NCBI RefSeq assembly: GCF_031127875.1 | Contig: NZ_JARXIA010000012.1 | Coordinates: forward strand, 124,001 to 188,000 | From: Pelagicoccus sp. SDUM812005 | Lineage (GTDB): Bacteria > Verrucomicrobiota > Verrucomicrobiia > Opitutales > Opitutaceae | Direction of reading: 5' to 3' | Length of the DNA: 64,000 nt | Shown here: positions 1 to 64,000 of the stretch, in pieces | Layout of the letters: every line of letters begins with the position of its first letter | How positions within the stretch are numbered: position 1 is the first letter of the stretch | Translations under genes and position numbers: made by a program | Notes under the pieces: model-generated | What the model saw: the letters and a program-made list of their open reading frames with translations, nothing else | Database searches by the model: none | What the model was told of the DNA's origin: nothing

Positions 1-1423
1 AGCCCGCCGAAGCGTTGACCGTATCGAAACTCCTATTGGCCAGCTCCTCGTCGACCGGATCGATCTCCACGCTCTCCAAACGAGCGCCGAACTCCCACGC
101 GCCCCAACCCCGATTGAGCCGCTCCATCGCGAAGATACCGTATTGAGCCGTCTCGGAACTGGGAATGAAAGCTTCCTCTCCCACGGCCGCAAAATCGTCA
201 ACCTTCGCCTGTACGCCTAGGGCCCCGGTGAGATTGCCAATGGGGCTGTGCACGCCCGTAAGCCGCAGCTCGTACCCATCCCGATCGAAAACGGTGCCCA
301 CGACCTCGCCTTCGAGCTCGGCATGGCGGTAGTCGCCGAACGTCAGGTCCATCTCCAGGCTCTCCAAGAAATCGACCGGATCGATCAACTCGCCGCGCAC
401 CGTGAAGCGCGACTGGTCAAGGTCGATGACGACCGTCTCCTCGCCATGCTCCTCGTGCTCCTCTTCCTCCTCATGCGCTTCATCCTCGTCATGCTCCTCT
501 TCGTGAGCGTGAGCATGTGAGTGACCTGGGACGCCATAGTCGCTCGCGTATTCAGAATAGGATACAGCCAAGCTCCCGCGCTCGCCAAACCAAGCCAAGC
601 CCAGGTAGCCCGAGCGCGTGTCTACGAAACTGTTTTCCAGAACGCCGAAGACCTCCTCGTCCTCCTCGTGCTCGTGGTGCTCGTCTTCCTCCGCTTCGTC
701 CCCTTCGTGCTCATGCTCCTCGCCTTCCTCGTGCTCATGCTCGTGCTCCTCCGCTTCCATTTGGTAGAAGGACTCCGCGAAGCCCGGAATCTCGAAATCG
801 TTCGACTGGCGATCCAGGAAGCCCGCGCTCCAAGCGAAATCGCCCTGCCCGCCCTGCAAGGCGAGACCGAAGGACTTTTCATCGGAAACCGAACCGTAAG
901 ACGTCTCGATCTGACCGCTCAGCGGCCGCAAAGCCCGCTCCCGCGGCAGTTCCTTGCCGATCACATTGATCACGCCGCCGATCGCCGCGTTTCCGTAGAG
1001 CAGCGACGCCGGCCCGCGCACCACCTCGATGTCATCGGCGAACAAGGGCTCGATGCTCACGCCATGGTCAGGGCTCGTCTGCGAAACGTCGAAGCTGTCC
1101 GTACCCTGATTTAGGATACGAATGCGATCTCCGTCGAATCCGCGAATGACCGGACGCCCGGCCCCCGGGCCGTAGTAGGTCGAGCGAATCCCCGGCTCGC
1201 CCGACAAGGTCGCCCCCAGCGAAGACTCGACCGAGCGCTTCAGCGCCTCGCCCGTCAATTCGCCCGTCGGAACCACCAGTTCCTCCTTACGCTCCACGAA
1301 AGGGCTCGCCGTCACCACGATCGGGTCCAAGTCGACCGCATCGCTATCCTTGCGAGCCTGTCCATATCCAAGCCCCGCAGCCAGCAGAGCAGTCGTTGCC
1401 AAAAAGTACCGAGTTGGTCTCAT
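1..1423 (-). CDS. TonB-dependent receptor with His/Glu-rich segments, probable zinc uptake (3' end outside window)
   Basis: The reading frame begins at the ATG complementary to 1421-1423 and runs off the left edge, so about 474 N-terminal residues are visible. A signal peptide (MRPTRYFLATTALLAAG) is followed by a TonB-box-like stretch (DPIVVTAS) and a plug domain with the typical GIRSTYYGPG, RPVIRGFDGDRIRIL and VEVVRGPASLLYGNAAIGGVINV-type motifs. Two segments, roughly residues 219-257 and 299-328, consist almost only of His, Glu and Asp. Such runs are known from ZnuD-type zinc receptors, where they lie in extracellular loops, so zinc is the favoured substrate; nickel or cobalt cannot be excluded. 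The gene stands alone in view, with an A+T-rich upstream region (about 1435-1490). I did not recognise a convincing Zur box. Confidence 0.85.
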   Translation of the reverse strand, partial: MRPTRYFLATTALLAAGLGYGQARKDSDAVDLDPIVVTASPFVERKEELVVPTGELTGEALKRSVESSLGATLSGEPGIRSTYYGPGAGRPVIRGFDGDRIRILNQGTDSFDVSQTSPDHGVSIEPLFADDIEVVRGPASLLYGNAAIGGVINVIGKELPRERALRPLSGQIETSYGSVSDEKSFGLALQGGQGDFAWSAGFLDRQSNDFEIPGFAESFYQMEAEEHEHEHEEGEEHEHEGDEAEEDEHHEHEEDEEVFGVLENSFVDTRSGYLGLAWFGERGSLAVSYSEYASDYGVPGHSHAHAHEEEHDEDEAHEEEEEHEEHGEETVVIDLDQSRFTVRGELIDPVDFLESLEMDLTFGDYRHAELEGEVVGTVFDRDGYELRLTGVHSPIGNLTGALGVQAKVDDFAAVGEEAFIPSSETAQYGIFAMERLNRGWGAWEFGARLESVEIDPVDEELANRSFDTVNASAG

Positions 1424-1729
1424 CCCCAACTAATGCAAGTGTCTTGCGTTATAAATCAAGCCTTATCGCTATTTATTTGCAATAAACCGCACAAGCCATC
1501 CCCTTCGACCGATACGGCCCCCAATTTACCTCAAGCCTCGCAATTCAGGAACCCTCACCAATCTCAACCCGATCTGAGCCATCTGTGGTAAAAAATCTCC
1601 CGCTGCAGGATCATTCGCGTAACTTCGCGTCCATTCGCGGTTACAAAGAAAAAAATCCACTTCCCCGGTCCGCTTCGACCTTCGCGCAAAAGATACAATC
1701 TTATACCCAATAACTTTCGCCACTCCTCT
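1424..1729. other. Intergenic region with A+T-rich leader and first copy of a dispersed repeat
   Basis: Bases 1435-1490 are A+T-rich and are the likely promoter zone of the leftward TonB receptor. From 1579 to 1654 lies a repeat unit (CCATCTGTGG, GCAGGATC, three TTCGCG words at 10-bp spacing, GGTTAC, A tract) that returns at 2146-2211. I see no gene here; a 94-codon minus-strand frame covering 1526-1810 is built largely from the repeat. Confidence 0.6.
1579..1654. repeat. Dispersed intergenic repeat, copy 1
   Basis: GCAGGATC at 1605-1612 is followed by TTCGCG at 1614, 1624 and 1634, a perfect 10-bp phase, then GGTTAC and an A-rich tail. The same order of elements is seen at 2146-2211, where one 10-bp unit is missing. 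The copies are direct repeats on either side of the small membrane protein gene. Confidence 0.7.
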
Positions 1730-2104
1730 ATGCTTGAACTCTTTCTCGAAGTCATTGCTGAGATCTTTCTGCAAGTAGTGGTAGAAATCTTGGCGGATTG
1801 CGGGATTCATGTCTTCAAGCGGAAGCCCGTGCAGAATCCTATCCCAGCGGCAATCGGGTACTTCCTTTTCGGCTGTCTAGCAGGTGGATTGAGTCTGCTG
1901 ATCTTCGAAGGCTCCTTCATTTCGGATCCCCGCCTGAAAATCGCCAACCTGATCCTCGCCCCGCTAGTGGCCGGACTAGCCATGGCATGGATCGGCAAGC
2001 GACGGAGACGCGGCGGCAAGGACAGCGTCCGCATAGAACGCTTCTGCTACGGCTTCCTATTCGCGTTCGGAGTCGCCCTCATCCGTTTCGTCTGGGCCAC
2101 GTGA
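1730..2104 (+). CDS. Small conserved-type membrane protein, function unknown
   Basis: The product has 124 residues. It starts with an acidic/hydrophobic amphipathic helix (MLELFLEVIAEIFLQVVVEI), followed by three predicted membrane segments around residues 41-60 (AIGYFLFGCLAGGLSLLIF), 72-90 (IANLILAPLVAGLAMAW) and 106-122 (CYGFLFAFGVALIRFVW), with a basic loop KRRRRGGK before the last. Small three-helix proteins that open with this LELFLE/EFLIQ type of amphipathic helix are found in several bacterial groups and have no assigned function. The ATG lacks an obvious Shine-Dalgarno sequence. The gene sits alone between two direct copies of the intergenic repeat. The residue pattern looks like a real membrane protein rather than a chance frame. 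Confidence 0.72.
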   Translation: MLELFLEVIAEIFLQVVVEILADCGIHVFKRKPVQNPIPAAIGYFLFGCLAGGLSLLIFEGSFISDPRLKIANLILAPLVAGLAMAWIGKRRRRGGKDSVRIERFCYGFLFAFGVALIRFVWAT

Positions 2105-2145
2105 GAAAGCGCGCTTCACGACCCAAGCCGAAGCCCTAGCCCAAC

Positions 2146-2211
2146 CATCTGTGGTTACAGCAAATCCCCCGCAGCAGGATCATTCGCTTCCATTCGCGGT
2201 TACAAAAAAAC
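2146..2211. repeat. Dispersed intergenic repeat, copy 2
   Basis: The same order as copy 1: CCATCTGTGG, GCAGGATC at 2174-2181, TTCGC at 2184 and TTCGCG at 2194, GGTTAC, then seven A. The A run also serves as the T tract of the terminator read on the minus strand. Confidence 0.7.
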
Positions 2212-2261
2212 AACCCGCCTGCTTCAGTTATCCGGAAACTCCGGATAACTGCCGCAGGCGG
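2203..2261 (-). terminator. Strong Rho-independent terminator of the efflux operon
   Basis: CCGCCTGC (2215-2222) pairs with GCAGGCGG (2254-2261), and CAGTTATCCGG (2225-2235) pairs with CCGGATAACTG (2241-2251). This gives 19 base pairs interrupted by one 2x2 internal loop, with a 5-base apical loop. On the minus strand a run of T follows (complement of the A run near 2203-2210). It lies 64 bases after the RND pump stop codon. Confidence 0.85.
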
Positions 2262-2324
2262 ACACTTGGTTTAAGCTAAAGACTTTCTCCTCTCCGCAAC
2301 CCTAGGCCGCGAGCGCTTGGCGCC

Positions 2325-5300
2325 TTACATTTCCTTCTCCAGTCGGTCGGCGATGTCGTTCGGCGAACCGGTGTTGCGGGCGATCAGGCTGTAGGCGGCG
2401 GGGACCACGAAGAGCGTGAAGACCGTGGCCGCCAGAACTCCGAAGAGCACCACGATACCGATGGAGGAACGGGTTTCCGCGCCGGCGCCGCTGGAGAGGA
2501 TCAGAGGCAAGGCCCCTGCCACTGTCGTAAGCCCGGTCATGAGGATGGGACGGAAGCGCACTTCCGACGCGTCCACCAAGGCCTTGGAAAACTCGACGCC
2601 TTCGTCGCGCAGCTGGTTGGCAAACTCGACGATCAAGATACCATTCTTCGCCGCCAGGCCGACCAGCATGATCAAGCCGATTTGCGAATAGATATTCAAG
2701 GTGCCGCCAAAGAGATAGAGCCCCAAGAGTCCGCCCCCGGTGGCCAAAGGCACCGTCAGCATAATGACGAAAGGATGTATATAACTTTCGAACTGGGCCG
2801 CCAGCACGAGGAACACCACGGCGAGCCCGAGCAGGAACACGAAGATCATGGAGTTTCCGGAAGTCACGAAGTCGCGGCTTTCCCCCTTGTAGTCGATAAC
2901 CGCTTCCTGCGGCAGGTGTTCCCTCACCAATCCTTCCAGGTGCTGCAAGGCTTCGCCCAGCGAATAGCCTTCCTTCAGGTTAGCCTCCAAGGTGATGGCT
3001 CGCACGCGGTTGTAGCGCGACAAGGTTTCCGCCGCCCCGTACTCGCTCAAGTCGACCAGGTTCGACAGCGGGATCAGCTCGCCCGTGCGGGCCGAGCGAA
3101 CGTAGATGCTTTCGATATCGCTAAACGAACGCTGCCGCTCGCGGTCGCCTTCCACCACGACTTCGTACTCTTCGCCGTTTTCGAGGAAGGTCGTCACGTT
3201 CTTGCCGCCCATCAGCGTTTCGAGGGTCGTACCGATTTCGGATACAGTGACGCCTAGGTCTGCGGCTCGATCGTAGTTGACCTTAAAGTCGAGCTGCGGA
3301 CGCGTTTCCTTATAATCGCTGTCCAAACCTTCGAAGCCAGGATTGTCCTCTTCGATCTTCTCAAGCAGTATATCACGCCACTCGGCCAACTGCTCGTAAG
3401 TCGATCCGCCCAATACGAATTGTACCGGCTTGCTGGTGCCGCCGCCCAAGCCTTGCCGCATTACCGGGAAGGCGCGAATGCCGGGCAAGTCGGCGAGCTT
3501 GCCGCGCACTTCGCCCATGAGCTCGAAAGCGGATTTTCGATTCGCCCAATCGTCCAATATCACGATGAGAATGCCGCTATTAAAGTTCTCTATATTTCCG
3601 AATCCGCGCGGAGCTCGTACCAGAAGCCGCTTGAAAACCCCACTCTCTACATAAGGAGTCAGGCGCTCCTCGATCACGTCCATATACTCTTCTATATATT
3701 TATAGCTCGAGCCTTCCGGAGCGTTCACCATCACGAAAAAAGCTCCGCGGTCTTCGCTAGGAGTGAACTCTTGCGTCACGTTTGGATACAGCCACGCCGT
3801 ACCGGCAAGCATCAGAGCGAAGAGTACCGTCATCACTACAGGAATCTTCAGCACCTTGACCAGCAGCTTCATATAGATACGCTTGCACCATTCGAATACC
3901 CGCTCGACGCCATTCAGCACGAAATTCTTTTTCGTATCCTCCGATTCGTTCTTCAAAAGCTTAGAAGCCAGCACCGGCACCAGCGTGAGGGCTACCAGCG
4001 ACGAGAAGGCTACCGCTGCAGCGATGGTCAGCGCGAACTCGGTGAAGAGGCGGCCGATGTCCCCTTCCAAAAAGGTGATCGGCACGAAGACCGCGATCAG
4101 TACCAACGTGGTTGCGATAACCGCAAACGCCACCTGACGCGCCCCTCGGAAAGAGGCGACCAAGGGCGTTTCCTTGAGCTCATGCATCCGGCGCACGATG
4201 TTCTCAAGCATCACGATGGCGTCGTCTACTACTAGGCCGATCGCCAGCACGAGGGCGAGCAGCGTCAGCAGGTTGATAGAGAACCCGAGAGCAAAGACTA
4301 CGATAAAGGAAGCAACCACCGATACCGGAACCGTAACCGCCGGAATCAACATTGCCCGCACGCTACCTAAAAAGATATAGATAACAAAGATAACGCAGCC
4401 AATCGCTATAAAGAGCGTCGTATAAACTTCCCGGATGGAGGCCTTGATAAAAACCGACGCGTCGTAGCTCTGCGAAATCGTCATCCCCTCCGGCAAGTTC
4501 TTTTCCAGCTTCTCCGTCAAGGCCTTGGTCGCCTCCGCGACTTCGATGGTATTGGCAGTCGATTGCTTGATAACCCCGATCCCCACCATGGGAACTCCGT
4601 TTCCGCGAAACATGATACGGTCCTCTTCCACGCCTTTCTCGATCCGGGCTACGTCGCCGAGGCGCACGAGGTATCCATCTTCGCCCCGCGAGAGCACGAG
4701 CTTAGCGAAGTCCTTCGGATCCTGAAAGCTTCGCTCCACGCGGGCCTTGAAGATGCGCTGGTCGGACTGCAGGCTACCCGCCGGCAGCTCCACGTTTTCC
4801 GAACGCAAGGCTTGCTCCACGTCGCTCACCGTGAGATTGCGGGCCGCTAGGGCTTGGCGATCCAGCCAAACCCGCATGGCATAGCTCATCCCGCCGCCGA
4901 CTCGGATGCGGGCCACCCCGTCGAGGGCCGAATACTGGTCGACCAAATAGCGCTCCGCGTAGTCGGTCAGCTCCGGCACCGTCATGCTTTCGCTCGAAAG
5001 ATTCTGCCAGATAATAACGTCGTCATTGCTGTCGACCTTCTGCACTTCCGGCGGCTCGGCCTCTTCCGGAAGGTTGTCCTGGATGCCCGATATGCGATCG
5101 CGCACATCGTTGGCCGCCTCGTTGACGTCGCGGTTCACCGAAAATTCGATGGTCACGTTGGAGCGGCCGTCGCTCGAGGAGGACTGTACGAACTCGATAC
5201 CTTCCACCCCGGCCACGCGTTCCTCGATCAACTCGGTCACCCGCGTCTCCACGATATTGGCCGGAGCCCCCGGGTACTCCACTTCGACCGTCACGATGGG

Positions 5301-5426
5301 CGGATCGATATCCGGATACTCGCGCAAGGAGAGGCGGTCGAAGGAGACCATCCCGAAGGCGATCAACAATAATGATATAACGCTCGCGAATACGGGACGT
5401 TTTACGGATACATCGGATAATAGCAT
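2325..5426 (-). CDS. RND efflux pump inner-membrane transporter, HAE1 (AcrB) family
   Basis: This is a 1033-residue proton-driven pump that exports hydrophobic or amphiphilic compounds through a tripartite channel. The length is right for the family. The N-terminus (SVKRPVFASVISLLL, then YPDIDPPIVTVEVEYPGA) is diagnostic. The proton-relay pair is present as Asp401-Asp402 in GLVVDDAIVMLENIV, and the partner Lys927 lies in GLAAKNGILIVEFAN. Two large periplasmic loops separate the two six-helix halves. The ATG is 13 bases downstream of the adaptor stop, so the three genes form one operon in the order outer membrane protein, adaptor, pump. No local regulator is seen in this operon. The substrate cannot be predicted; the sequence is of the drug type, not the heavy-metal CusA type. 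Confidence 0.95.
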   Translation of the reverse strand: MLLSDVSVKRPVFASVISLLLIAFGMVSFDRLSLREYPDIDPPIVTVEVEYPGAPANIVETRVTELIEERVAGVEGIEFVQSSSSDGRSNVTIEFSVNRDVNEAANDVRDRISGIQDNLPEEAEPPEVQKVDSNDDVIIWQNLSSESMTVPELTDYAERYLVDQYSALDGVARIRVGGGMSYAMRVWLDRQALAARNLTVSDVEQALRSENVELPAGSLQSDQRIFKARVERSFQDPKDFAKLVLSRGEDGYLVRLGDVARIEKGVEEDRIMFRGNGVPMVGIGVIKQSTANTIEVAEATKALTEKLEKNLPEGMTISQSYDASVFIKASIREVYTTLFIAIGCVIFVIYIFLGSVRAMLIPAVTVPVSVVASFIVVFALGFSINLLTLLALVLAIGLVVDDAIVMLENIVRRMHELKETPLVASFRGARQVAFAVIATTLVLIAVFVPITFLEGDIGRLFTEFALTIAAAVAFSSLVALTLVPVLASKLLKNESEDTKKNFVLNGVERVFEWCKRIYMKLLVKVLKIPVVMTVLFALMLAGTAWLYPNVTQEFTPSEDRGAFFVMVNAPEGSSYKYIEEYMDVIEERLTPYVESGVFKRLLVRAPRGFGNIENFNSGILIVILDDWANRKSAFELMGEVRGKLADLPGIRAFPVMRQGLGGGTSKPVQFVLGGSTYEQLAEWRDILLEKIEEDNPGFEGLDSDYKETRPQLDFKVNYDRAADLGVTVSEIGTTLETLMGGKNVTTFLENGEEYEVVVEGDRERQRSFSDIESIYVRSARTGELIPLSNLVDLSEYGAAETLSRYNRVRAITLEANLKEGYSLGEALQHLEGLVREHLPQEAVIDYKGESRDFVTSGNSMIFVFLLGLAVVFLVLAAQFESYIHPFVIMLTVPLATGGGLLGLYLFGGTLNIYSQIGLIMLVGLAAKNGILIVEFANQLRDEGVEFSKALVDASEVRFRPILMTGLTTVAGALPLILSSGAGAETRSSIGIVVLFGVLAATVFTLFVVPAAYSLIARNTGSPNDIADRLEKEM

Positions 5427-5439
5427 GGTCGCCGGTATT

Positions 5440-6525
5440 CTATTGTTTCGCGCTGGAGCCCTTAAGCAGCTCGCCTAGCGACTCGCCGTTCTTCTCCACG
5501 GCCTTGATCACGACAGGGGCCCCCATCCGCAAGCGCAAGGTGCCGTGCGTAACCACCAGCTCCCCGACAGAAAGTCCGGAAAGGACCTCCGCCTCGCCAT
5601 AGCTTCGAGTGCCGATCTTCACCTTGCGGCGCTCCACGGTCTGTTTCCCTTCCGGTCCCACCACCACGAATACAAAATGCTCCGGACCGTCCGTCACCAG
5701 CGCCTCTTCCGGCACCAGCAAGGCATCGCGCGGATCCTTCTGCAACTCGACCTTCATCAGCAGGCCGGGCTTCAGCAAGCCCTCCTCGTTATCGATCAGG
5801 GCGCGAGCCTTGATGGAGCGGGTGACGGGATCGATGCGGCTGTCCACATTGGCGATCCTGCCCTCGAAGACTCGGCCGCGATAGGCCTCGGTCTCCGCCT
5901 CGATCACCACGCCGGGCTTCAAGGTAGACAAAAAGACTTCCGGAACAGAGAAATCCAGCTTCATCACGCTGACGTCGTCGATGGTGGCGATGACGGATCC
6001 CGGCTGGGCCAGGGCACCGACGCTGATATTGCGCAAGCCCAACACCCCGTCGAAGGGTGCCTTGATCACCCGCTGGTCGATGCGCGACTCGATGGCCTGC
6101 ATCCTCGCCTTCGCGCCGGCTAGGTCGCGCTCGCTCGCCGTCAAGGTCGAGGTCGACGCCGCCCCTTGCTCGATCAAGGGCTTGAGGCGGTTCACCTGCC
6201 GCTGCGCTTCCGCCATGATCGACTCCTGCTCGGCCATCTCGGCCAGCTCTTCCGCCGTATCCATTTCTACCAATACATCGCCCTTCTTCACGCGTTGGCT
6301 ATCGTCGAAGGAAACCTTCTTCACGATCTCGGTAACGGATGAGGTCAGCTCCACGCTCTCGTTCGCCCGTAAGGTCCCCAGCGCCTCCACCTCGTCGGCG
6401 TAGGGTTTCGAGACGGCCTTCGTCACGATCACCGGCGTGGGTGGAGCGGCGGCGCCTGTTGCCTGAGCCTGCATCTGAGTGACGCAAAGCTGAACAAGTA
6501 GTGAAATGATAAATACCTTCTTCAT
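5440..6525 (-). CDS. RND efflux periplasmic adaptor (membrane fusion protein)
   Basis: The product has 361 residues and a cleavable signal peptide (MKKVFIISLLVQLCVTQMQAQ). The order is that of AcrA/MexA adaptors: first lipoyl half (SVTEIVKKVSFDDSQRVKKG), a helical hairpin around residues 95-145 (EQESIMAEAQRQVNRLKPL), second lipoyl half (KAPFDGVLGLRNISVGALAQ), beta-barrel and membrane-proximal domain. No lipobox is visible, so it is probably a soluble periplasmic protein. It would bridge the pump and the outer membrane channel encoded on either side. Its ATG overlaps the stop codon of the upstream gene by one base (TAATG), which suggests translational coupling. Confidence 0.93.
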   Translation of the reverse strand: MKKVFIISLLVQLCVTQMQAQATGAAAPPTPVIVTKAVSKPYADEVEALGTLRANESVELTSSVTEIVKKVSFDDSQRVKKGDVLVEMDTAEELAEMAEQESIMAEAQRQVNRLKPLIEQGAASTSTLTASERDLAGAKARMQAIESRIDQRVIKAPFDGVLGLRNISVGALAQPGSVIATIDDVSVMKLDFSVPEVFLSTLKPGVVIEAETEAYRGRVFEGRIANVDSRIDPVTRSIKARALIDNEEGLLKPGLLMKVELQKDPRDALLVPEEALVTDGPEHFVFVVVGPEGKQTVERRKVKIGTRSYGEAEVLSGLSVGELVVTHGTLRLRMGAPVVIKAVEKNGESLGELLKGSSAKQ

Positions 6526-7910
6526 TAATTCTCTCCCCTATCGGTTTTTGCTGCAGCGCCAATCGGACCGCCGATCGCGCGGAACAGGTCCACGCGCGCC
6601 TGCAGCAAGTCGCGCTTGGCCGTAATCATATTGCGCTCTACCGCGCGCAGCTCCCGCAGCACGTTGATCACCGGCTGGTAATCGTCGACCCCCTGCGTGT
6701 AGCGCGTTTCCGCCGCGTCGACGGTTCGCTGCAGCAAGTCCCGCTGCACGGTAAGCTTTTCCAAAAATTCGCTCTGCTTGACCTCGCGGACCAAGGCGTT
6801 CTCCACGGCTTCCACCGCTTCCAGGAACAATTGCGTATAGGCCGCCAGGCGCCCTTCGTAGAGGGCTTTGTTGCGCTCCACTTCCGCCTTGCGCACACCC
6901 CAATCCAATAGCGGCTGGACGAAAGATGCGGCAAGATCGAAGACCGATCCCGTAAAGCTCGAATCGTCCGAAAGCAAATAGGAGGCGCTCAAAGTGATAG
7001 AGGGAAAACGGTCCGCAATGGCAGCCGCTATATCATGGTCCGCCGCCACTAGCTCGGAATAAGCGCTGCGCAGATCCGGACGGTTCAGCAGCAAGGCCGC
7101 CGGCACGCCGATAGCGGGCAAGTTCCGGTCGAAGCTCAAGCTCTCCGACACAGCCACTCGGGCTTGCCCATCCGGGTTCTCTCCGAGCAAGACGTCCAAA
7201 CGGTTTTCGAAAACCGCCAGCTCCGATTCCGCCAGCGGTATCAAGGTTTCGCTGTCCGCCACGCGGGCCTGCTGCTGCAGGACATCCACCTGGGCGCCGA
7301 CTCCGTTGTCCAGCCGCAGCTGAAGCAGGTTCTCCAATTCCCTGTCCAACTTGACCTGAGCCTTGAGCAGCTCGAGCCGCTCCCGGGCGGCCACCACTCC
7401 GAAGTAGGCGTTGGCCACCTCCACGCTCAAGGAAAGCTTCACGGCATCCACGTCCGCCGCCCGAGCCTGGGCTTCCAGCTGGTCCGCCTTCGCCGCGGCG
7501 CCGATCCGATTCCAGACGTCCACTTCCCAGGAAAGCGCCAAGCCCGCTTCCGCGGAACCGCGCTGCGACTCTCCGTCCTCCCAGTCCTGGGAAGCGCTGC
7601 CCTCCAGGTCGAGGCTAGGGTAGCGGCCGCCGCGGCTGCGCTGGGCGATCGACTGGGCTTGCCTCAACACCGACACCGATTGGGCCAGGTCGTAGTTCTG
7701 CGACAAGGACAGCGCGACCAGAGCGTTCAAAGCCGGCCGATCGAAGCTTTCCCACCAGGGGGCCGCAGCGATATCGCCTTGCGACGCAAAGGAATACGAG
7801 GCCAAGGGACTCACCTCTGGAGGGTTCGGCACGTCTTCCCGGTCAAAGGAAGCGCATCCGGACAAAAGCAGCACGCACCAGGCGGAAGGAGTTCTAAATA
7901 CGAATTTCAT
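6525..7910 (-). CDS. Outer membrane efflux lipoprotein, NodT/TolC family
   Basis: The protein is the exit duct of the RND system. A short signal peptide ends in the lipobox LLSGC (Cys at about residue 18 from the chosen start), so it should be acylated. Two outer-membrane-efflux repeats follow, with the usual motifs WWESFDRPALNALV, LSWEVDVWNRIGAAAKA and a second half beginning at NRPDLRSAYSELVAADHDI. The C-terminal coil ends with LLQARVDLFRAIGG. The ATG at 7908-7910 is preferred over the adjacent TTG three bases upstream. It is the first gene of the operon. The 265 bases upstream of it show no regulator gene. Confidence 0.93.
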   Translation of the reverse strand: MKFVFRTPSAWCVLLLSGCASFDREDVPNPPEVSPLASYSFASQGDIAAAPWWESFDRPALNALVALSLSQNYDLAQSVSVLRQAQSIAQRSRGGRYPSLDLEGSASQDWEDGESQRGSAEAGLALSWEVDVWNRIGAAAKADQLEAQARAADVDAVKLSLSVEVANAYFGVVAARERLELLKAQVKLDRELENLLQLRLDNGVGAQVDVLQQQARVADSETLIPLAESELAVFENRLDVLLGENPDGQARVAVSESLSFDRNLPAIGVPAALLLNRPDLRSAYSELVAADHDIAAAIADRFPSITLSASYLLSDDSSFTGSVFDLAASFVQPLLDWGVRKAEVERNKALYEGRLAAYTQLFLEAVEAVENALVREVKQSEFLEKLTVQRDLLQRTVDAAETRYTQGVDDYQPVINVLRELRAVERNMITAKRDLLQARVDLFRAIGGPIGAAAKTDRGEN

Positions 7911-8175
7911 CAAGCAAAAGAAAGCAGCAGTCGAACCGAGGCACCCGGTCCGCCTTGCATTTCCAAGGCAAGACGGGCGAACGCCCCAAAGATTGCAGCA
8001 AATTTCATGCGAACCGCCGCCGCCCGGCGATCGCGCTCAAACGTATTTAAACTCCGAATACAAACCCAGCCCCACCCTTTCGTCTGCCCCGGACCAGCCG
8101 CGCCGAAGCGATCAAGCGCGACTTTTGGTTCGAAGCTTCTGGAAACGAGAGAGAGGGGCCGCCTCTAAGGCAGCC
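7911..8175. other. Intergenic region upstream of the efflux operon
   Basis: About 265 bases lie between the efflux operon and the end of the CHASE/PAS kinase gene upstream of it; both are read leftward. It should hold the efflux promoter. I saw no clear operator, and the open frames crossing it are shadows of flanking genes. Confidence 0.4.
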
Positions 8176-11100
8176 TCACGGCCGCAAACCCTTTTCGGTT
8201 TTCAGCTTGGCCAGCAATCGGTGCAAGACGGCAGGTTCGACAGGCTTGACCAGATGATCGTCGAAGCCCGCCTCTTTCGTCCGCCGCCTGTCCTCTTCCA
8301 GCCCCCAACCTGTCAGAGCCACGAGCGTCATCTCCTTGCCCCAGTCCTGCTTGCGCAAGGCGAGAGCGGCTTCGTATCCATTCATCCTGGGCATGCCGAT
8401 ATCCATCAGTACCAGATCGGGACGGAACGCTTTCGCCTCCGCGATGCCCTGCAGGCCATCGAAGGCGGTGCGGACCTCGTTGCCCAAGCTCTTGATGACC
8501 ATCCCCAGCATTTTCGCAGCGGCTTCGTTGTCGTCCACGACAAGTACCTTAAGCCCCGAAGCCTCGCCCAAAGGATCCGAGGGTTGCCCGTCTCCTTCCG
8601 AACCCGACTCCTCGCTCAAGATCGGCAGTCTAACGATGAACTCGCTGCCTTGCCCTTCTCCCTCGCTGCGTACTTCGATGGATCCGTCATGCATCTCGAC
8701 CAAGCGCTTCACCAGCGTCAAGCCGATGCCCAAGCCTTTGTAGCCTTTCTCCAAGGGGCGGTCGATCTGCTTAAACATCTCAAAGATGTCCGACAAACTA
8801 TCCGCCGGGATCCCGATCCCCGTATCGACCACCGATACCGCGACCTCGCTTCCCTCCTGCTGGGCCGAGATACGAATGCGGCCGCGTTCTGGAGTGTATT
8901 TCGTCGAGTTGTTGAGCAAGTTCGAGAACACTTGGGCTAGCCGGTTCGGATCGGCGTCCAGGTAGATCGGGGCAGCGGGCAGTCTCACTTCCAATTCGTG
9001 TCCCGCTTCCTCGATGAAGGTGCTGGCGGTCTCGACCGCATTTCGCACAACGTCAGCGATCTCGATCCGCGACTTGCGCAACTGCAGCTTGCCTTGCGTT
9101 ATGCGCGAAACGTCGAGCAGGTCATCGATCAACCGCACCAGCTGCTGGGTCTGCCGCTCCATGATGCTGCGCGTCTCCTCCAGTTCCGCCGGGTCGTCGG
9201 CGAGCGACTTCATGAGCTCCAAGCCAGTGCGAATAGGGGCGAGCGGATTGCGCAGCTCGTGCCCGAGGGTCGCCAAAAACTCCGACTTGCGGCGGTTGGC
9301 TTCCGACAGATCGGCGGCGACGCTTCGCAGCTCCTCCTGCAAGCTCTTGATATCGTGCACCTCGGTATTCGAGCCGATCCACAGGCTGATCCGCCCCGTC
9401 TCGTCCCTCACCGGCAAGGCTCGCGTGATGTGCCAGCGGTATTCCCCATCCGCCCGGCGAAAGCGATGCTCGAACAGGTAGGGTTCCCCCGTCTCGAGGG
9501 AGTGACGCCAAATCCGCAGGTTTTCGTCCAGATCCTCTGGGTGGATAAACTGCGTCCAGCCCCACTTCTCGATGCTGTCCACGGACAACCCCGTAAACTC
9601 GATCCAAATCGGATTCAGGTAATTGAGGTTTCCGTCCGGCAAGGCGGTAAAGATCTTCTGCGGAATGGAATCCATGATGACGCGCAGGCGCTGTTCGCTT
9701 TCCACCAACGCCTCGGCCGACCGCTTCTCCTCAGTGACGTCCCGGACGATGGCCAGCAAAGCGGGGCGACCTCCAAAGACGAACGAGGTCCCCGTCACGC
9801 GAACCAAGATCTTCTGGCCATCCTTGCGCACGTGCGTGCCATCCACATTGAACGGCTCGCCAGCAAGCACCTGCCGTACGAAGTCAGCGAACTTGTGATG
9901 ATCGTCAGGGTGGACAAGCTGCGTTCCTGGCAAGCCAAGAAACTCTTCGTAGGCGTAACCATGCATGGAGCAAGCTGCGGGGTTGGCCTCGACCAGACGC
10001 CCCTCCAAATCGAAGATGAGAATCCCGTCGCTCGTGGACTCGAAGATACTTCGGTACTGAGCCTCCTGGACTCGCAGCTTCTCCTCGGCCTCGATTCGCT
10101 CCGTTAGGTCCAGCATGGAGCCCACCATCCGGATCGGCTCTCCGCCCTCGCTCCGCACCACTCGGCCCCGGTCGAAAACGCGGGCATAGGAGCCGTCCTT
10201 CCTGAGGAAGCGATATTCTTCGGTCCAAAGCTCTCCCGCACCATCGATTACGGAATGGATGCTATGAACGATTCGGTCCCGATCCTCGGGATGGATGTGC
10301 TCGACCCACCATTTCGAGTCGGAGTCCACGTCCTCCGCCGCATAAGCAAAAAGCCTTCTCACGCCCTCGTTCCAAGTCACTTCGTTGGTAACCAGGTTCC
10401 AGTCCCAAATGGCGTCATTGGCGGCATCCCCTACCAGCCGGTAACGAAGCTCGCTCTGCTGCAAGCGATGCTCGGCCCGACGCCGCTCCGATACGTCTCG
10501 AAACACTAGGACACAACCCACGATCTGGCCATCGGAGCCTCGGATAGGCGCCGCGCTGTCATCGATCGGACACTCCGCGCCGTCTTTGGCGATGAGCACG
10601 GTATGGTTCGCCAGGCCAACGATGACGCCGTCCCTCAGCGCCTTGGTCGCCGGGCTCTCGACCGGCAGCCGCGACTTCTCGTTGACGATGCGGAAGACCG
10701 TTTCCAAAGGCTGGCCTGCCGCCTCTTCATTGGACCAGCTCGTCAAGGATTCCGCCACGGGGTTCAAATTCGTAATGCGGCCGGCCGGATCGGTGGTGAT
10801 TACCGCATCCCCAATACTGTGCAGCGTTACGCTCAGCAGATCGCGCTCTTGCTGAAGCTCGCGCTCCGAACGCTTCCGCTCGGTGATGTCCTCCATGACG
10901 AGGATGATTCGCTCGGGACCGTCCGTTTCGACCTCCATCCGGCGAGCGTTGAGCGTCAGGGTCCGTGGCCCCAGGTTCCGGAACGCGTGCGCAACTTCGA
11001 AACCTTCGAACGAAGCCTGCCGCGGCAGGATATCCTCGAGCAAAGCTCGCAACTTTGGGATGTCCCACTCCCCTTCGCCCAACTGGTAGATGAACTGGCC

Positions 11101-12291
11101 CTCGGTACTGCTAGGATCCGCTCCGAAGTGCGCGTAAAACGCCTCGTTCGCAGTGACCACCCGCAAATCGCTTTCGAGCACCAGCAACGGCACCGGACTG
11201 GTGCGCAAGGTCGCCTCCGCATACCTCTTGGCGCGGCTCGCCGCTACCCGCGAGAGCGCGTCCCGCCAAATCAGCCAGGTCAGCACGCCAGTCAGCAAGG
11301 CTCCGGCGAGGACGATAAGCGGAATGACCCCGCGTTGAACCGAGGCGTCGAAGGCGGGAGTAGACTCAACCACCACCGTCCAAGGGCGACCGGCGATTTC
11401 GATCGTCTCCACGCTGCTGAATCGCGGGGCCTCGCCCTCGGAAACGCTCTTTTTGGACCGGAACAATTGCCGCTCTGGATCGACCTCGGGCCCGTCGTAG
11501 ACCGTTAACGCGATCGTCTGCTGACGCGTAGCAGCTTCCACCGAACCAAAAAAGTCCCAAGCGCGAATCGGGCTGTAGGCGAAGCCCCGAAGCGCTTTGC
11601 GACGTTGCTCGACGGTGGCCGTTTGCTCGCCATCGAAGACCGGCAGATAAACCAGAAAGCCAGGCTGCTTCTCCTCGTCGATTTCCTGCACGAGGGTAAC
11701 CTTGCCGGAAGCCACCGCGTGCATTCCTTGGTCCCGCGCCTGCCGCATCGCTTCCCGACGCACCTTCTCCGTATACATGTCGAAACCGACCGCCGCCCGG
11801 TTTCGAACGTCCATAGGTTCCAAAAAGACGATCGCCGTCCGTTCGTCCTCGCTCGAATCCGGCCAAACCCGAAAATCGACCATCCCTTGGGCCCGCATTT
11901 CCTCGAGCAAGGCCGCTTCGCCCCCCTCAGGAACGCGCTGCGAAAAGCCGATTCCCAACAAGCCGGGATACCGATCCCGAAGCAGCAGCCGATCCACGTA
12001 TCTCCGAAATTCCGCCGCCGTCGTTTCCTCGTCGCTCACCAGCCGCCCAGCGGTGCCTCGCAGCAGGGCCACGTAGGTTTCCATACGGCTCAAAATGGCG
12101 CTCTGCTCTCGCTGCACATGGCGTTCGAAGGAGGCCCGGTCGCGCTCCTGCGCCACCGACGCCAGCTGGTACGCCACCCACGCGGTCGCGCTCAAGCCCA
12201 CTGCCAGCACGACAAGAGGCAAGCTGGCGATGCGCAGGGAAAAGGTTCCCTTCCCCCACACGCTACGGTTCAAAGACGAAAGCTTTCGCAT
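8176..12291 (-). CDS. CHASE and multi-PAS hybrid sensor histidine kinase
   Basis: The protein has 1371 residues. A first membrane helix (about 22-42) and a second (about 322-342, VIPLIVLAGALLTGVLTWLIW) bracket a periplasmic CHASE domain (about 75-300, with GLLGIGFSQRVPEGG and AAVGFDMYTEK). Five PAS domains follow to about residue 990. The transmitter has its phospho-acceptor His1011 in LGHELRNPLAP, then an HATPase with DTGIGIPADSL and KGLGIGLTLVKRLVE. The C-terminal receiver has VLVVDDNEAAAKML and phospho-acceptor Asp1297 in LMDIGMPRMNGYE. CHASE domains bind small extracellular ligands. No output regulator is encoded nearby, so phosphate presumably passes to a distant phosphotransfer protein. 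A 253-base gap separates it from the upstream operon. Confidence 0.93.
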   Translation of the reverse strand: MRKLSSLNRSVWGKGTFSLRIASLPLVVLAVGLSATAWVAYQLASVAQERDRASFERHVQREQSAILSRMETYVALLRGTAGRLVSDEETTAAEFRRYVDRLLLRDRYPGLLGIGFSQRVPEGGEAALLEEMRAQGMVDFRVWPDSSEDERTAIVFLEPMDVRNRAAVGFDMYTEKVRREAMRQARDQGMHAVASGKVTLVQEIDEEKQPGFLVYLPVFDGEQTATVEQRRKALRGFAYSPIRAWDFFGSVEAATRQQTIALTVYDGPEVDPERQLFRSKKSVSEGEAPRFSSVETIEIAGRPWTVVVESTPAFDASVQRGVIPLIVLAGALLTGVLTWLIWRDALSRVAASRAKRYAEATLRTSPVPLLVLESDLRVVTANEAFYAHFGADPSSTEGQFIYQLGEGEWDIPKLRALLEDILPRQASFEGFEVAHAFRNLGPRTLTLNARRMEVETDGPERIILVMEDITERKRSERELQQERDLLSVTLHSIGDAVITTDPAGRITNLNPVAESLTSWSNEEAAGQPLETVFRIVNEKSRLPVESPATKALRDGVIVGLANHTVLIAKDGAECPIDDSAAPIRGSDGQIVGCVLVFRDVSERRRAEHRLQQSELRYRLVGDAANDAIWDWNLVTNEVTWNEGVRRLFAYAAEDVDSDSKWWVEHIHPEDRDRIVHSIHSVIDGAGELWTEEYRFLRKDGSYARVFDRGRVVRSEGGEPIRMVGSMLDLTERIEAEEKLRVQEAQYRSIFESTSDGILIFDLEGRLVEANPAACSMHGYAYEEFLGLPGTQLVHPDDHHKFADFVRQVLAGEPFNVDGTHVRKDGQKILVRVTGTSFVFGGRPALLAIVRDVTEEKRSAEALVESEQRLRVIMDSIPQKIFTALPDGNLNYLNPIWIEFTGLSVDSIEKWGWTQFIHPEDLDENLRIWRHSLETGEPYLFEHRFRRADGEYRWHITRALPVRDETGRISLWIGSNTEVHDIKSLQEELRSVAADLSEANRRKSEFLATLGHELRNPLAPIRTGLELMKSLADDPAELEETRSIMERQTQQLVRLIDDLLDVSRITQGKLQLRKSRIEIADVVRNAVETASTFIEEAGHELEVRLPAAPIYLDADPNRLAQVFSNLLNNSTKYTPERGRIRISAQQEGSEVAVSVVDTGIGIPADSLSDIFEMFKQIDRPLEKGYKGLGIGLTLVKRLVEMHDGSIEVRSEGEGQGSEFIVRLPILSEESGSEGDGQPSDPLGEASGLKVLVVDDNEAAAKMLGMVIKSLGNEVRTAFDGLQGIAEAKAFRPDLVLMDIGMPRMNGYEAALALRKQDWGKEMTLVALTGWGLEEDRRRTKEAGFDDHLVKPVEPAVLHRLLAKLKTEKGLRP

Positions 12292-12544
12292 AGTTTAAGA
12301 AGTATAAAAATGCCGATTGGAACGCTCCCCAAGACCATGAACTCCGAGAGCGGTTCGAAAAGATCATCCGATAAGGCATCCGTAAAGCGAACTCGCCTAC
12401 CAGTCGTAACACAGTTTCAAAATGCACCGCTTATCGATTTACCGCCGGCTTCGAGTCGATAAAAGTTCCCGACAAAAACGTTCGTATTAACGATCTGGGC
12501 ACACCCCGGAAACGCCGCCCACAAACTGCTCCATTGCCTCCCGC
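12292..12544. other. Intergenic region between two hybrid kinase genes
   Basis: These 253 bases carry no gene and probably the promoter of the downstream CHASE/PAS kinase. I saw no clear terminator or operator. Confidence 0.4.
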
Positions 12545-15500
12545 CTAGGATATCTCCGCTTCCTTCAACAAGCGCTGCACCTCGGCGGGTTCCGCTGGCT
12601 TGACCAAGTGGTGGTCAAACCCTGCTTCCTTGGTCTTGCGACGGTCCTCCTCCTGGCCCCAGCCAGTCAAGGCAACCAACATCATTTCCTTGCCCCAAGG
12701 CTGCTGACGGATGTGCCGGGCCGCTTCGTAGCCGTTCATCTTCGGCATCCCTAGGTCCATCAAGACCACGTTCGGGCGGAACTCGGCCGCAACCTCGATC
12801 GCTTCCTGTCCGTCGCCGGCGAGGCGAACCTCGTTGCCGAACATCTTCACCACGAGACCGAGCATCTTGGCGGCGGCTTGGTTGTCATCGACGACCAGCA
12901 CCCTGCGTTTCCGACCGGGACCTACCTCCTGCCCTGCGGGAATCGCCGGGGCCTTCGGGGCAGCAGCTTCCGCAATGATCGGTAACCGAATACTGAATAC
13001 ACTTCCCTTACCCGCGCCCTCGCTTCGCACGAAGATCTTTCCATCGTGCATTTCCACCAGCAGCTTCACCAGAGACAGTCCGATACCGAGCCCCGTATAG
13101 CCCTTCTCCTGGGGGCGGTCCACCTGAGCAAACATTTCGAAGATCGCCTCCTGCATGTCGGGAGGAATGCCGAGACCGTTGTCCTCGACTGAAATCGTCA
13201 CCGCGTCGGCCGTCCGGGTGGCGGAGAGCGTAATCCGCCCTCCCTCCGGCGTATACTTGGCGCTGTTGTTGAGCAGGTTCGACAGGACTTGGGCCAAGCG
13301 ATGCGGGTCCGCCTCCAGCAGAACCGTTTCGACCGGCAGCTCGACCCTCAGCTCGTGCTTCGACTCGGCGATGTAGGGACGCGTCGATTCCACGGCGCTT
13401 TCGATGACTTCGCTCAGCTTCACCTTTGCCTTGCGCAGCTTGAGCTTGCCTCGGGTGATGCGGGAAACGTCCAGCAAATCGTCGACCAAGGAGATCAGCT
13501 GCTTGGTCTGCCGCTCCATGGTGGCCCGCGTTTCCTCCACCAAGGCGCCGTCGCCCTTGGCCATCTTCATGATCTCCAAGCCGGTGCGGATCGGTGCCAG
13601 CGGATTGCGAAGCTCATGGGCCAAGGTCGCCAAAAACTCGTCCTTGCGGCGGTCGGCCTCCTTGAGGAGCTGCTGCGTTTCGCGCAGCTCCGTCACGTCC
13701 GTATTGGTGCCGAACCAGCTCACGATCTCGCCCGCCTCGTCCCGGATGGGAATCGCCCGCGAAAGGAACCAACGGTACCCTCCGCCATGGCCGCGCAATG
13801 GAAACGTGTCTTCCCAAACCGTCTCCGAATCGCGGACCTCCATCACGCCTTCCACCACTCTGTCGACATGCTCCGGATGGACCAGCTGCTTCCAGCCCCA
13901 GCCTCGCATTTCCTCCAAGGCGCAGCCCGTGTACTCCAGCCAGCGCTGGTTGTACCAGTTCACGCTTCCCAGCTCGTCGCAGGTCCAGGCCAATTGGCTC
14001 ATGTTGTCGGCCAACATTCTGAACCGCTCCTCCGACTCCCGCAGGGCCTGAACCGCCTCCTGCAAGCGGGTCGCGTCGAAAAAGTAGCAAACCACTCCGT
14101 ATTGGCCGTCCGCCAGCGTGACGCGATTGAGCTGCCATTCGTAGGATTCGATGGCCCCGATGTCCTTGCGCTTCTCGGTCAGCCCCGGCGAGACGTAGGG
14201 CTCACCCGTTTTGAGGGTATGGCGGAACAGGGATATCGCCTCCTCCGCGAACGGCTCCGGCCAAAGGATGTGCATGATTTCGGCGAAGTCCCTTCCGATC
14301 AGCGGATCAACGCTACGGAAGGCCGGCATCGCCCCTACGCTTACGTGGGCCACCTTGAAATTCGAATCCACCGTGTAGATGCCGAGCGGAGATTGCTCCA
14401 CGAGAGCGGCAAAGGTTTCCGCGTTCCGTCGCAGAGCCTCTTCCGCCTGCTTGCGCTTGGTAATGTCGCTGGCCGACCCGAACCATTCCACCACCTTGCC
14501 GTTGCTGTCGACGATAGGAATCGCTCGAGAATGCATCCAGCCGAGCGAGCCGTCGACCCGACGGACCCGGTGCTCGAACTCGAAGGTACTCCGGCTCCGG
14601 ATCGCGGCCTTGATCGCCATCAGCACCTCGGTCTGGTCCTCGGGATGGATGTACTTGTCCAACCAGGAACGGCTAGGTTCGTCGGTGTCCGCGATGAACT
14701 CGCGCCCGCGCAGCTGCCGCATCTCCATCCAATTGGGGTTCATCCGATAAACGGCGTCCGTGGTGGCGTTGGTCAGGGCCCGGAAGCGTTCCTCGCTCTC
14801 GCGCAAGGCCTTCTCGCGATCGAGGCGATCCATGGCCACGGCCACGTACTGCGAAACGGTACGGATAAACTCGAGCTCCGCGGAGTCGAAGCGATCGCGG
14901 GTGCGGCTGGCGAAGGAGAGCGTGCCGATAAGACGCCCGCCCGCCATGAGCGGGTTGCACGCGTAGCACTGGATGCCGAAGCCGCGGACTAGGTCCGCCT
15001 TGTCGTAAGTGGAATTCTGAATGTCCGTGGCGACGATAGGTTCGCGGGTCTGAGCTACCGTGCCGCAAATCGCCTGCCCGAATTCGATGCGCTCGATACG
15101 CTTCATGATCTCCTCCGGCAATCCCGCAGAGGCATGGAGGCACAGGGCGTCGCCCTTTTCGTTCACCCTGTAGTTGAAGAACGTATCCACATCCAAGTGC
15201 TCGGCCACTTGGGTAAAGAGGTCCTTGGCGATGCACTCGGGGTCTTCGGCGCTTTGCAGCGCCTGCAAGGCCTCCGAGAGCAGAGTCGAACGCTCGAGGT
15301 TGCGCTTCCGCCGTTCCTCGATGCGCCGCCGCTCCAGCAAGTCCGCCGCCTGCCGGGCCAGCACGTCGAGCAAGTGCAACTCCCGCTGCGAAGATTCGTG
15401 CGGCTCGCTCCAATACGTGGACAAGATCCCCAGCGTATCCCCGTCTCGCGAGCGAAGCGGCGTGGACTGCACGGATCGGATGCCGGCGCTCCGATACGCC

Positions 15501-18500
15501 TCGCGCTCTTCCTCGCTCAATTGCGAACCCGTTTCCAGGTCGAATACCGTCACCCGCTCGCCTCGCGCCAATGCAAGACCGCCGACGTCCCCCGGTCCGA
15601 GCAAAACCTTTTCCAAGCGCGAAACGTTCGCATCGGAAAACCCTCGGTGAGCCAAGAGCCGCAGCGCCTTTTCTCGGCCTGCGCGACCTGATTCGAGGAT
15701 GTGCATGCTGGCGAAACCGGACCTCATGATCGCCGCCACGCTGTCGAGAATTTGCTCGCAGAGGGCTTGGATGTTGTCCTGCTGCACCAATTGGGAACTG
15801 ATCGCTTGGAGGCGCTGCGCGTCCTCGAGCTCACGTTGCTTCTGCGCCTCCGCCGCCTTGCGATCGCTGATGTCGAGCAGCATGTTTATGCCGCCTGAAA
15901 CCTTCCCGTCAGCGTCGCGCAGCAAGGTTGAATAGGGGACGAACCACGAGCGCGAGCCGTCGGGACGCTCCACCATGAGCTCCCAGTCTTCCACGATGCG
16001 GCCTTCCTTCAGGGCGAGGGCCATGGGAGATCGCTCGCGAGGCAAAAGGTTTCCGTCGGCATCGTAGAGCTTCCAACTGATGCACCATTCGTCCGTACCC
16101 AGTTTTGGGATACGGCCGGAGAAATCGACCGCCGCTTGATTGTAATGGGTCAGCCTGCCTTCCGCATCCGTCGTGTAAACGGCAGCCGGCAAGGCGTCGA
16201 TCATCTCGCGGAAGCGCAAGTCCACTTGCTTCCGCGCCGCTGCAAGCTCCAGATGGGAAGACACGCGGGCCACCAGCTCGCGGCTGCTGAAAGGCTTCAC
16301 CAAGTAGTCGTCTGCCCCGGCCTCCAAGCCCTCGACCCGGCTTTCCTCGCCAGCCCGAGCGGAGAGCAGGATGACGGGCAGCTCCGCCGTGGCGACATCG
16401 GAACGGATCGCTTCGAGCAGTTGGAAGCCGTCCATTTCCGGCATCATCACGTCAGCCAAGACAAGGGCCGGCCTTTCGCGCTGGACGGCCGCGAGCGCCG
16501 CTCGTCCGTTGCCTACCGCTTCGATCTCGAAATGCACGCTCAACAACCGGCTCACGTACTCGCGCATGTCCGCATTGTCGTCGGCGACCAGGATGCGAGC
16601 GCCCGCGGTCGACGGAGCTTGCATCCCGCCATCGATCGACGCGAGAGCGAGATCGCTGGACGCGCCCGCATCGCCAGCCTCCCAGCGCAAGGCCTCCTGC
16701 ACGTAGGCGTTCGCCTTGGCAGCGGTCGGGCCGAGCGGACGGGCCTCGCCGATGTGCTCCTGAGGCAAGTGGGCGCTGCCGACCGGGAAAGAAACGGTGA
16801 AGGTCGTGCCCTTGTCCAAAACGCTGTCGGCGCTGATTTTGCCGCCGTGCAATTTCACGAGCTCCTGCACCAGAGCGAGGCCGATCCCGCTTCCTTCGTG
16901 AGAGCGGCTGCGGGCGTTTTCGATCCGATGGAAACGCTCGAACAAGCGTGGCATCTGGTCGGCGGGAATGCCGGTACCCGTGTCGGTAACCGTGAGCGCG
17001 AAGCGTTGGCCTACCTGCTCGACAGCGATTCGGATCCGCCCTTCGAAGGTAAACTTAAAGGCATTCGAGAGCAGGTTGAGCACGATCTTCTCCCACATCC
17101 CGCGGTCCACGTAGGCCGGGGCCTCGAGAGGCGGGCAGTCGACTTCGAACTCCAATCCAGCCCGCTCGCAGGCGGAGCGAAAGTTGCTGGCAAGCTCGGC
17201 CGTGTAGGCAGCCAGGTCGGTCGGCACGAAGGAAGCCTGGGCGCGGCCCGCTTCGATTCGGGTGAAGTCGAGAAGCGTATTGACGAGGCGGAGCAAGCGC
17301 TGTCCGTTGCGGTTGACGAGCTCCAAAAGCTCTCGGTTCCGCGCCGAGAACTCCTCTTCCGCGCTGCCCAAGAGCTCCTCGACCGGGCCGAGCATCAAGG
17401 TCAAGGGCGTACGGAACTCATGGCTGACGTTCGAGAAGAAAGCGGTTTTCGCCCGGTCCAACTCCGCTAGGGCTTCGGAACGCCGCTGCTGCTCCTGGAA
17501 GGCAGTCGCCTTGGCGATCGCGGTCTCCACTTGGCTGGCGAAGAGGCTCAAGAAATCGCGATATTCTTCGTCCAAGGCCCGCAAGGGGTTAATTCCCAGC
17601 ACGAGGAGGCCCACCACCTTCTGCCCGTCGCGAGCCTTGATCGGGATCAGCTCCGCGTCCTGCACCGAGCTATCGGCCAAGGCATGTGGAACCTTCGCCT
17701 GCAGCTGCGAGCCGATTTCCATGCTGACCGGAGCGCCGGAATCCAACGCCGCCTGGACGGGCCAGCCCTCCGGGGCTTCGCCCTGCAAATCGAATTCCAG
17801 CGGACCAGCCTCGGCGGCGGCCTCGAAGCCGGTGGACGCGACGAGGCGACCGGCCGAGCCTTCGATCAGGTAAAAGAGCGAAAAAGGGATATCGGTCGTC
17901 TGCCCCGCCATCGCTCCCGCTGCCAGCTTGCAAGCTTCGTCAGCGGAGCTCGCCTCCGTAATGGCAGCGGCCACCTCGCGGAGCTGCTTGCCGCGCCGGG
18001 TGCTCAAAACCCGCTCGGTCGTTTCCGTGACTGCGTTGAAAACGCCTTCCACCACGCCGCCTTCGCCGCGAATAGGACTGAAGGTGTAGTCGAAATAACA
18101 TTCCTCGGTGTAGCCGTAGCGCTTCATGAGCAACAAGGCGTCGTTGAAGAAGGCCCCTTCCCCGTGCTTCATCACCCCGTCGAAAACCGGCCCGACTACG
18201 TCCCAAATTTCCGACCAGACCTCCCTGCCGGGTCGCCCCAGAGCCCAGGGATGCTTGTCTCCGAGAATCGGCCGCCACGCGTCGTTGTAGAAGAGCAAGC
18301 CTTCCGCCCCCCAATAGATGGCGATCGGAAAACGGGTGCTCATGCAAATGCTGAGGCTGGATCGCAAGCTCTGCGGCCAAGTCTCCGGCTTTCCTAGCGG
18401 GGTCCGCGACCAGTCGAGGGCCCGGATATGCTGCTCCATCTCTCCCCCACCCACGAGAAAATCATATGAGTGGAGGTCTCCTTTAAGCTTCGAGTTGCTC

Positions 18501-18502
18501 AC
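12545..18502 (-). CDS. Giant hybrid sensor kinase with two complete kinase-receiver modules
   Basis: The product has 1985 residues. Approximate order: PAS-like domain (20-150), GAF (180-335), HisKA with His361 in SNVSHEFRTPLTL, HATPase, receiver with Asp684 in LVLADVMMPEMDGF, PAS (765-890), two GAF (905-1235), three PAS (1240-1615), a second HisKA with His1629 in TLAHELRNPLAPIR, HATPase (ending FSIRLPI), and a terminal receiver with Asp1916 in VLMDLGMPKMNGYE. There are no membrane helices, so it is cytoplasmic. The start is a GTG overlapping the TGA of the upstream kinase (GTGA). An in-frame ATG 21 codons later would cut into the conserved GGGEMEQHIRALDWS opening, so the GTG is favoured. The second kinase-receiver half closely resembles the C-termini of the two neighbouring kinases. 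Confidence 0.92.
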   Translation of the reverse strand: MSNSKLKGDLHSYDFLVGGGEMEQHIRALDWSRTPLGKPETWPQSLRSSLSICMSTRFPIAIYWGAEGLLFYNDAWRPILGDKHPWALGRPGREVWSEIWDVVGPVFDGVMKHGEGAFFNDALLLMKRYGYTEECYFDYTFSPIRGEGGVVEGVFNAVTETTERVLSTRRGKQLREVAAAITEASSADEACKLAAGAMAGQTTDIPFSLFYLIEGSAGRLVASTGFEAAAEAGPLEFDLQGEAPEGWPVQAALDSGAPVSMEIGSQLQAKVPHALADSSVQDAELIPIKARDGQKVVGLLVLGINPLRALDEEYRDFLSLFASQVETAIAKATAFQEQQRRSEALAELDRAKTAFFSNVSHEFRTPLTLMLGPVEELLGSAEEEFSARNRELLELVNRNGQRLLRLVNTLLDFTRIEAGRAQASFVPTDLAAYTAELASNFRSACERAGLEFEVDCPPLEAPAYVDRGMWEKIVLNLLSNAFKFTFEGRIRIAVEQVGQRFALTVTDTGTGIPADQMPRLFERFHRIENARSRSHEGSGIGLALVQELVKLHGGKISADSVLDKGTTFTVSFPVGSAHLPQEHIGEARPLGPTAAKANAYVQEALRWEAGDAGASSDLALASIDGGMQAPSTAGARILVADDNADMREYVSRLLSVHFEIEAVGNGRAALAAVQRERPALVLADVMMPEMDGFQLLEAIRSDVATAELPVILLSARAGEESRVEGLEAGADDYLVKPFSSRELVARVSSHLELAAARKQVDLRFREMIDALPAAVYTTDAEGRLTHYNQAAVDFSGRIPKLGTDEWCISWKLYDADGNLLPRERSPMALALKEGRIVEDWELMVERPDGSRSWFVPYSTLLRDADGKVSGGINMLLDISDRKAAEAQKQRELEDAQRLQAISSQLVQQDNIQALCEQILDSVAAIMRSGFASMHILESGRAGREKALRLLAHRGFSDANVSRLEKVLLGPGDVGGLALARGERVTVFDLETGSQLSEEEREAYRSAGIRSVQSTPLRSRDGDTLGILSTYWSEPHESSQRELHLLDVLARQAADLLERRRIEERRKRNLERSTLLSEALQALQSAEDPECIAKDLFTQVAEHLDVDTFFNYRVNEKGDALCLHASAGLPEEIMKRIERIEFGQAICGTVAQTREPIVATDIQNSTYDKADLVRGFGIQCYACNPLMAGGRLIGTLSFASRTRDRFDSAELEFIRTVSQYVAVAMDRLDREKALRESEERFRALTNATTDAVYRMNPNWMEMRQLRGREFIADTDEPSRSWLDKYIHPEDQTEVLMAIKAAIRSRSTFEFEHRVRRVDGSLGWMHSRAIPIVDSNGKVVEWFGSASDITKRKQAEEALRRNAETFAALVEQSPLGIYTVDSNFKVAHVSVGAMPAFRSVDPLIGRDFAEIMHILWPEPFAEEAISLFRHTLKTGEPYVSPGLTEKRKDIGAIESYEWQLNRVTLADGQYGVVCYFFDATRLQEAVQALRESEERFRMLADNMSQLAWTCDELGSVNWYNQRWLEYTGCALEEMRGWGWKQLVHPEHVDRVVEGVMEVRDSETVWEDTFPLRGHGGGYRWFLSRAIPIRDEAGEIVSWFGTNTDVTELRETQQLLKEADRRKDEFLATLAHELRNPLAPIRTGLEIMKMAKGDGALVEETRATMERQTKQLISLVDDLLDVSRITRGKLKLRKAKVKLSEVIESAVESTRPYIAESKHELRVELPVETVLLEADPHRLAQVLSNLLNNSAKYTPEGGRITLSATRTADAVTISVEDNGLGIPPDMQEAIFEMFAQVDRPQEKGYTGLGIGLSLVKLLVEMHDGKIFVRSEGAGKGSVFSIRLPIIAEAAAPKAPAIPAGQEVGPGRKRRVLVVDDNQAAAKMLGLVVKMFGNEVRLAGDGQEAIEVAAEFRPNVVLMDLGMPKMNGYEAARHIRQQPWGKEMMLVALTGWGQEEDRRKTKEAGFDHHLVKPAEPAEVQRLLKEAEIS

Positions 18503-21276
18503 GCGGTGGTTTCCTTGGACTTCGCCAACAGGGCTTGCACTTCGACCGGATCGGCCGGTTTCACCAAATGGTGGTCGAAGCCCGCCGACTTGGTCTTGCG
18601 CTTGTCCTCGTCCTGCCCCCAGCCCGTCAGGGCGATAAGGGTAATGCTTTTTCCCCAGGATTGCTGGCGGATCCGCTCGGCGGCCTCGTATCCAGACATC
18701 TTGGGCATGCCCAAGTCCATAAGGATGGCCTTGGGCTGGAATTCTCCAGCCATCTCGATGGCCTCCATCCCGTCGTGGGCGATCCGAATATCGTAGCCGA
18801 ACATCTTGATCATGGAGCTCAACATGGTGGCAGCATCCCGGTTGTCGTCCACGATGAGCACCCGCGCCTTGCCTCCCTTAGCGCTCGGCTTGGGGCCCTC
18901 CGGCGATTGCTTCCCGCCTTCGGGTTCGGCCCTGAGAATGGGCAAGCGGATGCTAAACTCGGTCCCTTGGTTCAATCCCTCGCTGCGCACGGAAATTTCC
19001 CCCTCGTGCATCTCCACCAGCGACTTCACTAAAGTCAGCCCGATTCCCAAGCCCGTGTAACCCTTCTCCATCGGCCGGTCGATCTGGGCGAACATCTCGA
19101 AGATCCGCTCCAGCATGTCTTCCGGAATGCCAATGCCGTTGTCTCTCACCGAAACCACGGCCACGTCGCCCTGCGCTTCGCAGCTCAGCCAGATGCGACC
19201 GCCTTCCGGCGTGTACTTGGCCGCGTTGTTGAGCAGGTTCGAAACGACTTGAGCCAAGCGGTTCGGATCGGCTTCCAGCGCTATCGGCTTTTCGGGCAAG
19301 CAGACCGTCAACTCATGCCCTTCTTCGTCGATGTACGGCTTCGAGGCCTCGATCGAGCTTCGGATGACTTCGGCCAAGTCGACGCGGCACTTGCGCAGGT
19401 GCAGCTTGCCGCGAGTGATGCGGGATACGTCCAAGAGGTCGTCGACCAAGGTGATCAGCTGCAGCGTCTGCCTCTCCATGGTGGTGCGGACCTCCGCCAT
19501 CGTGTCCGGATCGTCCATAGCCACTTTCATCACCTCCAAGCCCATGCGGATCGGAGCCAAGGGGTTGCGCAGCTCGTGGGCCAAGGTCGCCAAAAACTCG
19601 TCCTTGCGACGGTCGGCCTCGCGCAAGGCGTCCTCCGCCGCCCGCTGTTCGGTGATGTCCGTATTGGTTCCAAACCAGCGCACGATCTCTCCCGCTTCGT
19701 TTCGAATCGGCACGGCGCGGGACAGGAACCAGCGGAATTCGCCGTCGGCTCGCCGCAGCGGAAAGGTTTCCTCCCAAATCTCGCCCGAAAGGCGGGCCCG
19801 GTCGACGCTTTCCTTCACTCGCTCGAGATGCTCGGGATGATGGACCTTCGTCCAGCCCCATCCCTGCATTTCCTCCATGCCGCAGCCCGTGTAGTCGAAC
19901 CAACGCTGGTTGTACCAGTTGACCGTACCAAACTCGTCGCAAGTCCAAGCGAGCTGGGCCATATTGTCGGCAAGGATGCGGAAACGCGCTTCCGACTCCC
20001 GCAGCTCGTGCTCGACCTTAGCCCGCTCCACCACCGCCCACGTGCGCTCCGCGGTGTCCTCGATGAGAAAAATCTCCTCCGGCGCCCAAATGCGAGGCTG
20101 GGCGCTATGCACTCCGAACAGGCCGACCAGGCGACCGGCCTTGACCAACGGAACGCTGACGAAGGCAGCGATCTGCAATTGGGCATAGGCCTCCTGCTCT
20201 GCATCGGAAAGGCGTTCGTCGGCTTCGACGTCGGAAGCGGCGATGGTTCGGCCCGCCCTGCTCTCCGTCTCCACGAAGGAACCGAAGTCGCTCAGCAAAA
20301 AATGGCCGCTCGAAGTGGGCACGCCGTCGGCATAGTCCCGATGGACGGTGATATGCTCCTCGTCCGCTCCCACATCCACGTAGAGGGCTCGGCTAACGCC
20401 CAACTGCCGCCCTAGGATCTCGGCAGCCTTCGCTTGGATATCCGTCGGGTTCGCCAGCGGGCGCAGGGCATCGGCGAGGGCCACGCGAAAGGAGTCGCGA
20501 GCGGAAGTGGCGCTGAGCTGCTGGTTAAGGTTTTCGACAAGGGTACGGCCTTCCACCGCATCCTCCATCAGATTTAGCGCCGCCAGGCGGGCCGCTTCCA
20601 GCTCGTCGACGCTGCCTTGCAAGGCGCGTTCGCGCTCCTGCGAGCGTTCCCGCTCCCGCTCGAGCTCCAAGACCGCCTCCAAGGAAGCAAAACCAGCCGA
20701 CGCGAAGGAGCCGATGCTCGTGAGCAGGCGCAGGTCCTCGGAATCGAAGCAACGCTGCGGGTCGTGCGAAACCGCCCAAACCGTCCCCACCGCTTCGCCA
20801 TTGAGATAAAAAGGACTCAGTAGCACCTCGTGAATCCCGGGCGAGACTGGCTCCAAATACGGGTAGTACCGCTCGGGCCTTTGGAAAAGTTGGCCGCCGT
20901 TTCTATCGAGAACGACGCCGCAGGGACCGAAATTGCGCGGGGTGCCGCCGCCGACATGCGGCTCCCACTCGCCTGCGATCGCGGGCCAGTAGAAGTCGCC
21001 GCTCTCCTCGGAGAGCAAGCTCACCCCAGCCGACTCCACCCTCAGCGCCCCGAGAATGACCTCGGAAAGCTTCTGCAAAATGTCGCGGGGGGACTCTGCC
21101 AAGTACTTCGCGAGGAGCTGCAGGGTCTCCGCTTCCGTCTGGTAGTCGGGCGAGCGGGCCAGGCGCTGCTCCAGCAGCTCGGTTCGGAGTACAGCCTCCA
21201 GCTCGACCTCTGGAGGAGGCGAGTAAAGATCCCCTTCCGGCAAACCGTCCTGATGAGTGAGAGATACCTTCGGCAT
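18499..21276 (-). CDS. GAF/PAS hybrid sensor histidine kinase
   Basis: This is a 925-residue soluble protein. An N-terminal GAF domain (about 50-205) is joined by a coiled coil (about 205-260, rich in ERERERSQERE) to a second GAF (about 270-430) and a PAS domain (about 430-550). The transmitter follows with His567 in TLAHELRNPLAPIRMG and an HATPase with DNGIGIPEDMLERIFEMF. The receiver has VLIVDDNRDAATML and Asp854 in ILMDLGMPKMSGYE. Its ATG is one base from the stop of the upstream PAS/GAF gene, and its TGA overlaps the GTG of the next gene, so the three are very likely co-translated. The ligand is unknown; GAF and PAS domains bind small molecules, haem or flavin in other proteins. Confidence 0.92.
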   Translation of the reverse strand: MPKVSLTHQDGLPEGDLYSPPPEVELEAVLRTELLEQRLARSPDYQTEAETLQLLAKYLAESPRDILQKLSEVILGALRVESAGVSLLSEESGDFYWPAIAGEWEPHVGGGTPRNFGPCGVVLDRNGGQLFQRPERYYPYLEPVSPGIHEVLLSPFYLNGEAVGTVWAVSHDPQRCFDSEDLRLLTSIGSFASAGFASLEAVLELERERERSQERERALQGSVDELEAARLAALNLMEDAVEGRTLVENLNQQLSATSARDSFRVALADALRPLANPTDIQAKAAEILGRQLGVSRALYVDVGADEEHITVHRDYADGVPTSSGHFLLSDFGSFVETESRAGRTIAASDVEADERLSDAEQEAYAQLQIAAFVSVPLVKAGRLVGLFGVHSAQPRIWAPEEIFLIEDTAERTWAVVERAKVEHELRESEARFRILADNMAQLAWTCDEFGTVNWYNQRWFDYTGCGMEEMQGWGWTKVHHPEHLERVKESVDRARLSGEIWEETFPLRRADGEFRWFLSRAVPIRNEAGEIVRWFGTNTDITEQRAAEDALREADRRKDEFLATLAHELRNPLAPIRMGLEVMKVAMDDPDTMAEVRTTMERQTLQLITLVDDLLDVSRITRGKLHLRKCRVDLAEVIRSSIEASKPYIDEEGHELTVCLPEKPIALEADPNRLAQVVSNLLNNAAKYTPEGGRIWLSCEAQGDVAVVSVRDNGIGIPEDMLERIFEMFAQIDRPMEKGYTGLGIGLTLVKSLVEMHEGEISVRSEGLNQGTEFSIRLPILRAEPEGGKQSPEGPKPSAKGGKARVLIVDDNRDAATMLSSMIKMFGYDIRIAHDGMEAIEMAGEFQPKAILMDLGMPKMSGYEAAERIRQQSWGKSITLIALTGWGQDEDKRKTKSAGFDHHLVKPADPVEVQALLAKSKETTA

Positions 21277-21277
21277 A

Positions 21278-23131
21278 TTAAGATTTCGGAGACGGGTTCG
21301 CGCTGGAGTCGAATGACAATGGGAAGCGGGCAGGTCGGTTGAGCTCCTTGCAAAGGTCGTTAATCTCCCTCTTGAGCTCGATCATCCGCAATTCGCGGTC
21401 CACAGCGACCCGATTAAACCGCGCCAGTTCCTCATTGCTCCTCCGAAGCTTCTCTTCCGCCTCCTTGCGCAAGGTGACATCGCTGGCCGCTCCGAACCAC
21501 TCCGTGATCTCGCCGCGAGCATTCAGCATCGGGACTGCCCGGGAATAGGTCCACCCGATCGAACCATCCACCCGCACGATGCGATGCTCCATCTCGAAAA
21601 CGCCCTTCCTCTTGATCGCCTGGCGGATCGCCGAGAGGACTCGAGGACGCTCCTCCAGTGGGATGTACTCTTCCACCCACTCCTTTTTAGACTCACGCGT
21701 ATCGGCAAGGAACTCGCGACCATCCAGCATTCGCATCTCCGTCCAATCCGCGTTCATCCGGTAGACGACGTCCGAGGACGCGTTGGTGAGAGCCCGGAAA
21801 CGCTCCTCGCTCTCACGCAACGCCATCTGAGCGCGGGGGCGTTCGATGGCAATGCCGGCGAAACGGGCGGCCGCCTCGAGCGTCTCGATCGCCTCGCTCG
21901 TAGCCTCCTGCGGCTTGGGGAAATAAATCGCCGTCGTCCCGAGCAGCTTCCCTGAGCTGGAGCGAATCGGTTCGGACCAGCAGGCCCCCAGCCCGTAGCG
22001 AGCCCCCAACTCCTTAAAATCCTCCCAAAGCGGATCGCTTTGGATATCGGAGACGAGCACCCGTTCGCCACGATAGGCAGCCGTCCCGCAGGATCCCGCC
22101 TTGGGCCCAACCGCAATCCCGTTTATCGTCTCGTTGTAGGCAGCGGGCAAGTGAGGCGCCGCTCCATGCAACAAGCGTTCTCCTTTTTCGTCCAAAAGCA
22201 AGATCGCCCCCTTCGTCTCCGGAAGCTGCTTCTCTATAAACAGCACTAGCTCTTCGAGGATCTTCTCCAAAGGCTGCTCGCTGGTCACCATCTCGAGAAC
22301 CCGAGCCTGCCCCGAGCGAAACTCTTCCGCCTGCTTGCGCTCGTGCACGTCGATAACGGCTCCCACGAAACCGACAAACGCTCCCGAGTCGTCGAAACGC
22401 GGGCGCCCGGAATCGATCGCCCACCGGTAAGTCCCGTCCGCGGACCGCAACCGGCAATCAAACGAGAAGGCCTCTCGACGCTCGTTCGCCCTGCGGAAAA
22501 CCTCGGCGGCGCGCTGGCGATCGTCCGGATGGACGCGGTCGAGCCAGCCGAAGCCCAAGCCTGCGTCCTCGCTTTGGCCCGTATGCTGGCACCACGCTCG
22601 CGAAAGGAACGAGCAGCTTCCGTCCGGCTCGGTAATCCAGAGCATGGTCGGCGCGTCGTTGGCCATGGAGCGAAACTGAGCCTCGCTCTCGCGAATGTCC
22701 TCGTCGCGGCGTTCCCGCGCCGTCACGTCCCGCGTCAAGGCAAGCTGCACATAGGTCCCGTCGAATTGCTTGAGCGGTACCGCATGGGTCTCCATGCGCC
22801 GACGCGTACCCCGATGGCCTACCAGGTCGAACTTCAAGACGCCGCTTTCCCCGGAGCAGATCCGCTCGTTAAAGTCCCGGAATGCCTCGCGATCCTTCGG
22901 GTCGATCACGTCGTAGACGCAACCGCCCACCACATTCGCGCCGGAGTCGACTTCGATCATCTCCAGCCCGGCCGGATTCATCTGCAGCAAAGTTCCATCC
23001 GCTGAGACCACCTTGATGCACTCCGGAGTCGTCTCGAAGATGGCCCGCAGGTATTCCGCCTGATCGTAAGGCGAAGCTTGGCCCTCCTGAGTCTCGAGGG
23101 AGCGATCAACTTTAGGAATAAACGACTTCAT
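21278..23131 (-). CDS. PAS/GAF sensory protein without a kinase domain
   Basis: The product has 617 residues. A PAS domain (about 25-140), a second PAS (about 150-270), a GAF (about 285-430, with GPKAGSCGTAAYRGERV) and a third PAS (about 440-570) are followed by a C-terminal helix, NEELARFNRVAVDRELRMI plus ELKREINDLCKEL. There is no HisKA, HATPase, GGDEF, EAL or HTH. This ARFNR/RELRMIELKREIN helix is a recurring end of PAS-only proteins encoded next to hybrid kinases, so it is probably a sensor partner feeding the two downstream kinases. It is the first gene of the three-gene operon. The ATG is at 23129-23131. Confidence 0.88.
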   Translation of the reverse strand: MKSFIPKVDRSLETQEGQASPYDQAEYLRAIFETTPECIKVVSADGTLLQMNPAGLEMIEVDSGANVVGGCVYDVIDPKDREAFRDFNERICSGESGVLKFDLVGHRGTRRRMETHAVPLKQFDGTYVQLALTRDVTARERRDEDIRESEAQFRSMANDAPTMLWITEPDGSCSFLSRAWCQHTGQSEDAGLGFGWLDRVHPDDRQRAAEVFRRANERREAFSFDCRLRSADGTYRWAIDSGRPRFDDSGAFVGFVGAVIDVHERKQAEEFRSGQARVLEMVTSEQPLEKILEELVLFIEKQLPETKGAILLLDEKGERLLHGAAPHLPAAYNETINGIAVGPKAGSCGTAAYRGERVLVSDIQSDPLWEDFKELGARYGLGACWSEPIRSSSGKLLGTTAIYFPKPQEATSEAIETLEAAARFAGIAIERPRAQMALRESEERFRALTNASSDVVYRMNADWTEMRMLDGREFLADTRESKKEWVEEYIPLEERPRVLSAIRQAIKRKGVFEMEHRIVRVDGSIGWTYSRAVPMLNARGEITEWFGAASDVTLRKEAEEKLRRSNEELARFNRVAVDRELRMIELKREINDLCKELNRPARFPLSFDSSANPSPKS

Positions 23132-23397
23132 GGTTCAAACTGCGGAGTTGCCTCTTACTCAGGAGAATAAGGCTGGATTGATTCGATAAGCGAAGACCCC
23201 ACCGTCTAGCACGAAGCGAGAGCCCGCGGCAAAGTTAATTTTCGGCAATGACGTTTCCGTCCCGCTGTCCCCATAGCCGTCCGAAGCCCCGCCGCCCGAA
23301 CTGCAAAAAAGGGCGCTCTTTTGACTGTCCCTGCTTCCCAAAAGGCATAAGCCTAGTAGTAACTGCAAACCTTCCGCTCCGGCACAATCCTCCGACC
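23132..23397. other. Divergent intergenic region between the sensory operon and the ECF sigma gene
   Basis: The stretch between the ATG of the PAS/GAF operon and the suggested sigma factor start should carry both promoters. The in-frame N-terminal extension of the sigma ORF over this region is Pro/Arg/Cys-rich and unlike a sigma factor, so it is probably untranslated. Confidence 0.4.
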
Positions 23398-24036
23398 TTG
23401 TCCTCCAACCAGATACGCTTTGTCCCGCCCCAAGCTCCCCCCGCTCTCGAACAGCTATCGGACGACGAGCTCGTGGCCCTGTGCAAACTCCAGCTCCCCG
23501 ACGAGATCGTCGCCTACCGCGAGCTGGTCCGGCGCTACGAAAGCTTGGTCTACAACTTCTGCCTGAAAACTATCGGCTCCCCCCAGGACGCCGAAGAGGT
23601 CGCCCAGGACGCCCTCATCCAGGTCTTCCACAAGATCCACCAGTTCGAAGGCCGCTCCGCCTTCAAAACATGGTTGTATAAAATTGTGCACAATTACTGC
23701 CGCACTCGCATCTCTAAGATCGTGAGGAAACGACAAGTCCAGGAGGCCTACGAAGACCACGTCAAAAAAGAGGCGCCCGCCCACGGCAAAAGCAACCCTC
23801 ACAAAACCGAAAGCGCCGCCCGCATCCAAGAGGCCCTCCACCACCTAAAACCGAAGGACAAAGAAATCATCACCTACAAATTCATGCTCGGAATGACCCT
23901 GCAGGAAATATCCGACACCCTTGGCCTCGGAGCCTCCGCCGCCAAGATGCGCTACTACCGCGCCATGGAAGCCTTCAAGGCCGCCTACGAACGCGCCGGC
24001 GCCGACGCCCCCACCCCGCTCACCCCCCACTCCTAA
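23398..24036 (+). CDS. RNA polymerase ECF-type sigma factor
   Basis: Region 2 is clear (VAYRELVRRYESLVYNFCLK, then DAEEVAQDALIQVFHKI and SAFKTWLYKIVHNYCR), and so is region 4 (LHHLKPKDKEIITYKFMLG, then TLQEISDTLGLGASAAKMR). The open frame extends upstream to an ATG at 23248, but those 50 residues do not resemble a sigma factor. The TTG at 23398, 14-16 codons before the conserved SDDELVALC opening, is a better start, though still uncertain. A small protein gene begins five bases after the stop and an MscS channel follows, so this sigma may control an envelope-stress or osmotic response. A role for the small protein as anti-sigma factor is possible but not shown. Confidence 0.88.
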   Translation: MSSNQIRFVPPQAPPALEQLSDDELVALCKLQLPDEIVAYRELVRRYESLVYNFCLKTIGSPQDAEEVAQDALIQVFHKIHQFEGRSAFKTWLYKIVHNYCRTRISKIVRKRQVQEAYEDHVKKEAPAHGKSNPHKTESAARIQEALHHLKPKDKEIITYKFMLGMTLQEISDTLGLGASAAKMRYYRAMEAFKAAYERAGADAPTPLTPHS

Positions 24037-24041
24037 GCAAG

Positions 24042-24290
24042 ATGGACAGCCCAAACGCACTCTCCTTCAACGAAGCCGAATTCCAGCTCCTCTTCGAGCA
24101 GGCCGGCCTCGCCGACACCCCTGCCCCCAACCCCGATCGCGTCGAAAAAGTCATCGAACGCAGCCTGCACGAAAAGGCCATCAAGGACACCGCATCCTTC
24201 GTCTTTCGCGGCTTCCCAGCCGTCATCCTGGGCTTCATGGACGTCGCCGCCAATACGGTGGGTGACGAGCAATCCGACTACCGAGCCTAG
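24042..24290 (+). CDS. Small protein directly downstream of the ECF sigma gene, function unknown
   Basis: The product has 82 residues. The N-terminal two-thirds is polar and acidic (FNEAEFQLLFEQAGLA, then RVEKVIERSLHEKAIKD); the end is more hydrophobic (FRGFPAVILGFMDVAAN), possibly one short membrane or interface helix. It lies five bases after the sigma stop, so the two are likely translated together. That position is where anti-sigma factors often lie, but I see no zinc-binding HxxxCxxC motif and no FecR domain. Its end overlaps an upstream in-frame ATG of the channel gene. Function unassigned. Confidence 0.55.
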   Translation: MDSPNALSFNEAEFQLLFEQAGLADTPAPNPDRVEKVIERSLHEKAIKDTASFVFRGFPAVILGFMDVAANTVGDEQSDYRA

Positions 24291-24327
24291 CCAATCCCTT
24301 TTCTCCAACCTCCAGAATCCTCCGCCA

Positions 24328-25185
24328 ATGATCCCTCTAGCCGCCGCCGACTTTTCCCTTTCCGGTTTCTTCCAAGAAGTCCGAACCGCCCTCACCGAGA
24401 TGGCCAACGACTTCGCCCAGTTCCTCCCTAAGCTCCTGCTGGCCGTCATCCTCCTGCTCATCGGCTACGCAATCGCCAAGGTCCTCTCCAAGCTGGTCCG
24501 CATCGTCTTCGACAAGCTGGGAGTGAACAACCTCCTGGAACGCTCAGGCTTCACCGCGCAGCTGCTGCGAGCCGGCATCAAAGCCAGCCCCGGCTCCTTC
24601 ACCGCCTCCCTCGTGTTCTGGCTCACCATGCTCTTCGTCATCAAGATCGCCGCCCAGTCCGCCTCCATCCAGGACATCTCGGACATTATCATAGCGATCA
24701 TCTCCTTCATGCCCAACGCCCTCACCGCCGGGCTCATCCTGCTCTTCGGCTTCATCGTGGCCGACGTCATCAAAAACGCCGTCTTCAACGCCCTCGACCA
24801 AATGGGCCTCGAGTACGCCCGCACCCTCTCCAAGGTCGTCTTCGGCTTCATCTTCATCCTCATCCTCACCGTCGCCCTCTCCAAGATAAACATCCAAACC
24901 GAGCTGCTCAACGCGACCGTAAAAATCCTGCTCGGAGCCCTCGCCCTGGCCCTGGCCCTCGCCCTCGGCCTCGGCCTCAAGCGCATGGCCGGCAGCATCG
25001 TCTCCGGCGTCTATTCTCGCGACATCTACAAGGTCGGCACCCAAATCGAATTCGACGGAGAAGACATGACCATCGCCGGCATCGGCCCCGTCACCACCAA
25101 GCTGAAGCGTCCGGACGGCGGCTTCGTCATCATCCCCAACGAAAAGCTCATCTCCGAACCCGTACGCGGACGCACCGTCGAATAG
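24328..25185 (+). CDS. Small-conductance mechanosensitive channel, MscS family
   Basis: From the ATG at 24328 the product has 285 residues, close to classical MscS. It has about four predicted membrane segments (LLLAVILLLIGYAIAKVL, a pair near residues 90-140, and VVFGFIFILILTVAL), then an Ala/Leu/Gly-rich pore-lining segment (LGALALALALALGLGLKRMAG). The beta domain follows (SRDIYKVGTQIEFDGEDM, IAGIGPVTTKLKR, PDGGFVIIPNEKL). An earlier in-frame ATG at 24262 would overlap the small gene and add a polar tail (TSNPTTEPSQ), so the later start is preferred. Channels of this type open when membrane tension rises in hypo-osmotic shock. A terminator follows 70 bases later, closing the sigma, small-protein and channel unit. 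Confidence 0.85.
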   Translation: MIPLAAADFSLSGFFQEVRTALTEMANDFAQFLPKLLLAVILLLIGYAIAKVLSKLVRIVFDKLGVNNLLERSGFTAQLLRAGIKASPGSFTASLVFWLTMLFVIKIAAQSASIQDISDIIIAIISFMPNALTAGLILLFGFIVADVIKNAVFNALDQMGLEYARTLSKVVFGFIFILILTVALSKINIQTELLNATVKILLGALALALALALGLGLKRMAGSIVSGVYSRDIYKVGTQIEFDGEDMTIAGIGPVTTKLKRPDGGFVIIPNEKLISEPVRGRTVE

Positions 25186-25254
25186 CCGCAACGCAAACCG
25201 TTCCCCTTCCCAAACCGAACCCGGACCCGCCCGACCCATCGGCGGACCGCAGAA

Positions 25255-25281
25255 AGAGCGCTTCCAGCGCTCTTTTTTTTT
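25255..25281 (+). terminator. Rho-independent terminator after the MscS gene
   Basis: AGAGCGCT (25255-25262) and AGCGCTCT (25266-25273) form a perfect 8-bp stem with loop TCC, followed by a run of nine T. Confidence 0.95.
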
Positions 25282-25320
25282 GTGACCATCCGTCGAGCCG
25301 GACGCGTCCAAAACCCTACC

Positions 25321-25512
25321 ATGCGCCCAGTCCCGACAATCCTTCGCCATACTCAGATCGCAGCGATCGTCCTGCTCCCGGTCGCCCTCGGGTTTAGCCC
25401 CTCCGCCGTCGCCGCGCCGGAAGCCAACGCCCAGATCCACAGCGAAAAGCCAGACCGCAACAACATTTGTCACCAAATAATTGTGACAAGCCTCGAGCCC
25501 AGAGCTCTCTAA
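25321..25512 (+). CDS. Possible small secreted peptide or gene remnant
   Basis: A 63-codon frame opens with a good signal-peptide pattern (MRPVPTILRHTQ, then IAAIVLLPVALGF and an A-x-A site in AVAAPEANA) but continues for only about 30 residues. The end crosses the inverted repeat TTGTCAC/GTGACAA. It could be a truncated exported protein or a chance frame. The region 25282-25669 holds nothing else I recognise. Confidence 0.25.
   Translation: MRPVPTILRHTQIAAIVLLPVALGFSPSAVAAPEANAQIHSEKPDRNNICHQIIVTSLEPRAL
25467..25489. promoter_or_regulatory. Inverted repeat TTGTCAC-N9-GTGACAA
   Basis: TTGTCAC (25467-25473) and GTGACAA (25483-25489) are perfect inverted arms around nine bases. No T run follows, so it is more likely a protein-binding site than a terminator. 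Related words occur upstream of the Do-family protease and hsp20 genes. Confidence 0.35.
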
Positions 25513-25669
25513 AGACCATACAACTCCTCCCCGGTTTCGCCTCCCGCGAAGTCCGGCCGAATAATCCACTATCCGTAGCAGATAAATGGATACGATATAA
25601 ACGGCCACTCCTCGACCAATTTTGGAACCAGTCGTCAATCCAGCGACGCCAACTCAACGAAACGTTTGC

Positions 25670-26113
25670 ATGCCACTCGAAACGAAATGGGAAACCCACG
25701 GCTTCTACGCCCGCTTCTGGGGCACGGTAACTCTCGCAGATATCGAGACCAAGAACCGCACCTTCTCCAACAGCCCCCTCAGCGACCACTGCCACTACCA
25801 GATCTTCGACGGATCCGAAATCGAGTCCTTCGACCTGCCCGCCAACGGCATTGTCGAAATGGCCTCCCACGACATCGGCATGGGCTCCTACCTCAGAGGA
25901 CTCTCCGTCATCCATATCGCCTCGCGACCTGAAGTCCGGGAGGTCTACCAGAAATACATCTCCCTCTGCCTTCGCCTAAACCTCAGCTGGAAATTCCACA
26001 TCTGCAACAACCTCGAACAAGCGCGCAGCTGGCTCAGCCAACAGGAGAAACGCCGGGCGGAGGAGGCAAAACAAAAGACCCCGCCCCCCTTCTTTTTCCA
26101 CCCCACCCCATAG
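25670..26113 (+). CDS. Hypothetical protein, possible STAS/SpoIIAA-like fold
   Basis: From the ATG at 25670 the product has 147 residues: MPLETKWETHGFYARFWG, then TVTLADIETKNRTFSNSP. The frame continues upstream for 16 codons, but the conserved-looking part starts here. The pattern of a short beta strand, DIE..N..F helix and YQIFDGSEIESFDLP is reminiscent of small SpoIIAA/STAS-like proteins of unknown role; this is a weak resemblance. The C-terminus is Lys/Arg/Glu-rich and ends in a proline/phenylalanine tail. No signal peptide or membrane helix. It lies about 100 bases upstream of the MFS gene on the same strand, so the two might be cotranscribed. Confidence 0.6.
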   Translation: MPLETKWETHGFYARFWGTVTLADIETKNRTFSNSPLSDHCHYQIFDGSEIESFDLPANGIVEMASHDIGMGSYLRGLSVIHIASRPEVREVYQKYISLCLRLNLSWKFHICNNLEQARSWLSQQEKRRAEEAKQKTPPPFFFHPTP

Positions 26114-26217
26114 TCCCCAGCAACCCGCTCGCAAAGAAACGAGGCAAAGCTCCTACCGTCAGAATTCGGCAGCCTCCCCCACGCAGGCCCGCGCAAGATT
26201 ACATCTCGGCAAGTCCG

Positions 26218-27489
26218 ATGAGAATCTTCTCCCTGCAACGAATCAAAGCCCTCCACCAGCAAGCGAACTTTAGCGGTCTGCTCGCTTCCACCTTCGCCCT
26301 AGGCACCGCCTTCTCATTCGCGGCGCCCTTCCTATCCAAATGGGGGCTCGAAGAGGTTGGCATGACTCCAAGCGGCTTCGGTCTGTTCATGACCGCCACC
26401 TCCCTCTGCGCCATCCTGGCCAGCACCGCCCTCGCTCGCCTCTCGGACTCCCGCTTCTCCCGCCGCCAAATGCTCCTGCTCGGCAGCATCGGCGGCATCC
26501 TCGGCTTCGCCGGCTACGCTCTCGTCCGCAACACCGCAGCCCTGCTCGCCATCGGCTGCAGCTTCCACGCGGTGGCCTCCATCTGCTTCGCCCAGCTATT
26601 TTCCCACGTCAGGGAAACGTATCAACTCTCTGGAGACAACTCGACAAGCTCCAGCATCAGCATGAGCGTCGTGCGGGTCACCTTTTCCTTTTCATGGACC
26701 GTCGGCCCTGCCCTCGGCGCCACCATGCTGCTCGCCTTCGGCTTCCGCGGACTCTTCCTCGCCGCCGCCTTGCTCTACACCGTTTTCTTTATCGGCGTCC
26801 TCAGGTTCGTCCCCGAGCGAAAGCCGAAAGCGAGCGAATCCCCAAGCGGTCCGCCCAGCATCTGGACGACCCTCCGCCACCCGAAGCTTCTGCTCAGCTT
26901 CATCGCCTTCGCCGCCGTATTTGCCGCCACCGCCATCAACATGATGAATCTGCCCCTCGCCATCACCCGCAGCCTCAATGGTAGCGAGAGCGACCTCGGC
27001 ATCATATTCGCCATCGGCCCCATCGCGGAAATCCCCTTGATGATCTGGTTCGGCCAACTGGCCACCCGAGGACACCAACTCCTTCTAATCAAACTCGGAT
27101 TCGTCATAACGGGACTCTACTTCGCCGGACTCTTCATGGCCTTCCAACCATGGCATGTATACACGCTTCAACTACTGAGCGGAGCCTCCTTCGCTATCCT
27201 CTCCAACGTAGCCATCCTCTACTTCCAAGACCTCGCGCCCACGCAGATGGGCCTCGCGACTTCCCTTTTCTCCAACGCCGGCGCCATCGGCAATCTCCTC
27301 GGCATGCTCACCTTCGGTTTCATCCTCGAGCAATGGGGCCACCAATACACCTTCCTCGTCTGCGCCACCCTCACCTTCTTCGGACTATTCCTCATCCTTC
27401 GCGTCAAGGACGGACCCACCAAACACGAAAAAGCGGAGACCCCAAACCGGGATCTCCGCCAACCCACTGCTTCTCAAACGGAGGCTTAA
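26218..27489 (+). CDS. MFS transporter
   Basis: The product has 423 residues with 12 predicted membrane helices in two halves separated by a polar loop (about 200-215, RFVPERKPKASESPSG). The signature between helices 2 and 3 reads ARLSDSRFSRRQMLLLGS, a variant of the MFS G-x-x-x-D-R/K-x-G-R/K motif. The overall look, with many aromatic and serine residues in helix 4, is that of sugar-efflux (SetA-like) or small-solute transporters; the substrate is not predictable. Its last four bases overlap the convergent TonB receptor gene, and its 3' coding end contains the receptor gene's terminator hairpin. Confidence 0.85.
   Translation: MRIFSLQRIKALHQQANFSGLLASTFALGTAFSFAAPFLSKWGLEEVGMTPSGFGLFMTATSLCAILASTALARLSDSRFSRRQMLLLGSIGGILGFAGYALVRNTAALLAIGCSFHAVASICFAQLFSHVRETYQLSGDNSTSSSISMSVVRVTFSFSWTVGPALGATMLLAFGFRGLFLAAALLYTVFFIGVLRFVPERKPKASESPSGPPSIWTTLRHPKLLLSFIAFAAVFAATAINMMNLPLAITRSLNGSESDLGIIFAIGPIAEIPLMIWFGQLATRGHQLLLIKLGFVITGLYFAGLFMAFQPWHVYTLQLLSGASFAILSNVAILYFQDLAPTQMGLATSLFSNAGAIGNLLGMLTFGFILEQWGHQYTFLVCATLTFFGLFLILRVKDGPTKHEKAETPNRDLRQPTASQTEA
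27428..27459 (-). terminator. Terminator of the TonB receptor gene, embedded in the MFS coding end
   Basis: GCGGAGA (27433-27439) pairs with TCTCCGC (27453-27459), with CCC/GGG extending the stem inward. On the minus strand five T follow (complement of 27428-27432). It lies 26 bases after the receptor stop codon, inside codons of the convergent MFS gene. Confidence 0.7.
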
Positions 27490-30400
27490 AAAGCGAGGGT
27501 CGTAGTAAAGAATACCTGTCTTGGATCCACGATGCGGAAGGCGGTCTCTTCGCCATCGGGATTGATCGCGATCGCCTTCAAGCCACCGCTCTCAAACGCG
27601 TCCCGCACGTTGAGCTGGAACTTAAGCTCCGCCCGGTCCCCCTTCAAAGGCATCGTGTAGCTCGCCCAAAGGTCGACATGCGTCTCGTCGCCTCCGTACA
27701 CCGGCTTGTCCGCGTCGAGCTGCCGCACCACGCCGTCCGAATCCGCCGGTCCAGCAAGGTAGCCAATGATCGCCGCATCTTCCCAACGAACGCTGCCACC
27801 CACGCCGAAGCCCTTCAGGCTGCCGTCCATGAACATGTAGTTCGTGATCGCGTTCCAACGCCACTCCTTTTGGCCCGGCGTCTTCTTGCCCGCAAGGGTT
27901 CGCTGCAAGGCCATGTTCGCATCCACGTTCGTATTGAACCACTTCTCCGGCGTATTCAAAACTCCATGCAAAGCATTTCGCTTGGTTCCGATGTCAAAGG
28001 GAGCGTTATCGTTGTCGTAGTCCCAGAAGCTTTGGAATCCTTCCGGCAAGGCATCCGAACGTGCCGCCTTCCAGAAGGCTACCCGCTCTTCCTTCCATGC
28101 CGTATACTCGGGAGCGATATCGCTGTAGACCGTCTTCTGCTGGGCCGCGTTGAACTTGAAGTTCCAGTTCTTGGTAGGATTGTAAACCACCTGCAGCTCC
28201 ATGCCTTTCGCTTCCAAGGTACTCGTTCCCAAAACAGAATCGTTATAGGTCGCGAAATTGTCCGGATACTGCGTGATCTCCGCCACGCGAGCCTCCGCCG
28301 CAGCTCCAGAAAGGCCTTCCTCTTGCGCTACGTAGCGGGCCCAGTCCCCGAAGAAGTCTTCGTCGAAATAGCCCATACGCCAGATAAAGGTCCCCGTGCC
28401 TCCGACCCGAGAGTTCACTTGCCCTGCTTCGAAGAAGTTCAAGTTCGCGTAAAGCTTTCCGTCGAGCAGGTTCAATCCAATCCCCCAGTCCTTGCCTTCG
28501 CCAGTAGGCAACGGCAACGGCTCGCCTGTGCCGATATTGTACACGACGCCGGCCGGGGTGAAGTTGTCCGATTCGTTGTAGTGAAAATTCAACCACGGGG
28601 TCGGCTTAAATACGATGCCGGCCGTACTCGTAGAGCCCGACACTTCCTGCCAGTCGTTGAAGTTAACCGCTACATCCGCCGGATCCGCCATGCCCGTGCT
28701 CGGGTCAATCGCCGGAAAGCTGCTGGTGCGGCCTTTGTTGTCGTCCTGACGCCAACCAAGGGTAGTTACGATCTTATCGTCCCACAAACGGCTCTGCAAA
28801 ACGAAGGCTTCCGAATCCGTCTCTTGCTGCCCGCCATCGGACACGAAATGCAGCGTGCGGCCGAGCGCCACCGTTTCGCTTCCCGAAGTAAAAGAGTCAA
28901 GGCTCGCGTCCGCCGCCACTGGACCGGACGGGTAGGCCACTGACAAAGTTGCCGTCTCAGGACCATTGAAAATGTATCCAGGATCGTTAGACACGATTCC
29001 GTCAGAGCCACCAAGGTACATACGCTTATAGATGGCCCCGCCCACTCCGCCAACCCGATTGCTCTGGTCAACCCAAGGATTGTCGGATAAGGCCACTTGC
29101 CGCCAACGGTAATAAGCCGTATCGTATTCACGCGAACTCATCAACCCCATGGCCCGATGCGATCCGAAGTGACGCATCCAACCATCGCTCTCCGTAAAAT
29201 CCAACTCGTAAGCCAAGGTCGCCCGCAATGCAGCGTTGTCCTCAACCTGCACAAAATCGTCCGGTTCGCGAATCTCGATAAAAGGGCGTCCAAAATAAGG
29301 ATTCGCGCTTCCGTCCAAAAGGTGGGTATTGGGGTCTATCTCGATCGTAGCGCCCGTTTGCTGGCCGATAAAGTAGCTATTGGTCGCCTCGTACGATTCC
29401 TCGATATATCCAACGTTCAAATACAGGTTAGGAAGTATCTTCTGATCCCACTCCAAGGTCGCGATCGACGCGTCCGCGCTGCCAACATTGCTGGAAATGA
29501 TATTCAAATGCTCCCAATCGTAGAGATCCTGATTCGTCACGCCCGGATAGATGTAGAGCGGATCGAGCGTCTCACCATTCGTACGCAACATTCGGTAAAC
29601 CGTCCCGCCCGCGACCACGCCTGCGTCGTTACCTAAGCTACGCTGGTTGCCGCCAAGCAAGCTCCCTTGGTCGTAGTGGAAAACCGGACGCGTGGAAGGC
29701 GCCGCCAAACCAGCCGGCAAATCGCTGTTGGAGTCGATGGGACCAAAGGTCTGGCCATTCAACGTGTAGCTACGGGTCGTAGGGTTCCAGGTCGGGCTTC
29801 CAGCCTCCTTCCAAGGCGTGACCATGTCACGCGGGGTCACATTGTTCGGACGGCGATTTTCGTTTTCATAGTTCTCGTAAGTGCCACGAAAGGTCGTCTT
29901 CTCCGAAGGCTTGTAGGTGACTGCCAAATACTGCCGATCCGTCTCATCGTAGGACGGCTTGCGACGGAACCCCTTTTCCTCGTGCAACATCGCCACGTTC
30001 ACCGCCAGAATATCCTCAACGATGGTCGTGTTGTAGTTCCCGCTTACGCGAAACGCGTCCCAACTCCCCAGCCGAACCTGGGCCTTGCCGGACTCCGTAC
30101 CGATCATCGCCTTCTCTTGGCTCTGGTTCACGATACCGGCCGCGCTCCCGAGTCCGAACAAGATGCTATTCGGACCGCGGTTAATCTCTACCGAGCGCGT
30201 ATTGTACGAGTCGAAAGGAATACGGGCGATACTCGGAAAATAGTCCCTAGCAGTATCCGCCGGAGCAATACCGCGGACACGATTCGCCGTGGAAGGGCCA
30301 CTCGCCACACCGCCATTGCTCCGTCCAGCCCCGTGGTCGCGCACCGCCCCGTCCTTATCGATTTCATAGGAAGTATAGTTCCCCATCCCTTCCGTATTGG

Positions 30401-31124
30401 CTTCGTAGAGGAAAACGTCGTTGATATCCACCGCAGCCGTGTCTTCAAGCTGCTGGCTAGTCACCACCGTGATCGAGGAAGCCAGATCCGAAATGCTACT
30501 GTTCAAACGGCTACCCGCCAGAGTATTCTCCGAATAGTAGCCAATATCGTTTTCGGAGTTCTTAATTTCGAAAGGGGACAACTCAAAAACCTGCCCGTCC
30601 TCCAATCCATCGTTCTGGGCACTGCCCGCCACAGGGACAACGACCGCTAAAAGGCCCTTAAAGAGCTTACCTAGCTTTTTGCTTTTCTTATTGGGTTCAA
30701 AATTCATCTGAGATTCGTTATTTGTATTTTGTAAGTCAGCGGACTCGTCGGCCCCCGTCCGGGCTCCAGCCAATCTCGACCGCTCTACGATTCCATAAGC
30801 TCCTCCCCGACTAACCGGGACGGCCACGAGCGGGGTGCCCTCCAGCATCAAGTCCAAGGCTTCTTGCACTTCGTAGTGCCCCTCGATGGTATTCGTCCGC
30901 ACTTCGGACGAAGCCCCAACTGAAATCAGGATTTCCACCCCACCTTGACGCGCCGCAACTTTCAAGGCCTCGGCCGCATCCCCCGATTCCACATCGAAGT
31001 AAGCGCCGCAAGTATCCGGACACAGGATACCCGCCCACGTCGAGAGCACGCCGACCATCAAAATCCAAACGTTGCGTTGGCAACGATATAACATCAGCAA
31101 TACAGGACTTGAAAGAGTGGGCAA
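27486..31124 (-). CDS. TonB-dependent receptor with N-terminal STN signalling domain
   Basis: The product has 1212 residues. A signal peptide (about 18-36) is followed by an STN domain (about 40-120: FDVESGDAAEALKVAARQ, then EGHYEVQEALDLMLEGT), the periplasmic module that talks to FecR proteins. Next is a linker and, from Met140, a second signal-peptide-like segment (KKLGKLFKGLLAVVVPVAG), then plug entry VFELSPFEI, plug motifs (AGSRLNSSISDLASSITVV, RSVEINRGPNSILFGLGS) and a beta barrel ending in aromatic Phe (VFFTTTLAF). With the FecR and sigma genes upstream it forms a surface-signalling system: substrate binding outside releases the sigma factor inside. The substrate is unknown. Length and residue style match the large receptors common in Opitutales. 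Confidence 0.92.
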   Translation of the reverse strand: MPTLSSPVLLMLYRCQRNVWILMVGVLSTWAGILCPDTCGAYFDVESGDAAEALKVAARQGGVEILISVGASSEVRTNTIEGHYEVQEALDLMLEGTPLVAVPVSRGGAYGIVERSRLAGARTGADESADLQNTNNESQMNFEPNKKSKKLGKLFKGLLAVVVPVAGSAQNDGLEDGQVFELSPFEIKNSENDIGYYSENTLAGSRLNSSISDLASSITVVTSQQLEDTAAVDINDVFLYEANTEGMGNYTSYEIDKDGAVRDHGAGRSNGGVASGPSTANRVRGIAPADTARDYFPSIARIPFDSYNTRSVEINRGPNSILFGLGSAAGIVNQSQEKAMIGTESGKAQVRLGSWDAFRVSGNYNTTIVEDILAVNVAMLHEEKGFRRKPSYDETDRQYLAVTYKPSEKTTFRGTYENYENENRRPNNVTPRDMVTPWKEAGSPTWNPTTRSYTLNGQTFGPIDSNSDLPAGLAAPSTRPVFHYDQGSLLGGNQRSLGNDAGVVAGGTVYRMLRTNGETLDPLYIYPGVTNQDLYDWEHLNIISSNVGSADASIATLEWDQKILPNLYLNVGYIEESYEATNSYFIGQQTGATIEIDPNTHLLDGSANPYFGRPFIEIREPDDFVQVEDNAALRATLAYELDFTESDGWMRHFGSHRAMGLMSSREYDTAYYRWRQVALSDNPWVDQSNRVGGVGGAIYKRMYLGGSDGIVSNDPGYIFNGPETATLSVAYPSGPVAADASLDSFTSGSETVALGRTLHFVSDGGQQETDSEAFVLQSRLWDDKIVTTLGWRQDDNKGRTSSFPAIDPSTGMADPADVAVNFNDWQEVSGSTSTAGIVFKPTPWLNFHYNESDNFTPAGVVYNIGTGEPLPLPTGEGKDWGIGLNLLDGKLYANLNFFEAGQVNSRVGGTGTFIWRMGYFDEDFFGDWARYVAQEEGLSGAAAEARVAEITQYPDNFATYNDSVLGTSTLEAKGMELQVVYNPTKNWNFKFNAAQQKTVYSDIAPEYTAWKEERVAFWKAARSDALPEGFQSFWDYDNDNAPFDIGTKRNALHGVLNTPEKWFNTNVDANMALQRTLAGKKTPGQKEWRWNAITNYMFMDGSLKGFGVGGSVRWEDAAIIGYLAGPADSDGVVRQLDADKPVYGGDETHVDLWASYTMPLKGDRAELKFQLNVRDAFESGGLKAIAINPDGEETAFRIVDPRQVFFTTTLAF

Positions 31125-31228
31125 GGGGCATAGCTAAATCGGCTCGTCCCTATGACACTTCGCTATTATTAATTAACTAAATAGAACCTTATATATTATA
31201 TAAATTCTGGCTAAGATCCAAAGAGCTC
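31125..31228. promoter_or_regulatory. A+T-rich region upstream of the STN-TonB receptor
   Basis: Between the FecR stop and the receptor start lies a block with TTATATATTATATAA at about 31190-31204 and TTAATTAA near 31171. Its base composition is far from the flanking genes, so it probably holds the receptor promoter, perhaps recognised by the neighbouring sigma factor. No box was assigned. Confidence 0.4.
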
Positions 31229-32284
31229 CTATCGATCGAGATACAAGGTTATCTTCGACAAGCCACTTCGCTCCGATCGAACATTCTCCGTAAGCGAAAG
31301 AAGCTCCACAAATTCGTCCATGCGATTCGGGCGAATCGCCGCCGTAATCGGCAAATCCAGAAGCTCAGCGTCGGCGATCACCAGTTGGGTATGGTTGCGG
31401 CGATTGAACTCCAGGATCACTTCCGATAGCGGTGTCTCCGTGAAGTCTAGGGTCTCGTTCTTCCAAGCAAGACGCTGCTTGATCACCACCGTCGAAACCT
31501 CCTCCACCACCAAGGGCACAAGCTTCGAATTGAGCGAAACCACGGAACGCTGCCCTGCTTGCAAGGCCTTCACCAAAGGCTCGAGCTCGTCCACGATACT
31601 ATCGCGCGTAGTCGCGATCGAAGGGTTCATCAAAACCTTCCCTTCCGTCACGAGAACCTCCACCTCGTCCGGACTCAAGCTCACGTTGAAAGCGGTTCCC
31701 ACCGCCTGCACCACCGTCCCTCGCGCCCGCACCACAAACGGTCGCTCCTCATCCTTCGCTACCGTAAAATGCGCCTCGCCCGCCAGCAGGTCCACCAACC
31801 TCCTGTCCTCCAGGAAGCGCACCGCCACCTGTCCGCCGCGATTCAGCTCCACCACCGAACCGTCTTCCAGCACGTGATGCTCGTAGTAGCGGGCCGATTC
31901 GCCGGAAGCCAGCATCGTCGGCTCCGAACCGCCGCCTTGCAGAACCAAGAACCAAACGAGTAATGAAAATGCCAATACAGCCGCCATTCCCGCCCAAGCC
32001 AAGCCTCGCGCGTGCACGACGCGACGCGGAGCTACCGCCAGCAGATCGGGATTCGGCTCCAAGCTATGTTCCGGGCGCCACTCTGCCAAAAGGTTCATGC
32101 GATCCCAAATCCGCTTCAGCTCCCCATACTTCTCGGCATGCAAGGGACTCTCCGCCAACCAATCGAAAAACCGGTCCTGCTCATGCGGCTCCAAACCGGA
32201 GTCCTGTTTCGCGAGCCATTCCGACGCGGCTTCCCTGATTCTCTCGGATTCCGAGAACTGATTCGGTTCCTCTTCCATCTTCAC
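31229..32284 (-). CDS. FecR-type transmembrane anti-sigma regulator
   Basis: The product has 351 residues. The N-terminal cytoplasmic part (EAASEWLAKQDSGLEPHEQ, FDWLAESPLHAEKYGELKR) binds the sigma factor in this family. A single membrane helix follows (about 95-115, GLAWAGMAAVLAFSLLVWFLV), then the FecR periplasmic domain (DGSVVELNRGGQVAVRF, LLAGEAHFTVAKDEERPF, VVQAVGTAFNVSLSPDEVEV). The C-terminus (about 270-340) resembles an STN-like module (LDFTETPLSEVILEFNRRN). Its ATG overlaps the TGA of the sigma gene (ATGA), so the two are coupled. It should relay the signal from the STN domain of the downstream TonB receptor. Confidence 0.93.
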   Translation of the reverse strand: MKMEEEPNQFSESERIREAASEWLAKQDSGLEPHEQDRFFDWLAESPLHAEKYGELKRIWDRMNLLAEWRPEHSLEPNPDLLAVAPRRVVHARGLAWAGMAAVLAFSLLVWFLVLQGGGSEPTMLASGESARYYEHHVLEDGSVVELNRGGQVAVRFLEDRRLVDLLAGEAHFTVAKDEERPFVVRARGTVVQAVGTAFNVSLSPDEVEVLVTEGKVLMNPSIATTRDSIVDELEPLVKALQAGQRSVVSLNSKLVPLVVEEVSTVVIKQRLAWKNETLDFTETPLSEVILEFNRRNHTQLVIADAELLDLPITAAIRPNRMDEFVELLSLTENVRSERSGLSKITLYLDR

Positions 32285-32820
32285 AGCTTACCTGACGCGC
32301 AATATCTTTCTACGAAGTCCGCGCACTTGTTCACACCTATCGTGATCTGCGCGTTCACCGTGCGCGCCGAAATATTGAGCTTCTTAGCGATCTCCCGCTG
32401 GGACATCCCGTACACCTTCCGGAGCGTGAAGATCTGCCGGCAACGATCCGGCAAGGACTGGATCGCCTTCGTCAAGATCTCCAGCTCCTGGTTCCGAGCC
32501 ACCCTCTCGTGCACCTCGCTGCCTTCCTCGACAAAGTCGCACTCCTCCATCGCCACCGCCCGATGCTCTTCCCGCACCTTCGCATACCGCAAGGCATTGA
32601 GGGCCGCATTTCTCGCCGTCGCAAAAAGAAAGGCCTTCGGGGCCCGAACCACCTCCTTGCGGTTGGCCTTCATCACCTTCAGGTAAGCCTCCTGCACGAC
32701 ATCGTCGATATCGACGCCAGTCGGAAACTTGCTCTTTAGCCAGGCGCGTAGAACCGAGTCGTGGGGATACAGATTTTCGGCGAACCAAGAGTCCTCTTGG
32801 CTTGTTCGGACATTAAACAT
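32281..32820 (-). CDS. FecI-type ECF RNA polymerase sigma factor
   Basis: From the ATG at 32818-32820 the product has 179 residues. Region 2 reads VLRAWLKSKFPTGVDIDDVV, QEAYLKVMKANRKE and APKAFLFATARNAALNALR; region 4 reads AIQSLPDRCRQIFTLRKVYG and MSQREIAKKLNISARTVNA. The frame opens 26 codons earlier, but that part (SPSCGLGCLDRQVP) does not fit a sigma factor, while MFNVRTSQEDSWFAENL does. Sigma, FecR and the STN receptor together make up the classical Fec-type cell-surface signalling cassette. Expression is presumably limited until the receptor is occupied. Confidence 0.92.
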   Translation of the reverse strand: MFNVRTSQEDSWFAENLYPHDSVLRAWLKSKFPTGVDIDDVVQEAYLKVMKANRKEVVRAPKAFLFATARNAALNALRYAKVREEHRAVAMEECDFVEEGSEVHERVARNQELEILTKAIQSLPDRCRQIFTLRKVYGMSQREIAKKLNISARTVNAQITIGVNKCADFVERYCASGKL

Positions 32821-32949
32821 GGGCTGGATACGGGGTGGTACTTGTCTATCGAGACACCCCAGACCACAGCTTGGACTAAACGAAAAAGCGACCGCCACGA
32901 AATTGGACAGTTTGAATCGAGCCCTCCCGCGCCCTTCCCTCCACCCGAG

Positions 32950-34854
32950 CTACCGGACCGAATCCTGGTTCTCCAACGCCACTCGATCCACTCGGGACCG
33001 CTTGTTCGGGAGCCTAATCCGAAACACCGTTTCCCCGAACTCCGTATCGCAAAAGATCTCCCCGCCGTGCGCCTCCACGAACTCCTTGGCGATCGCGAGG
33101 CCCAGCCCAGTCCCCGCAGACTTCCCCTCCGTCTTGAACGGCTCGAACAAACGCTCGGCGATCTCCTTGCCCACCCCGGGCCCATTGTCGGATACCGAAA
33201 TCGCGGTTTCGCTTTCGCCCACCTCGACCTCCACCAGCACCCGCGGATCCTCCACCTTCGCCTGGTCCAAAGCTTCCAGCGCGTTCTTCACCAAGTTCAC
33301 CACCACTCGGCTCACCTTCATAGCATCCAAGCTAACGTCCCCCCGCCCGAGCAATCGGCACTGCACCGGCACTCCTTGAAACGCCGCAACTGAACGAGCA
33401 ATCTCCCCCTCCAAGGAAGCGATAAACTCCTCGGCCGGGAGCGTCTCTATCTTCGGCTCCAAAGTACGTACATAGTCGAGCATGTCGCTGATCATCGACA
33501 AGCATTTCCTCGACGCCTCGCCCATGCTCTCGGCCAGCCACCCTCGATCCACAGGTAGATTCGACGTGTCCGCCATCAAGTCGCTACAGGTCTTGATCGT
33601 GCAAATGGGCGAGCGTAAGTCGTGAGCCAGCATCGTCATGCTCCGCCCCAACTCCGATAGCTTGTTCTTTTGCCTGAGCGTCGTATTCAACTCTTGGTTA
33701 CGTAACCTCAGCTCGCGAGTCTTCCGCCTCACCATCAAACGCAGCGACACGATCGACGCCAGCAACCCCAAAAAGGCGAACACTACAAACAAGCTCTGCC
33801 AGTAGTACTCCTCGAAAAAGCGCGGCTTCCGATTCAGCAAAAGACTGCCCTCAGGCAACAGCGACGCGGCTATCCCAAACTGGCGACGCAAACTGTCGTC
33901 AAAGACATAGGCGTACAGCCCCTCCCCGAAAACATCCTCTCCCAACAAGGCCTCGCCGCCCATCAGGCGCAGGCTCTGCACCGCCGCCATCCTTCCCGCT
34001 CGCTGCGATAGCATCATCTTGCCGCCCAGCACCCCGTCCACCATCAGCGTATCCCACATCGTGTAGAACTTCAGCCGCAAACCCTCGATCAAATGCGGCA
34101 TCCCTTCCGCCGGGATCGCAGGCTCCCCTTGGGCGCCCTTGAAATAAGGCAGAAGGACCACCGGGCTTCCCGCCGGCAAGCCCTCCAAGCGAGCCCGAAT
34201 CTCGCTAAAGCTTCCACCCAAATACACCATCCGCGATCCCAAGCCCAAAGCCGTCGCCGCGCGCTCCACCGTCCCCCGATAATGGGAGCTCACCGAGCTC
34301 TCCTCGTCGTAGACCACCTGGATAGGTCCGCTGCCTTCCACCCGCGCGATCAGCTCCAGGACCTCCGAAAAGTTTTGCTCCGGAAAAACGACGTAGTTCG
34401 AAAGCTCCCCCTCGGGAACCTCGCCGCCCAGCTGCAAGCTTTCGATCAGGTTCAACCGCTTCGCCTCCGAGTGAAACCCTTCGTAACGCTGCCCCCAACG
34501 AATCGCCCCATCGCCAAACAGAACCAGCAGGTCCAGCTCCTGACGATACTTCCCCCTCAAGTACCGTTCGAAATTCGCCTCGTGCTCCTCTCCGCTAAAA
34601 GCGGGATACGATAAATACTCGCGATATAGAACCACGTCCTTGCCCAAGCCCTCCGCCAGTCCCGACATGAAACCGGCCTGGAACGGCAACGCCTCCGCGT
34701 AAGGGCCGATCGCCAGCACACGCCTCGACGCTTCCGCAGCCTGAACGCTACCCGCCCCCAACAACCCGCCAAACGCCAACAACACGCCTCTCCCCAGCCA
34801 CGACACAGCGCCCCTCTCCGCCCAACCGCATGCCGTAATCGCGCCCCAAAACAT
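32950..34854 (-). CDS. Sensor histidine kinase with ABC-type substrate-binding-like periplasmic domain
   Basis: From the ATG at 34852-34854 the product has 634 residues. A signal/anchor segment (GRGVLLAFGGLLGAGSVQA) precedes a periplasmic domain of about 270 residues (VLAIGPYAEALPFQAGFM, DLLVLFGDGAIRWGQRY, GSPVVLLPYF) that looks like the ABC substrate-binding fold used by some sensor kinases. One membrane helix follows (about 345-365, SLFVVFAFLGLLASIVSLRL). The transmitter has His411 in MLAHDLRSPICTIKTCSD, then VVNLVKNALEALDQA, DNGPGVGKEIAERLFEPF and GTGLGLAIAKEFVEAHGG. There is no receiver domain and no response regulator gene beside it. The upstream frame adds 21 residues that fit less well. 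It is divergent from the sulfatase gene. Confidence 0.88.
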   Translation of the reverse strand: MFWGAITACGWAERGAVSWLGRGVLLAFGGLLGAGSVQAAEASRRVLAIGPYAEALPFQAGFMSGLAEGLGKDVVLYREYLSYPAFSGEEHEANFERYLRGKYRQELDLLVLFGDGAIRWGQRYEGFHSEAKRLNLIESLQLGGEVPEGELSNYVVFPEQNFSEVLELIARVEGSGPIQVVYDEESSVSSHYRGTVERAATALGLGSRMVYLGGSFSEIRARLEGLPAGSPVVLLPYFKGAQGEPAIPAEGMPHLIEGLRLKFYTMWDTLMVDGVLGGKMMLSQRAGRMAAVQSLRLMGGEALLGEDVFGEGLYAYVFDDSLRRQFGIAASLLPEGSLLLNRKPRFFEEYYWQSLFVVFAFLGLLASIVSLRLMVRRKTRELRLRNQELNTTLRQKNKLSELGRSMTMLAHDLRSPICTIKTCSDLMADTSNLPVDRGWLAESMGEASRKCLSMISDMLDYVRTLEPKIETLPAEEFIASLEGEIARSVAAFQGVPVQCRLLGRGDVSLDAMKVSRVVVNLVKNALEALDQAKVEDPRVLVEVEVGESETAISVSDNGPGVGKEIAERLFEPFKTEGKSAGTGLGLAIAKEFVEAHGGEIFCDTEFGETVFRIRLPNKRSRVDRVALENQDSVR

Positions 34855-35208
34855 AGGTACATTAATACCAGCATTTCGCTCAAAGCCAAGAGGAGAGGAA
34901 CGAACTGCAAATTGCACCTAACGCTATCCACCAAGTCCCTAAGCGCAGACCTGCCCGCGCTACCTACCCCAGCCTCCTTCCCACCGCTAAAAGCACCAAC
35001 CCAGCAGTCTCCAAACATCCAGCCTCCCCCACCGAACCAAACAGATTCCCTAGAGTCAACTATTCCCGTTCGTATTCTTATTCCCAATACAAAACGTCCC
35101 CAAAAAGCAGGAGCAGCCGCCTCAATATTACAACTCTGTAATGTAGCTGCACTTATCTTGTCATCCACCCCGCCTAATCTACGTTCAAATCCTCTATCCC
35201 CCCTGCCA
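34855..35208. promoter_or_regulatory. Divergent promoter region between the histidine kinase and the YHYH-sulfatase operon
   Basis: The 354 bases contain no convincing gene. They have a lower G+C middle (about 35040-35160, with short AT-rich blocks such as ATATTACAACTCTG) unlike the flanking coding DNA, which fits two back-to-back promoters. The in-frame upstream extension of the sulfatase ORF here is proline/serine-rich and probably not translated. Confidence 0.45.
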
Positions 35209-38200
35209 ATGACTCGCCTCACGCTGCTCCCTCTTCTCCTCGCGCTCGCGACCCAGCTTCCCGCCCGGCCCCTTCTCGACTCCTGGTACACCGACGGCGC
35301 CGGCCGCTACGCCCGCATCTACCGAAGCACTGCCGACGAAACCGCCGCCAACGCCGTCACCACCTGGTCCCGCGGCGCAGGCGAGCAAAGCCAACCCACC
35401 TACGCCGGCGTGCACCAAATCGCCGTCAGCGACAGCTTCGCCTACATCCGAACCAGCGGGCTCGGCTTCCACACCATGGGCCCCTGGTACCTCAACCAAG
35501 CCAAGACCAACCTCTTCCCCAACTACCCCGCCAACCAAGCCACCCTCTTCAAGATCCCCCTCCAGCCAACCGCCATCTCCAGCTCCAAGACCCAAACCGG
35601 ACTCGGCACCATCGGCTACTTCGTCGACGGCATCGCCATGTTCGACTCCCGCGACGCCTTCTCCTACTCCAACTCCAACGCAACCGACGCCACCCCCAAC
35701 AGCAACTTCCGCGGCGACGGCGTTTGGAACCGCGACGCCTACGTCAACGAATCCGTCACCTTCGACGCCGCCAACGCTCACCAAGCCGGAGCCAACCACC
35801 ACTACCACGCCAATCCCCCCGCCCTGCGCCACCTCCTAGGCGATTCCGTTTCCTACGACCCCGCCACCAATCGCTACACCGAGCAAATCGGCGGCAACGG
35901 CCAACACTCCCCCATCATCGGCTGGGTCGTCGACGGACTCCCCATCTACGGCCCCTACGGCTACAGCAACCCGCTCGATCCCGAGAGCGGTATCCGAAGA
36001 ATGGTGACAGGCTACCAAAAGCGGGACGGCAGCAACGGCTCCGTCAACCTCAACGCCACCGGGCGCGCCACCCTCCCCCAATGGCTCGTGCGCAACGACC
36101 CCAGCTACAGCTCCACCACCCTCTCCCCCGATCGCTACGGCCCCAACGTCAACGCCACCTACACCCTCGGACACTACCTCGAAGACTACGCCTACAAAGG
36201 CGACCTCGGCCTCACCCTGGGAACCGACTTCGACCTCAACGAATACAACGTCCGCTACTGCGTCACCCCCGAGTTTCCCGAAGGCACCTGGGCCTACTTC
36301 ACCTGCATCCTCGAAGACGGCACCCCCACCTTCCCCTACAACATCGGTCGCTACTACTTCGCTCCCGTGCAAGGCGGAGCCGAAAACACCCTCCCCGACG
36401 ACGCCCAAGTCATCTACCGCGGCGGACCGGAAGCCGCTCCCCAGCTCGAAAGCTCCGACATCGATGCCGATACCGGCATGATCTCGCTCGTCTGGACCGG
36501 GGCCGAAGGCGGCAGCTACGTCGTCAAGGAATCCACTGACCTCAAAGAATGGATACAGATCTCAAATCCAATCGCCGTCGATTCGCAACAGCAGGCAGCC
36601 GCAAGCGAAAACGTCGACTACGCCTCCGCCGACTCCCTCTTCCACCGCATCGAACTCGCCAGCATCGCCCCCTTCGACGACGACGGCTTCGAGCTCGCTA
36701 CCCCCTCCAACTCCAATCCCGGCAGCGGCTCCTCCTCCAGCTTCCAAGCCACCTCCGCGACCACCCCGCCGCTCCCTCCCCAAAACGTCGTCACCCTCGC
36801 CGTCAACGGCATCGCAGTCACCATCACCGCCTACGACCAAACCGGCGGCACCGTCGACTTCACCCTCGACACCTCCACCCTCGCCCCCGGCAACTACAGC
36901 GTCACCATCACCTTCACACCGCCCAACGGCAGCGAAACCACCCGCACCTCCACCAACGCCATCACCATCGAGGCCTCCACCGCCAACAACATTCTGCTGC
37001 TCATCGTTGACGACTGGGGCATCGACTTCAGCCCCTTCGACAACGCCGCGGCCAACGTCCCCCTCCCCAATCTCCCCCACATGGAAAAACTCGCCCAACG
37101 CGGTATCCACTTTTCCAATGCGTACGCCCACCCCCTCTGCTCCCCCACCCGAGCCAGCATCCTGACCGGACGCCACCCCTTCCGCCACGGCGTCGGCAAC
37201 CCCGACGGAGCCAACCTCGCCGCCAGCGAAACCGCCCTCCCCGAACTCCTCGCCAGCCAGGACGCTCCCCACGGCCTCGCCTCCTTCGGCAAGTGGCACC
37301 TCGGCGGAGGACGCTCCGGCCCCGCCGACCGCGGCGGCTGGCAGAAGTTTGCCGGCATCCTGCAAGGCGGCGTCAGCGACTACAACGATTGGACAAAAGT
37401 CGAAGACGGCACCCAAACCACCAACGTCACCACCTACACCACCACCGACCAAGTCAACGAAGCCGTCGAATACATCGAAGCCCGCGACAGCCAGCCTTGG
37501 TTCGTATGGATGGCCTTCAACGCGCCGCATACACCCTTCCACGATCCCGCTCCCTACGTGACTCCAGAAAACGGATACTCGACCAGCGGCACCACCAACA
37601 CCGACCTCTACATCAAGGCCCTCGAAGCGCTCGACTCCGAAATCGGTCGCCTGCTCGAATCCGTCGACCTCGACAAAACCAACATCATCCTCATCGGCGA
37701 CAACGGCACCCCCAACCAAGTCGCCCAAACTCCATTCGGAAACGGCCACGCCAAAGCCGACCTCTACGAAGGCGGCATCCACGTGCCCATGCTCGCCGCC
37801 GGTCCCGACGTCACCGCCACAGCCGGCAACACCGAAGACACCTTCGTCCATTGCACCGACCTCTTCTCCACCATCGTCGAACTCGCCGGCATCGATCTCA
37901 ACGCCGCCACCGCCAACCTCCAGATCGACTCCCAAAGCCTCCTCCCCCTCTTCCGCGGCCAAGCCATGGACAGTCGCTATATCGTATCCGAAAAATTTGG
38001 ACAAGCCACCGGCAACGGACGCGCCCTCCGCTCCGAAACCTACCCCGAGTACAAACTCATCATCTTCGGCGACAAAGACAGCTCCGCCGATACCCCCAGC
38101 TTCGAGCTCTACCACCTCCCCACCGACGCCAACGAACAATCCCCCCTCAACCTCTCCACCCTCTCCGGCGACGCCCTTGCCGCCTACAACCACCTCCGCG

Positions 38201-38238
38201 ACATCGACGCCACCCTAGGAGGAGGCTACAGTGATTGA
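35209..38238 (+). CDS. Secreted YHYH-domain/sulfatase fusion protein
   Basis: From the ATG at 35209 the product has 1009 residues, with a signal peptide (MTRLTLLPLLLALATQLPA). Residues about 25-395 form a YHYH-type domain: GYFVDGIAMFDSRDAFSY, NHHYHANPPALRHLLGDS (here His197-His198-Tyr199-His200 instead of YHYH) and IIGWVVDGLPIYGPYGY. A linker and beta-sandwich-like stretch follow (about 400-590). A sulfatase domain runs from about residue 592 (ILLLIVDDWGIDF) to the end, with formylglycine Cys644 in CSPTRASILTGRHPF, GKWHLGGGR and GDNGTPNQ as metal and active-site motifs. It would hydrolyse a sulfate ester outside the cytoplasm after maturation by a formylglycine-generating enzyme. The stop overlaps the next gene by eight bases. 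YHYH domains have no proven activity. Confidence 0.87.
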   Translation: MTRLTLLPLLLALATQLPARPLLDSWYTDGAGRYARIYRSTADETAANAVTTWSRGAGEQSQPTYAGVHQIAVSDSFAYIRTSGLGFHTMGPWYLNQAKTNLFPNYPANQATLFKIPLQPTAISSSKTQTGLGTIGYFVDGIAMFDSRDAFSYSNSNATDATPNSNFRGDGVWNRDAYVNESVTFDAANAHQAGANHHYHANPPALRHLLGDSVSYDPATNRYTEQIGGNGQHSPIIGWVVDGLPIYGPYGYSNPLDPESGIRRMVTGYQKRDGSNGSVNLNATGRATLPQWLVRNDPSYSSTTLSPDRYGPNVNATYTLGHYLEDYAYKGDLGLTLGTDFDLNEYNVRYCVTPEFPEGTWAYFTCILEDGTPTFPYNIGRYYFAPVQGGAENTLPDDAQVIYRGGPEAAPQLESSDIDADTGMISLVWTGAEGGSYVVKESTDLKEWIQISNPIAVDSQQQAAASENVDYASADSLFHRIELASIAPFDDDGFELATPSNSNPGSGSSSSFQATSATTPPLPPQNVVTLAVNGIAVTITAYDQTGGTVDFTLDTSTLAPGNYSVTITFTPPNGSETTRTSTNAITIEASTANNILLLIVDDWGIDFSPFDNAAANVPLPNLPHMEKLAQRGIHFSNAYAHPLCSPTRASILTGRHPFRHGVGNPDGANLAASETALPELLASQDAPHGLASFGKWHLGGGRSGPADRGGWQKFAGILQGGVSDYNDWTKVEDGTQTTNVTTYTTTDQVNEAVEYIEARDSQPWFVWMAFNAPHTPFHDPAPYVTPENGYSTSGTTNTDLYIKALEALDSEIGRLLESVDLDKTNIILIGDNGTPNQVAQTPFGNGHAKADLYEGGIHVPMLAAGPDVTATAGNTEDTFVHCTDLFSTIVELAGIDLNAATANLQIDSQSLLPLFRGQAMDSRYIVSEKFGQATGNGRALRSETYPEYKLIIFGDKDSSADTPSFELYHLPTDANEQSPLNLSTLSGDALAAYNHLRDIDATLGGGYSD

Positions 38239-40024
38239 GCAACTGCAACGCACGGTCGGCGCTCGCGCCGCACCACATTGCAGGATCCCCCTCCCCAACT
38301 TTTCACTCTTCACCCTTCTCCTTTCACTCCTCGCCCTTCCCCCTTCCCTCCTCGCCACCCCTCTCAGCCTCACGCACCACCACAGCTTCAACCAAGCCCC
38401 CATCCGCGACGCCCATTGGCATCGCAACGCCTCCGGCACGCTGCTCACCTTCAGCCGTCTCAGTTACTACCTCTCCGACCTCGCCTTCGTCGACGCCGCA
38501 GGCAACGCCACTCCCGCGTCTCCATCGCTCCACTACGTCGACGCCTTCACTCCAGATCCAGCCCCCACCACCCTCGATCTTCCCCCGGGGGACTACACCG
38601 CCATCCGCTTCAACCTCGGACTCCCGCCCGACCTCAACCACTCCGACCCCAAGCAATACCCAGCCAGCCATCCACTCAGCTCCATCGCCAACGCCATGCA
38701 CTGGTCATGGCAATCCGGATACATATTCTGCGCCATCGAAGGCTACGCCACCGCCACCGACGCCACCGAACAGCTCGGCTTCTCCTACCACCTCGCCAAC
38801 GACGCCTTCCTCGTCCCCGTCGAAATCCCCCTCGACCTCGCCCACCGAGACTCGCCCCAGTCCCTAGAACTCGCCTTCGACCTCGGCGCCCTGCTCGACG
38901 GACAAGGCTTCTCCCTACTCGAGCGCAGCTCCACCCACTCCCGCCCCGGCGATCCCGTCGCTATCAGCCTCGCCGCCCAGCTCCCCAAGGCCTTCAGCGC
39001 GACCCGCAGCTCCCACGCGACAGCTTCCGCCACCAGCTCCGCCCCAGCCGCCCCACCCGCAGCTGCCTTCGTCGGCACCCCGCTGCCCTTCTCCCTTCCC
39101 AAAAACTTCCCCATCCCCAACCTCCCCACCGACTATCCGCTCACCCAAGAACGCGTGGAGCTCGGCCAAACCCTCTTCCACTCCACCGACCTTTCCCGCA
39201 ACGGCGCCCTCTCCTGCGTCAGCTGCCACAGCGCCGAAAACGCCTTCGCCGATCCCCGCCAATTCAGCGTCGGTTTCGACGGCAGCCTCGGCCGCCGCCA
39301 ATCCATGCCCCTGCTCAACCTCGCCTGGAAAACCTCCTTCTTCTGGGACGGACGAGCCGCCAGCCTCCGCGAGCAAGTCCTCCACCCCATCCAAGACCCC
39401 ACCGAAATGGGAGCCGAACTCCCCCACCTCCTCGCTCGCCTGCAAGCGAACCCCGTATTCGCCGCCCAATTCCAGGCCGCCTTCGGCGACCCCCAAATCA
39501 CCGCCGAACGCCTCGGCATCGCCCTCGAAAGCTTCCTCCTCACCCTCACCTCCTACCAGTCGAAGTTCGACTCCGCCGTTGCCGGCCAAACCGAACTCAC
39601 CGCCCAGGAAAAACGCGGCTTCGAGCTCTTCACCACCGAGTACGACCCCCGCCGCCAGCTCTACGAGGCCGACTGCTTCCACTGCCACGGCTCCGCCACC
39701 TTTTCCGACAACCTCTTCCACAACAACGGCCTTCCGCCCACCGACGACCGCGGCCGCGCCGCATTCACCGGCCGCGAGAGCGACGCCTACAGCTTCGCCA
39801 CCCCCACCCTACGCAACGTCGCCGCCACTGCTCCCTACATGCACGACGGCCGATTCCAAAGCCTCGAAGAGGTCATCGCCCACTACAACTCGGGTATTCA
39901 AAAATCCAGCACGCTCGACCCCAACCTCGCCAAGCACCCCACCACCGGACTCCAGCTCAGCGACGCCGACCAAGCCGCCCTCGTCGCCTTCCTCCGCACC
40001 CTCACCGACCCGCGCTTCGAGTAG
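38231..40024 (+). CDS. MbnP-like copper-binding domain fused to MbnH/MauG-type di-heme peroxidase
   Basis: The product has 597 residues from a GTG inside the end of the sulfatase gene. A signal-peptide-like stretch (FSLFTLLLSLLALPPSLLA) leads into an MbnP-type domain, about residues 45-255: LTFSRLSYYLSDLAFVDAAG, LPPGDYTAIRFNLGLPPD and MHWSWQSGYIFCAIEG (Trp158, Trp160). After an Ala/Pro/Ser linker comes a di-heme cytochrome c peroxidase domain (about 290-597) with two haem motifs, CVSCH at 329-333 and CFHCH at 482-486, plus SMPLLNLAWKTSFFWDGRA, PIQDPTEMG and LRNVAATAPYMHDGRF. In methanotrophs separate MbnH oxidises a Trp of MbnP to kynurenine, creating a copper site; here enzyme and substrate appear to be one chain. 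The start codon is unusual but no better in-frame one exists. Confidence 0.87.
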   Translation: MIEQLQRTVGARAAPHCRIPLPNFSLFTLLLSLLALPPSLLATPLSLTHHHSFNQAPIRDAHWHRNASGTLLTFSRLSYYLSDLAFVDAAGNATPASPSLHYVDAFTPDPAPTTLDLPPGDYTAIRFNLGLPPDLNHSDPKQYPASHPLSSIANAMHWSWQSGYIFCAIEGYATATDATEQLGFSYHLANDAFLVPVEIPLDLAHRDSPQSLELAFDLGALLDGQGFSLLERSSTHSRPGDPVAISLAAQLPKAFSATRSSHATASATSSAPAAPPAAAFVGTPLPFSLPKNFPIPNLPTDYPLTQERVELGQTLFHSTDLSRNGALSCVSCHSAENAFADPRQFSVGFDGSLGRRQSMPLLNLAWKTSFFWDGRAASLREQVLHPIQDPTEMGAELPHLLARLQANPVFAAQFQAAFGDPQITAERLGIALESFLLTLTSYQSKFDSAVAGQTELTAQEKRGFELFTTEYDPRRQLYEADCFHCHGSATFSDNLFHNNGLPPTDDRGRAAFTGRESDAYSFATPTLRNVAATAPYMHDGRFQSLEEVIAHYNSGIQKSSTLDPNLAKHPTTGLQLSDADQAALVAFLRTLTDPRFE

Positions 40025-40043
40025 GCCCCGCCTCTGGAAAAGC

Positions 40044-40072
40044 TGTCACACCCGCCATTTGCCAATGTGACA
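40044..40072. promoter_or_regulatory. Inverted repeat TGTCACA-N15-TGTGACA upstream of the protease gene
   Basis: TGTCACA (40044-40050) and TGTGACA (40066-40072) are perfect inverted arms 171 bases before the protease ATG. No T run follows. A possible regulator site; the same words occur near hsp20 and at 25467-25489. Confidence 0.4.
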
Positions 40073-40242
40073 CAAATTCCCAAGAGCGCGGAACCCACCC
40101 CTCCTCAAGGAGTCAAACACCCCTGCCCAACAACGACTTACGCCGCTTCGAATCGAGCTGGCACCTCCGTTGCTGGTTAAGAACCGAATACCACCGCAAG
40201 CCTTCCATGGCTTCCAATTACCTCTCAATCAGGAGATAAGAA

Positions 40243-41697
40243 ATGAAACGATTCCAATCAATCACCCTCGCGATCGCCCTAGCCGCTACCTCCGGGATCA
40301 CCAGCAGCTGCGCCGATCCACTGCAACTCGAGGTCGACTCCCAGCCCATCGATCGTAGCGACAAGTTTATGCCGCACAGCTACGCCAACATGCTGCAAGC
40401 CGCCACCCCGTCCGTCGTCGCCGTGCACACCGCACGCATCGTCAAAGTGGCCCGCAGCGGCCGCGGCTCCTCCCCCGAGGAGGAACTCCTGCGCCGCTTC
40501 TTCGGGATCCCCTCTCCCCGCTACGAACAGCAACCCAGCGAGCCGGAAGAACGCCGCATGCCCCAAGGCATCGGGTCCGGCGTCATCGTCAGCAAGGACG
40601 GCTACATCATCACCAACAGCCACGTCGTCACCGGCGAACGCGACGACGTAGCGGACGAGATTCTCGTCCAGCTCAGCGACGGCACCGAACTGGAAGCCAA
40701 AGTCATCGGCACCGACCCGCTCACCGATATCGCCATCCTCAAAGTCGAAGCCGAAGACCTGCCCGCCATCCGCATCGCCGATAGCGACAACATTGCGGTC
40801 GGCGACGTCGTCTTCGCCATCGGAAACCCCATGGGCGTCGGCCTCACCGTCACCCAGGGCATCGTCTCCGCCACCAACCGCTCCATCGGCATCTACGGCG
40901 AACGCGGCTACGAAAGCTTCATCCAAACCGACGCCTCCATCAACCCAGGCAATTCCGGCGGCGCCCTCATCGACTCCCAAGGCCGCCTCGTCGGCATCAA
41001 CTCCGCCATCATCTCCCGCAGCGGCGGAAACATCGGCATCGGCTTCGCCATCCCCGCAAACCTCGCCATCAACATCTCGCACCAGCTCGCCGACTCCGGA
41101 GAAGTTCGCCGCGGCTTCCTCGGCGTATCCATCGCCGACGTCACCCCCGACATCGCCGAAGCCTTCGGCATGAAAAAGACCAAGGGCGTGCTCATCAACG
41201 ACGTGGAAGAAGGCTCCGCCGCGGATAAGGGCGGCATCGAACGCGGCGACATCATCGTAGCCGTCGATGGAAAGCCGGTCGAATCCGCTAACCAATTCCG
41301 TATCCGCATCGGAAATACAATTCCGGAAACCGAAATCAAGATCGATGTCCTGCGCGACGGAAAGCCCAAGACGCTCGACATCACTGTCGGCAGCGCCTCC
41401 GGACGCTTCGCCATGGGCGCCAACGAACTCGTGGAAGGCGTCGAAGTCGCCGTCATCGACAAGGACATAGCGGAAAAATACCGCATCCCTAAAAACGTCG
41501 ACGGACTCGCCATCGTCAGCGTGTCGCCAGAATCCCCCTACGCTCGCGTACTCGGAGAAGGCACCGTCATCATCGAAATCAACGACCAGAAAGTCGACAC
41601 CGTAGCCGACGCTCGAGAGCTCCTGCGCAGCGGAGTCAACAAGCTCTTCGTCTACAGCCGAGGCCGCACCGGCTACCTCGCCCTCCGCGTCGAATAG
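40243..41697 (+). CDS. Do-family periplasmic serine protease (DegP/HtrA type)
   Basis: The product has 484 residues with a signal peptide ending around residue 24 (SSCADP). The trypsin-like domain has the full triad: His127 in ITNSHVV, Asp162 in LTDIAILKV and Ser238 in NPGNSGGALI. Two PDZ domains follow, the first clear (FLGVSIADVTPDIAEAFG, GSAADKGGIERGDIIVAV), the second at about 405-484 (VDGLAIVSVSPESPYARVLG). These proteases degrade or refold damaged envelope proteins. The ATG is preceded by a strong Shine-Dalgarno (AGGAGA, about 40231-40236). A 217-base leader carries the TGTCACA inverted repeat and a terminator follows the gene, so it is probably a single transcription unit. Confidence 0.95.
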   Translation: MKRFQSITLAIALAATSGITSSCADPLQLEVDSQPIDRSDKFMPHSYANMLQAATPSVVAVHTARIVKVARSGRGSSPEEELLRRFFGIPSPRYEQQPSEPEERRMPQGIGSGVIVSKDGYIITNSHVVTGERDDVADEILVQLSDGTELEAKVIGTDPLTDIAILKVEAEDLPAIRIADSDNIAVGDVVFAIGNPMGVGLTVTQGIVSATNRSIGIYGERGYESFIQTDASINPGNSGGALIDSQGRLVGINSAIISRSGGNIGIGFAIPANLAINISHQLADSGEVRRGFLGVSIADVTPDIAEAFGMKKTKGVLINDVEEGSAADKGGIERGDIIVAVDGKPVESANQFRIRIGNTIPETEIKIDVLRDGKPKTLDITVGSASGRFAMGANELVEGVEVAVIDKDIAEKYRIPKNVDGLAIVSVSPESPYARVLGEGTVIIEINDQKVDTVADARELLRSGVNKLFVYSRGRTGYLALRVE

Positions 41698-41726
41698 ACG
41701 CCCACCCAAGACTCTTTACCTAACGC

Positions 41727-41757
41727 AACGGCCGCAGATTTCTCTGCGGCCGTTTTT
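41727..41757 (+). terminator. Rho-independent terminator after the Do-family protease
   Basis: AACGGCCGCAGA (41727-41738) and TCTGCGGCCGTT (41743-41754) form a 12-bp perfect stem with a four-base loop, followed by five T ending at 41757. The minus strand lacks a good T tract, so it serves mainly the rightward gene. Confidence 0.93.
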
Positions 41758-41785
41758 CGTAACAAGTAATTCAAAAAGCCCGCTC

Positions 41786-44101
41786 TCAAGCGGACTGCTT
41801 CACATCCGCCCCCGCGGTCGAGGCCACCTCGTCGAAGGCACCGAGCTCGTTCTCCAAGCCCCTCAATTCAACCAGGGAGATAAGGTAGGCCAACGTCGAT
41901 TCCGCCCCGCGGTTCTGGTTCACCCGATCGATCATCAAGCCATCAAAGCAGCCGCCCGACTTCGGATGGTAAAGCGACTGCCCGGAATCGTTCTGCCCAA
42001 GGAACCAGTCAAACGCAGTCCGTGCCTCGCGACGCCAGAAGTCATCGCCAGTTGTTCGATACGCATCCACGCATGCCTGCACCGTCGCTTGGGCCTCGAG
42101 CGGCTGCTGGTCCCAGACCGCCTTCCGGCCGCCCTTCGGATAAAACCCGTTGGAACCGATCGGACGGAAGTTTCCAGTCTCCGACTTTTGCTCGTCGACC
42201 AGCCACCTCAACGAGCGCAGGCCAATATCCAGTCCCACTTCGTCATCGATAGAGCTCGAGGAGACGATCACCGCCCGACTCAAGCTGGCATTGTCGTAAG
42301 CGAGCTGCGGCTCGAACCAACGCCAATCCGTGTCGCTATATTCCTGATACAGGTCGATCAAACGCGAAAGCAAGCGCCGCCGCATCGTCTGCACCGCCCG
42401 GTCCCCCTCGAGGCGACGCATGTACTCGTCGATCCCCAACAAAGCAAACGCCCAAGAGCGAGGCGAAGTCATGTCCTCCACCGCAGGCAAAGATTCCTCG
42501 AATAGCTGAGTCGCCCATTCGACCATCTCCCGGTCGCGGCTCCTGCCCACGATCGCCCCCAACGACCAAAGCGTCCGAGCATGCGAATCGTCCGAACCCG
42601 CCTCTTCCAGCCAAGCCCGCTCGTAGCTCATGAAGTTACGGAAACGGCCCTTCGCCGGATTAAAGGCATAGTTCACAAAAGCCGCATAACGGTTCATCAG
42701 CTTGGCGACGCGCGGCGCCAGCTCGGAATCGTCCTGATCCGCCAGCATCTGGCAAAGCAGCAAGCCACGCGCGTTGTCGTCCACGCAATAGCCTTCCTCG
42801 TAGCGCGGCAGCCCGTAGGCTGCATGCTGCACCAGTCCCGTACCGTCGCTCATGCGCTCCAAATGATCCAAGTTCAAGGCCGGCAGGTTCATGCGGGATT
42901 CGGACAGGGTACGTGTCGCATACTTTCGGATACGATTGTTCCCTGCCGACTCGCGAGCCTTGCGGAAACTCTCGCCATACATGCGACCCACTTCCGGCCA
43001 CACCATGTCGCGACCCAATCGGTACGCCCGGCGACGCATCGCATGCAAGCGCGTCTCCTCGCTCAGCAAGCCGTTCACCGCCTTCGCGATCGCATCGCTG
43101 TCGCCAAACGGAACCAACTCTCCGCGTCCGTCAGCCAGCAACTCCGCAGCATGCCAGTACGGCGTCGAAACGACCGCCTTTCCGCAACCGAACGAATACG
43201 CCAAAGTACCCGAGGTGATCTGCGCTTCATTCAAATAGGGAGTCAGGTAAATGTCGGCCGCCCCGATGAACTCGGTCAACTCCTCCAACTCTACGAACCG
43301 ATCGTAGAAGATGACGTGCTCCTTCACGCCGAGCTTCTCCGCCAGTCGCTCTAGCCCGAGGCGATAGGACTCGCCCTGCTCGCGCACGAGATTCGGATGC
43401 GTGGCGCCGAGCACGATGTAGACGACGTCCGGATGCTCCTTCACGATCGACGGCAAGGCCCGGATCGCCGACTCGATCCCCTTGCCGGGTGACAAGAGCC
43501 CAAAGGTCAACAAAGCTCGCCTTCCCTCGATCCCGAACTGCTCCTTATAGAAATTCGGATCCACGAAGGGCATGTCGGGAATTCCATGCGGAATCACATC
43601 GATCCGCTCCGGAGAAACGCCCCAGATCTCCACCAGCATGCGGCGAGCCTTCTCGGACATCACCACCAAGCGTGTCGAAAGTTTCAATACCTCCCGAAAC
43701 ACCCGCTCCTGCCCCTCGGTCGGCTTTTCCAAAACCGTGTGCAAAGTACTCACGATGGGCACCTTCAACGAACGCATCAAGCTCAGCACATGGCTCCCAT
43801 CCGGACCGCCAAAGATGCCGAACTCATGCTGCAAGCAAACCACATCCGTATCCCGAAACTGGATATAGTCCGCCGCCCTGCGATAGCCCGACATATCTTG
43901 CTCCGATAACTGGTACCGAACTTCCTCGGGATAGTCGTATACATCCTTTTCGTCATCGACAGCCACCACGCTGCAATCCCAACCGCGGTGCACGCCGGCC
44001 ACCGCCTTGCGAAGGTCATGGGTGAAAGTGGCTATTCCGCACTGCCGCGGGAAATAGTCGGCCACGAAGGCCACGCGTCGAACCGAAGTGTCCTTTTCCA
44101 T
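41786..44101 (-). CDS. GT4 glycosyltransferase with C-terminal alpha/alpha-toroid domain
   Basis: From the ATG at 44099-44101 the product has 771 residues. The first half is a GT-B fold retaining glycosyltransferase of family GT4 type: FVADYFPRQCGIATFTHDLR, VVCLQHEFGIFGGPDGSH, RIDVIPHGIPDMPF, LTFGLLSPGKGIESAI and the nucleotide-sugar region YLTPYLNEAQITSGTLAYSF. The second half (about 405-760) is a helical repeat domain with motifs of glycan-processing alpha/alpha barrels (GLPRYEEGYCVDDNARGLLL, SPRSWAFALLGIDEY, QPLEAQATVQACVDAYR). An AGGAG lies 10 bases before the ATG; a GTG and a TTG just upstream are alternatives. It follows the GH130 gene by about 43 bases. It probably builds or remodels a mannose-containing glycan; the acceptor is unknown. 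Confidence 0.88.
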   Translation of the reverse strand: MEKDTSVRRVAFVADYFPRQCGIATFTHDLRKAVAGVHRGWDCSVVAVDDEKDVYDYPEEVRYQLSEQDMSGYRRAADYIQFRDTDVVCLQHEFGIFGGPDGSHVLSLMRSLKVPIVSTLHTVLEKPTEGQERVFREVLKLSTRLVVMSEKARRMLVEIWGVSPERIDVIPHGIPDMPFVDPNFYKEQFGIEGRRALLTFGLLSPGKGIESAIRALPSIVKEHPDVVYIVLGATHPNLVREQGESYRLGLERLAEKLGVKEHVIFYDRFVELEELTEFIGAADIYLTPYLNEAQITSGTLAYSFGCGKAVVSTPYWHAAELLADGRGELVPFGDSDAIAKAVNGLLSEETRLHAMRRRAYRLGRDMVWPEVGRMYGESFRKARESAGNNRIRKYATRTLSESRMNLPALNLDHLERMSDGTGLVQHAAYGLPRYEEGYCVDDNARGLLLCQMLADQDDSELAPRVAKLMNRYAAFVNYAFNPAKGRFRNFMSYERAWLEEAGSDDSHARTLWSLGAIVGRSRDREMVEWATQLFEESLPAVEDMTSPRSWAFALLGIDEYMRRLEGDRAVQTMRRRLLSRLIDLYQEYSDTDWRWFEPQLAYDNASLSRAVIVSSSSIDDEVGLDIGLRSLRWLVDEQKSETGNFRPIGSNGFYPKGGRKAVWDQQPLEAQATVQACVDAYRTTGDDFWRREARTAFDWFLGQNDSGQSLYHPKSGGCFDGLMIDRVNQNRGAESTLAYLISLVELRGLENELGAFDEVASTAGADVKQSA

Positions 44102-44144
44102 CACATACAATCTCCTATTGGGTTAATCTACCTTTCTCTAGAGT

Positions 44145-45596
44145 TCAGCGGCCCAATGCCGCGAAAATATCATCCATGTCATAAGTTACAAACTTCGTGC
44201 ACTGGTCGCTCATCGCGTACGGCATCAGCAACTTGCCCCGATGCTCCAAGGCCCCGCAGGTATACACCACATTTGGCACGTAGCCCTCGCGCTCGTCCTC
44301 CACCGGCACCAAGATCGGCTCCCGCGTACGAGCGATCACGCGACTGGGATCCTCCAAGTCGAGCAGGGCGGCGCCGATCGCGTACTGCCGCATAGCCCCC
44401 ACCCCATGGGTCAAAAGCAACCAACCCTGCTCCGTCTCGATCGGAGCTCCGCAGTTGCCGATCTGCACGAATTCCCACTCGTAGGTGGGCCGCATCAGCA
44501 GCTGCTTCTCGTACCAGAAGTGCAGCATGTCCGAATACATCAAGTACAAGTTCTCGCCGTCCTGGCGCGACACCATCGCATAACGTCCACCAATCTTGCG
44601 AGGAAACAGGGCCATTCCCTTGTTCAACGCCTGCGGCCCGTTCAAGGTCGACACCCGAAACTCCTCGAAGTCCAGCGTATCCAAAATTTGGGGAATCGCC
44701 ACCTTGCCATCGTAGGCGGTATAGGTCGCGTAGTAGCGGACCGAGCCATCCTCGTCGACGAATCGGGTAAAGCGGGCGTCCTCGATCCCCTTGCGCTCTA
44801 CCGAACTGCTGGGAAAAAGGACCCGCTCCGAGATGGGCTGCTCGGGAGAAAAGCGGGCGATGTAATTCGCTCGGGCCATCACCAGAGCCGCCTCCGCCGC
44901 CGCCAAGTCCGACTCACCCAAGAAACGGTCCCGCCCGCGCAGCCGATTCACCGTATCCTCCAATTCTCGGTAGGTGAACCGCTCCTCGAGCTCCTCGAAG
45001 ACGAGCCTTACCAATGGCGTCGCCATCCCCGCGTCCCGCAGGCTCTTCAACAGCAAGCGCCGATCGTAGCTGGGATGCGGCTCCGCCTCCGCCGCCGTCA
45101 CGAAGGGGGTCGGTTCGTCCAAGCGCGGCATTCCCTCCTTGTCGACCACCCCAGTGCGAAAGGTAATCGATGATATATGCCCCTCGCCCGTCGCCCGCAA
45201 ACTGAGGATGAAACGCAGCTCCCCCTTCTTCACTCCCGACTGGTCAGGATGAGCGACGATCGAAGGGTTGAAAAGCGCCGCCGCCTCGAGCGCGTATTCA
45301 TGGGTAAAATACGCTCCCAACAGCAAACGCCGCCATTCGCTCACAGGCCGGTCGGTCAGGAGATAAGGCTCCACGTCGCGAAAGCGCCTTTCGAAATAGG
45401 ACTTCAAACGGGTATGCCTCCCCGCGAACGACGCGAGCACCCGCTCGCACTGGGCCTGAGCCTCTTCCTCGCTCAAGCCCATCACCCGAGCCACGATCCG
45501 CGTGTGCCGCCCATTCTCGCCTAAGGAAAACGGACGAAAACAAACCCGCGAGCTATCGGGATTTAAGGTAAGCTTCGAGCGCTTCGCCGTGACCAT
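44145..45596 (-). CDS. GH130-family glycoside phosphorylase
   Basis: The product has 483 residues. The C-terminal two-thirds is a five-bladed propeller of GH130 type: GIEDARFTRFVDEDGSVRYY (catalytic Asp273 in the ED-x-R motif), ALNKGMALFPRKIGGRYAM, CGAPIETEQGWLLLTHGVG and VPNVVYTCGALEHRGKLLM. The N-terminal part carries an extra helical segment (about 30-110), seen in longer GH130 members. Known members phosphorolyse or hydrolyse beta-mannosides such as mannosyl-glucose or mannobiose, in the cytoplasm; there is no signal peptide here. The 5' end overlaps the upstream gene by 44 bases. GH130 next to GT4 is a recurring gene pair, which argues for shared handling of one mannoside. Confidence 0.88.
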   Translation of the reverse strand: MVTAKRSKLTLNPDSSRVCFRPFSLGENGRHTRIVARVMGLSEEEAQAQCERVLASFAGRHTRLKSYFERRFRDVEPYLLTDRPVSEWRRLLLGAYFTHEYALEAAALFNPSIVAHPDQSGVKKGELRFILSLRATGEGHISSITFRTGVVDKEGMPRLDEPTPFVTAAEAEPHPSYDRRLLLKSLRDAGMATPLVRLVFEELEERFTYRELEDTVNRLRGRDRFLGESDLAAAEAALVMARANYIARFSPEQPISERVLFPSSSVERKGIEDARFTRFVDEDGSVRYYATYTAYDGKVAIPQILDTLDFEEFRVSTLNGPQALNKGMALFPRKIGGRYAMVSRQDGENLYLMYSDMLHFWYEKQLLMRPTYEWEFVQIGNCGAPIETEQGWLLLTHGVGAMRQYAIGAALLDLEDPSRVIARTREPILVPVEDEREGYVPNVVYTCGALEHRGKLLMPYAMSDQCTKFVTYDMDDIFAALGR

Positions 45597-45966
45597 CGTT
45601 CCAAGCCTCCGAAAAACGTCTCAAATCTCGTTGCGGACACAACTCCAAGTCCAGTATCCGCAATTGCGCTACAGCCTCCGAATCCAACATCTTCGGACCA
45701 TAGCGAAAACTCATCAAAGCGAGCCGATGCACCTCGCGCTCAGCCCGAGCCCGGCGCCCCTCCTCCAAAAGCTGCCGCACCTGCGGGATCTCCGTGGCAA
45801 GCAAGGTTCGCAAGCCAAACGGCAACCAAGCTTCGCGCGGCAAGGCCGTCTCGATCCGCCTCGCCCGCTCGATCAGGCTGCCCAGCTTACGCGCCCGAGC
45901 AGCCCCTTTTCCATTCCTTCGTCTACTTTTGAAATAAACACCCGAATCGTGGTCATTCGCAATCAT
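45553..45966 (-). CDS. Hypothetical small basic helical protein in the stress/carbohydrate operon
   Basis: The product has 137 residues, mostly charged helices (KGAARARKLGSLIERARRIE, EIPQVRQLLEEGRRARAERE, AQLRILDLELCPQRDLRRF). No membrane helix, signal peptide or known motif. It begins 47 bases after the CbpM-like gene and its 3' end overlaps the start of the GH130 gene by 44 bases, so it is very likely translated in the same operon. Role unknown. Confidence 0.6.
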   Translation of the reverse strand: MIANDHDSGVYFKSRRRNGKGAARARKLGSLIERARRIETALPREAWLPFGLRTLLATEIPQVRQLLEEGRRARAEREVHRLALMSFRYGPKMLDSEAVAQLRILDLELCPQRDLRRFSEAWNDGHGEALEAYLKSR

Positions 45967-46013
45967 CGCTAGAAAACAAAAATCGTGATCAACCTTACTA
46001 GAACCGTTTCAAA

Positions 46014-46340
46014 CTACCTCCGCCAAAACCGCAGCTCCTCCCGCAAGACTTCGACCTCCTGCTTGAGCTTCACCACGATCATGGCAGCCCGCATGTCTAC
46101 CCCGAGCTCGCCGCGGACCTGCTCGGCCTGCCGCGCCAGGTAGACCGCGTCCCAATCGAATTGATACCCCAACCGCTGCGTGTCTCCAAGCGGTCGATAC
46201 AAGCCCATCCGACAGTACTTCAAAAACGTGCGCGTCGTCACGCCTGCCAAGTTGGCAGCCCGCGAAACGTCGTAGATCTCGTCGGTCGCGCCCGGCGCCC
46301 GCCAGCGGGGTATCAGTTTGTCATTGGGCTCAGCATCCAT
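46014..46340 (-). CDS. CbpM/MerR-like helix-turn-helix protein
   Basis: The product has 108 residues. EIYDVSRAANLAGVTTRTFL followed by KYCRMGLYRPLGD matches the MerR-type winged helix shared by the chaperone modulator CbpM and small MerR-like regulators. The C-terminal half is a helix (RAAMIVVKLKQEVEVLREEL). CbpM proteins bind the J-domain protein CbpA, but no DnaJ/CbpA gene is in the window, so a DNA-binding role is equally possible. Position beside two Hsp20 genes supports a protein-stress role. It appears to head the leftward unit that continues into the hypothetical, GH130 and GT4 genes. Confidence 0.75.
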   Translation of the reverse strand: MDAEPNDKLIPRWRAPGATDEIYDVSRAANLAGVTTRTFLKYCRMGLYRPLGDTQRLGYQFDWDAVYLARQAEQVRGELGVDMRAAMIVVKLKQEVEVLREELRFWRR

Positions 46341-46451
46341 ATCGATTTCAGAAAACTAACCGCAGCAGCCGAAAAAGACAACTCGCGAAGAGCCGCCCTC
46401 GCGCTTTTCGACTTTCCCGTCGCGCCGAGGTTCCGCGCTACGAATCGCGCC

Positions 46452-46486
46452 AAAAAAAAGGTGCCTCCCTCCTCCAGAGAGGCACC
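46452..46486 (-). terminator. Rho-independent terminator of the hsp20 pair
   Basis: GGTGCCTC (46460-46467) pairs with GAGGCACC (46479-46486) around an 11-base loop. On the minus strand seven to eight T follow (complement of 46452-46459). It sits 20 bases after the second hsp20 stop and separates that pair from the CbpM-like gene. Confidence 0.92.
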
Positions 46487-46505
46487 GACGACATACCTAA
46501 CTGTG

Positions 46506-46883
46506 TTATTCGATAGCGATGGTACGCTTGGCGGCCTTCGCCGCAAGGGGCAGGTTCACGGTGAGCACACCGTCCTCTACCTTAGCTTTGATCTCGTTCT
46601 CATCGATATCGACGTTGAGTTCCAGGTTGAGCCTGAAATCTCCTTCCGCGCGTTCGCGACGGAAAGTCTTCCATTCCTCCTGCGCCACCTCGACCGCCGC
46701 AGCCTCGATGTTCAGCAAATTGCCGTCCAGCGTGATGCGAGCCCCATCCTTGGGGACCCCCGGCAAATGCACCTCCAGACGATAGGCGTTGTCCTCCGAG
46801 TGCACGACGTACTGTGGCTTGCGATAGGTTTTCTCTTCCTTGGCAGCTTGGTTTTCCTGCGTGGTTGCTAGTTCTGAATTCAT
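46506..46883 (-). CDS. Hsp20/alpha-crystallin small heat-shock protein (second gene)
   Basis: The product has 125 residues. The alpha-crystallin domain occupies about residues 25-125: PQYVVHSEDNAYRLEVHLPG, VPKDGARITLDGNLLNIEA and the late signature VEDGVLTVNLPLAAKAAKR, with an I-x-I type tail (TIAIE). It acts as an ATP-independent holdase that binds unfolding proteins. The N-terminal arm is short and polar (TTQENQAAKEEKTYR). An AAAGGAG Shine-Dalgarno precedes the ATG. It lies 18 bases after the first hsp20 gene; the two are divergent in sequence, so they may form mixed oligomers. Confidence 0.93.
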   Translation of the reverse strand: MNSELATTQENQAAKEEKTYRKPQYVVHSEDNAYRLEVHLPGVPKDGARITLDGNLLNIEAAAVEVAQEEWKTFRRERAEGDFRLNLELNVDIDENEIKAKVEDGVLTVNLPLAAKAAKRTIAIE

Positions 46884-46901
46884 GACTGACTCCTTTCCTG
46901 C

Positions 46902-47318
46902 TTAGGCAATTGCGATCTTGCGGGGACGGCGCTCCTCAGCCTTCGGAATGCTGACTTGCAACATGCCGTTCTCCAACTTCGCGGAGACCCCCTCGATGTC
47001 GATGTCGTCGCCGACCGTGATGCTGCGGCTCATGCTGCGCTTGCTCGAACCCGATTCGGACTTGTCCTCCACGTTCACCGTGATGCTCAAGACCGAGTTC
47101 TCGACCTTCAAGTCGATCGCGTCCTTGGCAACGCCAGGCAACTCCGCCGTTACGTAGTAGTGGTCGTCGTCGCCATAAACATCGAGCGGGAAGTCGCGGT
47201 GCGTCGCGGTCTTGAAGGCCGACGGCCAGAGATCGCTGCCTCCCAAGGCTCGGTTGAAAAGTCGATCCATTTCGAAAAACGGATCGCTGGGCCATGTGTT
47301 TCGCTTAACGAGTTTCAT
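46902..47318 (-). CDS. Hsp20/alpha-crystallin small heat-shock protein (first gene)
   Basis: The product has 138 residues. N-terminal arm with DPFFEMDRLFNRAL, as in class-A bacterial Hsp20 proteins; alpha-crystallin domain about 40-138 (FPLDVYGDDDHYYVTAELPG, VAKDAIDLKVENSVLSI), with the LENGMLQVSIPKAEERRPRK signature and C-terminal I-A-I-A. A very strong Shine-Dalgarno (AAGGAGG) lies about seven bases before the ATG. The 299-base leader is A+T-rich and contains a good match to a sigma-54 promoter. It is the first gene of a two-gene operon ended by a terminator at 46452-46486. Confidence 0.94.
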   Translation of the reverse strand: MKLVKRNTWPSDPFFEMDRLFNRALGGSDLWPSAFKTATHRDFPLDVYGDDDHYYVTAELPGVAKDAIDLKVENSVLSITVNVEDKSESGSSKRSMSRSITVGDDIDIEGVSAKLENGMLQVSIPKAEERRPRKIAIA

Positions 47319-47617
47319 GATAATCCTCCTTCGATTGAATTTTAAGTGTGCCCCTAAAGATGCACAAAAAATGCCAAGCTCAGAACCGCTACTTTAATGT
47401 TATTAATCAACGACTTATAAAACCTAACGCACCTACGGGGTGACACACTTTTTCCCAACTTGAAAACGCTCGGCGAGCCAGCTTGTCACAGGCTCCCGAG
47501 CCCCACGGAATCACCCGCTGCTAAACGTCCGTCAAAAGCGGCCGCTCCGCCTTCCCCTGTTTGCGCCGCAGCGAAAACCGGTACTCTAATCTAGTCAGTC
47601 ACCCCGCTTCGCATACC
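47319..47617. other. Divergent region between hsp20 and the propeller histidine kinase
   Basis: Bases 47340-47430 are A+T-rich and include the possible sigma-54 site. GTGACAC at 47440-47446 and TTGTCACA at 47483-47490 are related to the inverted repeats at 25467 and 40044, but face each other in the opposite order. No gene seen. Confidence 0.45.
47361..47376 (-). promoter_or_regulatory. Candidate sigma-54 promoter of the hsp20 operon
   Basis: Read on the minus strand the site is TGGCATTTTTTGTGCA. It has GG and GC exactly 10 bases apart and matches TGGCA-N6-TTGCA at all but one of the fixed positions. A start about 12 bases downstream would leave a leader of roughly 30 bases before the ATG at 47318. 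No sigma-54 activator is encoded in the window. Confidence 0.4.
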
Positions 47618-50600
47618 GTGTACCCGCCCCCCACAATCTCCCTTCGACAAGCCTGCCGCCTCGCGTCAGGCCTTATCGCGCTGCTCCCCTCCCTCTTCGC
47701 CCAGGCCGAGCGACCCTTCCAATCGCTCGAGAAATGGGGAGTGCCTCGCATCGAAAGATTCGTCCCCGCCACCACCCGAATCAACTCCCCCGTTACCCGC
47801 ATCGCCATGCTCCCCCATGGCGAAATCGCCTTTATCAACGATTCCCAATTCACCCTCTTCGACGGGACCCACTGGACCCAAGTGCCCGAGCTGGCCCGCG
47901 CCTTCGAAGTCCTCAACCTCCAGGACGGTCTCACCATCGTCAGCAACCTCGGATCCGTAAACAGCCTCGCTCCAGACCGCTTCGGAGGCTACCACGTCGA
48001 GGGCCTCTTCGGCCCCCAGGACCGCTCCGACCTTCCCCTCACCTTCCGCTACGTCGCCGAAGCCCGCGACGCCCTCTTCGCCAGCCACGGAACCCACCTC
48101 ACCATCCTCCGCGACTCGGCCCCCGCCCAAACCCACCTTCTAGAGGCTTGGGCCAGCACCCTCTTCTCCATCGGCGACCAAATCTACGCCACCGGCGGCA
48201 CCCCCTCCCTCCTCAACCGCTGGGACTGGGAAAAACAGCGCCTCGTCGACTGCCAACAGGTCCTCGAATCCACCGAATACGTCTGGATCACCACCGTCAG
48301 GAAACGGCAGGAAGGCGGAGTCTGGCTCCTCAACGAACAAGGCCGCATCATCGGTTTCGACGGCGAGACGACCTGGTTCTGGAACGGGAACGCCGACATC
48401 CAACAGCGCGGCGCCACCATCCAATGCTTCCAGGAGATCGGTCCCGACCAGCTCGCCGTCGGCACCAACGCGGACGGGGCCCTCGTCTACGACAAGGAAG
48501 GCAAGCCCGTCCTCCACATTTCCAAACGCCACGGGCTCGACGACATCAGCGTGCTCGGAATCGGCTCCGACGACCAGGACGGCCTCTGGATCAGCACCAA
48601 GCGCAGCCTCTCGCGCGTGCCCCTCGACCCCACCGCCCTCGTGTTCGACGAACGTCACGGACTCGACGGACAGGTCATCGACCTCGAAATCTTCAACGGA
48701 CGCCTCTACCTCGCCACCCCCATCGGCATCTACGCCCACAACCCCGAGGCCAGCCGCATGGAGGAAACCTTCACCCTCCAGCACCGCCTCTCCAAAGTGA
48801 GCGAAATCCTCGCCCACCAAGGCAAGCTCTTCGCCACCGGATCCCAGCTCTCCCTCATCGACGAACACGGCCAGCTCGAAGTCCTGTCCGTCGAAGGATC
48901 GACCAACCTCTTCCAGCCCAGCTCCGACCCAAACCTCATCCTCGCCGGCAACTTCCAAGGCATCCTCGCCAGCCGACTCGAAAACGGAAAATGGAGCGCC
49001 GCCCAGTACCTTTCCGGCCCCCAGCGCGAAGTCTTCGGCCTCACGGAAGCTGCCGACGGGACCATCATCGGCAGCCTCGGCAGCCAGGACTACGCCAAAG
49101 TCACCCTGCAAGGCCCACGCGGCCACTACTCCATCCGCCCCATACCCGCCGACATGGGAGGCAACTGGAGCAAAGCCGCTACCCTCAACGGATCCATCTA
49201 CCTCAACTCCGACCCCTGCATGAAATGGGACAGCCAGCGCGACGACTTCGCCCCAAGCCCCGACATGCTCTACTACCCTGGCCCCCCGCCTTTCGGATTC
49301 GACCACATCTTCGGCCCCTCCCCCGAAGACGCCTGGGTCTGCGCCAACGAACGCAGCGGAAAAACCGTCCCCCGCCCCAACCGAAACATCATCGGCCAAA
49401 TCGCCAGCATCAACGACTCCCTCAACACCCGAGCCAAGTGCATCGCTTACGACGCAGCCGGACAAGCCTGGATCGGCGGCAGCTTCGGCCTCATGTTGGC
49501 CCGATCCCCCCAATCCGCCCCTCCCGAGATCGCGCTCACCCCCAGCATCCACAAGATCACCTCGCTCAAGGACGGCACCGCCCTCCCCATTGACGGAGCC
49601 CCCAGGGGAACCCTCGAACTCGCGCCCGACCAGAACTCCCTCCGCATCGAAGCCGAATTCCTCCACTTCTTCTCCGCCGACCAAAACCAATTCCAGATCT
49701 ACATTGAAGGCCTCGATCCCATCTGGCCCGACTACAGCGACATCCCCTTCCGCGAAGTCACCAACATCCCCCCCGGCTCCTACACCCTCACCCTCAACGC
49801 CCGCAACAACTTCGGCCAATCCGCCGCCTTCTCCCTCCCCCTCCACGTCGCTGCCCCCCTCTACCTCCAGCCCCTCGCCTTCGCCGTCTACCTCTTCGCC
49901 TCCCTCTTCGCCGTCTCCCTCGTCGTCTACGCCTACAACCGCCAACAGATCCGCCGCAGCCGCCACCTCCAAAAGCTCGTCGCCGACCGCACCCAAGAGA
50001 TCGCCAGCAAAAACGCCGAGCTCCAGCAGCAAGCCCAACGGCTCGAAACCCAAAACGAGCAGCTCGCCGAAAAGACCGAAGAGCTCACCGCCACCACCGA
50101 AGCCCTCACCTCCACCCTGCGACAGCTCCAGGACATGCAGGACCAGCTCGTCTCCACCGCCCGCACCGCCGGCAAGGCCGAAGTCGCCATCAACGTCCTC
50201 CACAACGTCGGCAACGTCCTCAACTCCCTCAACGTCAGCGTCACCCTCCTCAGCCAAAGAGCCCAAGCCTCCCAAACCAGCAAGCTCACCCGCCTCGCAG
50301 AGCTCGTCCAAACGCACCAGGAAAGCTTCGCCGACTTCATCGCCCACGACCCCCGCGGAAAAAGCCTGCCCCTCTACATCGTGCAGCTCGCCAAAACCAT
50401 CGAAGAAGAAATCGCCGCCACCCAGCACGAGCTCGGCGTCATGAATGACGACATCGACCACATCAAAAGCGTCATCGCCGCCCAGCAAACCCACGCCAAA
50501 AGCGACAGCATCGTCGAGGACGTCAACCTCCACGAGCTCTGCCAAACCGCCCTCAACATCGTCGGCAGCGAACGCGCCCAATGCAGCGTCGAAGTCATCG

Positions 50601-51004
50601 ACGAAGTCCCGCCCGACCTTAGCGTCGAAAACGACAAGCACCGCCTCCTCGACATCGTGCTCAACCTCATCTCCAACGCCTTCGACGCCATCGACGAGCA
50701 ACAGCCCGAGATCGGAGTCATCACCCTGCGAGCCCGACCCCTGGCCGACACCCAGCAAGTCGCATTCAGCGTCACCGACAACGGATCCGGCATCGCCCCC
50801 GAAAACCAAACCAAGCTCTTCCGCCACGGCTTCACCACCAAGCCCACGGGCCACGGCTTCGGCCTGCACAGCTGCGCCAACGCCGCCAAAGTCCTCGGAG
50901 GCAAGCTCACCCTCAGCTCCCCCGGCCCCGGCCAAGGCGCCACCGCCACCCTCACCCTCCCCCTCCGCTACGCCCCCCAAGCCTCCCCCGCAAAAAGCAC
51001 ATAA
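47618..51004 (+). CDS. Two-component propeller histidine kinase (Y_Y_Y type, HNVGN-type H box)
   Basis: From the GTG at 47618 the product has 1128 residues; a TTG 19 codons upstream is an alternative. A signal peptide (LASGLIALLPSLFAQA) leads into a periplasmic region of about 650 residues of propeller type (LGIGSDDQDGLWISTKRSLS, AYDAAGQAWIGGSFGLML). A Y_Y_Y-like beta sandwich follows (FQIYIEGLDPIWPDYSD, NIPPGSYTLTLNARNNFG), then one membrane helix (about 760-780, FAVYLFASLFAVSLVVYAY) and a coiled coil. The H box is unusual: His862 in VLHNVGNVLNSLNVS. HATPase motifs are VLNLISNAFDAIDE, DNGSGIAPENQTKLF and GHGFGLHSCANAAK. In Bacteroidetes such sensors detect polysaccharide fragments. No receiver or regulator gene is adjacent. 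Confidence 0.88.
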   Translation: MYPPPTISLRQACRLASGLIALLPSLFAQAERPFQSLEKWGVPRIERFVPATTRINSPVTRIAMLPHGEIAFINDSQFTLFDGTHWTQVPELARAFEVLNLQDGLTIVSNLGSVNSLAPDRFGGYHVEGLFGPQDRSDLPLTFRYVAEARDALFASHGTHLTILRDSAPAQTHLLEAWASTLFSIGDQIYATGGTPSLLNRWDWEKQRLVDCQQVLESTEYVWITTVRKRQEGGVWLLNEQGRIIGFDGETTWFWNGNADIQQRGATIQCFQEIGPDQLAVGTNADGALVYDKEGKPVLHISKRHGLDDISVLGIGSDDQDGLWISTKRSLSRVPLDPTALVFDERHGLDGQVIDLEIFNGRLYLATPIGIYAHNPEASRMEETFTLQHRLSKVSEILAHQGKLFATGSQLSLIDEHGQLEVLSVEGSTNLFQPSSDPNLILAGNFQGILASRLENGKWSAAQYLSGPQREVFGLTEAADGTIIGSLGSQDYAKVTLQGPRGHYSIRPIPADMGGNWSKAATLNGSIYLNSDPCMKWDSQRDDFAPSPDMLYYPGPPPFGFDHIFGPSPEDAWVCANERSGKTVPRPNRNIIGQIASINDSLNTRAKCIAYDAAGQAWIGGSFGLMLARSPQSAPPEIALTPSIHKITSLKDGTALPIDGAPRGTLELAPDQNSLRIEAEFLHFFSADQNQFQIYIEGLDPIWPDYSDIPFREVTNIPPGSYTLTLNARNNFGQSAAFSLPLHVAAPLYLQPLAFAVYLFASLFAVSLVVYAYNRQQIRRSRHLQKLVADRTQEIASKNAELQQQAQRLETQNEQLAEKTEELTATTEALTSTLRQLQDMQDQLVSTARTAGKAEVAINVLHNVGNVLNSLNVSVTLLSQRAQASQTSKLTRLAELVQTHQESFADFIAHDPRGKSLPLYIVQLAKTIEEEIAATQHELGVMNDDIDHIKSVIAAQQTHAKSDSIVEDVNLHELCQTALNIVGSERAQCSVEVIDEVPPDLSVENDKHRLLDIVLNLISNAFDAIDEQQPEIGVITLRARPLADTQQVAFSVTDNGSGIAPENQTKLFRHGFTTKPTGHGFGLHSCANAAKVLGGKLTLSSPGPGQGATATLTLPLRYAPQASPAKST

Positions 51005-51089
51005 CAAGCCCCCGGCCCCCTCCCCCCCCTACTGCCGAACCGCCCCCACCACCCGTCCCGCACCACCCGTCCCCCAGCACCCCCCGCTT

Positions 51090-51125
51090 ACGCAAAACCA
51101 ACCCAACGTTATATAAATCTTGCGC
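51090..51125. repeat. Element A: ACGCAA-N24-TTGCGC with core CCCAACGTTATATAAA
   Basis: The left arm ends at 51095 and the right arm begins at 51120. The core CCCAACGTTATATAAATC is identical to element B and nearly so to element C. Confidence 0.75.
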
Positions 51126-51452
51126 GCCCCTCCCCGCCGCTAGCGACGTACAACGCTCCCCCTACCAAGCCCCGCACCAAGCTGCAGCTCACCCGAACTG
51201 CTCGCCCGCGTCGACCTGCTCAGCGTCGCCACAACCCGCCCCAACCGCCTCTACCTCCCACCTCCCGGCACCCCGGCAGCCCGCCCAAGCCTCCGGCGAG
51301 CGCCAACCTAGCTGCATGCCAGCTTCTCCCGAGTGCCACCCGAGCGCCCGAACCACACGCCCCGAGCCTCACCAAAACTCTCAAACGAACCGCCCCCCAG
51401 CCAATCGCCCCCAAATCCCGCAACCAGCATCCCCAAAACACCCGCCCCCGCT

Positions 51453-51490
51453 TGCGCAAACGAAACCCAACGTTATATAAATCTTGCGCG
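51453..51490. promoter_or_regulatory. Element B: TGCGCAA-N24-TTGCGCG upstream of the PaaX-like gene
   Basis: Arms at 51453-51459 and 51484-51490 with exactly 24 bases between them and the same CCCAACGTTATATAAA core. Its position just before the regulator start suggests an operator or promoter. Confidence 0.6.
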
Positions 51491-51553
51491 CGCCTCCTCC
51501 TCGCCCCGCCCTCAAGCTCTCGCGACCCTCTTCGCCCCACCCCGAAACGCCCC

Positions 51554-52360
51554 ATGCTAAGCAGTAAATCCCTCGAAATCCTCGCCATCATCGGCGATCT
51601 CGCGCTGGAGACCGGAGCCTTCGCCGCCCGCAAGGTTTCGAAAATATGCTTTGCCCAGCACGGCGGAACCCGCCGTGCCTACACCGAGCTCCTACGACGG
51701 CTGGAAGCAAACGAGCTGATAATCGTGGAGCAAATCGATTCCGCCGACCCCGAAGATTGGGTCCTGCGCCTAACCGCGACCGGAACGCAAAAGCACTCTC
51801 CAGCCAGCCCTCTGCGCGCATGGGAAAGCCCATGGGACGGACTTTGGCGAATGCTCACCTTCGACCTGCCTGCCCATGACCACAGCGCTCGCTCCCGACT
51901 CCGAAGCTGGCTTGAGGAACTCCGATTCGGCAAACTGCAAGGCAGCGTCTGGATCAACCACCGTTCCCTCTCGGAAATCAAACGATCCTTCGCCACGCTC
52001 AAGGTCCCGCCCAACGCCATTGTATGCATGGAGGGCACCTTCTGGGACAAGGGAAACGAAGGCCAATACGTAGAAAAAGCCTGGCGCCTCAGCGCCGCCC
52101 AGGACGCCTACTCCAAGTACCTCAAGTTCTTGGACCAGCTCCAGATGCCCGCTCCCTCTTTCCAAACGTACCAGAAATGGCGTTCCCAAGAGCGCCCCCT
52201 CTGGAACCACGCCCTTTCGCTGGACCCATTGCTACCCCGCGACCTCTGGAATCGATGCCGCCGTGGCGCCAACCTCGCCCTCGAAGCAGAAAGCCGCCGC
52301 GCAGCAGCCAAACGCGCCTGGAGCGAAACCATCCCCCACTGGACCGACCTCTCCCCCTGA
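51554..52360 (+). CDS. PaaX-family transcriptional regulator-like protein
   Basis: From the ATG at 51554 the product has 268 residues. An N-terminal winged helix (LEILAIIGDLALETGAFAAR, GTRRAYTELLRRLEANELI) is followed by the PaaX middle domain, a Cas2-like ferredoxin fold: WDGLWRMLTFDLPAHDHSAR and LRSWLEELRFGKLQGSVWIN are close to the family signature. The C-terminal helical part ends near WNRCRRGANLALEAESRRAA. Classical PaaX represses phenylacetate degradation genes, and no such genes are seen here. The ORF extends 34 codons upstream through element B, but that part (CARLLLAPPSSSRDP) is not PaaX-like. Elements A, B and C may be its operators; this is inference. Confidence 0.85.
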   Translation: MLSSKSLEILAIIGDLALETGAFAARKVSKICFAQHGGTRRAYTELLRRLEANELIIVEQIDSADPEDWVLRLTATGTQKHSPASPLRAWESPWDGLWRMLTFDLPAHDHSARSRLRSWLEELRFGKLQGSVWINHRSLSEIKRSFATLKVPPNAIVCMEGTFWDKGNEGQYVEKAWRLSAAQDAYSKYLKFLDQLQMPAPSFQTYQKWRSQERPLWNHALSLDPLLPRDLWNRCRRGANLALEAESRRAAAKRAWSETIPHWTDLSP

Positions 52361-52416
52361 GCCCCCCCCCCTAAGACTAAGAAAATCCCCGCCCGCCTCC
52401 GCCGCCGCGCAGCCCC

Positions 52417-52454
52417 TGCGCAACTAAAACCCAACGTTATATAAAACTTGCGCA
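52417..52454. repeat. Element C: TGCGCAA-N24-TTGCGCA downstream of the PaaX-like gene
   Basis: Perfect 7-base inverted arms at 52417-52423 and 52448-52454 with 24 bases between and the core CCCAACGTTATATAAA. It lies 57 bases after the PaaX-like stop codon; no rightward gene follows it. Confidence 0.75.
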
Positions 52455-52508
52455 ACTCGCCTTCCCCGACGCTTCCTCCCCCCTGCAAAGCGCCCCGACC
52501 AGGGCACG

Positions 52509-52538
52509 TAAAAGGCCGTACCCTCTCGGATACGGCCT
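52509..52538 (-). terminator. Rho-independent terminator of the double-parvulin gene
   Basis: AGGCCGTA (52513-52520) and TACGGCCT (52531-52538) form an 8-bp stem around a 10-base loop. Read leftward, the hairpin is followed by a short T run (complement of about 52510-52513). It lies 32 bases after the parvulin stop. Confidence 0.75.
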
Positions 52539-52570
52539 CGAAATAAAAACGGATCGCGCGCCGCTAAGCC

Positions 52571-53134
52571 CTACACGTTGCGCTCGGTCACTTCCAACAG
52601 GTGGTAGCCAAACTGCGTCTTGACCGGACCCTGCACCTCATTCACCGGCGCCGAGAAAACCACCTCGTCGAATTCCGGAACCATCTGGCCGCGGCCAAAC
52701 TCGCCCAACGCTCCGCCGCTCTGGCCGGACGGACACTTCGAGTGCGCCTTCGCCAAGTCCGCGAACGCCTCGCCGGCGTCGATCTTCGCCTTGAGCTCCT
52801 GACACTGCTCCTCCGACTCCACCAAGATATGGCGAGCGCTCGCCCGCGGCATCGAGTCGCCGCGCGCCGTCACCTCCAAAAGGTGGTAGCCAAACTGCGT
52901 CTTCACTGGCCCCTGGACTTCCTTCACCGGCGCCGAAAAAACCACCTTGTCGAATTCCGGCACCATCTGGCCCTTGCCAAACTCGCCCAATTCCCCGCCG
53001 CGCTGGCCGGACGGGCATTTCGAATGCTCCTTCGCAAGATCCGCGAAGGACGCTCCGCCCTCGATTTTAGACTTCAGCTCGTTGCAGAGATCTTCGCTCT
53101 CAACGAGAATGTGACGGGCACTGGCTCTAGACAT
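52571..53134 (-). CDS. Tandemly duplicated parvulin-type peptidyl-prolyl isomerase
   Basis: The product has 187 residues made of two parvulin (PpiC-type rotamase) domains, about 1-94 and 95-187. Both carry [11 protein letters not shown], [15 protein letters not shown], [16 protein letters not shown] and [13 protein letters not shown]. By eye about 74 of 90 aligned positions are identical, so the duplication looks recent. Free-standing parvulins are normally about 92 residues. There is no signal peptide, so it should act in the cytoplasm, catalysing cis-trans isomerisation of peptidyl-prolyl bonds. It is a single gene with its own terminator. Both copies keep the catalytic His and Cys-Pro positions, so both are probably active. 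Confidence 0.94.
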
Positions 53135-53299
53135 GGTATATAATTGGGTCTCAGGTTACGTATTCGAATTTAAGAGGACGGCCAACCTTGCAATCTCGCC
53201 CCAGCGCGTAAAGCCCCAATCCCCGCCCCTTCATTATCCCACTCCCCATCAAGCCCTTACTTCCCCCACTTTTCCCGGCACCCGCCCACCCCGCACCCC

Positions 53300-56200
53300 A
53301 TGAAACGCCACCTTCCAGCCCTGCTCGCCCTCGTCGCCACGCCCCTCTTCGCCGACTCCGAGCTCATCCCCTTTACCCTCCCTTGGAACGACGACGCCCC
53401 CGGCATCACCGACCTATCCCACCTCAACCACGACACCGCCGGCCAGCACGGCTACATCGCCGTCGACGCCCACAGCCACTTCACCGCCGGCGGAGAACGC
53501 GTCCGCCTCTGGGGCGTCAACATCACCTCCCACTCCTGCTTCCCCACCCACGCCGAAGCGGAAGGCATCGCCGCCCGCCTCGCCAAGTTCGGCTTCAACA
53601 TCGTGCGCTTCCACCACATGGACAACAACTGGGGCGGCGGCTCCCTCATCGACTACGCCCGAGGCAACTCCCGCCACCTCCACCCCGCCAACCTCGAAAA
53701 GCTCGACTACTTCATCGCCCAACTCAAAAGCCACGGCATCTACTCCAACCTCAACCTCATCAACTCCCGCGACTTCAAGGTCGCCGACGGCCTCGACCCC
53801 CAAACCGAAGCCCAGCTCGACGCCAAGGAACGCCACATCCTCGGCTTCGTCGACCCCACCTTCCGCGACCTCGAAAAGGAATTCGCCCGCAGCCTCCTCG
53901 CCCACACCAATCCCTACACCGGCCTCACCTACGCGGAAGACCCCGCCATCGCCGTCGTCGAAATCAACAACGAAAACGGCATCTTCCACCAGTACTACGG
54001 CGGCTCGCTCAACAAATGGCCCAAAGTATACAAAAACCAACTACAGGGTAAATGGAACGCCTGGCTGCAAAGCCGCTACCCCGACACCGCCTCCCTGCTC
54101 GCTGCCTGGAGCGGCGACAGCGAACCCTTCGGCCCCGAAAAGATCGCCAACCCCAGCTTCGCCAACGGTCTCGCCAACTGGAACTCCGAACAACACCAAG
54201 GCGCCGCCGTCACCGCCACCACCGGCACCTTCCACGGTCGCCTAGCCATCAAGCTCGACGTCACCACCACCAGCCAAACCAACTGGCACGGCCAGCTCAA
54301 CCAAAGCTCCCTCGCCCTCGAAAAAGACCAGCTCTACACCCTCACCTTCTGGACCCGAGCCGACGCCGCCCGTACCTTCAGCGTCGGTATCGGCCTCGCC
54401 TACGCCCCCTACTCTGGCGTGCACAGCTACGCAGGGCTCACAGCCACCACCGATTGGCAAAAGCACAGCTACACCTTTACCGCCGGCGTATCCGATAATA
54501 ACCTACGCCTCAACATCTCCAACTACATCGGCCAAACCGGAGCCCTCTACTTCACCGACTTCTCCCTTCGCTCCGGAGCCGACCTCACCGCCACTCTCCC
54601 CACCGGCCAAAGCCTCGAAGTCGCAAACATCGCCAGCAACACCAGCGATGGCTCCTACCTCCCCAAACGAAACCTCGACTGGACCCGCTTCCTCTCCGAG
54701 CTCGCTACCGACTACTGGACCGACATGCGCGACTACATCAAAACCGATCTCGGCTACGGCGGCCTGGTCAACGGCACCACCATCATGAACTCCACGCCCA
54801 ACATCCAAGGTGTGTATGATCTCGTGGATACGCACGCCTACTGGCAGCACCCCCAATTTCCCGGTACCCCGTGGGACCCAAACAACTGGACCGTCGAGCC
54901 CACCTCCATGGTAAACACCCTCGACAACACCCTAGCCGGCCTCGCCAAGCAACGCGTCCACGGCTACCCACACACCGTATCCGAATACCAACACGCCTAC
55001 CCCAACCCCTTCGCCTCCGAAGGCCCCCTCCTCGTCGCCGCCTACGCCTCCCTGCAGGACTGGGACGGCATCTATTTCTTCGACTACTCAAAAGGCAGCT
55101 CCGGCGCTTGGGACCAAGGCTATTGGGACGGCTACTTCAACATGAACGCCCACCCCTCCGCCATGGCCAACGCCCTCGCCGGCGCCCAAATCTTCCGCCA
55201 AGGCCACGTCGCCCCCGCCGCCCAGCAAGTCCTCCTCAACTTCTCCCCCGAAACCGAAACCCACATCGTCGCCACCCAAGGCCGCGCCTGGAAAGTCGGC
55301 GACGGACGCGACCTCGACATCCCCCACGCCCTCGCTCTCACCCACCGAATCGCCCTCTCCATCGGCGACTCCCCCAGCGGCCAGCCCGCTCCCCCCGCCG
55401 CTCCCGACGGCCCAGCGTATCCCTCCGACACCGACGAACTAAACTGGGACCTCTCCTCCCCCAATAAAGGAGTCGTCACCATCAACACACCCAAAACCCG
55501 CAGCCTCATTGGCTACATCGACAACCGCCGCTTCGACATCGGAAACGTCGGTATCGAGATCGCCACTACGCAAGAAGACTGGGCCACCCTCACCCTCACC
55601 GCCCGCCAAGGCTCCTTCGACCAGCCCTACTCCGCCGCCAACATCCTCCTCGTCGCCACCGGACTCACCGAAAACACCGGCATGCTCTGGACCGACTCCA
55701 CCAAAAGCTCCGTCGGCAGCAACTGGGGACGCGCCCCCTCCCTCACCGAAGCCATCCCCGCCACCATCACCCTGCCCTATCCCGCCGACCGCACCACCGC
55801 TTGGCCCCTCGACCAAACCGGCCAACGCCTCGACCCCATCCCCCTCGCCGCCAAGCCCGACGGCACCAGCTCCCTCGCCATCGGCTCCACCCACAATTCC
55901 CTCTGGTACGAAATCGAAGTCGCAGCCGGCGACCCCTACCAAAGCTGGCGCCAAAGCATCTGGACCGACCCCGCCGCCCTCGCCGACGATTCCCTCTCCG
56001 GGCCAAGCGCCGACCCCGACGGCGACCGCATCCCCAACCTCGTCGAATACTTCGCCGACCTCGACCCCAACTCCCCCGACACTCGCAGCCCCATCCAGCA
56101 AAGCGTCACCCTCGTAAACGGCAAGCCCACCTTCACCTACCAACTGCTCATCCCCGCCGACTACCCACTCGAGCGCCTCCGTATCGCCACCACCGCCGAC

Positions 56201-56362
56201 CTGCAAACCTGGCAAAGCCACTCCCTCGAAGCCGACCCCATCCACCTCCAAGTCACCCCCCACAACGCCACCCACCACCAGCTCACCCTCACCCACCGCC
56301 CCATCACATCCCCCGCCTTCTCCCGCTTCGCCACCCATTCCGAACACGAAAACTCCCCCTAA
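53300..56362 (+). CDS. Secreted clan GH-A glycoside hydrolase with inserted carbohydrate-binding module
   Basis: The product has 1020 residues with a signal peptide (MKRHLPALLALVATPLFA). The barrel opens with VRLWGVNITSHSCFPTHAEA and GFNIVRFHHMDNNWGG. The acid/base motif is EINNENG (Asn224-Glu225) and the likely nucleophile is Glu562 in HTVSEYQHAYPNPF. Between these, at about residues 275-435, lies a jelly-roll CBM4/9-like module (NPSFANGLANWNSEQHQG, LYTLTFWTRADAARTFSVG). The C-terminus has the DPDGDRIPNLVEYFADLDPN tail and a beta domain often seen on secreted Verrucomicrobiota enzymes. The catalytic part resembles GH5-like cellulases or mannanases, but I cannot fix the family or substrate. 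It stands as a single gene; the next one starts 147 bases later. Confidence 0.85.
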   Translation: MKRHLPALLALVATPLFADSELIPFTLPWNDDAPGITDLSHLNHDTAGQHGYIAVDAHSHFTAGGERVRLWGVNITSHSCFPTHAEAEGIAARLAKFGFNIVRFHHMDNNWGGGSLIDYARGNSRHLHPANLEKLDYFIAQLKSHGIYSNLNLINSRDFKVADGLDPQTEAQLDAKERHILGFVDPTFRDLEKEFARSLLAHTNPYTGLTYAEDPAIAVVEINNENGIFHQYYGGSLNKWPKVYKNQLQGKWNAWLQSRYPDTASLLAAWSGDSEPFGPEKIANPSFANGLANWNSEQHQGAAVTATTGTFHGRLAIKLDVTTTSQTNWHGQLNQSSLALEKDQLYTLTFWTRADAARTFSVGIGLAYAPYSGVHSYAGLTATTDWQKHSYTFTAGVSDNNLRLNISNYIGQTGALYFTDFSLRSGADLTATLPTGQSLEVANIASNTSDGSYLPKRNLDWTRFLSELATDYWTDMRDYIKTDLGYGGLVNGTTIMNSTPNIQGVYDLVDTHAYWQHPQFPGTPWDPNNWTVEPTSMVNTLDNTLAGLAKQRVHGYPHTVSEYQHAYPNPFASEGPLLVAAYASLQDWDGIYFFDYSKGSSGAWDQGYWDGYFNMNAHPSAMANALAGAQIFRQGHVAPAAQQVLLNFSPETETHIVATQGRAWKVGDGRDLDIPHALALTHRIALSIGDSPSGQPAPPAAPDGPAYPSDTDELNWDLSSPNKGVVTINTPKTRSLIGYIDNRRFDIGNVGIEIATTQEDWATLTLTARQGSFDQPYSAANILLVATGLTENTGMLWTDSTKSSVGSNWGRAPSLTEAIPATITLPYPADRTTAWPLDQTGQRLDPIPLAAKPDGTSSLAIGSTHNSLWYEIEVAAGDPYQSWRQSIWTDPAALADDSLSGPSADPDGDRIPNLVEYFADLDPNSPDTRSPIQQSVTLVNGKPTFTYQLLIPADYPLERLRIATTADLQTWQSHSLEADPIHLQVTPHNATHHQLTLTHRPITSPAFSRFATHSEHENSP

Positions 56363-56509
56363 ACACGCCGCCGCGCCGCGCTCCCAAAGCGATCGAAACG
56401 CTCTGCTCGCGTTCCTTCACCATTCAATTGACACTCCCCCGTCACAAACTACCGTCCCCGCTGCCTGTCAGAGCACCAACAACACAACAGCCAAACCAAA
56501 ACCAGAGCC

Positions 56510-57706
56510 ATGTCACACTTCGACACCGTTAGCCTCGCTCCCGCGGATCCCATCCTCAGCCTCACCGAGGCATTCAAGGCCGATCCCAACCCCGACAAGA
56601 TCAACCTCTCCGTAGGCGTCTTCGTCGACCAGTCCGGAGTCACTCCCATCCTCGACACCGTCAAGGAAGCGGAAAAGCGCATGCTCGAAAGCTCCACCTC
56701 CAAGAGCTACCTGCCCATGACCGGCACCCCCGCCTACGCCAGCCTCACCCAGAAGCTCTGCTTCGGCGAAGAGCTCGCGGGCCAACTGCAAGGCCGCGTC
56801 GCCTCCCTGCAGACCCCCGGCGGCACCGGCGCCCTGCGCGTCGCCGCCGACTTCATCGCCAAAAACCTCGATACCAAGACCGTTTGGGTATCCAACCCCA
56901 CCTGGGCCAACCACAAAGGCATCTTCGCCGCCCCCGGCCTCCAGGTCGAAACCTACAACTACTTCAACGCCAGCACCCTCAGCCTCGACTACTGCGGATT
57001 CCTCGAAACCCTCGAAGCCATCCCCGCCGGAGACGTCGTCATCCTGCACGGCTGCTGCCATAACCCCACCGGAGCCGACCTCACCCTCGAGCAGTGGGAA
57101 GACGTCGCCCGCATCGCCGCATCCAAGAAATGGATACCGCTCGTCGACTTCGCCTACCAAGGCTTCGGCGACGGCATCGAAGAAGACGCCGCCGCCGCCC
57201 GCATCATGGCCAAGGCCGGCCTCCCCCTCTTCGTCTGCCAATCCTTCTCCAAGAACCTCGGCCTCTACCAAGACCGCGTCGGCGCCCTGCACGTCGTCAC
57301 CGACGACGCCGCCAACTACGCCAACGTCGTCTCCCAGCTCAAGATCTCCGTACGCGTCAACTACTCCAACCCGCCCGCCCACGGCGGAGCCATCGTCACC
57401 ACCATCCTCTCCGACGAGAAGCTCACCGAGCAGTGGCACGCCGAGCTCGCCGCCATGCGCGAACGCATCGCCAGCGTGCGTACCCAGTTTGTGGATGCGC
57501 TAAAAGCCGCCGGCATCCAGCGCGACTTCAGCTTCCTCACCCAGCAAAAAGGCATGTTCTCCTTCACCGGCCTCGGCAAGGAGCAAGCCATCGCCCTGCG
57601 CGAGAAGCACAGCGTCTACATCGTCGACTCCGGCCGCATCAACGTCGCCGGCATCACCGACGACAACATCGACCGCGTCGTCGCCGCCATCAAAGCCGTC
57701 CTGTAG
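56510..57706 (+). CDS. Aspartate/aromatic-amino-acid aminotransferase, class I PLP
   Basis: The product has 398 residues, the usual length for AspC/TyrB. The opening LAPADPILSLTEAFKADPNP plus DKINLSVGVFVD is characteristic, as are SYLPMTGTPAY, LQTPGGTGALRVAADFI, HGCCHNPTGADLTLEQW and the PLP lysine Lys248 in SFSKNLGLYQDRVGAL. The C-terminal Arg that binds the substrate carboxylate is in SGRINVAGI. It transfers the amino group between aspartate, tyrosine or phenylalanine and 2-oxoglutarate in the cytoplasm. AspC versus TyrB specificity cannot be decided from the sequence alone. A terminator follows, so it is probably monocistronic. Confidence 0.94.
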   Translation: MSHFDTVSLAPADPILSLTEAFKADPNPDKINLSVGVFVDQSGVTPILDTVKEAEKRMLESSTSKSYLPMTGTPAYASLTQKLCFGEELAGQLQGRVASLQTPGGTGALRVAADFIAKNLDTKTVWVSNPTWANHKGIFAAPGLQVETYNYFNASTLSLDYCGFLETLEAIPAGDVVILHGCCHNPTGADLTLEQWEDVARIAASKKWIPLVDFAYQGFGDGIEEDAAAARIMAKAGLPLFVCQSFSKNLGLYQDRVGALHVVTDDAANYANVVSQLKISVRVNYSNPPAHGGAIVTTILSDEKLTEQWHAELAAMRERIASVRTQFVDALKAAGIQRDFSFLTQQKGMFSFTGLGKEQAIALREKHSVYIVDSGRINVAGITDDNIDRVVAAIKAVL

Positions 57707-57745
57707 GACCAACCTCCCACGGCGAAAAAGACTTTATATCCCTCC

Positions 57746-57773
57746 AGGCGAGCCCACCCCGGCTCGCCTTTTT
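57746..57773 (+). terminator. Rho-independent terminator after the aminotransferase
   Basis: AGGCGAGCC (57746-57754) and GGCTCGCCT (57761-57769) form a 9-bp stem with a six-base loop, followed by a run of T to 57773. Confidence 0.93.
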
Positions 57774-57785
57774 CGCGTCCGCGCA

Positions 57786-57907
57786 GCAGGATCCCACAAC
57801 CCCCACCAAACCCCATCTGCGAAAATCTGCTGCCAAACACCCCATCACCCACATCCCCAAAAATCGATCTGCGCACATCTGCGGAAATCTGCGGGCCAAA
57901 AAAAGCC
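57786..57907. repeat. Dispersed intergenic repeat with 10-bp-phased ATCTGCG units
   Basis: GCAGGATC is followed by two and then three ATCTGC(G) words in 10-bp phase and an A-rich end (GCGGGCCAAAAAAAG). The layout parallels 1579-1654 and 2146-2211, where the phased word is TTCGCG. Confidence 0.65.
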
Positions 57908-58054
57908 CCCCCACCCCGCTCCATCCAAACACCATATCCACCCTAGGGCATCCAGATCCACGAAAAGCTAGTAAGGAAATAACCCCACACATCCGATCCA
58001 ATCGTTGCAATTCCCCTAGCGGAATTGTTTACTAGCTTCCAGCAATTCCTCCTC

Positions 58055-60358
58055 ATGAAAAAGCCTCCCACAGGCGATGGGCCTGCTCCCAAGCGATTCC
58101 TGGTCAACGCCCGCGCCCAAGTCATCGACTCCCCCACGGCCCCGCCGTCCGCCCAAACAGGCCCCGTAGCGTGGGCCAGCCAAGTCCACCCCTCCCTCGA
58201 GCAAGCCTGCCAAGACGCCTTCGACGCCTTCCTCGAAAGCGGAAAAACCAGCTGGCAAAGCTCCTTCCCCCCCGCCGACGCCCCTAGTTGGATTACCCTC
58301 CACTTCGAACGCATCGCCACCCCAGACTCCCCCCAGGAGTGCTACCAAGTCACCCTCGAGCCCCACCCGCCCGCCCTCGTCGAAAAACGCGCCGCGAAGC
58401 AGGACGACTACCGCAAACGCTACAAGAACCTCCTGCGCAAGATGAACCTGCTCATGGGCTCCTCCCAGCAAATGTGCTGGGACTGGGACCTCCAAAGCGA
58501 CTCCATGACCCTCGTCGGCCCCCAAGAGTGCATCCTCGGCTACCACTACGACGAAATCGACGACGGATCCACCTTCTGGTTCGAACGCGTCCACCCCGAC
58601 GACCTCCGCGAAACCCGCGAATCCCTCCAACAAACGATCGACGGCAACCAAGACACCTGGGACTCCGAGTACCGCTGCAAAAGCGCCGCAGGCCCCTACC
58701 TCTGGATCAAGCAATTCGGCGTCGTCACCCAACGCCGCGAGGACGGCAAGGCCAGCCACATGCTCGGCACCACCCAGCTCATCGAACAACGCAAGAAAAC
58801 CGAGCGCGAAAAACAGCGCCTGATCGAGCGCTACCGAGCCATCGCCGACGCCCAAGGCGACGCCGTCGTGCGCATCACCGCCGACCACCGCATCACCTAC
58901 TACAACGACGCCTTCGCCCAACGCTTCCTCCGCACCGACGATCCACAGCTCACCCTCACCCTCGAAGAAACCCTAACGCGCTGCCCCGACCTCTCCCCCT
59001 TCGGCTCCGTCGTCGAAACCACCCTGCAAAACCGCATCTCCCACACCTTCGTCACCGACAGCGCCCCCCGCCACGGCCACGCCCTGCGCCACCTCTGGCA
59101 CGCCACCCCCATCGGCGATCCCCACGCCCCCGTCCAAGAAGTCCAAATTTCCGGGCGCGACGTCACCGCCCTCAAGTCCCTCGAAGAAGCCCTCGTCCAG
59201 TCCAACCGCGAAAACCAAGCCAAGGACCGCTTCCTCGCCATGATCAGCCACGACCTCAAAACCCCGCTCAACCCCATCCTCGGCTTCTCCGAAATCCTCA
59301 TGAGCCGCCCCCGGCTCGACGAAGACGTATCCACCCTCGCCGAACGCATCCACGCCGCCGGACGCCAGCTCCACGAGCACATCGACAGCCTCCTCGAGAT
59401 CTCCAAGATGGACCCCGAGATCTACGACCGCGAGTCCGACTCCGTCACCCTCAACGACCTCCGCGACGACTTCGAATCCACCTTCGCCCTCAAGGCCGAG
59501 AAAAAAGGCATCACCTTCCTCACCGCCCTAACCGGCCCCCGCGACCAAACCTTCGCCCTCGACCAGAAGCTCCTGCGCAACGTCCTCAACAACCTCATCG
59601 ACAACGCCATCAAGTTCACCCCCAAAGGCAAAGTCCTCCTCCTGCTCGGCCTCTCGCCCGCGCCCGACGCCCACGCCTCCGCCCAACTCACCTACAAAGT
59701 CATCGACGACGGCCCCGGCATCCCCGAAGGCAGCCTGCAGCAGATCTTCGAACCCTTCGTACGGGTCGACTCCTCCAATTCCCGCGAGACCGAAGGCGCC
59801 GGGCTCGGGCTCAGCATCTGCCGCCGCGCCCTCGAAATCCTCGGCGGAGAGATCCAAGCCACCCCCAACCCCGACCAAGGCATGACCTTCAGCGGCACCA
59901 TCCCCGTCGCCCCCATTCGCCCCTCCCAGCAAGCCCTGCCCGCCCACTCCAGCGACGCAAGCTTCCGGCCGCCCCCCAATACCCGCACCCTCATCGTCGA
60001 CGACATCAAGAGCAACCTCGAGGTCCTCCAAGAAGTCCTCTCCGACCTCGACCTCAAGTCCGAAGCCTGCAGCGACGGCGCCACCGCCATCGAGCTCATC
60101 TCCGAGATACCCTACGACATCGTCTTCCTCGACATCCACATGCCGCAAATGAACGGCATCGAAACCTACAACAACCTACGCTCCCGCGACAACGCCCGAG
60201 CCCGACCCTACTTCGTCGCCGTCACCGCCGACTCCACCCCCCAGACCCGACAATCCTGCACCGAAGCCGGTATCGAAGATTTCATTACAAAGCCCATATC
60301 CCGTTCCAAGATAAAGCGCGTCCTAGGCGACTTCCAAAAAAAGAAAAACCGCACCTAA
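58055..60358 (+). CDS. PAS hybrid sensor histidine kinase
   Basis: From the ATG at 58055 the product has 767 residues; an upstream TTG would add ten. There is no membrane helix. An N-terminal region of low similarity (about 1-115) is followed by a PAS domain of PAS_3 type (CWDWDLQSDSMTLVGPQECI, ERVHPDDLRETRES) and a second PAS (DAQGDAVVRITADHRITYYN). The HisKA has His399 in MISHDLKTPLNPILGFSEIL, then LNNLIDNAIKFTPKG, DDGPGIPEGSLQQIFEPF and GAGLGLSICRRALEILGG. The C-terminal receiver has TLIVDDIKSNLEVL and Asp693 in VFLDIHMPQMNGIE. The type differs from the 8-23 kb kinases (LSHDLKTPLNP instead of LAHELRNPLAP), so it is not part of that paralogous set. Target unknown. Confidence 0.9.
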   Translation: MKKPPTGDGPAPKRFLVNARAQVIDSPTAPPSAQTGPVAWASQVHPSLEQACQDAFDAFLESGKTSWQSSFPPADAPSWITLHFERIATPDSPQECYQVTLEPHPPALVEKRAAKQDDYRKRYKNLLRKMNLLMGSSQQMCWDWDLQSDSMTLVGPQECILGYHYDEIDDGSTFWFERVHPDDLRETRESLQQTIDGNQDTWDSEYRCKSAAGPYLWIKQFGVVTQRREDGKASHMLGTTQLIEQRKKTEREKQRLIERYRAIADAQGDAVVRITADHRITYYNDAFAQRFLRTDDPQLTLTLEETLTRCPDLSPFGSVVETTLQNRISHTFVTDSAPRHGHALRHLWHATPIGDPHAPVQEVQISGRDVTALKSLEEALVQSNRENQAKDRFLAMISHDLKTPLNPILGFSEILMSRPRLDEDVSTLAERIHAAGRQLHEHIDSLLEISKMDPEIYDRESDSVTLNDLRDDFESTFALKAEKKGITFLTALTGPRDQTFALDQKLLRNVLNNLIDNAIKFTPKGKVLLLLGLSPAPDAHASAQLTYKVIDDGPGIPEGSLQQIFEPFVRVDSSNSRETEGAGLGLSICRRALEILGGEIQATPNPDQGMTFSGTIPVAPIRPSQQALPAHSSDASFRPPPNTRTLIVDDIKSNLEVLQEVLSDLDLKSEACSDGATAIELISEIPYDIVFLDIHMPQMNGIETYNNLRSRDNARARPYFVAVTADSTPQTRQSCTEAGIEDFITKPISRSKIKRVLGDFQKKKNRT

Positions 60359-60706
60359 CCCCGCCCCCCCCCGTAGGGCTGTCGCTCGCGACACGCCGCG
60401 TTGCAGGATCCCCCGTAGCGCGGAGCTTCAGCCCGCGACCGCCTTGCAGGATCCCCACACACCAACCTCCCCCCCAACAAACGCCACCTCGCTCATCAGA
60501 GCGATGTCCACCCGCCCCCATCCTCAGAAACCCCAAAAAATCCGCGTAATCTGCGGGCCCAAAAAAAACACAACCCAATCCCCCACATCCCCACTCATCC
60601 CACTCCCCATCCCAGTCCAAAAAAGGCCCGGGCCGCGGAAAAGCTCCCCCCGGAACTCTATCATCCAACGACCCGGACCCAAATCCAGTCCAGAGCTGCG
60701 ACGCCC
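60359..60706. repeat. Intergenic region with two GCAGGATC repeats and a phased ATC(C/T)GCG pair
   Basis: GTCGCTCGCGACACGCCGCG precedes TTGCAGGATCCCC at 60401; a second TTGCAGGATCCCC lies at 60444 after TTCAGCCCGCGACC. ATCCGCG (60540) and ATCTGCG (60549) are followed by GGGCCC and an A run. No gene seen. Confidence 0.65.
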
Positions 60707-61780
60707 CTATCGATCCCAAGCCCCCAGCAACGCCTTCATGTAGCCCATCGAGTAGGCCATGCCCGCGTACCAAGGCGCCGCGCAAGCCATCGCCGGAGCA
60801 TGATCCGGAATCAGCACCCCCTGGAAGTCATGCTTCTTCAAGATCGCCACGATCCGCTCCATATCGATATCCCCCTCGTCGATAAAAACCTCTTCGTAGT
60901 TCGGAGCCTTGCCCCGCACGTTGCGAAAATGGACGTATCCAATTTTTCCCTGCGCCGCATACCGCTCCGTCGCCTCGTAGATATCCCCCTCCGTCATCTC
61001 CGCAAGCGTCCCCAAGCAGTACTCCAGCCCGCTGCACGAGCTCGGCACCAAATCCAGCAAGCGCTGATACATCTCCGGCTGGTAAACCAAGCGCGGCGTA
61101 TCCCGCAAGCGCGGCACCGGAGGATCGTCCGGATGAGCCGCCAGCATCACGCCCGCCTCCTCCGCCACCGGAACTAGCTCCCGCAAGAAATACTCCAGTC
61201 GGGCCCAAAGCTCGTCGCTGCCGATCCGCGTCCGCTCCGCCGTGCCCGTCGCCGCCTCGTCAAAAGTCATGTTCCAAACCATCCCGTCCAACATCGGCTC
61301 CGTATCCACAAACCCCTCCATGCCCACGCCCCCCGCGCCGCCGCGAGCGTAGTTGCCCGTCGTTCGCCCATACACGCCCGCCAAGCTGAAGTTGTAGCCC
61401 ATCACCGCGATCCCCACCTGGCCCATGGCCCGGATCATCTCCTTCAATCCCTCCATCTGCTGGGCCTTCTTCGGCCCGTCCAGCAAGACATCGTGCCAGT
61501 GGGCCGGATCGAAATTCTCGATCGCATGCCAAACCAGCCCCTCGCTCTCGATCAAAGCCTTGATCTCCCGCAGCTCCTCCACGCTCCACAGCTTGTCCGG
61601 ATCGCCCGCATGGCCCCAGCCACCGCCGCGCCCGCCCGTCGTCGGCTGGTCCGTCCCCTTCCCGCCCTGGTTAAAGTAGTCCACCAAATGCACCACGATA
61701 TGCGTCGCCCCCGCCTGCTTGGCGAAGCGAAGATGCTCGCGGTCGAGCATGTGACGATAAAGGCCAAATCCAAGTTTCAT
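60707..61780 (-). CDS. uxuA: Mannonate dehydratase
   Basis: The product has 357 residues, within the UxuA range. Typical family motifs are seen: MKLGFGLYRHMLD at the start, AHWHDVLLDGPKKAQQMEGL, the GYNFSLAGVYGRT stretch, MLAAHPDDPPVPRLRDTPRL (metal-binding His), CLGTLAEM and IGYVHFRNVRGKAP with downstream EVFIDEGDIDM and IPDHAPAM. It converts D-mannonate to 2-keto-3-deoxygluconate in hexuronate breakdown, in the cytoplasm, with a divalent metal. It follows the SDR gene in the same direction after about 25 bases and is presumably cotranscribed with it. Confidence 0.94.
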   Translation of the reverse strand: MKLGFGLYRHMLDREHLRFAKQAGATHIVVHLVDYFNQGGKGTDQPTTGGRGGGWGHAGDPDKLWSVEELREIKALIESEGLVWHAIENFDPAHWHDVLLDGPKKAQQMEGLKEMIRAMGQVGIAVMGYNFSLAGVYGRTTGNYARGGAGGVGMEGFVDTEPMLDGMVWNMTFDEAATGTAERTRIGSDELWARLEYFLRELVPVAEEAGVMLAAHPDDPPVPRLRDTPRLVYQPEMYQRLLDLVPSSCSGLEYCLGTLAEMTEGDIYEATERYAAQGKIGYVHFRNVRGKAPNYEEVFIDEGDIDMERIVAILKKHDFQGVLIPDHAPAMACAAPWYAGMAYSMGYMKALLGAWDR

Positions 61781-61805
61781 AACCGTATCCTATCTACAAC
61801 TACAC

Positions 61806-62564
61806 CTAAAAACCGATCGAGGCCCCGCCATCCACCGGCAAGCAAACCCCCGTCACGAACTTAGCCGCCGGCGACGCCAAATAAGCCGCCGCCCAGCCGA
61901 TATCCTCCGGATCCCCGAAGTCCCCCAACGGCGTGCGCGAAAGGATCTTCTCCTTGCGCTTCGGATCCGCATTCACCGCCTTGTGCATGATCTCCGAATG
62001 GATCCACCCCGGGGCGATCGCGTTCACCCGCACCCCGCGCGGCGAAAAGTCAGCCGTCAAAGCCCTCACCAAGCCCAAGTGCGCCGTCTTGGCCGCCGAA
62101 TAAGCCGCTACCATCGGGATGCCGAAGATCGAAGCCATGGAAGCCGTAAAAATGATATTCCCCGTCCCCCGCCGCATCATCGCCTTGCCGAACTCCCGGC
62201 TCAAGGCAAAGGCCGCGTTCACATGCGTCTGCATCACCGTCTGGAACTCCAAGTCGCTGATCCCGCTCGCGTCCTTCTTCAAATGCACCCCCGCATTGTT
62301 GATCAAGGTATCCACCGGGCCCAGCTCCTCCTCCACGCCCGTCACAAACTCCGGAATCGCAGCCAGCTCCGTCACGTCGCAGACCCGGTAGCAAGCCCGC
62401 TCCCCGATCTCCTCCGCCGCCGCTTGCAAGGCCGACTCCCGCCGACCCACCAGCACCACCTCCGCTCCGCAAGCCGCCAGGCACTTCGCCATTCCCAAGC
62501 CGATGCCCGTGCCGCCACCCGTGATCAATGCCCGCTGTCCCGCGAGATCAAATGCGTTCTTCAT
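61806..62564 (-). CDS. SDR-family oxidoreductase, probable D-mannonate/gluconate-type dehydrogenase
   Basis: From the ATG at 62562-62564 the product has 252 residues; the longer frame adds 11 residues that read through the promoter region. Classical SDR features: cofactor motif [31 protein letters not shown], catalytic Tyr155 and Lys159 in [33 protein letters not shown] and the C-terminal [17 protein letters not shown]. It is closest in look to gluconate 5-dehydrogenase and KduD-like enzymes. Because it lies directly upstream of uxuA, it probably performs the fructuronate-to-mannonate reduction usually done by the unrelated UxuB. That role is inferred from context. No other enzyme of the pathway is in view. 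Confidence 0.87.
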
Positions 62565-62642
62565 AAAAAACAAACTACCGGACTCCCCCCAGAGCAAAAG
62601 AGAATTGATAACGGTGAAATTAACCCGATGTTATAAATTCCT
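62565..62642. promoter_or_regulatory. Divergent promoter region of the hexuronate genes
   Basis: These 78 bases separate the SDR start from the AraC-type regulator start. An A+T-rich stretch (about 62603-62640, with GATGTTATAAATTCC) should contain both promoters and the regulator site. No symmetrical operator was recognised. Confidence 0.45.
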
Positions 62643-63470
62643 ATGTCGCAGCGAAAATACCCCCACCGCCTCCTCCCCCCCTCCGAGCTTTACCCCACCT
62701 GGCAAGGCGACATCAACCAGCCCCTCGTCTACCTCGGCTGGGGCGAGCGAAACTTCGCTCGCGAAGCCATCCCCATGCACAGCAACCCCGGCTGGACCTA
62801 CTGGATCCTCCTCGAAGGCGCCGTCACCCTCCAACACCGCCACGGTACCCGAACCTACCAAGCCGGCGAAGGCCTGCTCTGCGGGCCCGACTTCCCCTTC
62901 GGCTTCCCCCTCCAAAACGGCAAAAGCGTCAAGGTGCTCAACTGGATCTGGAAAGACGCACCCCTGCGCGATCCCGCCCCGCCAGAAAACCTCTTCGAAA
63001 CCGTCAGCTTCGCCCAAGACCAAGTACGCCTCCTCAGCGCCCTGCACGAGCAATCCCGTATCATCACTCTGGATACCTCCGAACAAAACGCCGTCGCCCT
63101 CTTCCACCTCCGCGGCCTGCTCGACCACAGCTTCCGCCGGGCCGGCGAAAACCAAAACAGTAGCTCCGGCCGCAACCGCATCCGCGCCGCCCGCCAATGG
63201 ATGCTGCACAACTTCGCCAAGACCAACCCCGCCACCGCCCTCGCCCGCTTCCTCGACATCTCCCCCATGACCCTGCACCGCCTCTTCATCGACGAGCTCG
63301 GCGAATCCCCGGGCAGCCACTTCCAAAAGCTCAAGATGGACCACGCCCGCCACCTTCTCAAACTCGAAGGCCGCTCCGTCAAAAGCGTCGCCTACGAGAT
63401 GGGCTACCGGCACCCCCAAGACTTCAGTCGCGCCTACAAAAAGCACCACGGCGCCGCCCCCAGCCACTAG
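62643..63470 (+). CDS. AraC-family transcriptional regulator
   Basis: The product has 275 residues. The N-terminal half is a cupin-like ligand domain (YLGWGERNFAREAIPMHSNP, GWTYWILLEGAVTLQH, YQAGEGLLCGPDFPFGFPL). The C-terminal 100 residues hold two helix-turn-helix motifs (RAARQWMLHNFAKTNPATAL, FLDISPMTLHRLFIDELG and VKSVAYEMGYRHPQDFSRAY). It is divergent from the SDR and uxuA genes and so most likely controls them in response to a hexuronate or its breakdown product. The ATG is at 62643. The protein ends with a short tail KKHHGAAPSH, as usual for this class. Confidence 0.93.
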   Translation: MSQRKYPHRLLPPSELYPTWQGDINQPLVYLGWGERNFAREAIPMHSNPGWTYWILLEGAVTLQHRHGTRTYQAGEGLLCGPDFPFGFPLQNGKSVKVLNWIWKDAPLRDPAPPENLFETVSFAQDQVRLLSALHEQSRIITLDTSEQNAVALFHLRGLLDHSFRRAGENQNSSSGRNRIRAARQWMLHNFAKTNPATALARFLDISPMTLHRLFIDELGESPGSHFQKLKMDHARHLLKLEGRSVKSVAYEMGYRHPQDFSRAYKKHHGAAPSH

Positions 63471-64000
63471 GGCGTGGCTTTAAACGAGCTCAAAACGCGC
63501 AGAATCCATACCAGTGCCGCAAAGTCCGGCTCGCTCACAAATACGATAGATCGGATGCAAGACTGGGATAACAGGCCTAAGCGCAAACAGCTCTGCTCAA
63601 TCGTACTTTCACGTAAATTAGCCTTGTCTCTAACCAAGTCCGAAATAGTTTTCCCTGCATGGAAAAAGCGCCGACTAACAGGAGAATCCGAAAATGTGTT
63701 ATTACCCCAAAAGCGCGCATAACACCGGCCATAGCCTGTTATTCTGACAACTTAACTGTTAAAAACGGTAAATAACACCCTCCTTGTTAGTCGTACCAAA
63801 AGCGCACATAATACTACTGATGGGGAGATATGGAATTTTAAGAGAGAACAACTTAGCGACGTATCCAAATTCTAGATTCAAGAATTAAATATGAAGATCC
63901 TGCAACGGAGAGATAGATCGATTTTCGAGAAGGCCAACCAATCCGAAAGCCCTTTTAAATAGGATTGATCCTGCAGCAAATCAAAGATCGCAAATTGGCA
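63471..64000. other. A+T-richer end region with short repeats and no convincing gene
   Basis: The base composition drops sharply in G+C after the AraC gene. A GTG-started 82-codon frame at 63474-63722 has no recognisable feature. Four copies of an AAAAGCGC-type word lie between 63664 and 63805, and two minus-strand GCAGGATC words at 63896-63903 and 63967-63974. Nothing else can be supported. Confidence 0.5.
63664..63815. repeat. Short degenerate repeats: AAAAGCGC followed by (A)TAACA
   Basis: AAAAGCGC starts at 63664, 63709 and 63798, with a degenerate version (AAAACGGT) at 63762. Each is followed within a few bases by TAACA or ATAACAC-like words, and the last three are preceded by TGTTATT or TGTTAGT. 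One unit forms the perfect inverted repeat GTGTTAT (63696-63702)/ATAACAC (63719-63725). Confidence 0.55.

Follow-up and report, generated by a model that had tools for sequence, protein, structure and literature searches.

Described systems with related parts

The first tryptophan of the WxW motif of MbnP is reportedly turned into kynurenine, as given in a 2021 PNAS study of that protein. In this known system the enzyme, MbnH, and its substrate, MbnP, must meet, and it is hard to study how an enzyme like MauG gains access to its tryptophan. MauG acts in methylamine dehydrogenase maturation, where it oxidises tryptophans of a separate protein with peroxide, and a tyrosine is the ligand of its second haem. 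MbnP and MbnH are described as two separate neighbouring genes (PMC3621798), and MbnPH-like genes are described in copper operons (PMC9426467). Methanotrophs have further separate proteins of this kind, MopE/SACCP and CorA/CorB, in which copper is held by a kynurenine and two histidines and a gene like those of bacterial di-haem cytochrome c peroxidases (bCcPs) is co-transcribed (PMC3912023). Classical bCcPs are described with a His/Met second haem and a first haem that is bis-His until activation (PMC10094543), and they also have a tryptophan between the haems (PMC6405878).

Here we describe a gene in which an MbnP domain and a MauG/MbnH-type di-haem domain form one polypeptide. It lies in a 64,000-nucleotide stretch of Pelagicoccus DNA, hereafter the window. 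Our literature searches found no paper on an MbnP-MbnH fusion and no biochemistry of any fused member; the primary MbnP/MbnH papers and one review lay outside those searches and may mention fusions. As far as could be searched, the fusion thus represents a form of a known copper system that earlier work does not describe.

The fusion gene

The gene has the following parts:

38231..40024, + strand: MbnP-MbnH/MauG fusion gene, GTG start (open frame of 597 codons; Pfam and NCBIfam profile searches)
38217..38225, + strand: strong Shine-Dalgarno-like sequence AGGAGGAGG (from the sequence)
38231..38356, + strand: putative N-terminal export signal region, residues 1-42, with the hydrophobic stretch FSLFTLLLSLLALPPSLLA (from the sequence; end set by eye)
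39014..39079, + strand: linker, residues 262-283, rich in Ala/Ser/Pro (from the sequence and the model)

The frame is as the original prediction had it, including the peptides it relied on, CXXCH motifs at residues 329 and 482, and Trp158 and Trp160. The GTG falls within the 3' end of the gene before it, which has its stop codon at 38236-38238. The resulting overlap of 8 bases (38231-38238) suggests coupled translation.

A fused gene may arise from two genes joined by an assembly or sequencing error. We found no point in favour of this explanation, and the same architecture occurs in every relative with a frame that could be followed and was not visibly broken. Among named relatives the nearest, a Pelagicoccus mobilis protein, is also fused and is 54% identical over window residues 70-591, with only 6 gap columns out of 525; hence no sequencing frameshift is needed to explain the fusion. 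A frameshift separating the two domains, which the original prediction had named as a possible objection, is ruled out by these relatives, and an error of this kind is so improbable that we set it aside.

The MbnP domain and its conserved residues

Two features define the N-terminal half:

38357..39013, + strand: MbnP domain, residues 43-261 by fold, Pfam match 44-226 (PF20243, E 6e-29; fold match to 7l6g)
38702..38710, + strand: WxW motif, codons W158 (expected kynurenine), S159 and W160 (conservation in fused proteins)

The assignment of this half to MbnP, proposed from the sequence and open to failure in a profile search, held: PF20243 scores 101.7 bits against a curated cut-off of 27. The more specific NCBIfam model TIGR04052 (MbnP_like_WxW equivalog) scores 50.4 bits, under its cut-off of 140. 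All 69 rows of alignment A2 match both Pfam models, these rows being picked for two CXXCH motifs.

To count conserved residues we used 47 distinct fused proteins from Pfam searches, a set free of WxW pattern bias. W158, the first tryptophan of the motif, is present in all 47, as are H187, H236, D241 and, in the haem domain, W366, W372 and Tyr552. W160 is present in 46. Both tryptophans had been put forward as candidate substrates, and it is W158 that is conserved throughout. The seven invariant residues are also found in 112/112 proteins when those of a contig pattern scan are added (122 fused frames less 8 duplicates and less L041 and L050, which are one frameshifted copy). The scan used [LM]HWxWx[GSA]GY[IV] and kept 80 of 430; this pattern derives from the MbnP domains of fused proteins and is therefore biased towards them, and WxW is conserved by construction in that set. 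Likewise, all rows in both counts were picked for two CXXCH motifs, which makes conservation of the haem motifs a matter of selection. In one survey, four matches without a locus were left out: two at contig starts and two in open frames of a length compatible with a fusion (607 and 844 residues).

The fusion resembles the MbnP/MbnH pair (7l6g from Methylosinus trichosporium; 6e1c) in both domains by profile and fold, in the WxW motif, in the tyrosine at the second haem and in having MbnP ahead of the haem enzyme, an order shared by four split pairs examined. In contrast to that pair of polypeptides, it is a single chain under both NCBIfam equivalog cut-offs, with extra conserved histidines (H147, H157) and a YHYH neighbour, and without the four-Cys pattern (a name taken from the molecule name of 7l6g) or an MbnB-family gene. 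The cysteines of TIGR04052-type partners (Trichormus, Paracoccus, Ideonella) are absent at the corresponding columns in 14 fused rows, the window's included. Given these missing cysteines and scores far under the TIGR04039 and TIGR04052 cut-offs, the copper site proposed for the fusion must differ.

The di-haem domain

The C-terminal half comprises:

39080..40021, + strand: di-haem MauG/MbnH-type domain, residues 284-597 by fold (PF03150, E 1e-50; TIGR04039; fold match to 6e1c)
39215..39229, + strand: first haem motif CVSCH, residues 329-333 (from the sequence)
39326..39328, + strand: W366, equally conserved alternative counterpart of MauG W93 (47/47 fused proteins)
39344..39346, + strand: W372, candidate tryptophan between the two haems, W93 of MauG (47/47 fused proteins)
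39674..39688, + strand: second haem motif CFHCH, residues 482-486 (from the sequence)
39884..39886, + strand: Tyr552, at the place of the MauG/MbnH tyrosine ligand of the second haem (aligned with a tyrosine of 6e1c; 47/47)

PF03150 (CCP_MauG) scores 172.6 bits against a curated cut-off of 25.6. The best NCBIfam match is TIGR04039 (MbnH; E 3e-68, residues 299-596), which at 230.2 bits is under its equivalog cut-off of 362.85. The domain shares the fold (Z about 27) and the tyrosine ligand position of MauG (3l4m and others), and tryptophan oxidation by peroxide is the chemistry that we propose for it. It differs in that the MauG equivalog model, TIGR03791, scores 215.6 bits, under the cut-off of 443.85, and no mau protein was found among the 17 window proteins scanned with Pfam.

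On balance, we think that the gene probably encodes an exported copper protein with its maturation enzyme built in: the C-terminal domain would turn W158 into kynurenine, and a copper site would follow. The di-haem domain, built like MbnH and MauG, would react with peroxide and withdraw electrons from W158 in the MbnP domain. The kynurenine so formed, together with conserved histidines (chiefly H187 and H236, with H157 and H147 as possible further ones), would provide a site for one copper ion. As enzyme and substrate are on one chain, the modification would most simply take place within the molecule.

The domain could instead be a peroxide-removing peroxidase, with the MbnP domain as electron donor or anchor and the tryptophan as a relay that never becomes kynurenine. 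By sequence and fold matches it is also related to bCcPs, and BthA, a tyrosine-ligated di-haem enzyme that forms bis-Fe(IV), is described as turning peroxide into water (PMC6405878). The overall fold is indeed that of the classical enzymes, but the fusion has Tyr552 at the ligand position of the second haem and no conserved histidine in the loop that follows the first CXXCH (columns 334-371; at most 21% at one column among 112 fused proteins). The presence of W158 and the His/Asp set in 47/47 fused proteins speaks against a simple peroxidase, and so does the finding that the nearest solved relatives are MbnH and MbnP. We regard this alternative as distinctly unlikely.

Structure models

Both models of the fusion match solved MbnH and MbnP by fold. 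The first (pLDDT 87, pTM 0.87) aligned to MbnH 6e1c with Z 31.2 and rmsd 2.0 over 301 residues, and to MbnP 7l6g with Z 17.9 and rmsd 3.2 over 205 residues; the second (pTM 0.85) aligned to 7l6g with Z 17.9 and rmsd 3.6 over 216 residues. For the first model, 20 of 24 alignment rows to bacterial peroxidases have their start at the WxW segment; for the second, 21 of 24 start at most 2 residues from it. From these alignment ranges alone, there is a hint that the segment may be packed against the haem domain. The MauG and MbnH rows stop short of the segment in both models, and confidence near it is middling (72 in the first model, block 111-120; 86 and 84 in the second).

The arrangement bears on whether the proposed oxidation occurs within or between chains. 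A haem domain could oxidise W158 of another molecule in a dimer or oligomer, the fusion serving only to fix stoichiometry and co-export. Related peroxidases are described as dimers (PMC10094543), and the linker has lower model confidence (57 for block 263-272 and 73 for block 273-282), both in line with action between chains. Action in cis is weakly favoured by the two single-chain models, in which WxW seems packed against the haem domain, and also weakly by the narrow spacing from the first tryptophan of WxW to the first CXXCH (median 171 residues, quartiles 169 and 172; 103 of 120 within 165-178). Chemistry between chains is compatible with the data but rather unlikely in our judgement.

Distribution of the fusion

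The original prediction had called for a survey of how often the fusion occurs. MbnP was found in 22 of 387 sampled Verrucomicrobiota genomes, at 26 places: 24 intact fusions, one frameshifted and one interrupted beside a transposase. None of these places held a free-standing MbnP. Hence, MbnP in Verrucomicrobiota usually occurs as the fusion, an established variant of a known copper system, and the idea of an isolated curiosity can be dismissed. When a phylum search was centred on a genome of Planctomycetota, 1 of 246 genomes had MbnP, the centre itself. In a tree built by a quick method and rooted at the midpoint, the fused enzymes group in a single clade apart from 15 unfused ones; 14 of the latter come from plasmids, and some sit on long branches.

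A natural one-chain version kept across a phylum makes the question of tryptophan access testable with one gene. It also points to kynurenine-based copper handling outside methanotrophs and methanobactin.

Genomic neighbourhood

The gene directly upstream has these features:

35209..38238, + strand: upstream partner gene, YHYH and sulfatase domains in one frame (PF14240, PF00884)
about 35548-36303, + strand: YHYH domain (PF14240, E 1.5e-34)
about 36988-37893, + strand: sulfatase domain with CSPTR motif (PF00884, E 3e-42)

YHYH is a recurrent partner gene of the fusion. It is present in 22/22 genomes with MbnP versus 26/365 others (Fisher test, kinship ignored; one of the 48 YHYH genomes, G184, scores under the family cut-off), and lies at most 6 kb from MbnP in 17 of the 22. 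We know of no copper role for YHYH; our literature searches found no description of the family's function, and none of the titles listed concerns the family. The fusion and the YHYH protein may together acquire or buffer copper outside the cytoplasm, which would give the family a testable link to kynurenine-based copper handling.

This association, and the overlap of the two genes in the window, would also fit a haem domain that modifies the YHYH protein, the MbnP domain being a dock or a copper donor for it. Yet 5 of the 22 genomes lack a YHYH gene within 6 kb, and of the 58 loci with 2.5 kb or more of upstream sequence, 24 show no close homologue of the window's YHYH part. The expected substrate motif, moreover, is in the fusion itself. 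We consider YHYH very improbable as the substrate. With W158 of the fusion as the substrate, one may tentatively go further and suppose a self-maturing metalloprotein, in which one chain makes its own kynurenine for a copper site. It would be the usual MbnP/MbnH form throughout Verrucomicrobiota, derive from one fusion event, occur also in a few Planctomycetota and Armatimonadota, and make up an undescribed copper module with YHYH. This fuller picture is possible, although we would not yet call it probable.

We reject a methanobactin context: the original prediction saw no methanobactin genes in the sequence, and the MbnB family (PF05114) has 0 matches in the window's whole genome, whereas a control search matched in 2 of 14 genomes. 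Positions 27486-32898 of the window hold genes for a sigma-70-like factor, FecR and a TonB-plug protein, and neighbours of these types are described for isolated MbnP/MbnH pairs in Methylosinus (PMC3621798). Since the window's genome has 5 FecR genes, and the loci searched gave 0 FecR matches and one TonB-plug match (L033), this adjacency is as likely to be due to chance. Few plain copper genes lie beside the fusion in other genomes, where neighbours were taken as longest open frames rather than predicted genes, some of them not real. Split homologues do lie in copper gene sets, with CopC and CopD in Deinococcus radiodurans and with PCu(A)C and SCO in Paracoccus seriniphilus.

Identification of an MbnP-MbnH/MauG fusion

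The open frame at 38231-40024 (+) encodes 597 residues, and its translation contains the peptides quoted in the original prediction, the two CXXCH motifs (at residues 329 and 482), and the tryptophans proposed as substrates (Trp158 and Trp160). The assignment of the N-terminal half to MbnP and of the C-terminal half to an MbnH/MauG-like enzyme was borne out by profile searches. In the Pfam scan, residues 44-226 matched PF20243 (MbnP, E 6.1e-29) and residues 307-454 matched PF03150 (CCP_MauG, E 1.1e-50), both over the curated cut-offs. The top NCBIfam model was TIGR04039 (MbnH, E 3.4e-68), with 230 bits and so below its cut-off of 363, followed by the MauG model (216 bits against a cut-off of 444). 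TIGR04052, for MbnP, gave a weak match (50 bits, cut-off 140). The protein is a member of the broad families PF20243 and PF03150, and lies under the MbnP, MbnH, and MauG equivalog cut-offs. Its closest solved relative by sequence is MbnH 6e1c (E 6.5e-46), and a PDB search with a profile built from the MbnP domains of 14 fused proteins gave MbnP 7l6g as sole match (E 0.0039). This joining of a MauG/MbnH-type enzyme domain to its putative substrate domain is a real, conserved fusion, which most likely works like MbnP/MbnH. Our literature search, whose coverage excludes the primary MbnP/MbnH papers, found no paper on such a fusion.

Distribution and origin of the fusion

The fusion, whose frequency the original prediction had proposed to survey, recurs in relatives across the genus, order, and phylum samples. 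PF20243 occurs once in the window's genome. Elsewhere it is present in 3 of 8 genomes from the genus, 8 of 57 from near relatives, 35 of 372 from the order, and 22 of 387 from the phylum. We inspected 51 loci from these searches, representing 50 distinct genes; in 48 of the genes a single frame carries both the MbnP match and a pair of CXXCH motifs. Within these 48, L041/L050 has the first MbnP part in another frame, and two (L045 and L048) lack a match to the pattern around WxW (W158-S159-W160 in the window), with the first Trp kept in both and the second in L048. At L016 the MbnP gene reaches the contig end, and at L046, from a distant phylum member, the MbnP copy, which retains an upstream YHYH gene, is broken close to a transposase-like frame. 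The 26 MbnP places of the phylum sample comprise 24 intact fusions, L041/L050, and L046. Pelagicoccus mobilis (L052) belongs to the window's genus; its frame and that of L003, from the same genus, occupy overlapping contig positions and both have 675 residues.

A contig scan with the pattern [LM]HWxWx[GSA]GY[IV], drawn from fused MbnP domains, gave 430 relatives, of which 80 were taken for inspection: 73 are fused, 7 are truncated by contig ends, and none of the 80 has an unfused MbnP. Of these 80, 76 are labelled as Verrucomicrobiota. The other four (two Planctomycetota, L073 and L076; one Fimbriimonadia, L054; one labelled Proteobacteria, L075) all come from metagenome-assembled genomes and may represent contamination.

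In five split cases, all plasmid-borne, MbnP and the haem enzyme share a strand, with MbnP 5'. The gap between them is 55 bases for Deinococcus radiodurans, 78 for Trichormus, 2 for Paracoccus, and 7 for Ideonella; in D. grandis two genes intervene. In the haem-domain tree, a branch with an SH-aLRT of 98 separates 112 fused rows from 15 unfused enzymes, the fused side adjoining free-standing Photobacterium enzymes. The simplest reading, given an unfused sample that is small and mostly plasmid-borne, is a single fusion of adjacent genes, then some spread beyond the phylum. The second CCP_MauG enzyme of the window's genome (L142, G000:C29:118654-119097; unfused, 355 residues) clusters with other unfused enzymes. 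Four di-haem genes (L137, L138, L139, and L141) bear the plasmid annotation "methanobactin export MATE transporter MbnM", an identity contradicted by the two CXXCH in each.

Conserved residues

Residues were counted in 47 distinct fused proteins from the Pfam searches, the window's included, and in 112 once 65 pattern-scan rows were added. Both candidate tryptophans of the original prediction are conserved: W158 in 47/47 (112/112 with pattern-scan rows) and W160 in 46/47 (111/112). H157 is found in 46/47 (111/112), H147 in 46/47 (110/112), and H187, H236, D241, E170, W366, W372, and Tyr552 each in 47/47 (112/112). MbnH reportedly converts the first Trp of WxW in M. trichosporium MbnP to kynurenine, in work attributed to Manesis et al. 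in 2021.

When five split MbnPs were compared with 14 fused rows, WxW and the His of H187 were common to the fused rows and all five split proteins. On visual comparison, H236 has a probable counterpart only in the Deinococcus pair, H147 and H157 have none in the five, and the cysteines seen in the Trichormus, Paracoccus, and Ideonella MbnPs do not occur in the 14 fused rows. Any copper site in the fused protein would therefore differ from the site of this split type.

Predicted structure and proposed mechanism

An AlphaFold2 model of fusion residues 43-597, built from 69 aligned fused rows, has a mean pLDDT of 87.3 and a pTM of 0.87. With VIA-align, model residues 242-555 match MbnH 6e1c (Z 31.2, rmsd 2.0, 301 residues) and 1-219 match MbnP 7l6g (Z 17.9, rmsd 3.2, 205 residues). 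A second model, of the L066 protein (44% identical to the window fusion; 35 rows; pLDDT 84.9, pTM 0.85), gave Z of 32.5 and 17.9 to the same structures. Against di-haem peroxidases, MauG and MbnH excluded, 20 of 24 alignments of the first model start at 116-118, which is WxW (exceptions: 3o5c, YhjA, and two BthA alignments), and 21 of 24 of the second start at 117-121, where WxW is 119-121 (exceptions: YhjA and two BthA alignments). In neither model do the rows for MauG and MbnH extend to this segment, and model confidence around it is middling. The ranges of the peroxidase alignments hint that the segment may pack on the haem domain, at the site of the N-terminus in bacterial di-haem peroxidases.

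The enzyme side resembles MauG/MbnH: compared with the classical di-haem ligation pattern described in PMC10094543, Tyr552 lies near the position of the Met ligand and the fused proteins have no conserved loop His at the first haem; PMC6405878 describes Trp93 and a Tyr ligand in MauG. From Tyr552 and the lack of a conserved blocking His, we infer that the haem domain would react with peroxide with no need for reductive activation. MauG oxidises its substrate Trp at a distance via a bis-Fe(IV) state. The natural target of oxidation here would be W158, and copper would be bound by kynurenine with His. Kynurenine and two His surround the copper in MopE and CorA, the CorA kynurenine being a second-sphere ligand (PMC3912023), which makes H187 and H236 the first candidate ligands. 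The narrow spacing between WxW and the first haem motif, together with the models, weakly favours a reaction within one chain.

Genomic neighbourhood

Directly upstream of the fusion, the Pfam scan identified:

35209-38238 (+), YHYH domain (PF14240) and sulfatase in one frame

The final 8 bases of this frame overlap the fusion gene. In P. mobilis and at some other loci, the fusion is preceded by homologues of the two parts, with order and strand conserved. Among 387 phylum genomes, YHYH is present in 22/22 with MbnP versus 26/365 others (Fisher p 6.6e-23, uncorrected for kinship), and the two are within 6 kb of each other in 17 of these 22 genomes, or at 17 of the 26 MbnP places. MbnP and YHYH are each present once in the window's genome, where they adjoin. 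With the window's YHYH part as tblastn query, a homologue was found in the available flank at 39 of 73 fused loci; where at least 2.5 kb upstream was available, 34 of 58 loci have one and 24 have none. The sulfatase domain carries a formylglycine-type CSPTR motif.

In Pfam scans of neighbouring longest open frames, YHYH is the top upstream family (28 of 112), and 57 downstream frames include GSDH (5), Kelch (5), YHYH (4), and glyoxal oxidase N-terminal (4) domains. Both glyoxal oxidase and galactose oxidase are copper enzymes, and the recurrent sorbosone dehydrogenase-like and Kelch/glyoxal oxidase-like frames are possibly copper enzymes served by the fusion. Two further gene sets lie in the window, the first near the fusion:

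27486-32898 (-), TonB-plug protein, FecR, and sigma-70-like factor in a row
2325-7913 (-), RND efflux set of AcrB-type pump, CusB/HlyD-type adaptor, and outer membrane efflux protein

Neighbours similar to the first set are described for isolated MbnP/MbnH pairs in Methylosinus in PMC3621798, but the window's genome has five FecR genes.
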